DNA from: a virus
Virus record (IMG/VR): IMGVR_UViG_3300037485_001572
Span: 1-27,376 of that record
Length of the DNA stretch: 27,376 nt
Strand: one strand, 5' to 3'
Part shown: positions 1-27,376 of the stretch, one piece after another
Numbering within the stretch: position 1 is the stretch's first letter
How the letters are laid out: each line of letters begins with the position of its first letter
Translations under genes and position numbers: made by a program
Notes under the pieces: generated by a model
Told to the model about the DNA's origin: nothing
Databases searched by the model: none
What the model saw: only the letters and a program-made list of their open reading frames with translations

Positions 1-873
1 GAAGGTCGTGAGAAATATGCACGTGGGGGACAAGCAATGCTTGGTTCTAAAATAAGATCTATTAGTAATAGACTAAATCAATCTCAAGACCCATCTGGTC
101 AAACTGCTGCTCTCAAAAAAGGTGGTTATGCCAGAACTCGTAAAGCTTTTGGTGGTCAAATGCAACAACCTGCAATTCCAGCGCAATCTCAAATGAGTCC
201 ATTCGCACAACAACCAATGGCTGCACAACCAACAATGCCAATGAAAAAAGGTGGTGGAGTGCGCCGTAAACATAAATTCTTAGGTGCCTTAGCTGGTACA
301 CTTGCACCAGCAGCGATTGATTATGTTGCAAGTGGCAATATGAAACGTGACGCGCAAAAAGTTGGTAGTGACGTATCAAGAAGTGCACAAGGCTGGAAGA
401 AAATGTTGGGTCTTAATGAAGGCGGACGCACCAAAAAGGATTTCGGTGGCACAATGAATAAAATTGGCCAAGGCGTTAAAAATATCGATGGCAATGTTGC
501 TTCGGCAGCCAAAAATGTTGGTAACAAGATCGCTTCTGGTGCTAAAAACTTTGGTAGTAACGTTGCCAAGGGTGCTGAAGTTGTAGGTGGTCACGCCCGT
601 AATATTGGTAACAAGATTGCCGAAGGTGCTAAAAGCTTTGGCAAATCACTTGGTTTCGATGAAGGCGGAGAAGTTCGCAAGAAACGAGGTATTGGTGGCA
701 TGATGGGCCGTAGAATGGGCATGATGCAGAAAATGAATGCAGCAGCCGCCCCACAGTCAACTCCAGTTAGTCAAAATGAAATGTTAACTACTAAACGTTG
801 CGGTGGTAAAGCTAAAAAAAGACAGCATCATGCAATGGGTGCGGTTGGCAAAGTTCGTAAGGATGAATACTAA
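1..873 (+). CDS. Basic glycine-rich phage protein with KGG motifs (5' partial)
   Basis: The frame is open from base 1 and reads EGREKYARGGQA before the ATG at 37, so the gene most likely starts outside the window; YARGG matches the motif style of the rest. A start at ATG 37 (278 residues) is the alternative, since GGGGGA lies just upstream. The protein alternates low-complexity basic segments (LKKGGYARTRKAFGG, MKKGGGVRRKHKF, NEGGRTKKDFGG, DEGGEVRKKRGIGG, TKRCGGKAKK) with an 11-residue periodic stretch at about residues 150-210 of the form xVAxGAKxxGx, which would form amphipathic helices. Similar KGG motifs recur in putative internal virion proteins further down. No enzymatic domain is visible. 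It may be a DNA-binding or membrane-active virion protein, but this is inference. Transcription ends at the hairpin at 896-932. Confidence 0.7.
   Translation, partial: EGREKYARGGQAMLGSKIRSISNRLNQSQDPSGQTAALKKGGYARTRKAFGGQMQQPAIPAQSQMSPFAQQPMAAQPTMPMKKGGGVRRKHKFLGALAGTLAPAAIDYVASGNMKRDAQKVGSDVSRSAQGWKKMLGLNEGGRTKKDFGGTMNKIGQGVKNIDGNVASAAKNVGNKIASGAKNFGSNVAKGAEVVGGHARNIGNKIAEGAKSFGKSLGFDEGGEVRKKRGIGGMMGRRMGMMQKMNAAAAPQSTPVSQNEMLTTKRCGGKAKKRQHHAMGAVGKVRKDEY
518..641 (+). repeat. Two 37-nt imperfect direct repeats inside the first gene
   Basis: Copies at 518-554 and 605-641 both encode GNKIA(S/E)GAK(N/S)FG. The differences are mostly silent or conservative. They belong to a longer series of degenerate 11-residue repeats, which suggests growth by internal duplication. 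Confidence 0.75.
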
Positions 874-895
874 GATTATACTTTTTCTACATATA

Positions 896-932
896 CCCCG
901 TTACCGTCGAGCAGTAACGGGGTTCCTTTTTT
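896..932 (+). terminator. Rho-independent terminator
   Basis: A perfect 9-bp stem CCCCGTTAC (896-904) / GTAACGGGG (914-922) with a 9-nt loop is followed by TTCCTTTTTT. It lies 23 nt past the stop codon of the first gene and should separate that transcription unit from the assembly genes downstream. Confidence 0.9.
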
Positions 933-952
933 CCATTTAAAGATTAAAAAGC

Positions 953-982
953 TTGCATTTAACCAACTTGTAATAATATAGT
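953..982 (+). promoter_or_regulatory. Putative promoter for the assembly operon
   Basis: TTGCAT (953-958), an 18-nt spacer and TATAGT (977-982) lie just after the terminator and upstream of the gene at 1050, where a new transcript is expected. The spacer contains AACCAACTTGTAATA (961-975), which recurs with two changes at 17559-17573, also in front of a gene cluster. The -35 and -10 matches are moderate, so a phage-modified polymerase cannot be excluded. Confidence 0.45.
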
Positions 983-991
983 GATTATAGC

Positions 992-1018
992 CTTAATGTT
1001 TGCTTTATAGACATTAAG
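992..1018 (+). promoter_or_regulatory. Hairpin in the leader of the gene at 1050
   Basis: An 8-bp inverted repeat, CTTAATGT (992-999) and ACATTAAG (1011-1018), with an 11-nt AT-rich loop, sits between the putative promoter and the start codon. No T-run follows, so it is not a terminator. It could be a leader structure or an operator. AACCAACTT is repeated at 961-969 and 1024-1032 around it. Confidence 0.35.
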
Positions 1019-1049
1019 AGCTTAACCAACTTAATTCCAAATAAAAAAA

Positions 1050-1259
1050 ATGAATGCTGAAGAATTTATAGAACGTCTTGTTAATGAACTACACAAAGAA
1101 ATCGATCTTCTGAACAGTGTTAATGTTATGCGTAATGTGGGGAATATGGAATCGTTGAAGTACATTATAGGCAAACATGATGGGCTCTCAGTAGTTTTGG
1201 AGAATATCGAAAAATATTTGAAGAAACTCCAAGAAGTCGAAATTGATGATAAGAAATAA
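1050..1259 (+). CDS. Small helical protein of unknown function
   Basis: This 69-residue acidic protein is predicted by eye to be almost entirely helical, with amphipathic spacing in EEFIERLVNELHKEIDLL and VLENIEKYLKKLQEVEI, suggesting a short coiled coil or a helical hairpin. No known motif is recognised. The ATG has no convincing Shine-Dalgarno sequence; it is preceded by A-rich sequence (AAATAAAAAAA), unlike almost every other gene here. It is first in the group that continues with the co-chaperonin and scaffold, 14 nt upstream of the former. A role in assembly is possible from position only. Confidence 0.65.
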   Translation: MNAEEFIERLVNELHKEIDLLNSVNVMRNVGNMESLKYIIGKHDGLSVVLENIEKYLKKLQEVEIDDKK

Positions 1260-1273
1260 ATAGGGAGAAATGC

Positions 1274-1702
1274 ATGGAACAAGAAGAAGAATACGAACCT
1301 CTTACTGTAGATATTGATGGTAAGACGTTTGACTTAGGATATGTCAATACATATGCCTATATTACAGTATGGACATTCGTCCCATCTGCCAAAACATCAG
1401 GAGGTATTATCATACCAGAAATGATGCGAGAAAAATCAGATATAAGATTAGGAAAGGTCGTAGCAATTGGTGAGAATTGTTTTCTTAGAGAACAGGGTTT
1501 TAGAAGGCCTATGTGTCGTTTAGGAGATTGGGTTTTATATCGTCGTTATGAGAATCAAACATATATCGTGGGTGCCAGAGATGAAAATGGTCGTCCTGAT
1601 TTTCATTTATTTGGTAATTTCCTATGCGATATGATTGTACAGAATTTCGGGCCCAATCCTGACTTTGAACTAATACAAACACAATCAAGAACTGAGAGGT
1701 AA
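1274..1702 (+). CDS. GroES-like co-chaperonin
   Basis: The 142-residue product carries the Cpn10 pattern: KTSGGIIIPEMMREKS (about residues 40-55) corresponds to the GroES mobile loop with its hydrophobic IVL-like tripeptide, followed by GKVVAIGENCF, then CRLGDWVLYRRYENQTYIVG for the beta-barrel, and FLCDMIVQ near the C-terminus. Cellular GroES is about 97 residues; the extra length here is an acidic N-terminal extension and a polar tail. In the cell it would cap a GroEL-type chaperonin; no GroEL gene is in the window, so it probably recruits the host chaperonin, as T4 gp31 does for its capsid protein. AGGGAG at 1262-1267 sets the start. It sits directly upstream of the scaffold and head genes, fitting a job in capsid folding. 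The family call is good; its client is inferred. Confidence 0.82.
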   Translation: MEQEEEYEPLTVDIDGKTFDLGYVNTYAYITVWTFVPSAKTSGGIIIPEMMREKSDIRLGKVVAIGENCFLREQGFRRPMCRLGDWVLYRRYENQTYIVGARDENGRPDFHLFGNFLCDMIVQNFGPNPDFELIQTQSRTER

Positions 1703-1703
1703 A

Positions 1704-2711
1704 ATGTCCAAAGAACCAATAGACGCTATGAAAGATGTATTGTCTGAAATAGAAATTGAAGCAGCTGATGAAAATAGGGAAATAGCGGATAATCAACTAA
1801 ATTCCGAAGTAGAAAATAAAAGACCTCAAGAAACCATCTCTGATGATGAAAGAGATGAGAGAGAGATTGAAAAACGCAAAGAGAAGCATATGCGTCATAG
1901 GGGAGAGGTTGTTAGAGCTCGTCAAGAAAAAGAGCAAATGGCTCAAATGTTGGCTCGTAAAGACCAAGAAATTGCATATCTTAATCAAGAATTAAGACGC
2001 AACTCCTCGCAACAAATTGCTGATAAAGAACATAAATTAGTTCTTGAATCTGAATATGCAAAAGCAGCTCTAGTACAAGCTCGCGAAGATGGAGATACCG
2101 ACAAAGAAGCAGATGCAATTCGTATACTTGGACGTATAGCGGCGCAAGAAGCGAAACTCGAGACGCAAGTTGCAGATAATCAAAGAGAGGTAGCTCCAGT
2201 ATATGATTACCAACCTCAATATCAAGAACCTATTTTAGATGCGGAATCTGAAGAAAAAAGATCGGCAGCAGAAGAATGGGTATCAGAAAATGACTGGTTT
2301 GATGAAGACTCTAGAAATTTTGATCCAGAACTTAGAGCTGAGGCGCTTGATATAGATGGTAAATTCTCTAAATCTCTACGTCTACAAGGAGATGGTAATT
2401 TGGTTGGAACGCGAGAATATTACAATCAACTATCAGAGATTATGAAGAAGAGATACTTTGGTTCGAATGATGCTAAAGGGACTGATTCAGTAAGAAGTGA
2501 GCCAAAAAGAAGCGGACATGTTGCCCCAGTTACACAAGGAGCAAGTTCATTTGTACCTAGTCTTAAAAGAAGTTCTAATGGCAAACCTATTGTGTCTCTG
2601 CCCCAAGAAGCGCGTGATTTCATTGCTAAATTAGATATTGGCCGTGGTTTAACTGAGCAACAGAAAATGGCTAAATATTCAGAAGCATTTTATAAACTAA
2701 ATAGAGGTTAA
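1704..2711 (+). CDS. Probable capsid scaffolding protein
   Basis: The 335-residue protein is strongly charged. An acidic N-terminus (residues 1-55) leads into a long heptad-rich helix (about 50-125, through KRKEKHMRHRGEVVRARQEK and AQMLARKDQEIAYLNQELRR), followed by a second helical segment to about 165 and a less regular basic C-terminus (LKRSSNGKP...QEARDFIAKL). That architecture, and its place two genes before the major capsid gene region, match phage scaffolds that act inside the procapsid and leave before packaging. No protease domain is visible. It starts one base after the co-chaperonin stop, with GAGAGG as ribosome site, so the two are translationally linked. The function is inferred from architecture and order rather than a diagnostic motif. 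Confidence 0.65.
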   Translation: MSKEPIDAMKDVLSEIEIEAADENREIADNQLNSEVENKRPQETISDDERDEREIEKRKEKHMRHRGEVVRARQEKEQMAQMLARKDQEIAYLNQELRRNSSQQIADKEHKLVLESEYAKAALVQAREDGDTDKEADAIRILGRIAAQEAKLETQVADNQREVAPVYDYQPQYQEPILDAESEEKRSAAEEWVSENDWFDEDSRNFDPELRAEALDIDGKFSKSLRLQGDGNLVGTREYYNQLSEIMKKRYFGSNDAKGTDSVRSEPKRSGHVAPVTQGASSFVPSLKRSSNGKPIVSLPQEARDFIAKLDIGRGLTEQQKMAKYSEAFYKLNRG

Positions 2712-2712
2712 T

Positions 2713-3195
2713 ATGAATAAAACAATTACATCAAATCAAATTAAAAATAATACTCTAACTATGGATGTAGCTAAAAAAACATTCAAATTTATGCGTGGTG
2801 GTATTGGGGCATATATAAATGTCGAAAATATTCCAGAAGGCTATGTCTATGCCTTACTAAATCTTAAGAAAAATGGGGAATATGATAATGGTCTCATTAA
2901 TAGAGCCTACCGTCAAGGCTGGAGTGAAGTGCCAGCTGATCAACACCCAGAACTTGTAGCAGTTGGTAAATCAAAAATATTAGTGAATTCGGATAAGAAT
3001 ATTATAGAAGATGGCGATCTAATATTAATGAAACGTCCAGAAGAAGTGGAAAAAGAAGATAGAGACTTCTATCAAGATCTAGCTCTACGTAATCAAGACA
3101 TAGTAAATTTTGCCACTGGTGCAGGTGTACAGTTCAATGTAGATAAGCATACAGGTAAGATGGTTAAGAGAAATGCTCACTCTTTTGGTGACTAG
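2713..3195 (+). CDS. Conserved phage protein with GWSEVPADQHPE motif
   Basis: The 160-residue product has the pattern Y.LLN...(D)NGLI..A...GW..VPADQHPEL (residues 45-82), then IIEDGDLILMKRPEEV (97-112), a combination I associate with uncharacterised proteins encoded near capsid genes of many tailed phages. No signal peptide or membrane segment is present. GAGG at 2704-2707 precedes the ATG, which starts one base after the scaffold stop codon. The gene ends the first operon segment, before a 278-base gap containing a promoter. A head-assembly role is suggested by neighbours only. Confidence 0.65.
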   Translation: MNKTITSNQIKNNTLTMDVAKKTFKFMRGGIGAYINVENIPEGYVYALLNLKKNGEYDNGLINRAYRQGWSEVPADQHPELVAVGKSKILVNSDKNIIEDGDLILMKRPEEVEKEDRDFYQDLALRNQDIVNFATGAGVQFNVDKHTGKMVKRNAHSFGD

Positions 3196-3215
3196 AAGTT
3201 TAATATATTAAGAAT

Positions 3216-3286
3216 ACTGTAAATAACAGTTGACATCGATCTCGGTAGGGTTAATAATTACGTTATATAACTTCTCATCCTACCGA
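3216..3286 (+). promoter_or_regulatory. Inverted repeats around the capsid promoter
   Basis: ACTGT/ACAGT (3216-3220 and 3226-3230) abuts the -35 box. TCGGTAGG (3242-3249) and CCTACCGA (3279-3286) form an 8-bp inverted repeat enclosing the -10 element. The arrangement could be an operator, or a partly transcribed structure. No protein that would bind it is encoded in the window. Confidence 0.35.
3230..3258 (+). promoter_or_regulatory. Sigma70-like promoter upstream of the capsid genes
   Basis: TTGACA (3230-3235), a perfect -35 hexamer, is followed after 17 nt by AATAAT (3253-3258), five of six matches to TATAAT. The start point would be near 3265, about 210 nt before the first head gene. This is the best consensus promoter in the window and would give extra transcription of the capsid and downstream genes. 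Confidence 0.65.
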
Positions 3287-3473
3287 AGATAGATGTAAAA
3301 AGTCCGTCCTCTTCCTAGTTGATGACTCTTTTTGGAGTATTGCTTGGTGGAGCGTATCGTTTCAAGTTCGTCCCTTCATTAATAGCGGCTCAATAGAAAT
3401 AGCAGTTGGTAGCTATAACTATTTACATGCCAACATTTTAACAATCATTTTTTTAACTTTTACGGAGATGCTT
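3287..3473 (+). other. Leader region without a recognisable gene
   Basis: Between the promoter and the first head gene there is a long leader. It holds a possible RNA hairpin GTTGGTA (3405-3411) / TGCCAAC (3428-3434, one G-U pair), then T-rich sequence and the ribosome site CGGAG (3463-3467). A 24-codon reading frame at 3322-3396 lacks a ribosome site. No tRNA-like fold was found. Confidence 0.5.
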
Positions 3474-4187
3474 ATGGCTTACGGCAATGGCAATACACCG
3501 TGGGGTCTGCGAGCATGGGGTTCACTCTCTGCTGCTCCTTTCAACGCGAGTTTCTTTCAAATCTTTCCAATAGCAAGTCAATATAATGCTGCAGTTGGTG
3601 GTACAAATCCTAATGCGTTAGCTAATGGCATATTTTCTGGTGATCCAGTTTGTATGGGTGCTGATGGTACTATTAAATTAGCACAAGCATCAGTAGAGCC
3701 TGCAATTGCTACCCTTGGTACTAACAGTGCTATTATGGGTGTGTTTGTTGGATGTACTTATATTGATCCTAATACATCAGACACGAGATATGGTGCATGG
3801 ATAAATGGTACAGTCGTTAAAGTTGGTACTGTAGCACGTGCAATGGTTCTTGTAGATCCGAATGTTATTTATGACATTCAATCGAATAATGCTGGTGGAG
3901 TTCCTGCAACTTCTGAATTTGATAATGCTAACTGGGCTTATGGCGCAGGTAATGCTCAGATTAATCAATCTGGCGTAACCTTGGGCAATCAATTTGCTGG
4001 AAGTATAGTTAATTCAAATAACTATCCATTGAAAATTTGGAACTATGTTCAGGCTGGTGCTCAAGTTTCTACCTCACCATATTCACAATATGTAAATAGC
4101 GGTTGGTCTATAGCATATAACAATCTTCTAGTTTCAATCAACACTCATGCACTGCGTGCAGGGACTGTTGGTGGAACTGGTGCATAA
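3474..4187 (+). CDS. Probable head accessory or decoration protein
   Basis: The product (237 residues from this start) begins MAYGNGNTPWGLRAWGSLSA and continues with a short beta-rich protein rich in Gly, Asn and Ala. The NTPxGLR...APFNAS start, then FSGDPVCMGADGTI and IMGVFVGCTY and later VDPNVIYDIQ, match a pattern I know from structural proteins encoded directly before the major capsid gene in many podoviruses; these are usually unnamed, and a decoration or stabilising role is a guess. GGAG at 3464-3467 overlaps an in-frame ATG at 3468, so the second ATG at 3474, six bases on, is taken as the start. It lies 20 nt before the major capsid gene. Promoter and leader upstream suggest strong late expression. 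Confidence 0.7.
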   Translation: MAYGNGNTPWGLRAWGSLSAAPFNASFFQIFPIASQYNAAVGGTNPNALANGIFSGDPVCMGADGTIKLAQASVEPAIATLGTNSAIMGVFVGCTYIDPNTSDTRYGAWINGTVVKVGTVARAMVLVDPNVIYDIQSNNAGGVPATSEFDNANWAYGAGNAQINQSGVTLGNQFAGSIVNSNNYPLKIWNYVQAGAQVSTSPYSQYVNSGWSIAYNNLLVSINTHALRAGTVGGTGA

Positions 4188-4207
4188 TTTAGTAAGGAGA
4201 ATATACC

Positions 4208-5119
4208 ATGGCACAAACAGCAATTAATACAGCGGCGATACGTGACCTCCTACGTCCCGGATTAGCGGCAGTCTTCTCAGATTCAGATTTATACGGTCAT
4301 GAATATGCAGACATCTTCACTAGTCATAAATCTGATAAAGCAGAGGAATGGGAAGTAGAGATGAAACTACTTGGAGCTGCTGAAATTAAACCTGAAGGTA
4401 CCCCAATCTCGGTATCTGATATGCAGGAAATGTTCAAGACGGTTTACCGGAATCAAACCACGGCTTTAAGTTTTATCATCACCGATGAGGCCTGTCAGGA
4501 CAATTTGTATAAAGACCAATTCCCTAGGGCTAGCCGAGCTTTGAAGGATTCTATGCTTGAAGCAAAAAACATTCAAGCTGGTAACGTTATGAATTTCGGA
4601 TTTAGTGCTTTGAATCCACTTGGTGATGGTCAACCTTTGTTTTCTTTAACTCATCCAATTATTGGTGGAACTGTTGCAAATACATTTGCCATCGGCGTGG
4701 CGCTAAGTGAAACAGCTTTGGAAGATGCCAATATAGGTATAGCTCAATTCTTATCAGCAGCTGGAAGAAAGATCGCAAGACATGCTACTCAAGTAGTTGT
4801 TGGTCCAAATCTTGAATACACAGCCGAAAGAATCCTTGGTTCTAAATACAGAACTGGAACAGCTAACAATGATATCAATGCAATCTATGCAACTAATCGC
4901 ATTCCAAAAGGCGTGGTGATTAATCACTTTATTACTAGCCCAACGTTCTGGATGGTGCAGACTAATGAAACTGATGGATTCAAATTGTATCAACGTCAAG
5001 AATTAAAAACTGACATTGTAACAGATGATGATACCAATAACCTAAAATGCAAAGCTTGGGAAAGATACTCATTAGGGTGTTCGAACTTCCGTGCTGCTTT
5101 TGGTTCAGCTGGCGCATAA
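4208..5119 (+). CDS. Major capsid protein (Mu gpT-like, HK97 fold)
   Basis: The 303-residue protein forms the icosahedral shell. Features of the Mu gpT-like major head family are visible: GDGQPLFSLTHP (139-150), followed by LSETALEDA, an ARHATQVVVGPNLEYTAERI stretch (190-209), NDINAIY, then FITSPTFWMV, GFKLYQRQEL and the C-terminal KAWERYSLGCSNFRAAFGS. The N-terminal segment would correspond to the N-arm and E-loop region. Length is typical for the family, and there is no attached protease. AGGAGA lies 8 nt before the ATG. The flanking head accessory gene and the coiled-coil scaffold upstream agree. The co-chaperonin at 1274 is a plausible folding partner. Confidence 0.85.
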   Translation: MAQTAINTAAIRDLLRPGLAAVFSDSDLYGHEYADIFTSHKSDKAEEWEVEMKLLGAAEIKPEGTPISVSDMQEMFKTVYRNQTTALSFIITDEACQDNLYKDQFPRASRALKDSMLEAKNIQAGNVMNFGFSALNPLGDGQPLFSLTHPIIGGTVANTFAIGVALSETALEDANIGIAQFLSAAGRKIARHATQVVVGPNLEYTAERILGSKYRTGTANNDINAIYATNRIPKGVVINHFITSPTFWMVQTNETDGFKLYQRQELKTDIVTDDDTNNLKCKAWERYSLGCSNFRAAFGSAGA

Positions 5120-5140
5120 ATTATTATAGAGGAGCAGGCT

Positions 5141-5983
5141 ATGTCTGTTGGCAGTGGAAATTATCCACCTTTAGGAACGCATGATTCTGATGGCTTCCGT
5201 AGTGGTAGCATCTTTACCAATGGTTATGAGGTGGGTTCTAATAATGGTGTATTGAATAGTGGTAGGTTTACTTGGAGTTGTAGACCCTCGAATAATGTTG
5301 GTTCATTTAGTTCGATTACCATTCCAACGGCTGTTCCACCATTAGCTTCTGGATATTTAACATTGAATTCGGGCGGATTGGCTAATGTAACTAGGGCGTT
5401 CACGGTCAATAATACTCAAACAGTAGGCTTTATAGATGTTCCTTTTGGTAGATATCCAACTGTATATTTTTCAGCAGCTACTTTAGTAGATGCAACAGTG
5501 ACGGTATGGGGATTTGATTACGGAGGATATCCAGTAACAAGCACAGCAAGTGCTGGTGCTGGGGCTTTCCAAATCAATCTACTAAAAGCATTTGCCTATG
5601 TCAGTGCTGTTTATTTAAGCTTTACAGGTGTGTTGGGAGTAAATGTGTATACAGGTTTCCAAAATACTTCAGCAATAGGTATGCCTTATTATTTCTATGA
5701 CATAGGTTTGGTTAGTGCTTATTATAATGGACTGCCAGTTACTTCAGGGATTCAGGTGGGGTCTACGACTAATCCAAGTACAGCATCTTCATCAGATCCA
5801 AGAGGAAGCATCTCAGTTACGTCAATTGGTACTGCAATATTAGAAGTGGATATGTTTGTCTTCGGCGCACAGCCACAATCAATCATCGATAAACAAGTTA
5901 CAGATTTTAATTTTCCGGTTGGATTTAGGAATGCCTTTACTTCTAAGTACGGCGTTGCTCAATACAGCCAACCATTACAATAG
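5141..5983 (+). CDS. Virion protein paralogue A (tandem family of three)
   Basis: The 280-residue beta-rich protein is first of three adjacent homologues. Diagnostic shared blocks are LGTHDSDGFRSG (11-22), VWGFDYGGYPV (122-132), MPYYFYDIG (181-189), SDPRGSI (218-224), MFVFGAQ (238-244) and YGVAQYSQPL (270-279). No signal peptide, membrane segment or catalytic motif is visible, and cysteine is almost absent. The gene follows the major capsid gene by 21 nt with its own GAGGAG. Position between capsid and adaptor genes, duplication and beta-rich composition suggest an abundant virion surface protein such as a decoration or head-fibre protein. That function is inferred; no named family is recognised. 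Confidence 0.75.
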   Translation: MSVGSGNYPPLGTHDSDGFRSGSIFTNGYEVGSNNGVLNSGRFTWSCRPSNNVGSFSSITIPTAVPPLASGYLTLNSGGLANVTRAFTVNNTQTVGFIDVPFGRYPTVYFSAATLVDATVTVWGFDYGGYPVTSTASAGAGAFQINLLKAFAYVSAVYLSFTGVLGVNVYTGFQNTSAIGMPYYFYDIGLVSAYYNGLPVTSGIQVGSTTNPSTASSSDPRGSISVTSIGTAILEVDMFVFGAQPQSIIDKQVTDFNFPVGFRNAFTSKYGVAQYSQPLQ

Positions 5984-5991
5984 GAGATACA

Positions 5992-6888
5992 ATGAGTATT
6001 GGAAATAGTAATTATCCTTCACTTGGGACACACACTTCTGATGGTTTTAGATCTGGATCAATATTATCTGGTACTAATGTTATTAGCACATCTTCAATTG
6101 AAGCAAATGGCGTTATAAATACTCCATGCGGCTATGAAATTGGCGGTGCTAATGGCGTCATGAGTACTCCTAGGTATACTTATACTATTAAACCACTACC
6201 TGCATCTTCTAGTGCTTTATTTGCAATTGCAGCTATACCAGCTTCAGGATATCTCAGTTTGGTTGCTAATCTCACTTATGTAACTCCAATAAGAGATGCC
6301 ACTGGAACAACATTGTATAAATTAGATGTGCCAAGAAATATTGCCTTTAATTTCTCAGCTGCGCCAGTAGTTACGATTACAATTTGGGGATATGATTATG
6401 GTGGGTATCCAATTACTGAACAAATTACTACAGGCATTGCAACATCATATTTTACTGTCAATGCTTTCATGTCTGTAAGGGCAATATTCTTCTCAGCTGG
6501 AACTGGTCCAATCACTGTAAGTGTTGGAACGGGTAATGGCTTTGGTTTGCCGTATTACATTTTCGATACAGGATGTGTTGATGCTTATTTTGCTGGAGCA
6601 CAGATTTCCAATGCCGTTCCAAATACTATAATCGTGGGTAATAGCTCTGATTTTCCAGCCTTAATAACGACTACTGATGCTCGTGGATTAATAAATGTAA
6701 CTCCAAATGGATTGCAATTTTTAACGGTCAATATGTTTGTCTTCGGCGCACAATCAAGCGCACAAATAGCCTATCAAGCAAATTATTTCGGTTTGGTTCC
6801 AGTTTCAGGATCACCTTTAACATCAGTTTTTGCAAATCCATTTAGAGCTAGATATGGGATCACACCATATTCAATGCCACTTATATAG
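5992..6888 (+). CDS. Virion protein paralogue B
   Basis: The 298-residue middle member carries LGTHTSDGFRSGS (11-23), CGYEIGGANGVMSTPRYTY (46-64), IWGYDYGGYPITEQI (131-145), LPYYIFDTG (186-194), MFVFGAQ (248-254) and ANPFRARYGITPYSMPLI at the C-terminus. It is longer than paralogue A mainly because of an insertion near residues 24-45 and more loop residues before the C-terminal block. It starts 8 nt after A with AGGAGA. A 22-nt stretch over the MFVFGAQ codons is identical to A (5850-5871 and 6731-6752), which suggests duplication or gene conversion. The role is unknown; probably it builds the same virion layer as A and C. Confidence 0.75.
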   Translation: MSIGNSNYPSLGTHTSDGFRSGSILSGTNVISTSSIEANGVINTPCGYEIGGANGVMSTPRYTYTIKPLPASSSALFAIAAIPASGYLSLVANLTYVTPIRDATGTTLYKLDVPRNIAFNFSAAPVVTITIWGYDYGGYPITEQITTGIATSYFTVNAFMSVRAIFFSAGTGPITVSVGTGNGFGLPYYIFDTGCVDAYFAGAQISNAVPNTIIVGNSSDFPALITTTDARGLINVTPNGLQFLTVNMFVFGAQSSAQIAYQANYFGLVPVSGSPLTSVFANPFRARYGITPYSMPLI

Positions 6889-6900
6889 GTAGGAGATTTT

Positions 6901-7833
6901 ATGACTTTAGGAAATGGCCCAATACTTGGAAATGGAAATTATCCTTCACTTGGTACTCATTCAGCGGATGGATTCAGATCGGGTAATATAGCCACGGAAT
7001 CTCAAATGATGCTAGGTGGGGTAATCACATCAAATGTCGAGCCAAATAGCTACGATCATGGTGCTAATGGCGTTATCAATAGCACTAGATATACATATAT
7101 TATTAGACCGCGTGCTGAAGTATTTAATGTTCTAACTGCTGGAACGCCATCATTGGCATCAGCTGGTTATCTGCCGCTCTCACCAACTGCAGGATATGGT
7201 ACATATGTAACTTTAAATGGTGTTCAGGTCATAAGATTAGATGTACCAAGATGTGTTGTGTTTGCTTTTAGTGCGCCTATACCAGCTCTGGGTGAAATTA
7301 CTATAACTGTTTTTGGTTATGATTATGGAGGGTATCCAATCGTAGAGCAGATCAATGCGATAGTTGGAAGTAATACATTCTCTTCACTGAATGCCTTTGC
7401 TTATATTAGAGCTGCTTATTTCTCAGCTGGCACTGGTGCGTTGACGGTCACCATGGGCGTTAGAAATATATTCGGGATACCATTCTATTTTTATGATGCA
7501 GGTTGTTTAAATGTTTATTATGGAGGGCTACCAGTAACTACTGCTACCAATGCAATGGTACCGGGCAATACAACCTACCCTGCAACTAACTCCACTGGCG
7601 ATGCAAGAGGAACTGTTTATGCAATAGCAAATAACAGTAATTATCTCATGGTCAATATGTTTGTATTCGGTGCTCAGGCAAATGAAGCCATATACAACCA
7701 AGCAAATTCACTTCAATTGGCTCCGATGATTGCTAATCCTATTGTTGGAGGATCACCAGCAACGATATCATTGTTTAGTAATCCATTTACCGCTCGTTAT
7801 GGAATTACGCCATATAGCCAACCATTAATATAG
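6901..7833 (+). CDS. Virion protein paralogue C
   Basis: The third member, 310 residues, has an extra N-terminal GNGPIL segment, then GNYPSLGTHSADGFRSGNI (12-30), GANGVINSTRYTY, VFGYDYGGYPIVEQI (137-151), IPFYFYDAG, GDARGTV, MFVFGAQ and NPFTARYGITPYSQPLI. It is closer to B than to A in the central and terminal blocks. It starts 12 nt after B, preceded by TAGGAGA. All three differ most in the surface-like region after the N-terminal block and before the C-terminal block. Three copies could give different positions in one hetero-oligomer or alternative surface proteins. This is inference; the paralogy is directly visible. Confidence 0.75.
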   Translation: MTLGNGPILGNGNYPSLGTHSADGFRSGNIATESQMMLGGVITSNVEPNSYDHGANGVINSTRYTYIIRPRAEVFNVLTAGTPSLASAGYLPLSPTAGYGTYVTLNGVQVIRLDVPRCVVFAFSAPIPALGEITITVFGYDYGGYPIVEQINAIVGSNTFSSLNAFAYIRAAYFSAGTGALTVTMGVRNIFGIPFYFYDAGCLNVYYGGLPVTTATNAMVPGNTTYPATNSTGDARGTVYAIANNSNYLMVNMFVFGAQANEAIYNQANSLQLAPMIANPIVGGSPATISLFSNPFTARYGITPYSQPLI

Positions 7834-7840
7834 AGGTAAT

Positions 7841-8572
7841 ATGAGTAGACAAGTAGCTATAAAATATCTGGCCTCAACAACAACTTCCATAGGGCCACTA
7901 CAACCATTAATGGAGGGGACTTTCACCAACCTGAATCCACAATATTTATATTTTGTGAATGGCAATAAGACCTTTGAAAATGTCGGTTTAGCACGATTAA
8001 TGACATTAACAAGCGCACAGAATCTAGCTGGTTTATCATTCACCATTACTGGAACTAATGTTATCGGTGAATTAGTCTATGAAACGATTGCTGGTCCTAA
8101 TGCTAATAGTGTCTGGTCGTCAAATCAATATAACACAATTACCTCAATTAGCTGGGTTGGAGTATGTGTTGCAGGAAGTTCTATTAGTATTGGTACTGGT
8201 GATGGTGCTACTGGAGAATCTGCTAACTTCAAAATGCAAATTCTAGACATTAATAGATCACGCTTCCAATTTGCAGCAACTGTCAAATTAGGGGCTGGGG
8301 TTTATAGTTATAGCATGATTGCAACTCTCGATAATCTAGTCGGAGGAACTGCTGGTGCAAATATCTTTGATTTGGTTACTAAGACGCCTGCTCTTACTGC
8401 CTACACCACGTCACAATATTTTGGATTCCCAAGCAGCATGACTGTTGCAGGTCCGCCAATTGTTTCAATAGGCGGAGAAGGAGCCTCTCTGATATCTGCA
8501 TTCTGGTTAACAGCCGCAACTATCCCATCTGGTGGAACAATCAATTTAACTTATGCGCAAGCAGGGGAGTAA
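7841..8572 (+). CDS. Beta-rich virion protein, distant relative of A-C
   Basis: The 243-residue product contains LSFTITGTNVIGELVYETIA followed by YNTITSISWVG and SISIGTGDGATGE (about residues 66-126). This order matches the TIxGxDxxGxPIxExI...FxxVxxxxFSxGTGxxTVxxGTG pattern seen in paralogues A-C, so a common fold is likely although overall identity is low and the conserved ends are missing. GAGG precedes the ATG, 7 nt after paralogue C. It probably belongs to the same head or neck layer. No named family is claimed. Confidence 0.65.
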   Translation: MSRQVAIKYLASTTTSIGPLQPLMEGTFTNLNPQYLYFVNGNKTFENVGLARLMTLTSAQNLAGLSFTITGTNVIGELVYETIAGPNANSVWSSNQYNTITSISWVGVCVAGSSISIGTGDGATGESANFKMQILDINRSRFQFAATVKLGAGVYSYSMIATLDNLVGGTAGANIFDLVTKTPALTAYTTSQYFGFPSSMTVAGPPIVSIGGEGASLISAFWLTAATIPSGGTINLTYAQAGE

Positions 8573-8574
8573 TT

Positions 8575-8931
8575 ATGCGTAGGGAAAGAAGACATGGAGA
8601 GGAAGATTCAAGAATGCTACGCGCCAAAGGTGGTCATGCACATGATAGATACAATGATCATGACGATGAGCGTTTTGATGAAGACGATATTAAAGAGTTA
8701 AAAGAAAAACTCAAACATAAGAAACGCATGCATAACTCTGAAGGTGGAGAAAACTGGATAGCAGGAGCTATTAAACATCCAGGCGCTCTACACGAAGCAT
8801 TGGGTGTGTCAGAGGGTAAGAACATTCCTGCAAAGAAACTTAGCAAAGCTATGCGCAGTGAGGATCCAACTCTTAGAAAGGAAGCAAATTTAGCAAAAAC
8901 ATTGAAGTCTTTCCATCACAGAAGGCCTTAG
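8575..8931 (+). CDS. Small basic phage protein with AIKHPGALHEALG motif
   Basis: In this 118-residue protein the first half is highly charged, with His/Asp/Arg-rich sequence and LRAKGGHAHD, a KGG motif like those in the first gene. The second half (residues 60-118) has NWIAGAIKHPGALHEALGV, GKNIPAKKLSKA and ANLAKTLKSFH. That C-terminal signature is familiar from small or C-terminal regions of uncharacterised phage structural-region proteins. It starts 2 nt after the previous stop, with GGGGAG as ribosome site. The next gene encodes the head-tail adaptor. Its biochemical role is unknown; nucleic-acid contact would fit its charge. Confidence 0.65.
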   Translation: MRRERRHGEEDSRMLRAKGGHAHDRYNDHDDERFDEDDIKELKEKLKHKKRMHNSEGGENWIAGAIKHPGALHEALGVSEGKNIPAKKLSKAMRSEDPTLRKEANLAKTLKSFHHRRP

Positions 8932-8949
8932 ATTTTTGGAGTAATATAG

Positions 8950-10056
8950 GTGGCAACTACAACTTACAATTTCAGTAATATGCCTGTTGCCGACATGGTC
9001 ATAGATGCCTATGAACGGTGTGGGATAGCTGGGTCTTTGTTAACTGGACAACATATTCAATCTGCCAGACGCTCTATAAATCTTATGTTCTCAGAATGGG
9101 CTAATAAAGGTCTGAATCTTTGGACTGTTACGCAAAATATGTTCACTATTATTCCTGGTCAGGCCAATTATCCATTGCCATTCAATCTTGTGGATATAGT
9201 GGATAATGAGATTAAGGTAGCTAATACTATTAGGCAGTTAGGTGGAACGGCTTTTGCTTATGCGGGAAGTCCTCCAGTTGCTAATGGTAATGCAACTAAT
9301 GCATTTGATGGCAATCCAACAACGGCTTGCATTCAAACTCTTCCTAATGGAAATATTGGATATGATTACGGTGCTCTCGCCTCTTATCCTATTAAATATG
9401 TTGGAATTCAATCCAACATTACGACCACCTATACCTTGGTATTTGAGTATTCTTTTGATAATTCTACTTGGTATAGTCCTTATAATAGTCAATTACAACC
9501 TAGTCTTAATATAATAAACCCTGTAACACAGAGTTTTACAGCAGGACAGATCAATTGGTATGTTATGCCAGATGCTGTAACTGCTCGTTATTGGAGGATT
9601 AGGGAAACAGGAGGTTCTACTTTAAATGTACAAGAAATTTACTTTGATTTGCCTACTAATAACTCTCATATTATCATGCGATTGTCACGTGAGGAATACA
9701 TCTCAACACCTAACTTACAAATCCAATCAAGCGTTTCAAGCTTCCAAGTAAACAGAACTTTACCACCGACCGTTTCGCTATATCCAACACCAGATGCGAG
9801 TTTTCAATATGTCATCTATAACGCGATTCAGTACATAAAAGATGTTAGTGCGTTACAAGACAATTACTTTGTTCCTCAGAGATTCTTAGAGGCCACTATT
9901 GCTGGTCTTGCTTACAAGATTTCAGTCAAATTTGCAGCTGACAAAGCAGAGTTCCTTAAAGCAGCTTCCGATGAATCATTTGCATTCGCTGCTGCTGAAG
10001 ATGTGGAAAGAGTGCCGCTTAGATTCATCCCTGATTATTTTGGTGGAGGCAACTAA
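8950..10056 (+). CDS. P22 gp4-like head-tail adaptor with inserted discoidin-like domain
   Basis: The 368-residue protein has a split gp4-like (tail accessory factor) body. Residues 10-90 (ADMVIDAYERCGIAGSLLTG, then NLMFSEWANKGLNLWTV, FTIIPGQANYPLP, LVDIVDNEI) and residues 238-368 (MRLSREEYIST, VSLYPTPDASFQYVIYNAI, FLEATIAGLAYKISVKF) match the family that docks on the portal ring. Between them, at about 95-234, lies a segment resembling F5/8 type C (discoidin) domains: NAFDGNPTTACI (117-128), IGYDYGA, FEYSFDNSTWY, ARYWRIRE (212-219) and LNVQEIYFD. Such domains often bind carbohydrate. The start is GTG at 8950, set by GGAG at 8938-8941. The stop overlaps the next ATG (TAATG). The adaptor call is firm; the inserted domain is recognised by pattern only. 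Confidence 0.82.
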   Translation: MATTTYNFSNMPVADMVIDAYERCGIAGSLLTGQHIQSARRSINLMFSEWANKGLNLWTVTQNMFTIIPGQANYPLPFNLVDIVDNEIKVANTIRQLGGTAFAYAGSPPVANGNATNAFDGNPTTACIQTLPNGNIGYDYGALASYPIKYVGIQSNITTTYTLVFEYSFDNSTWYSPYNSQLQPSLNIINPVTQSFTAGQINWYVMPDAVTARYWRIRETGGSTLNVQEIYFDLPTNNSHIIMRLSREEYISTPNLQIQSSVSSFQVNRTLPPTVSLYPTPDASFQYVIYNAIQYIKDVSALQDNYFVPQRFLEATIAGLAYKISVKFAADKAEFLKAASDESFAFAAAEDVERVPLRFIPDYFGGGN

Positions 10057-10310
10057 TGCAAGCTGGGATACATGGAAGATATACAAGATTTGATCGCAAT
10101 AAACCTCGCGCTAGAGCTATTGATGACCAATCAGGTGCAATGGTCATGCATGATGATTTGGTACGACAAATGGAGTATGGAGGCAGTGGACTTTATTGGA
10201 CGGGTTTTTGGGTATACAGGGATTTCGCAGATAAGCCTAATCCTCAAAATCTAGCCCCAAGGATTTCTAATGATCCTAAACCTATACCACATCCACGACC
10301 GGGAACTTAA
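10056..10310 (+). CDS. Small conserved phage protein after the adaptor
   Basis: The 84-residue protein has the pattern DDLVRQMEYGGSGLYWTGFW, then DKPNPQNLAPRISNDPKPIP and the terminal HPRPG. Small proteins with this LVxQ...WTGxxV...DxPxPQ...DPxPxxxPRP layout are found next to gp4-like adaptor genes in other phages, without an assigned role. The ATG overlaps the adaptor stop by one base and the GGAGG that serves it lies within the adaptor gene, so translation is coupled. A minor neck component or assembly factor is possible. Confidence 0.7.
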   Translation: MQAGIHGRYTRFDRNKPRARAIDDQSGAMVMHDDLVRQMEYGGSGLYWTGFWVYRDFADKPNPQNLAPRISNDPKPIPHPRPGT

Positions 10311-10328
10311 TTTAAAGGAGACTAAAAA

Positions 10329-11417
10329 ATGGGAAATGCATCAGATACATCAGAATATGTATTAGTAAATAATGACGCGACTCTACCTAATAGTAGAAAA
10401 CTTACTACTGCACCAGGATTACAACTAAATGATACAGGCGCTGGTGGTGAATTAGAAATTGGATTGAATTCCAATTTAGGAGCTTTGCAATCATTACCGT
10501 TCAACGGGATTGTCGTTAAGACGGCAGACGGTGCACTGGCAACAAGAACGTTATTAACTGCGGTTGGTCTTGAGATAGTCAACCCATCTGGTGTTGGTGG
10601 GGATCCAGTATTAAACGTTCTGCCAGATACAAACTTACAAAGAGTAAACGTTCTTAATTCTGGAGTCTCACAAGCTACCAGAGCCTATCTGAATTTCATT
10701 CCAGGTGCTGGAATGGGCATTACCATTGCTGATAATGGACCAGCCAATAGAATAGACCTGACATTTACATCAGAAGTTGGTGCAGATGATATGGCAACTT
10801 ATCTATTACAAATTCCTAATGCTGGCCTTCCGAATGCGCAAGCTATGAGCACCTTGGCAACGGGAATTGTCAAGAATACTACAATTACTGGTGTGCAATC
10901 AATTGCTATAGCTGATGTTGATTATCAATCTGCTAATCAAAATCTAATAGATATATCAGCAGTTAATCCAGCAGCTGATGGACAATTATTTGTAACTGAC
11001 GGGGGGGGAGTAGTTTCATTGCCAGTCGGAGCTAATGGAACTTATTTATCGGTGTTAGCAGGTCATCCGGCATGGCAACCTATTCCAGGCGCTACAGATT
11101 ATGTAGCCCAAGGTGTAGATGTAACAGCAACACCAGATGTGTCGTATCTAACCACAGGAGTGGGAGTTGTAACCATCACTCTTCCTGCTGTTATGGCACA
11201 GGGAAAAATAATTAAAATAGCGGGATTTGGAGCTGGAGGTTGGGTACTTGCTCAACAAATTGGGCAACAGATCTTCTTCGGAGATCAACAGACGGCGGTC
11301 GGAGTGGGAGGTAGCTTAGCATCTACGAACCAGTTTGATTGTGTTGATGTGGTATGCGGGACTAATAACCTCGAATTCACTGTCGTCAATTCACAAGGAA
11401 ATTTAACAATCGTCTAA
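10329..11417 (+). CDS. Tail fibre protein 1
   Basis: The 362-residue protein has modular fibre sequence: ALQSLPFNGIVVKTADGALA and LEIVNPSGVGGDPVL (about 50-97), then YLLQIPNAGLPNAQAMSTLA with GIVKNTTITGVQSIA (158-194), both common shaft or connector motifs of trimeric fibres. The C-terminal domain (257-362), with TITLPAVMAQG, GAGGWVLAQQ, GVGGSLAST and SQGNLTIV, is homologous to that of the next gene and is probably the receptor-binding or trimerising head. Strong AAGGAG lies 7 nt before the ATG. A run of eight G at 11001-11008 encodes Gly225-227; slippage there would truncate the head domain. No intramolecular chaperone or enzyme motif is seen. Confidence 0.75.
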   Translation: MGNASDTSEYVLVNNDATLPNSRKLTTAPGLQLNDTGAGGELEIGLNSNLGALQSLPFNGIVVKTADGALATRTLLTAVGLEIVNPSGVGGDPVLNVLPDTNLQRVNVLNSGVSQATRAYLNFIPGAGMGITIADNGPANRIDLTFTSEVGADDMATYLLQIPNAGLPNAQAMSTLATGIVKNTTITGVQSIAIADVDYQSANQNLIDISAVNPAADGQLFVTDGGGVVSLPVGANGTYLSVLAGHPAWQPIPGATDYVAQGVDVTATPDVSYLTTGVGVVTITLPAVMAQGKIIKIAGFGAGGWVLAQQIGQQIFFGDQQTAVGVGGSLASTNQFDCVDVVCGTNNLEFTVVNSQGNLTIV

Positions 11418-11438
11418 TTTATTTTAAAGGAGATAAAC

Positions 11439-12131
11439 ATGGCAACTAATAATAGTATTAATACCCCTCTCATAATTCCTGTAACCCGTGGTGGTTCTGG
11501 GGTTGCAGCAATTACAGCAAATAGCTTTATCTATGGTGCTGGGACTGCTGCAGTTGTTGAACTTGCTGCTGGTGCTGGTGATCTAGTTATCGGTACCGCT
11601 GGTGCGCCAACAGTAGTAAATCTTGCTGATAATGAAGTAGTAATTGGTGGCGGTACTTCTGCTCCAACATCTATTGCTCTTACCGATGGTCAACTCGTAA
11701 TGGGTGCTACAGGCGCTGCTCCCGCTGCTGGTAACATCGTAGGTGGTGTCGGTATTACAGTAACTAATGGCGTAAATAGCATCTCTATTTCTGCTGATGC
11801 TTCTGAAAACTGGACTGATGTAACAGGCACATCACAAGCTATGGCTGTGAACAGTAGCTATACAGCAAATAATGCTTCTCTAGTAACACTGACACTGCCT
11901 GCAGTAGCTGCTTATGGTGTTCTTTTTGAAGTTGCATACAAAGGTGCTGGTGGTTGGTTAATTGCTCAGAATGCTAGTCAAAGCATCCGCTTTGGTAGTT
12001 CTGTGACAACATCTGGTGTTGGTGGAAGCTTAGCGTCTTCTGCTGCTGGTGATGTAGTGAGAATTCTTTGCACAACTGCAAACACTGGTTTCGAAGTACT
12101 AAGCGCTCAAGGTAACTTGACCGTAGTTTAA
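11439..12131 (+). CDS. Tail fibre protein 2
   Basis: The 230-residue protein opens with MATNNSINTPLIIPVTRGGS and then three shaft repeats of about 19 residues: GDLVIGTAGAPTVV (47-60), NEVVIGGGTSAPTSI (65-79) and GQLVMGATGAAPAAG (84-98). Residues 124-230 form a C-terminal domain homologous to that of the preceding fibre (LTLPAVAAYG, GAGGWLIAQNASQSI, GVGGSLASS, AQGNLTVV). Codons are biased to GCT/GGT and the ribosome site (AAAGGAGATAAAC) is the strongest here, so high expression is likely. The gene is followed by a perfect palindrome and a terminator-like hairpin. Its N-terminal peptide is shared with the next two genes and may be the virion anchor. Confidence 0.78.
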   Translation: MATNNSINTPLIIPVTRGGSGVAAITANSFIYGAGTAAVVELAAGAGDLVIGTAGAPTVVNLADNEVVIGGGTSAPTSIALTDGQLVMGATGAAPAAGNIVGGVGITVTNGVNSISISADASENWTDVTGTSQAMAVNSSYTANNASLVTLTLPAVAAYGVLFEVAYKGAGGWLIAQNASQSIRFGSSVTTSGVGGSLASSAAGDVVRILCTTANTGFEVLSAQGNLTVV

Positions 12132-12140
12132 TCTATCTCG

Positions 12141-12168
12141 ACCATATTGTTGATATCAACAATATGGT
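12141..12168. other. Perfect 28-bp palindrome after fibre 2
   Basis: Bases 12141-12168 equal their own reverse complement (centre TTGATATCAA, outer arms ACCATATTG / CAATATGGT). In RNA, one G-U and one C-G pair extend it by two base pairs. There is no T-run directly after it, so it is not a standard terminator. It may protect the 3' end of the fibre mRNA, serve RNase III, or bind a dimeric protein. Confidence 0.8.
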
Positions 12169-12173
12169 TGAAA

Positions 12174-12204
12174 AGGGGGAGCGTAGTTCGTTTCCCCCTA
12201 TTTT
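12174..12204 (+). terminator. Terminator-like hairpin upstream of the gene at 12224
   Basis: AGGGGGA (12174-12180) pairs with TCCCCCT (12193-12199) around a 12-nt loop and is followed by ATTTT. The T-run is short, so partial termination is most likely, lowering expression of genes after the fibres. Confidence 0.5.
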
Positions 12205-12223
12205 AAAAATGAATGAGGGTAAA

Positions 12224-12736
12224 ATGTCTACAAATAATGCAATAAACAGTTCAGTATCTGGTAGTGGTCTGCCCGCATTCACATACTGTACAATACCAAC
12301 TAATACACCAGCTCTTCTAATTCTAACAACGGCTTCCGGTTATATTGAGTCTGATGTGTTGGGAGCATATCTAACCAGTCTTATTGATCTTTCTCAGACT
12401 CTAGATGCTAATGCTACATTGGTGTTTTCTCTAAAAATTATATTTGATCTAGCAGCAATTCCTGCAGTAAATGAAACTGTTTCAGTCTCTATTGGAACCG
12501 ATCAAATAGGAGCTGCCGCGTTTGCTCCAACTCCTGAGTTAATCTCTGTGCCTCTTGCAATGGTTACACCATCGGTGACTAGTGTTGACATACCAGTACT
12601 AATTTCTGATATCGCAGATGCGGCTAATACAAAGATCAGATTCACTTTCTTAAATAATGCTACTTCTTCGTTAGCACTGCTGTCAGTAACAAGTTTTGTA
12701 AGTGTTATGTACCTACCTACAGGATATAGCGTATAG
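12224..12736 (+). CDS. Small virion-like protein, paralogue 1 of 2
   Basis: A longer in-frame ATG exists at 12164, but it lies inside the palindrome. GAGGGT at 12215-12220 and homology of the N-terminus (MSTNNAINSSV) to the neighbouring genes support ATG 12224, giving 170 residues. The protein is hydrophobic-beta in composition with VSVSIGTDQIG, a later DAANTKIRFTFLNNATS, and VMYLPTGYSV at the end. These blocks align with IRIGTDYV, KANTKFSIKITNNTT and TSYLPNGF in the next gene. It is probably a fibre-associated or receptor-related part; no family is recognised. Confidence 0.68.
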   Translation: MSTNNAINSSVSGSGLPAFTYCTIPTNTPALLILTTASGYIESDVLGAYLTSLIDLSQTLDANATLVFSLKIIFDLAAIPAVNETVSVSIGTDQIGAAAFAPTPELISVPLAMVTPSVTSVDIPVLISDIADAANTKIRFTFLNNATSSLALLSVTSFVSVMYLPTGYSV

Positions 12737-12741
12737 GTATC

Positions 12742-13257
12742 ATGACCACACATAACGCAATAAATAGCTGTCTGCCGATGTCGATTGGAAGTTATTTTAC
12801 CTTTCCAGCAACAACTCTGGCTGAAATTACTATAGCGAAGGGAGAAAATTATACATTCTTATCCGATGAAGTTAATAGTTGGCTAATGAATGTTTTACGT
12901 GGCACTGATAAACATACTCCATACAATAGTGATACATTATTGCTTATGTCATTTAATCTTTATTTCGATACCAATACTCCATCTAAGATAGAGCAGTTAG
13001 TTAATATTCGGATTGGTACTGACTATGTAACGCCGATTGACTCGAATCCATCTACGAATATTTCATTTATAGATAGCGTGAAGACATGTGCTATTCAGGT
13101 GAATGTGCCTGTTTCCGTTCAGAGCATTATAAATAAAGCAAATACCAAATTTTCCATAAAGATAACCAATAATACGACTGCCAATGTTGGGATAGCTATT
13201 GTAAATCAAGTTGCATTTACCAGCTACCTACCTAATGGCTTCTGTTTACAGGAGTAA
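12742..13257 (+). CDS. Small virion-like protein, paralogue 2 of 2
   Basis: The 171-residue product begins MTTHNAINSCLPMSIG and shares with the preceding protein the N-terminal peptide, LLMSFNLYFDTNTPSK versus LVFSLKIIFDLAAIPA, the IGTD block, ANTKF and the YLPNGF end. The two are therefore diverged tandem duplicates. The ribosome site is weak (ATAGGT). The gene starts 5 nt after its paralogue and ends 3 nt before the second adaptor gene. It could be a component that sits on the tail via its N-terminal peptide. No catalytic motif is visible. Confidence 0.68.
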   Translation: MTTHNAINSCLPMSIGSYFTFPATTLAEITIAKGENYTFLSDEVNSWLMNVLRGTDKHTPYNSDTLLLMSFNLYFDTNTPSKIEQLVNIRIGTDYVTPIDSNPSTNISFIDSVKTCAIQVNVPVSVQSIINKANTKFSIKITNNTTANVGIAIVNQVAFTSYLPNGFCLQE

Positions 13258-13260
13258 GCG

Positions 13261-13914
13261 ATGGCCTTTGTTCTTACATATGATGGTTTAGTACAGCTTG
13301 TTAAAGATTATCTTGAACGTAATGATGCTAATTTGGTTAATAATATACCCAATTTCGTTCTAATAGCTCAAAGACGCATTGGTAATGATCTAAAAAGCCT
13401 GCTTAATGATGTTTCATTTACTGGTTTTATGGTTACTGGTTCTCCCTATATTGCTAAACCAAATCAATGGCTAAATACTGTTTCGTTTAATATGGGCATA
13501 AATGCTACGCCAAGTGCAACTGGGTTTACTACATTTACACCAATCACACTTGCTTCATATGAATTCTGTACTGCTTATTGGTCTGATGCTGCTCAAAATG
13601 CACAACCTAAATATTATGCAGAAGTAGACTATCAGTTTTGGTATATCTCACCGACACCAGATCAAGATTATCCTTTTGAAATAATATTAGCGCAATTTCC
13701 AACAGCCCTTGATTCTGCGAATGGATCTAATCTTATTACACAATTTGCGCCTCACCTGCTTGAGTATGCAACTCTGCGTGAGGCAATGATTTTTATTAAA
13801 GATGACGAACGTATACAGTTTTTTGAAACTGCATATCAAACAGCATTAGCTGGTATGCTACAAGACGATAAAAAACGCTTGGCTGATAGATTTTACAACA
13901 GGGAGGCTGATTAA
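13261..13914 (+). CDS. Second phage adaptor-like protein
   Basis: The 217-residue product matches the short adaptor family seen in podoviruses such as SU10-like phages: LTYDGLVQLVKDYLERND (5-22) and IPNFVLIAQRRIGNDLK (29-45) for the helical N-terminus, then PKYYAEVDYQFW (116-127), PTPDQDYPFEI (131-141), NGSNLITQFAPHLLEYA (154-170) and LREAMIFIKDDERI. It would form a ring between the first adaptor or portal and the tail hub or fibres. The general plan (helical bundle, then P.PD..Y, then helices) is also that of the gp4-like protein at 8950. AGGAG precedes the start; the stop overlaps the next start as TAATG. Confidence 0.72.
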   Translation: MAFVLTYDGLVQLVKDYLERNDANLVNNIPNFVLIAQRRIGNDLKSLLNDVSFTGFMVTGSPYIAKPNQWLNTVSFNMGINATPSATGFTTFTPITLASYEFCTAYWSDAAQNAQPKYYAEVDYQFWYISPTPDQDYPFEIILAQFPTALDSANGSNLITQFAPHLLEYATLREAMIFIKDDERIQFFETAYQTALAGMLQDDKKRLADRFYNREAD

Positions 13915-15734
13915 TGTCTATATTTATTCCTTCAGGAACAATATTACAACCAACCAATACAAGTTATAGAGCAATTGCTCTGACTAATACAATATCGCCA
14001 TATCAACTTTATTGGCCAGTGAATTTCTTTAATACTCCAGATGTTACGGCTGCTATCTTAAATGTTACTTCAACTCCTGCTGCTGGAAATATCATTATAA
14101 TGCCGGACGCAACTAATGTGTCACCTGGTCAATTAGTAACCTTTAACAATGTAGGAAGTTTTGCTTTTGCTGTAAAGGATAATGCAGGTGGTCTTATAAT
14201 ACCTTCGGCTGCACCTGGCACAGTATATAATATATATCTGACGGATACTTCTACTCCTGCGGGGATTTGGTCTGTTATATTGGCCAATACAGGTGGTGGT
14301 GGAGGCGGAGCTCCTACAGACGCGCCCTATATAGTTAAGACTCCCGTACCTGCATTAATTAATAGTCAGCCTTTATCTACTGTCCCCCTTAGTGGCGCGA
14401 ATTTACTCAAATCAGATGTTACTGGCACAATTAGCCGCGCTATAGTTAATGTTGATTATAATGCCTATAGCATTTATCTACAACAAATTGCGGGTCTTAG
14501 TAGTACAGGTGGTAATTTAATACAGGGTGGCCCAGGCGGCTGGGATACTTTATCTATTGGTGCAAGTGGCTATGTTTTGACATCTAACGGTACATCATGC
14601 CTTTGGGCCCCTCCTAGTGGCGGTGCAATTAATATCATCAATCCAAATATCATTATAGGCGGTGATTTTGATATAAATCCCTGGCAACGAATTGGTGCTG
14701 GTGGGTCAGCTTCTGTAGGAAATGTAATAGAAACTTATGTTGCTGACAGGTTTGTTTGGAGATTCTCTACCAATCCCGGCTCTAATGTTTTACAAAATAA
14801 TATTGGTAATGTGCCTCCTTTTTCTCTTACTGGCACTAATGTTGAAACAACTATGCATTATGATTCTAATGTCGCAACCTTACCAGCTGCAGCCGATAGT
14901 TATTTGCTTTGCTATCGAGTAGAGGGATTTGATTATGTGGCTTATGCCAATGAGCCTTTAACATTATCTTTTGCGATATTTACATCAAAAGTTGGAACTT
15001 ATTGCGTGTCCTTTAGCAATTCTGGGCAAGATCGTTATTATATGACAGAGGTAGTAATTGCAACTCCTAATACATGGAATTATATCACTATTAATATGCC
15101 TGCACCGCCAACAACAGGTACTTGGAATTATACTGATGGAATAGGTCTAGATATTCGTATTTGTCTTGATGCTGGCGCTAATTTTGTTGGTACAGCAGGA
15201 GCCTGGAATACAGGGAACGCCTATTGCACAACTAATCAAGTACATGCCTTAAATGGTATATTTGTTGTGGAACTAACGCTGTTCAAACTTGAACTTGGGG
15301 TGCAAAGAACAAAATTTGTTAATCGACCAGTGGCTCAAGAATGGGAAAATTGCCAACGTTATTATTGCAAATCCTACGATATGGACATCGTACCTGGTAC
15401 TAATACAGGGTATGGTACGATTATTTCAAATACAGTGGGGCCTGACGTAATTGCAAATGGCGGTAGTTGGCTACTTGGACAGCATATAACATTCCCAGTT
15501 GTAATGCGCAATTCTACATTTAATCTTAGCGGTACTGTATATAGCCAAACTGGTGCAATCAACAATTGGCTCTTTACTCCTATTGGAGGCGTTGCTGCTA
15601 ATGTTGCATCCACTGCGATAGTTCACTCAACAAGAGGGATGTTCATAGCTAACAATACGGGAGCGCCATATGGCCTAAGTCTAGGAACTGCCTACGGTCA
15701 TTATACAGCTGATGCTGAACTTTATAGGCCATAG
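13914..15734 (+). CDS. Tail fibre or spike protein 3 with carbohydrate-binding-like module
   Basis: The 606-residue protein has an N-terminal beta domain (1-125) ending in a hexaglycine linker, then a connector (138-233: YIVKTPVPALINSQPLST, SDVTGTISRAIVNVDY, ASGYVLTSNG) that resembles residues 156-252 of fibre 1. Next comes a module starting NIIIGGDFDINPWQR (245-259) with TYVADRFVW, then WNTGNAYCTTNQVHA, LTLFKLELG and CQRYYCKS (480-487); this order is typical of phage fibre modules thought to bind cell-surface glycans. The C-terminal 120 residues are a beta-rich tip. GGGAGG lies before the ATG. It is the most likely primary receptor-binding protein, by inference. Confidence 0.78.
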   Translation: MSIFIPSGTILQPTNTSYRAIALTNTISPYQLYWPVNFFNTPDVTAAILNVTSTPAAGNIIIMPDATNVSPGQLVTFNNVGSFAFAVKDNAGGLIIPSAAPGTVYNIYLTDTSTPAGIWSVILANTGGGGGGAPTDAPYIVKTPVPALINSQPLSTVPLSGANLLKSDVTGTISRAIVNVDYNAYSIYLQQIAGLSSTGGNLIQGGPGGWDTLSIGASGYVLTSNGTSCLWAPPSGGAINIINPNIIIGGDFDINPWQRIGAGGSASVGNVIETYVADRFVWRFSTNPGSNVLQNNIGNVPPFSLTGTNVETTMHYDSNVATLPAAADSYLLCYRVEGFDYVAYANEPLTLSFAIFTSKVGTYCVSFSNSGQDRYYMTEVVIATPNTWNYITINMPAPPTTGTWNYTDGIGLDIRICLDAGANFVGTAGAWNTGNAYCTTNQVHALNGIFVVELTLFKLELGVQRTKFVNRPVAQEWENCQRYYCKSYDMDIVPGTNTGYGTIISNTVGPDVIANGGSWLLGQHITFPVVMRNSTFNLSGTVYSQTGAINNWLFTPIGGVAANVASTAIVHSTRGMFIANNTGAPYGLSLGTAYGHYTADAELYRP

Positions 15735-15743
15735 AGGTGAGAT

Positions 15744-17294
15744 ATGGTCGATCATTACAACCTCAAATTAGATATACCAGCAGGAATCCAGCGTGATGGT
15801 ACGCAGTTTGATTCAGAATATTGCGTGGATGGAGATTGGGTGAGATGGTATCGTAATCGTCCTAAAAAGATGGGTGGTTATAAATATATTCTAAGCCTTG
15901 GCAACATTGTAACTAATATGTATGTTGTCCCGCTGCAAAATCAGGTGGCAGTATATATGGGAACATTCAATAATCTCTATGTACAAAATGTCAGTCTAGA
16001 TGGGTTAACTGTCAGCGCATTAAAGAATATCACGCCATCTTTATTTGTTGGCAATGTTAACAATAACTGGACATTTGATACGCTTTCCGCACAAATCAAG
16101 AATTCTGCAGGAATTCTTGTTACTTCAACATTTCTGATAGCACATGTAGCACAGAATTATAATGATCTGACTAATAATTATGATGGTCCGGTTTATTATT
16201 ATGATATCAATACTACCATTGCATCGCCAGTAGTAGCCCAAGTATTGCCAGGAGCAGGAAATTGGTCTGGTGGTATAGTGGCTGTTCCTCCTTATTTATT
16301 TGCGTTTGGGGATTTTGGTCAAATAGCCTGGTCTAAAGTATTTGATGGCACAGCATGGTCCACTGCGCAGATTGCTGGGAACAAAATGCTATGTGCTAAA
16401 CGTGTGAGGGGTGGGGGGGCTCCAGCTGCTCTATTCTGGTCAGTTACATCGCTTGTACAAGCTACCTTTTCTGGAGGTGCTGGCAGTCCAGATGCATTTT
16501 CATTCGATACAAAACATGATGATATTTCGATTCTATCAAAAGACTCAGTCATTGAATATAATGGTATCTATTACTGGCCAGGAACTAATCAGTTCTTCAT
16601 GTATAATGGTGTGGTTAATACTATGCCAAATGTCACTAATGCTAATTGGTTTTATGATAATCTAAATATCAGTGCCAGAACTAAATTATTTGGCATTAGT
16701 AATGGTCGTTATAAAGAATTATGGTGGCATGCACCTATGTTCGGATCAACTATAAATAATCACGCTATTATATTTAATACAGACGAAGCAACTGCCTGGT
16801 ATGATGCAGCCATTAGTCGTTCTTGTGGATTCAAAGCACAGATATTTCCTAAACCAATGCTGTTTGATTATGAACAAAATGTCGTGCCAGGAAGTTATGC
16901 CTTATGGCAACATGAATATGGTTATGATCGTGACTTTAACGGCGTCTTATCTGCTATACCGTCCTTTTATGAGACTAAGATTTATATGTTAGCTAGTATG
17001 GGGGGGCCTGATGATAGACAACTGCGAATTAGAAGAATGGAACCTGATTTTACTCAAGTTGGACCTATAGAATTCGTAATAAAATATAGGGCCTTTCCAG
17101 ATTCACTTCCAGCATATTCTGATACTTATGTTTTTACAGATTCAACCAAAAAAGTAGATACTTTCGTTCAAGGTAGACAGGTTAGCTTTGTTTTTGGAGT
17201 TGTTGCGCTAGGAGCATATTATGAACAGGGAGATATCAATATAAATTATGTTATTGGCGATGCAACACCTCAATCGGGGGAATTAGATGTCTAA
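15744..17294 (+). CDS. P22 gp10-like tail hub / packaged DNA stabilisation protein
   Basis: The 516-residue protein has the family signature at its N-terminus: IPAGIQRDGTQFDS (11-24), DGDWVRWYRNRPKKMGGY (29-46). Repeated blades of W, Y and G-rich beta strands follow, including VVPLQNQVAVYMG, NGIYYWPGTNQFFMYNG and RYKELWWHAPMFG, as expected for the propeller-like hub that plugs the adaptor ring and retains DNA. P22 gp10 is about 472 residues, so this is slightly longer. GAGGTGA precedes the ATG. The next gene overlaps by 8 nt. Two runs of seven G (16413-16419 and 17000-17006) occur in an AT-rich gene but the frame stays intact. Confidence 0.82.
   Translation: MVDHYNLKLDIPAGIQRDGTQFDSEYCVDGDWVRWYRNRPKKMGGYKYILSLGNIVTNMYVVPLQNQVAVYMGTFNNLYVQNVSLDGLTVSALKNITPSLFVGNVNNNWTFDTLSAQIKNSAGILVTSTFLIAHVAQNYNDLTNNYDGPVYYYDINTTIASPVVAQVLPGAGNWSGGIVAVPPYLFAFGDFGQIAWSKVFDGTAWSTAQIAGNKMLCAKRVRGGGAPAALFWSVTSLVQATFSGGAGSPDAFSFDTKHDDISILSKDSVIEYNGIYYWPGTNQFFMYNGVVNTMPNVTNANWFYDNLNISARTKLFGISNGRYKELWWHAPMFGSTINNHAIIFNTDEATAWYDAAISRSCGFKAQIFPKPMLFDYEQNVVPGSYALWQHEYGYDRDFNGVLSAIPSFYETKIYMLASMGGPDDRQLRIRRMEPDFTQVGPIEFVIKYRAFPDSLPAYSDTYVFTDSTKKVDTFVQGRQVSFVFGVVALGAYYEQGDININYVIGDATPQSGELDV
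16097..16119. repeat. Inverted repeat inside the tail-hub gene
   Basis: CAAGAATTC (16097-16105) and GAATTCTTG (16111-16119) form a perfect 9-bp stem with a 5-nt loop, TGCAG, within coding sequence. No T-run follows it. Confidence 0.6.
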
Positions 17295-17538
17295 TGCACC
17301 TTTATTGCCCTCACATAATATGACATTTACCCAGTGGTGGAGTCAGTTAAATAGCGACTTAATTGGAAAAGCAATCACAAGCGTTGTTATCGATGAATCC
17401 AAATGGATGGATCTAGTTAATCAACTTACTCAAAATAATCAATTAGGTGTTATTCCTAATGCTAGTGAGGAATTTTATCCAGGTCCAGATGGATGGAGAA
17501 AATGGGCGATGGTTTTTATATCAAATTTACCATCGTAG
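17287..17538 (+). CDS. Small protein overlapping the tail hub gene
   Basis: The 83-residue protein contains FTQWWSQLNSDLIGKAI, SKWMDLVNQLTQNNQ and EEFYPGPDGWRKWAMVFIS. The layout of two amphipathic helices and a tryptophan-rich C-terminus resembles short unnamed proteins found near gp10-like genes. Its start lies 8 nt inside the hub gene, after CGGGGGA, so translation is coupled. In P22 the tail needle gene gp26 follows gp10, but this protein is far too short and lacks the long coiled coil, so I do not call it a needle. Confidence 0.62.
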   Translation: MSNAPLLPSHNMTFTQWWSQLNSDLIGKAITSVVIDESKWMDLVNQLTQNNQLGVIPNASEEFYPGPDGWRKWAMVFISNLPS

Positions 17539-17549
17539 GTTGCTTAGGC

Positions 17550-17579
17550 TTGCTAATTAACCAATTTGTAGTATATATT
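17550..17579 (+). promoter_or_regulatory. Putative promoter for the ejection-protein genes
   Basis: TTGCTA (17550-17555), 18 nt, TATATT (17574-17579) lie in the 64-base gap before the gene at 17603. The spacer holds AACCAATTTGTAGTA (17559-17573), two changes from the site at 961-975. Recurrence in two of the few intergenic gaps supports function; the match to sigma70 hexamers is moderate. Confidence 0.45.
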
Positions 17580-17602
17580 AAATAATAAATGAAGGTGGCC
17601 TT

Positions 17603-18772
17603 ATGTTTCAATTAGACATTTTACAGCATCAAACAAAGAAAGCCTCAGGCAAGCCTCGTAAGCGCAGTATGGTTTTAGCTCATTTTAGCCCTAAAGAGCT
17701 CGAAGATATGGATCATGTTCAAGGGGGAGTAGTCAAAGATGAACATGGTATAAAACAATATAAGAATCTTTGGGATCATCTTCTACATCATCCAGTTATT
17801 CAAGAGAATTTTAAAGCACATGCCAGAGAAACTAAAGCATCTGGCGGGTCGGCTGATATTATGCAGAGACTTAGACGTCATGGTAGACATGGTGATAGCG
17901 AAATAGCCTCTATACCATCTGCAATGGCTGATATGTTAGATTCCGTATATGGCAAAAGTCGCAACCCACAAGATGGTAAACATGAATATTTTAGTGCATC
18001 AAGTATTGGTGATTTCTTAAAAGGTGCCATAGCAAATGTTCCTTTTGAGGGGATGAAAGATTTTGGTAAACACGCAGCAAAAACAGGATCAAAAGCCTTT
18101 AATTATATGATGAGACCAGGAGCTATTAGAGTTGATCCTGGAGTTCCTGCTGCTCCTGCTGCTCCTGCTGCTCCACTTGGTATGTTGGCTCAGATGGGTA
18201 GAGCAGCTGGTTCCAGTACGGGAAAGGCTTTAGGTAGTTTAATTGGAGGAGGTTTGCTTACTTATGGAGGAGGCAAATTAGGCCAACATATTGGTAATAA
18301 ATATGGTGGAAAATATGGAGATATTGGGGGTGCTCTAGGAGCTGCTGCTGGTATGGGAGCTGGGGCTTGGGCAGGTAAAGAATTAGGTGCAAAAGTTGGT
18401 GGTCATTATGGGTCAAAGATAGGTGGGAATGTTGGGGAGCGTATGGGTAGTATGGCTGGTGCTGCACCGGCCGCTGTTGGTAGGGCTGCAAGAGCTGGCG
18501 CTCAAGCCGTATCCAATCTTCCAGGGCATGTAGCTGAATCAGCTTCTACTGCATATAGAGGACTTCCAGAACCAGTGCGCAATATTGCTGGTGGAATAGC
18601 AGCAGAAGTACCCCGTATGGGATCAGCTGCACTTGATGTGCTGAATGCGCCAGCGAATGCTTTTGCCGCCTTACATGGCCCAGCATTATCGCAAGATGAA
18701 TATACATACCGTATGTTCCCACAACTTAGACCACAACCACAAAGACATCCGATAATCGATGATGTTGAATAA
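17603..18772 (+). CDS. Putative ejection protein 1 (tandem family of three)
   Basis: The 389-residue protein has two related N-terminal motifs: LAHFSPKELEDMDHVQGG with GIKQYKNLW (25-57), and GDSEIASIPSAMADML with NPQDGKHEYF (97-130). Both follow a scheme of helix, (G)G, acidic turn, G..(E/Q)(Y/F). A Pro-Ala linker and a Gly/Ala-rich stretch (195-290) with GxxxG spacing such as GGGKLGQHIGNKYGG and GGHYGSKIGGNVGE follow, as in membrane-inserting proteins. Position right after the tail hub suggests an internal virion protein ejected with DNA, comparable in role to P22 gp7/gp20/gp16. GAAGGTGG precedes the start. Homology to the next two genes is visible; the ejection role is inferred. Confidence 0.7.
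   Translation: MFQLDILQHQTKKASGKPRKRSMVLAHFSPKELEDMDHVQGGVVKDEHGIKQYKNLWDHLLHHPVIQENFKAHARETKASGGSADIMQRLRRHGRHGDSEIASIPSAMADMLDSVYGKSRNPQDGKHEYFSASSIGDFLKGAIANVPFEGMKDFGKHAAKTGSKAFNYMMRPGAIRVDPGVPAAPAAPAAPLGMLAQMGRAAGSSTGKALGSLIGGGLLTYGGGKLGQHIGNKYGGKYGDIGGALGAAAGMGAGAWAGKELGAKVGGHYGSKIGGNVGERMGSMAGAAPAAVGRAARAGAQAVSNLPGHVAESASTAYRGLPEPVRNIAGGIAAEVPRMGSAALDVLNAPANAFAALHGPALSQDEYTYRMFPQLRPQPQRHPIIDDVE
18146..18172 (+). repeat. Three 9-nt tandem repeats (CCTGCTGCT)
   Basis: Three perfect copies encode a PAAPAAPAA linker between the N-terminal domain and the Gly/Ala-rich region of ejection protein 1. Copy number could vary by slippage without changing the frame. Confidence 0.85.
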
Positions 18773-18787
18773 TTAAGGAGAACTCGC

Positions 18788-19828
18788 ATGCTAAATTTAG
18801 AACATTTAAACCGTAGACAACTTCACAGCCATGGAGGCGGCGTACATCATAAGGAACGTCATGATGGTAATTCTTATGTTCCAGTACATATGAGCCATGA
18901 AGAGGTGCAAGCTTTAGAAGATATTGATGGTGGACCAAGACATGATAAAGCTGGTATTCGAGAATTCAAATTAGATGTTCTCAAGAATCCTCATATACAG
19001 GAAAAGTTCTTACATCATCATCATATGCATGTAGCGATGGGTGGACATGTTGGTGTGCCTCATCATGTTCAAGCAAATAGAATGAATGGACGCTTTGGTG
19101 ACACTGAAATGGTCAAAATACCTAAACATGTAGCGCATTTATTTGATCGAGCTATTGGCGGTCCATGTAGAAACCCTATAGATGGTAAACATGAGTATTT
19201 TTTAGGTGCTTTAGCTGGTTTAGCTGGTAATTTATTTAGAGCAGCAGCGCCTGCAATTGGAGGAGCCTTACGAGGTGCAGCTAGTACTGCAGCACGCGTT
19301 CTCCCATCTATGGCAAGAACCGCGGGAAGTGCGCTTGCATCAGGAGCTAGAACAGCCGGTAGCGCACTTGCTCGTGGAGCAGGATCAGCAGCAAGTGGTT
19401 TAGCTGGAGCTGGAAGAGCAGCAGCTAGTGGACTTGGTAGAGCAGCATCAGCCGCAGCACCGTATGCACGTCAAGCAGCTGGTGCCGTTGGAAGCGGACT
19501 TAAAGCGGTTGCTAAGCCTGTGATAGAAACTGCTGCATCTGTTGGATTGCCGCTTTATATGCATAAAAAACAAATGGATTCCCAAGAAGCTATGCAACGT
19601 GAGCAGATGCAACAACAGCAAGCTGTCCAAGGACTAGACACTATGCATGATTTTGGCGGCCAACGTGGAGAATATTCATCTGCTGAAGATATTCCTGTTG
19701 CACCCGGGTATCAAGGCGCACAACCACCGAGAGCTCCACAAATGACTGGTCTTACAGGTATGGGTAAGCGTGTTGTTCCCTATCAAGAAGAGCAATTCTA
19801 TGATGCAAGACCATATGAGGGGCAATAA
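18788..19828 (+). CDS. Putative ejection protein 2
   Basis: The 346-residue paralogue has a His-rich start, VHMSHEEVQALEDIDGG with GIREFKLDVLKNPHIQEKF (33-74), HHHHMH (76-81), then GDTEMVKIPKHVAHLFD and NPIDGKHEYF (104-138). The last block is almost identical to ejection protein 1 (N.P.DGKHEYF). Residues 139-250 are Ala/Gly-rich with repeats such as RTAGSALASGA and RTAGSALARGAGSA, likely amphipathic or membrane-active helices. A Gln/Met-rich segment (258-283) and a Pro-rich tail complete it. AAGGAGA precedes the start 15 nt after the previous stop. The histidine cluster might bind metal, but could also reflect composition alone. Confidence 0.7.
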   Translation: MLNLEHLNRRQLHSHGGGVHHKERHDGNSYVPVHMSHEEVQALEDIDGGPRHDKAGIREFKLDVLKNPHIQEKFLHHHHMHVAMGGHVGVPHHVQANRMNGRFGDTEMVKIPKHVAHLFDRAIGGPCRNPIDGKHEYFLGALAGLAGNLFRAAAPAIGGALRGAASTAARVLPSMARTAGSALASGARTAGSALARGAGSAASGLAGAGRAAASGLGRAASAAAPYARQAAGAVGSGLKAVAKPVIETAASVGLPLYMHKKQMDSQEAMQREQMQQQQAVQGLDTMHDFGGQRGEYSSAEDIPVAPGYQGAQPPRAPQMTGLTGMGKRVVPYQEEQFYDARPYEGQ

Positions 19829-19830
19829 TC

Positions 19831-21540
19831 ATGGCTATGGACTTATCAGTTTTAGAAGACGTTCCTGAAGATGTGGAAAAACATATTCCAATGATGGTTG
19901 CTCATTTTAGTCATGATGAGTTAAATGATCTAGACAAGATGCAAGGTGGCGTTTCTATTGATGAGGCTACTGGGCTTAGAGAATATAGCAAATTATGGGA
20001 CATAGTAAAACAGCCAAAGATGAAATCTATGTTTAAGAAGATAGCTCATGTTGAAAAAACACAAAAAGAACCTGAAAAATCTGCATTTAAAGGCTTAGAG
20101 AAGATATATCCCTCCTCGAAACAAGAGTTCCAACCAAATCCAGCTGATGATATTCCAGAAGTAGCAGCGGTAGAGGCAGCTGGAACGGAGGGTGATGATG
20201 AATTGGCTTTGATGCCTGTGCCATTCTTAGATTTCCTTGATTCACTTAGAGGAAAACCAGCCACAAATAGAACAACTGGCTTGCCTCAATATGGATTCTT
20301 CAAGAGTTTATTTAGAGTTGGTGCCAGTATTGTTGGTGCAATGTTTGGCGGCCCAGTTGGAGGTGCTATTGCAGGCGGATTGTCTCATAAGGTAACTGGC
20401 GGCAAATTCGGCAGAGGTGCCCTTCTTGGTGGAATTGGCGGGCCTATGGCTCTTTATGGTGCTGGTCAGCTTGGTGGTATGTTTCCGAGTCTTGCAGGTA
20501 CAGTTGGTTCAGGAGCTAGTAGTTTATTTGGTCCAACAATTGGAGGGCATATAGGAAATATATTTAATCCAGTGGGAGGTGGTGTTTCTGGAATGCTTGG
20601 AGGTATGCTTGGAGGTGGCGCAGGTACTGTGGGACCACAAGCTGCTGTAGGTGCTTCACAGATTGCATCAGCAGCGGCTCCCGCGGCGGCAGGTGCCGCT
20701 TCAGCTACTGCAGCACCATCGTTTTTCTCAAAATTAATGGAACCTGGCAATTTATTGCCATTAGCTACTATAGGTGGATTGATGTACAAGGGCGAGAAGA
20801 AAGCCCAGCAAGATATGGGTGATGCAATTCGCAGACATCAAGAGGCTAATGCTGCATTACAAACAGGAAGTGGCATGAATATGAAATTGGGCAATGTTAA
20901 GTCGTTTCCAACTATTTATAATCCTGATTTTAGAACTGCTAAAGAAAAACGTGGGCCGATGGGTAGTATCGAACATGAGTATTTTAAACCTCCGCCAGCC
21001 GATTATTATATGCAATATGCCAAGGGTGGTAAGGCCTCTGTGCCATCTGATCGTGGATTGGCCAAAATGAAAGAGTTGCCGGCTAATGATCACTCTCATG
21101 CGATAGAGGGTCCTGGACGTGGCCAGGAAGACCGAATACCGTTCCAACTTAAAGATGGAGATTATATTATTGATGCATCTAGTGTTGCTGATCTTGGGGA
21201 CGGTTCTTCAAAGGCCGGATATGACACTATTAATGAAATGGTACATAAGCTTAAATCTAAATTTAGAGAGCCTAAAGTATCATATTCAAGAGGTGGAAAA
21301 ATACAGGATTTAAGTAAAAGTAAGAATATTCCAGCTGCTCTATCTGATGGTGAGTACAAAATAGATCGTAAGATCGTAACAATAATAGGTAATGGCTCTA
21401 ATGATATTGGGGCAGATATTTTAGATGCTGCTCGTAAAAACCTACGTGCGCATAAAAACAGTAATGGAAATGGATTACCACCAAAAGCTAAGCATATATT
21501 TGAGTATTTTCCGAAACAATTTAAGTTAAAAGTAGGTTGA
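19831..21540 (+). CDS. Putative ejection protein 3 with duplicated SDGEY-type domain
   Basis: The 569-residue paralogue repeats the layout: VAHFSHDELNDLDKMQGG with TGLREYSKLW (23-56), then GDDELALMPVPFLDFLDSL and NRTTGLPQYGFF (121-157), and a glycine-rich hydrophobic region (158-270) suited to membrane insertion. Unlike its relatives it has a C-terminal extension with two copies of a domain common in phage structural proteins: GPGRGQEDRIPFQLKDGDYI (427-446) with DLGDGSSKAG, and NIPAALSDGEYKID (499-512) with GNGSNDIGADILDAARKNLR. KGG motifs (YAKGGKA, YSRGGKI) precede each copy. GAGGGG lies upstream of the start. The second motif copy (TGLPQY) most resembles marine-phage virion proteins with a GGxGTxNPxTGLxEF pattern. 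Confidence 0.72.
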   Translation: MAMDLSVLEDVPEDVEKHIPMMVAHFSHDELNDLDKMQGGVSIDEATGLREYSKLWDIVKQPKMKSMFKKIAHVEKTQKEPEKSAFKGLEKIYPSSKQEFQPNPADDIPEVAAVEAAGTEGDDELALMPVPFLDFLDSLRGKPATNRTTGLPQYGFFKSLFRVGASIVGAMFGGPVGGAIAGGLSHKVTGGKFGRGALLGGIGGPMALYGAGQLGGMFPSLAGTVGSGASSLFGPTIGGHIGNIFNPVGGGVSGMLGGMLGGGAGTVGPQAAVGASQIASAAAPAAAGAASATAAPSFFSKLMEPGNLLPLATIGGLMYKGEKKAQQDMGDAIRRHQEANAALQTGSGMNMKLGNVKSFPTIYNPDFRTAKEKRGPMGSIEHEYFKPPPADYYMQYAKGGKASVPSDRGLAKMKELPANDHSHAIEGPGRGQEDRIPFQLKDGDYIIDASSVADLGDGSSKAGYDTINEMVHKLKSKFREPKVSYSRGGKIQDLSKSKNIPAALSDGEYKIDRKIVTIIGNGSNDIGADILDAARKNLRAHKNSNGNGLPPKAKHIFEYFPKQFKLKVG

Positions 21541-21541
21541 T

Positions 21542-24481
21542 ATGGCTACATTAAGTGCACTAGAGAAAGAGCTTAAGGCGCGTGAGAAGAGGTTAGCTGA
21601 TATTGAACGAAAAATTGAGAGGGCAATAGCTCGTGCTGCTCAGGACATCACGACTGACAATGACAGAAATAATTTTTACGAAGATCCTTTGAAGTGGTTT
21701 AATAGTGCTCTAACCGATTCCAATGCCAACAAAAAAAATTGGCCATCTGTCTTAGCGTATGGAAGAATACTTAAGGAGCGAGAGGCACTCTTACAGGGTA
21801 CTAAAGATGAAAAAAACCCTTTCGCTGCGTTATCTATTGAGAATCTCGAGAAGCAAGCTGAATTAGATCAAGCGCAACGAGAAGCGCGAACTTCTGCGAC
21901 CGATCTTAGGTTGCAGGAAGCAGCTGCCAGATTAGATCAGCGTATTGCCGAGATGGAAAGAATGCGTCAGGATAAGGCAGCTCCACAAACAGGTGCTGGG
22001 GCTCCCCAGTCAGCTCAGCAGCCTCCAGAAGGTGCAGCGCAGCCCCAAGAAGAGATACCGAGACCTCAACCAAAAATAGGTCAACAAGCTGCGTTTAAGA
22101 AGGGTGATCATGTTTATTTAAGCAATGGCAAGGCAATCCCTGCTGACTATGATTCACTGATGCAAGCTTATGATCAGGGCGAGAATATTCCCTATGGCAT
22201 TCTCGAAGAAGCTGCTTATGAAAAGCAGGATCAGGAATCCGATATTGCTAATTTTCAAAGAGAAGCCGCAGCTTTTGCAAGAAAACAAGAAGAAGGCACT
22301 AAAGGAGCTCGTCTCGAATCATATAATAAACTAGACCAAGCTGGCAAAGATGAATTTGCAGCTAGTGAGGCTGCTCGTAAGAATCCTAAATTTGCTACAT
22401 TGCCACCAGATGCCCAAGCAAGAGAAGTTCTAAGGGAAAAATCTAATCTTCAAAACGAAGACCTAGAGGCTAAAAATGCTGCCCTACACCAAACATCTGC
22501 GGAGACACAGGCTAAAGAAACTACACGTGTTGAAGATGCGCTGAGAAAAGCCTCTTCACAAACAGGAACTGACTCAACATTCACTCAAACTCCCTTATGG
22601 TACGGTGGGCCTGAAGGTGTTTTGATGGATGTTATACGTAAAGGAAAGGCTTTATCTGAGAAGCCATATGAGGCGTTCAAGGGTCAAAGAACAGCTGAGC
22701 TTACACCATTACAAGAAATAGCTGCAAAAGAAGCCTATAATATAGCTGGTAATCCCGATCTTAAGGGGTTATTTGCATCTGCATCTGAAAATCTCAAAGG
22801 GGCAACGGAAACTAAATTACCAGAAGTAGTATCTGGATATGCGAATCCTTATAAAGCAGAGGTTATGGATGCTTTGCAACGTCGTATGACCGAGCATTAC
22901 AAAAAAGATATATTACCTGGGATTGAAGCTGGGTACATTCAGAGAGGAGCTTGGGATAGCTCTGGTAGGGCTGATGCTGTTAAAAGAGCAACAGAAGAGC
23001 ATATGCGTGGAGTAACCGAGGCTCTATCAGAAGTTGGACATAGAGGGTATGAATCATCAATGCAACATGCTGCTCAGGATCTACAACGTCAGTTGACTGG
23101 TGCTGCTGAGCTACAGAATCTTAAAGGCACTGAGGCTAAAAATCGCATGGAGAATGTTGCGCTACTTGACACAATTGGTGCGCGTAAACGGGCAATTGAT
23201 CAAGAAAAGAAAAATGCTGAATATGCTGATTATATTACTCAAAAAGAACATCCCTACAAACAGGCTTCGAAATATTCTGAGATTATCAGAGGATTACAGC
23301 CAAATACTGCTGTTTATCAAAATACTTTGCAGCAACCCGGTCCTAATTTATACCAGCAGGGTGCTGGAGCGGTTCTCTCGGGGTGGGGTCTGATGAATCA
23401 GATGCCTAAAGCTGCTGGTGGAAGGGTGAAATTAGCTGATGGTGGGATGGCGGGAATGCTTCCTGAGGAACAAGATTATCAGAACAGACTTGCTATGGCA
23501 GCCAATCAGTTAGACAAAGGCTCTCCTCATCCATTTTGGAATGCTATTACTAATATGGGATCTGCTATGACCCAGAGTAAGAATCCTAGGCCACTCGGTG
23601 CATTATTTGAATCGACACCTGCAGCTGTAACTGGATTTAAAGAGGCACAAGCCCAAGATGAAGCAAGACGTGACCAAGCGCTTAATTTAAGAAAATTGAT
23701 TGCAGAATCAAGAAGAGTGCAGGAGGATAGGGTTTACAAACGCAAGCTTGAGCGTGAGGAAATGGATTGGAAAAAGTTTAGAGCCAGAACAGATGCGTCT
23801 AAAGGTGCATCTTCTTATCTAACTCCTGGAGAGCGATCTGCCAATATCAAAATATTAAAAGAAGTCTCTAATCAAAGAGTGGCTGCTCGATCTCTTGATA
23901 ATCTATACAAGCAACTTGATGAGAGTTTTGATAAATTTGATAATAAATATGGCAAAAGCACATGGAAAAAACCTGGAGATATTGCATCAAAAATAGCTAG
24001 GAAATTTGGGGCAGAGAATGTCATATATGGAAAGGCTTTGGCTGAATCAGATAGAATAAAAGCTCTAAAATCTGAAATATTAAAAGCTGAGTTAGCTAAA
24101 CTTCCTGCATCAGCTGCTGGTGATGTGCATATGCAACAAAGAATTCTCGAAGGCATTCCTGATATTACTCTTAATCCAGAAGCTAGAAAGGAAATGATTC
24201 TAGGCAAAAGATCAGAGAATAAATTGATTGAGTTAAGATCATCCTTTCTAAATACGTGGTCTAAACTTAACGGAAGAGATCTAGCGCAGGCAGAAGAGGC
24301 GTTTGACCAATTCAGGGGCACTATTCATCCTGACGATAACAAGTCTGATATTGAGAGAGAAATGCATAGATTTATCTCTGATGTCAGTGGCAATAGTGTA
24401 TCGAACCAGGAATATATGGACCTGCCAGAGTATAATTCTTTAAGTGAAATACCGGATGAACTATTAGATCAAGTGGGATAG
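21542..24481 (+). CDS. Large putative internal virion protein
   Basis: This is the longest gene, 979 residues. It starts with a coiled coil (2-35), a Gln/Ala/Pro-rich linker (about 145-180) and a helical region. At about 340-500 it shows a pattern recurring in phage structural proteins: ELTPLQEIAAKEAYNIAG, VSGYANPYKAEVMDALQRR and GYIQRGAWDSSGRADAVKRA, followed by a long helical stretch. GGRVKLADGGMAGM at about 625-640 is a KGG-type junction. The C-terminal third is charged and helical (EDRVYKRKLEREEMDWKKF) and ends MDLPEYNSLSEIPDELLDQ. The start, one base after the previous stop, has only a weak AGG, so coupling is likely. Its size and place resemble the large ejection proteins of podoviruses. 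No lytic transglycosylase motif is seen. Confidence 0.68.
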   Translation: MATLSALEKELKAREKRLADIERKIERAIARAAQDITTDNDRNNFYEDPLKWFNSALTDSNANKKNWPSVLAYGRILKEREALLQGTKDEKNPFAALSIENLEKQAELDQAQREARTSATDLRLQEAAARLDQRIAEMERMRQDKAAPQTGAGAPQSAQQPPEGAAQPQEEIPRPQPKIGQQAAFKKGDHVYLSNGKAIPADYDSLMQAYDQGENIPYGILEEAAYEKQDQESDIANFQREAAAFARKQEEGTKGARLESYNKLDQAGKDEFAASEAARKNPKFATLPPDAQAREVLREKSNLQNEDLEAKNAALHQTSAETQAKETTRVEDALRKASSQTGTDSTFTQTPLWYGGPEGVLMDVIRKGKALSEKPYEAFKGQRTAELTPLQEIAAKEAYNIAGNPDLKGLFASASENLKGATETKLPEVVSGYANPYKAEVMDALQRRMTEHYKKDILPGIEAGYIQRGAWDSSGRADAVKRATEEHMRGVTEALSEVGHRGYESSMQHAAQDLQRQLTGAAELQNLKGTEAKNRMENVALLDTIGARKRAIDQEKKNAEYADYITQKEHPYKQASKYSEIIRGLQPNTAVYQNTLQQPGPNLYQQGAGAVLSGWGLMNQMPKAAGGRVKLADGGMAGMLPEEQDYQNRLAMAANQLDKGSPHPFWNAITNMGSAMTQSKNPRPLGALFESTPAAVTGFKEAQAQDEARRDQALNLRKLIAESRRVQEDRVYKRKLEREEMDWKKFRARTDASKGASSYLTPGERSANIKILKEVSNQRVAARSLDNLYKQLDESFDKFDNKYGKSTWKKPGDIASKIARKFGAENVIYGKALAESDRIKALKSEILKAELAKLPASAAGDVHMQQRILEGIPDITLNPEARKEMILGKRSENKLIELRSSFLNTWSKLNGRDLAQAEEAFDQFRGTIHPDDNKSDIEREMHRFISDVSGNSVSNQEYMDLPEYNSLSEIPDELLDQVG

Positions 24482-24482
24482 C

Positions 24483-26540
24483 ATGTTAGTTACGCGCGAA
24501 CAATTACTTGCTGAAAAGGCAAGAAGACAGAAAATGTCAATTCCTCCTTCTTCTCCTAAGGAGCCAGAAATAACTCCAAAGAAATCTTCGGCTCTTGATA
24601 CTGCAGGACATGCTGCACTTGGTGGATTGCATGGAGTCAGTTATGGAGCTTATCCAAAGGCTGTAGGAGCTGCTGGTGCGGCTATTTATAGCATGTTAGG
24701 TGATAAAAACATTCCTAAAGAATTACGTAATTTAACTTGGGAACAGAGACAGGATTTAATACGTGATATGTCACGTAAGGCAGATATTGAAGCTTCAGAA
24801 AGATCTCCTCTTGCTTATGGTGCTGCTAATATTGCTGGATCATTAGCTGCTCCTACACCTCTCAAAGGAATAGGGCTTGCTGGTGCGCTTAAAAAGGGGG
24901 CTGCGTATGGAGCTGCTTATGGAGCTGGCACTACTGACACTGGATTGAGTGATACCGCTACAAGTGCAGGTATGGGCGCATTAACTGGTGCTCCTCTTGG
25001 AGCTGCGGGTCATTATCTTTCTTCAGCTATTTCTCCTCTTGCTAAAAGACTTCCTAAGACCTTGCGTGATTTGGTTGCTAAAAATCGCCAGAAACCCAAT
25101 CAAGAAGCTTTAGATATTTTGGCCCTTGCTGAGAAAGAAGGAATACCTCTTTCTGAAGCGCAAGTGACCAAAGATTTTGGCAAAGCATGGCAAGAAGAGG
25201 AGGCTAGACTTGGTAAGCGCGGAATTGCAGAGCAGATAAGATCTAAGAATCTTGCAAATATTCAGAAAGAGAAATTGGCAGAATATATGACCAATATCGA
25301 ATCCCAAGTAGGTGGGAGATTTACTGAAAAAGGAGCGCATGCCAGGGAAGGGCTATCAAAAATAACCGATGCGGCATTGGAAGAGAAGAAAGCAATAAAA
25401 GAAGCGTATGATATAGCCAAATTGAATATATCATCAGTGAGCAGAGATGACGTAAAAGTTCTACCTAGAGCAATTAGACAGAATCTTGAGGATGAGGTGA
25501 TTCACTCTCCTATCGCTCAACAAAAAGTGAAATTCTTAAACGATATGATTAAGAAAAGTGAAGATCTCCCCCTAAATCGCATGGAGATGTGGCGCAAAGG
25601 TGTTAATCGTAGCCTAAGAGAAGTTCCACGTGGAGGGGAAGATGAGGCCGGCCTAACTTTGGTGAAGAGAGAATATGATAAGTGGCTGGATGAAGTGATA
25701 CAAAAATCACTTAATAACGGTGATGAAGCGGCATTAGAGCAATTCAAGAAAGCTAGATCACTAAGGGCAGAATTTGGTAAGAAATATTCTGCTAGTCATT
25801 CTAATGAATTTGGCAAGAAATTTGTGGCAGAAATGATAGACATAACTGAGAAAGCGCCATCAACTCTAACTAACGAAAATGTTGTAAATAGGGCTTTTGG
25901 AGCTAGCAAACTGGGATTCGACAAGGGAGCTGCTAACGTAGTGATGGAAATTGAGAAATTATCACCAGAAGCTGGACAGCAATTTAAGTTAGAGGCCACA
26001 AGAAAGATTCTTGCTCCTTTATTCGAAGGAGAGGCTGTGAGATATTCTAATAATCTCAAAGATCTTTTAAAGAACCAACCAGCATTGATGAGAAGTATTT
26101 TTACCACAGATCAAATTACCCAATTAAAAGATGCTGGAAGACTTGGGATGTCTATACATGTTCCTCCTAAGTCAAGGATAAATCCTTCAGGGTCGGCACA
26201 TGGCTTAATAGCTAAGAGTTGGGGAAAGATCATGGATCTGCCAGTAATAAAACACGCTTGGGAGGTGGTACGTCCTACAGCTATAGAATCTAGTCCAGAT
26301 ATACTTAGAAAGAAGATTTTGTCTACTCCCCTCGTAGAACAGAAAACACCTTTAGTACCCAGAGCGTTATCACAAATAGGTACTACGACGATTATGGATT
26401 CAATGATAGATAATAAAGAACGTTTATCCCAGGAACGGTCTAGGGTTTCTAAAAAAAGAGGTGGCAATGTCAATGCCATTGTGATGACAAAAAGACAATC
26501 TTTGCTGGATACTTTAAGAAAAATTAGAGGTGAACAATGA
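24483..26540 (+). CDS. Putative DNA-ejection protein with Gly/Ala zipper
   Basis: The 685-residue protein has a charged N-terminus, then HAALGGLHGVSYGAYPKAVG (43-62), LAYGAANIAGSLAAPTPLKG (110-129), ALKKGAAYGAAYGAG (135-149) and GMGALTGAPLGAAGHYL (163-179). This ordered set, a YAxNxAGSLxxP segment then GAxxGAxYGAG and GxxxGxxxG, is typical of phage ejection or injection proteins that insert in membranes. The remaining 500 residues are charged and mostly helical. The C-terminus KKRGGNVNAIVMTKRQSLLD repeats the KGG style of other virion proteins here. The start follows the previous stop by one base, with a weak GGGA; the stop overlaps the holin start (ATGA). The role is inferred from pattern and place. 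Confidence 0.7.
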   Translation: MLVTREQLLAEKARRQKMSIPPSSPKEPEITPKKSSALDTAGHAALGGLHGVSYGAYPKAVGAAGAAIYSMLGDKNIPKELRNLTWEQRQDLIRDMSRKADIEASERSPLAYGAANIAGSLAAPTPLKGIGLAGALKKGAAYGAAYGAGTTDTGLSDTATSAGMGALTGAPLGAAGHYLSSAISPLAKRLPKTLRDLVAKNRQKPNQEALDILALAEKEGIPLSEAQVTKDFGKAWQEEEARLGKRGIAEQIRSKNLANIQKEKLAEYMTNIESQVGGRFTEKGAHAREGLSKITDAALEEKKAIKEAYDIAKLNISSVSRDDVKVLPRAIRQNLEDEVIHSPIAQQKVKFLNDMIKKSEDLPLNRMEMWRKGVNRSLREVPRGGEDEAGLTLVKREYDKWLDEVIQKSLNNGDEAALEQFKKARSLRAEFGKKYSASHSNEFGKKFVAEMIDITEKAPSTLTNENVVNRAFGASKLGFDKGAANVVMEIEKLSPEAGQQFKLEATRKILAPLFEGEAVRYSNNLKDLLKNQPALMRSIFTTDQITQLKDAGRLGMSIHVPPKSRINPSGSAHGLIAKSWGKIMDLPVIKHAWEVVRPTAIESSPDILRKKILSTPLVEQKTPLVPRALSQIGTTTIMDSMIDNKERLSQERSRVSKKRGGNVNAIVMTKRQSLLDTLRKIRGEQ

Positions 26541-26977
26541 TTGTACTATTAAGTTCATTACTAGGATTTTTGAGCTCATCAGTGCCATCTATATTAAAGA
26601 TCTTCCAAGATAGACAAGATAAGGCTCACGAGATTGCAGTTATGCAACTACAAATGCAAGCACAGAGAGAGCTTGGCGTCCAAAAACTTCAAGAAATACA
26701 AATGCAAACCGAGGCAGCTGAGATGATCTCGTTGCATAATAGCGAGAAACAGACTGGAACTTGGATAGATGTGCTAAATGCCTCAGTAAGGCCAGTAATA
26801 GCCTATATGTTTTTCTTCAGTTATGTGGCTACCAGAATATTTTTATATCAATATCTTGAGGATTCAGGAGTGTCATTTGACCTACTCGTAGAAACGCTGT
26901 GGGATGATCAAGATATGTCAATTCTGGCCGGGATATTATCATTTTATTATGGCTCAAGGGTTTTTGAAAAGAAATGA
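26537..26977 (+). CDS. Holin, three-TM GTA-type family
   Basis: The 146-residue protein has a hydrophobic N-terminus (1-20), a charged helical middle (25-70, Gln-rich) and two membrane segments: NASVRPVIAYMFFFSYVATR (81-100, continuing to about 104) and ILAGILSFYYGSRVFEKK (129-146). The VRPxxxY block and terminal FxxGSR..(E)K are hallmarks of the three-TM holin family known from gene transfer agents and many prophages. In the inner membrane it would open the way for the lysozyme. GAGGTGA sets the start; the gene overlaps the ejection gene by 4 nt and the endolysin gene by 4 nt, so lysis genes are translated with the end of the virion operon. Confidence 0.82.
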   Translation: MIVLLSSLLGFLSSSVPSILKIFQDRQDKAHEIAVMQLQMQAQRELGVQKLQEIQMQTEAAEMISLHNSEKQTGTWIDVLNASVRPVIAYMFFFSYVATRIFLYQYLEDSGVSFDLLVETLWDDQDMSILAGILSFYYGSRVFEKK

Positions 26978-27376
26978 GACCCATTCCATCTCAAGCAATC
27001 GACCTAATTAAACAATTTGAAGGGTGTAAACTAAAGGCTTACAGGTGTCCTGCAAATGTTCTGACTATTGGTTATGGTGATACTGAGAATGTCACTGAGG
27101 GCATGACAATTACAATGGAGGAAGCGCAGTCGCGTTTAGAGCGTCAAATAACGCGATTTGCCATTAAAGTGATACAACTTACCAAAGTCCCTCTAAATGA
27201 TGCTCAATTCGCTTCCCTGATCGATTTTGTATATAATTTAGGTGCAGGGGCATATCAAAGATCAACCTTGCGTGCAAAACTTAATAGGGGTGACTATTGT
27301 CACGTAGCGGAGGAGTTTGTTAAATATTGCAAGGCTGGTGGAAAGATTTTGAAGGGATTGCTTAGGAGAAGGCTTG
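26974..27376 (+). CDS. Endolysin, GH24 phage lysozyme (3' partial)
   Basis: The frame from ATG 26974 is open to the window end (134 codons); the stop lies outside. The start IPSQAIDLIKQFEGCKLKAY contains the GH24 catalytic glutamate, E16. After eight residues comes C25 and after five more T31 (VLTIGYG), giving the E-x8-(D/C)-x5-T triad of T4/P22-type lysozymes, with Cys in place of Asp as in several phage endolysins. Further family blocks are LNDAQFASLIDFVYNLGAGA, STLRAKLNRGDY and GGKILKGLLRRR near the substrate cleft. No SAR or signal peptide is present, so release should depend on the holin. It cuts the murein glycan. No i-spanin could be looked for because the sequence ends here. Confidence 0.9.
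   Translation, partial: MRPIPSQAIDLIKQFEGCKLKAYRCPANVLTIGYGDTENVTEGMTITMEEAQSRLERQITRFAIKVIQLTKVPLNDAQFASLIDFVYNLGAGAYQRSTLRAKLNRGDYCHVAEEFVKYCKAGGKILKGLLRRRL

Follow-up and report, generated by a model that had tools for sequence, protein, structure and literature searches.

A duplicated N-terminal domain in three tandem paralogues of a putative phage ejection module

Three adjacent genes of an uncultured phage, probably a short-tailed one, here called A, B and C, encode paralogous proteins which each carry two copies of one motif in the N-terminal region. The motif defines a small domain, for which the name LAH/TGLPE domain is coined here. We read A-C as proteins of the ejection module in a short-tailed phage, with an N-terminal domain that has been duplicated and would act as an anchor, and with genes that have themselves been duplicated in tandem; we give this reading a probability of about 55%. 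The window, that is, the whole stretch of DNA analysed, is 27,376 bases long. It is an IMG/VR virus record and a fragment.

Genes A, B and C

The three genes and their repeated elements are:

17603..18772, + strand: ORF A, 389 aa, two motif copies and a glycine-zipper-like (GxxxG) tail
17666..17761, + strand: A motif copy 1, aa 22-53, SMVLAHFSPKELEDMDHVQGGVVKDEHGIKQY
17879..17992, + strand: A motif copy 2, aa 93-130, HGRHGDSEIASIPSAMADMLDSVYGKSRNPQDGKHEYF
18788..19828, + strand: ORF B, 346 aa, two motif copies and an Ala/Gly/Arg-rich tail
18872..18967, + strand: B motif copy 1, aa 29-60, SYVPVHMSHEEVQALEDIDGGPRHDKAGIREF
19085..19201, + strand: B motif copy 2, aa 100-138, NGRFGDTEMVKIPKHVAHLFDRAIGGPCRNPIDGKHEYF
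19831..21540, + strand: ORF C, 569 aa, two motif copies, a Gly-rich part with one hydrophobic segment, and two DGE copies
19888..19986, + strand: C motif copy 1, aa 20-52, PMMVAHFSHDELNDLDKMQGGVSIDEATGLREY
20188..20298, + strand: C motif copy 2, aa 120-156, EGDDELALMPVPFLDFLDSLRGKPATNRTTGLPQYGF
21109..21231, + strand: C DGE domain copy 1, IPFQLKDGDYIID...LGDGSSKAG (DGE HMM E 2.7e-15)
21316..21423, + strand: C DGE domain copy 2, IPAALSDGEYKID...IGNGSNDIG (DGE HMM E 7.6e-13)

An earlier note on this DNA described three tandem ORFs with two motif copies each. The coordinates agree with that description, the copies match by profile, and BLAST finds the ORFs to be paralogous (A-B E 2.8e-16, A-C E 6.5e-12, B-C E 3.7e-4). 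A ribosome-binding-like sequence precedes each gene. The note gave the distance between copies as 70-95 residues, which is right for A and B (71 in both) and too short for C (100).

Glycine and alanine make up 24-30% of the whole protein across A, B and C. The tails were held to be Gly/Ala-rich and membrane-like; the richness is found in all three, the membrane-like character only in C, which alone has a hydrophobic segment (aa 163-181, Kyte-Doolittle 1.51). The maximum 19-residue Kyte-Doolittle mean is 1.03 in A and 1.28 in B, and neither has such a segment. Likewise, of the proposed "different channel-forming parts", the parts are indeed different, but channel formation is a weak proposal for A and B. 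GxxxG occurs 20 times in A versus 10 in shuffles, a significant excess which is not found in B. Against the glycine-zipper family PF13488, A scores 11 bits, below the cut-off of 25, and there is no match to PF13488 or PF05433 above the curated cut-off.

Homology of the two copies

Copy 1 and copy 2 are homologous. A significant profile match between first and second copies had been set beforehand as the test, and it is found: profiles of 15 sequences align with each other in hhalign at 95.2% (E 2.6e-8, score 37.6). The shuffle maximum is 15.3 (0/200 reach 37.6), and blocks of unrelated profiles reach at most 11.9. With six sequences per copy, taken from the window and its relative L006 (contig 3300020045_008173), the direct comparison gives 57.8%; against the canonical phage motif, copy 1 gives 95.8% and copy 2 gives 98.0%. 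None of 300 column shuffles of these profiles reaches any of the three scores. Both copies belong to the family by profile, with hhalign values against the canonical motif of 97.6% (copy 1) and 98.5% (copy 2). Single-sequence HMM matches of the window copies to the canonical motif are weak (4-9 bits). C by itself links its own two copies (hhalign 74%).

Within A alone and within B alone there is no direct similarity between the copies (hhalign 0.2-0.3%), which speaks for chance and shared composition as the only source of the likeness; set against the match obtained with 15 relatives, its controls and the agreement of each copy with the canonical motif, that explanation is scarcely credible and, at the level of sequence, is refuted.

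Distribution of the LAH/TGLPE domain

The canonical, single-copy form of the motif is GRxGDTxLAHITPxEAxLLKxxGGSGTINPxTGLPEF. It was located by pattern in viral contigs. At least 120 phage contigs from metagenomes have it, but only 4 of the 50,697 phage records do: those of Venkman, DSL-LC04 and two Manatee Spring phages. Among 84,980 bacterial and archaeal genomes it occurs in three contigs, all metagenome-assembled; the domain is thus uncommon in those genomes, whether in prophages or as a cellular feature. A scan of bacterial genomes with ORF A gave no match. In Pfam, PHROGs and NCBIfam no model was seen to cover the motif; a few single members gave weak matches there, reported without the stretch concerned.

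The motif is nearly invariant across its 36 residues, some of which are fixed by the collecting pattern itself. When 16 diverse members are compared, nearly all invariant columns lie inside the motif. Canonical relatives have one copy per gene, and two are found only in L130, a long ORF.

The two-copy form is found in fewer relatives by single sequences than by profile. Single-protein searches with A and C among viral contigs found no relative, and profiles of two sequences each, for A and for B, match only L006, as does the pattern NPxDGKHEYF. When the six N-terminal regions were combined in one profile, seven further two-copy contigs came to light among viral contigs. L006 has the same gene order as the window, and its gp10-like protein is 79% identical to that of the window; the identities are 61% for A, 75% for B and 58% for C. 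Between the window and L006, dN/dS is 0.23 for A and 0.16 for B, values of purifying selection obtained with synonymous changes near saturation (saturated in C).

Gene setting

The main ORFs of the window all lie on the + strand. The recognisable genes are mostly structural; tail-fibre-like genes are also recognised, and a holin-like gene and an endolysin come last. Neither a portal nor a terminase gene is in view within this fragment. The genes that locate A-C are:

4208-5119: major head protein (phrog_371)
15744..17294, + strand: P22 gp10-like head-tail stabilization protein, the anchor of the module (phrog_3287, E 1.2e-27)
17287..17538, + strand: 83-aa ORF, placed by its position between the gp10-like gene and A
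21542..24481, + strand: ORF D, 979 aa, middle part related to phrog_4287 (HMM E 1.6e-10 over aa 400-617; hhalign 94.7%)

The gene order is gp10-like, 83-aa ORF, A, B, C, D. The gp10-like protein aligns with annotated "stabilization" proteins from other phages. In the slot of the 83-aa ORF, ORFs of similar size occur in GB2A (78 aa) and L009 (92 aa), the likeness being one of position and size. C ends at 21540 and D starts 2 nt later, at 21542. D has no direct PHROG match, and ORF E shows no tie to the DNA-transfer protein of relatives.

The same arrangement recurs in relatives. Among the matches listed, the motif gene lies 0-1.9 kb downstream of a gp10-like gene, on the same strand, at 74 of the 76 loci that have one, and of 52 separate phrog_4287-like genes, 50 start between -7 and +11 nt from the point where the motif gene ends; both counts take in near-identical contigs. 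Thirty motif proteins have at least 1 kb of sequence downstream yet no ejection-like gene. In two phages, Venkman (gp46) and L098, the motif is fused to an ejection-protein-like part. In Venkman gp46 the match to phrog_4287, "DNA ejection protein", covers aa 78-318, directly after the motif (E 6.4e-11).

A-C occupy the slot between the gp10-like and ejection-like genes that marks this family, and form a cluster after a gp10-type tail gene as in phages of the P22/T7 type. That A-C belong to an ejection module, as the earlier note had proposed, is supported by the order of the genes, by the fusions and by the ejection family next to them. A, B and C show no similarity to named ejection-protein families in PHROGs, Pfam or NCBIfam, where only D is related (phrog_4287).

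Other features of the window may be recorded here. A GroES co-chaperonin match (phrog_3188, E 6.9e-11) lies shortly before the capsid genes, at 1274-1702. The genes at 5141-5983, 5992-6888 and 6901-7833 are paralogues in tandem; their products, each about 280-310 aa long and sharing 38-46% identity, are probably virion surface or decoration proteins. This trio (5141-7833) is a second tandem gene triplication within the same structural region as A-C. There are further adjacent paralogous pairs at 10329-11417 and 11439-12131 (phmmer E 4e-22) and at 12164-12736 and 12742-13257 (E 4e-14). Tandem duplication of structural genes is thus a habit of this genome.

Architecture and history of the family

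C has the standard order of the family: motif, Gly-rich part and C-terminal DGE domain. The DGE consensus is IPAxLSDGEYVIDAxxVxxLGxGSxxxGAxxL, and the domain is often duplicated. It is present in C, in L004, L005, L009, L014 and L024, and in about half of the canonical proteins, some of the others being cut by contig ends. Homology of the LAH motif to the DGE domain was considered and rejected (hhalign 0.15%).

Tandem pairs of an A-like and a C-like gene recur in L140, L142, L145 and L143. In L139 and L141 an A-like gene is followed by an 803-aa protein which joins B-like and C-like parts. The C-like part always comes last in these tandems and carries the DGE repeats. In L144 a 333-aa protein (7962-8963), encoded before a C-like gene, has a lone copy 1 joined to a C-terminal part that is unrelated and has no PHROG match, which again points to a modular domain. 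The claim that a common module is fused to different C-terminal parts therefore stands: the partners include the Gly-rich and DGE parts, the phrog_4287 part of Venkman gp46, short Tyr/Gln-rich parts which follow the motif in some proteins, and the L144 part. In a tree of the domains, those of C type group together (support 94/98), and the same tree gives no settled order for the A and B types.

Predicted structure

AlphaFold2 modelling of the N-terminal region of A, from six sequences, is of moderate confidence only (pLDDT 63, pTM 0.57). Each copy in A is predicted to form a strand, a helix and a short hairpin. In the secondary-structure string, strands 23-28 and 100-105 are the only ones long enough to pair together. 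Since strands of six residues can by their length pair only with each other, the prediction suggests that the two copies in A form one compact two-fold unit, a reading taken from the secondary-structure string rather than from coordinates.

Among solved folds in the PDB there is nothing convincing for this region (best Z 2.8), and a PDB sequence search likewise found nothing convincing. In a viral structure library, the N-terminal 165 residues of A match A0A6J5PWS9 (E 9.6e-6, probability 1.00) and A0A6J7XDS3 (E 0.012, probability 0.90). Both are uncharacterised proteins of uncultured Caudovirales which are alike in structure to this region.

Two observations concern a longer relative, L024:1922-3772:-. 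Residues 9-107 are predicted to form the helical domain that precedes the motif in long members (pLDDT about 90), for which there is no good structural match. The Gly-rich residues 213-310 give models like Tim22 and Tim23 (Z 7.6 and 7.2, next best 4.1). This likeness is set aside, as the stretch is of low confidence and the scores are below the reliable level of the tool; it may be glycine-zipper convergence only.

Proposed role and alternatives

A-C would be internal virion proteins, and the phage a short-tailed one whose tail is P22 gp10-like. In each protein, the N-terminal 120-160 residues would be an internal duplication of a domain that is single in many environmental phages. The domain is nearly unchanged while its C-terminal partners vary, which is best explained if it anchors the protein to a common partner; the docking role suggested in the earlier note would agree with this. 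That partner could be the portal, the core or a sister ejection protein; the variable Gly/Ala-rich tail would act after release, toward the host envelope. C would be the standard member, and A and B would have arisen by tandem gene duplication, keeping the anchor and gaining other tails. A-C are thus probably present in the virion, and would be anchored there and ejected.

A tentative extension, to which we give limited credence, makes the LAH/TGLPE domain an address tag, general and uncleaved, for proteins inside the virion in a large group of short-tailed phages of which hardly any are cultured. The single form would pair between molecules and the duplicate within one chain, and pairing within the chain would let several different ejection proteins occupy equivalent anchor sites in each particle.

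The homologues in GB2A and DSL-LC04 are annotated as "tape measure", and the DGE part matches PHROGs named "tail length tape measure". A-C could on these grounds be tape-measure-like proteins of a long-tailed phage, with the domain docking to the tail hub. This is unlikely. A P22 gp10-like gene lies upstream, no other long-tail gene is recognised within the window, and a single length ruler would not be expected to take the form of three short, Gly-rich paralogues. Matches to tape-measure profiles do not extend over most of any of the proteins; they are confined to the DGE stretch of C and the low-complexity tails of A and B, at E 1e-5 or weaker. Electron micrographs of Venkman show a short tail, with the reservation by the authors that tails may have been lost (PMC8163748); a short tail is also given in PMC10580990.

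In P22, gp26 follows gp10. As A-C likewise come after a gp10-like gene, they might fill the slot of the gp26 tail needle or plug, or be other external tail parts which are not ejected. We regard this as quite unlikely: no coiled-coil-like architecture is evident, the family is predicted to consist of Gly-rich helices and disordered stretches, and the motif is fused to an ejection family in two phages.

The earlier note also allowed that the motif is recognised by a protease. The copies would then mark sites at which a head-maturation protease frees mature ejection proteins. The conserved motif end, G-L-P-E-F/Y, is in keeping with this: proteases of the T4 type cleave after (I/L)-X-E, and P22 gp7 loses part of its N-terminal end. 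However, proteases of the S78, S49 and ClpP types were found in none of 20 related records with positive controls (18 of these records have the motif or its two-copy form, many are fragments, and the window genome is incomplete); in the S77 search the control was silent. In two of the six window copies (A copy 1 and C copy 2), Gln stands in place of the Glu that precedes the final aromatic residue. The missing proteases and this replacement make a cleavage signal less likely. Among the matches listed, the motif is internal, at least 150 aa from the N terminus, in 59 of 126 proteins. Conservation spans all 36 residues rather than the end alone, and a folded unit is predicted. A protease site is therefore very doubtful, and the reading of A-C as anchored ejection-module proteins is preferred.

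Relation to known systems

The closest relatives in kind are Venkman gp46, the "tail tape measure protein" of DSL-LC04 and the proteins of at least 120 IMG/VR contigs, which have the same motif, slot and Gly-rich plus DGE architecture as C. The window differs from these in that each of its three tandem genes has two copies, which have diverged. Short-tailed phages are known to have ejection modules whose proteins are mosaic, and P22/T7-type ejection genes have an operon-like tandem order (PMC8954989), as A-C do. The proteins gp7, gp20 and gp16 of P22 and gp14, gp15 and gp16 of T7 are likewise a Gly/Ala-rich cluster after a tail gene (gp10). A, B and C have no detectable sequence similarity to them. 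The phrog_4287 "DNA ejection protein" adjoins the motif gene downstream or is fused to it; D is related to it, and A, B and C are not members.

The capsid-targeting sequence of T4, about 10 residues long and cleaved by gp21, embodies the same idea, a shared short N-terminal element which places different proteins inside the head. The LAH/TGLPE domain differs in having 36 residues, in being folded by prediction and often internal, and in the lack of an S78, S49 or ClpP protease in the 20 records.

In the literature searched, "GLPEF" never occurs together with phage, and no paper on the motif was found. No description of the shared domain, of its environmental spread or of its duplication in tandem paralogues turned up there either. 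A small domain is thus defined which recurs in the ejection modules of environmental phages and which is almost absent from phage records and was seen in none of three family libraries. Gene order and natural fusions give it a testable role. Should it prove to anchor proteins in the virion, the recruitment of unrelated ejection proteins would be explained, and many genes now called "hypothetical" or mislabelled "tape measure" could be better annotated. It could then also be used for placing cargo proteins in phage particles.
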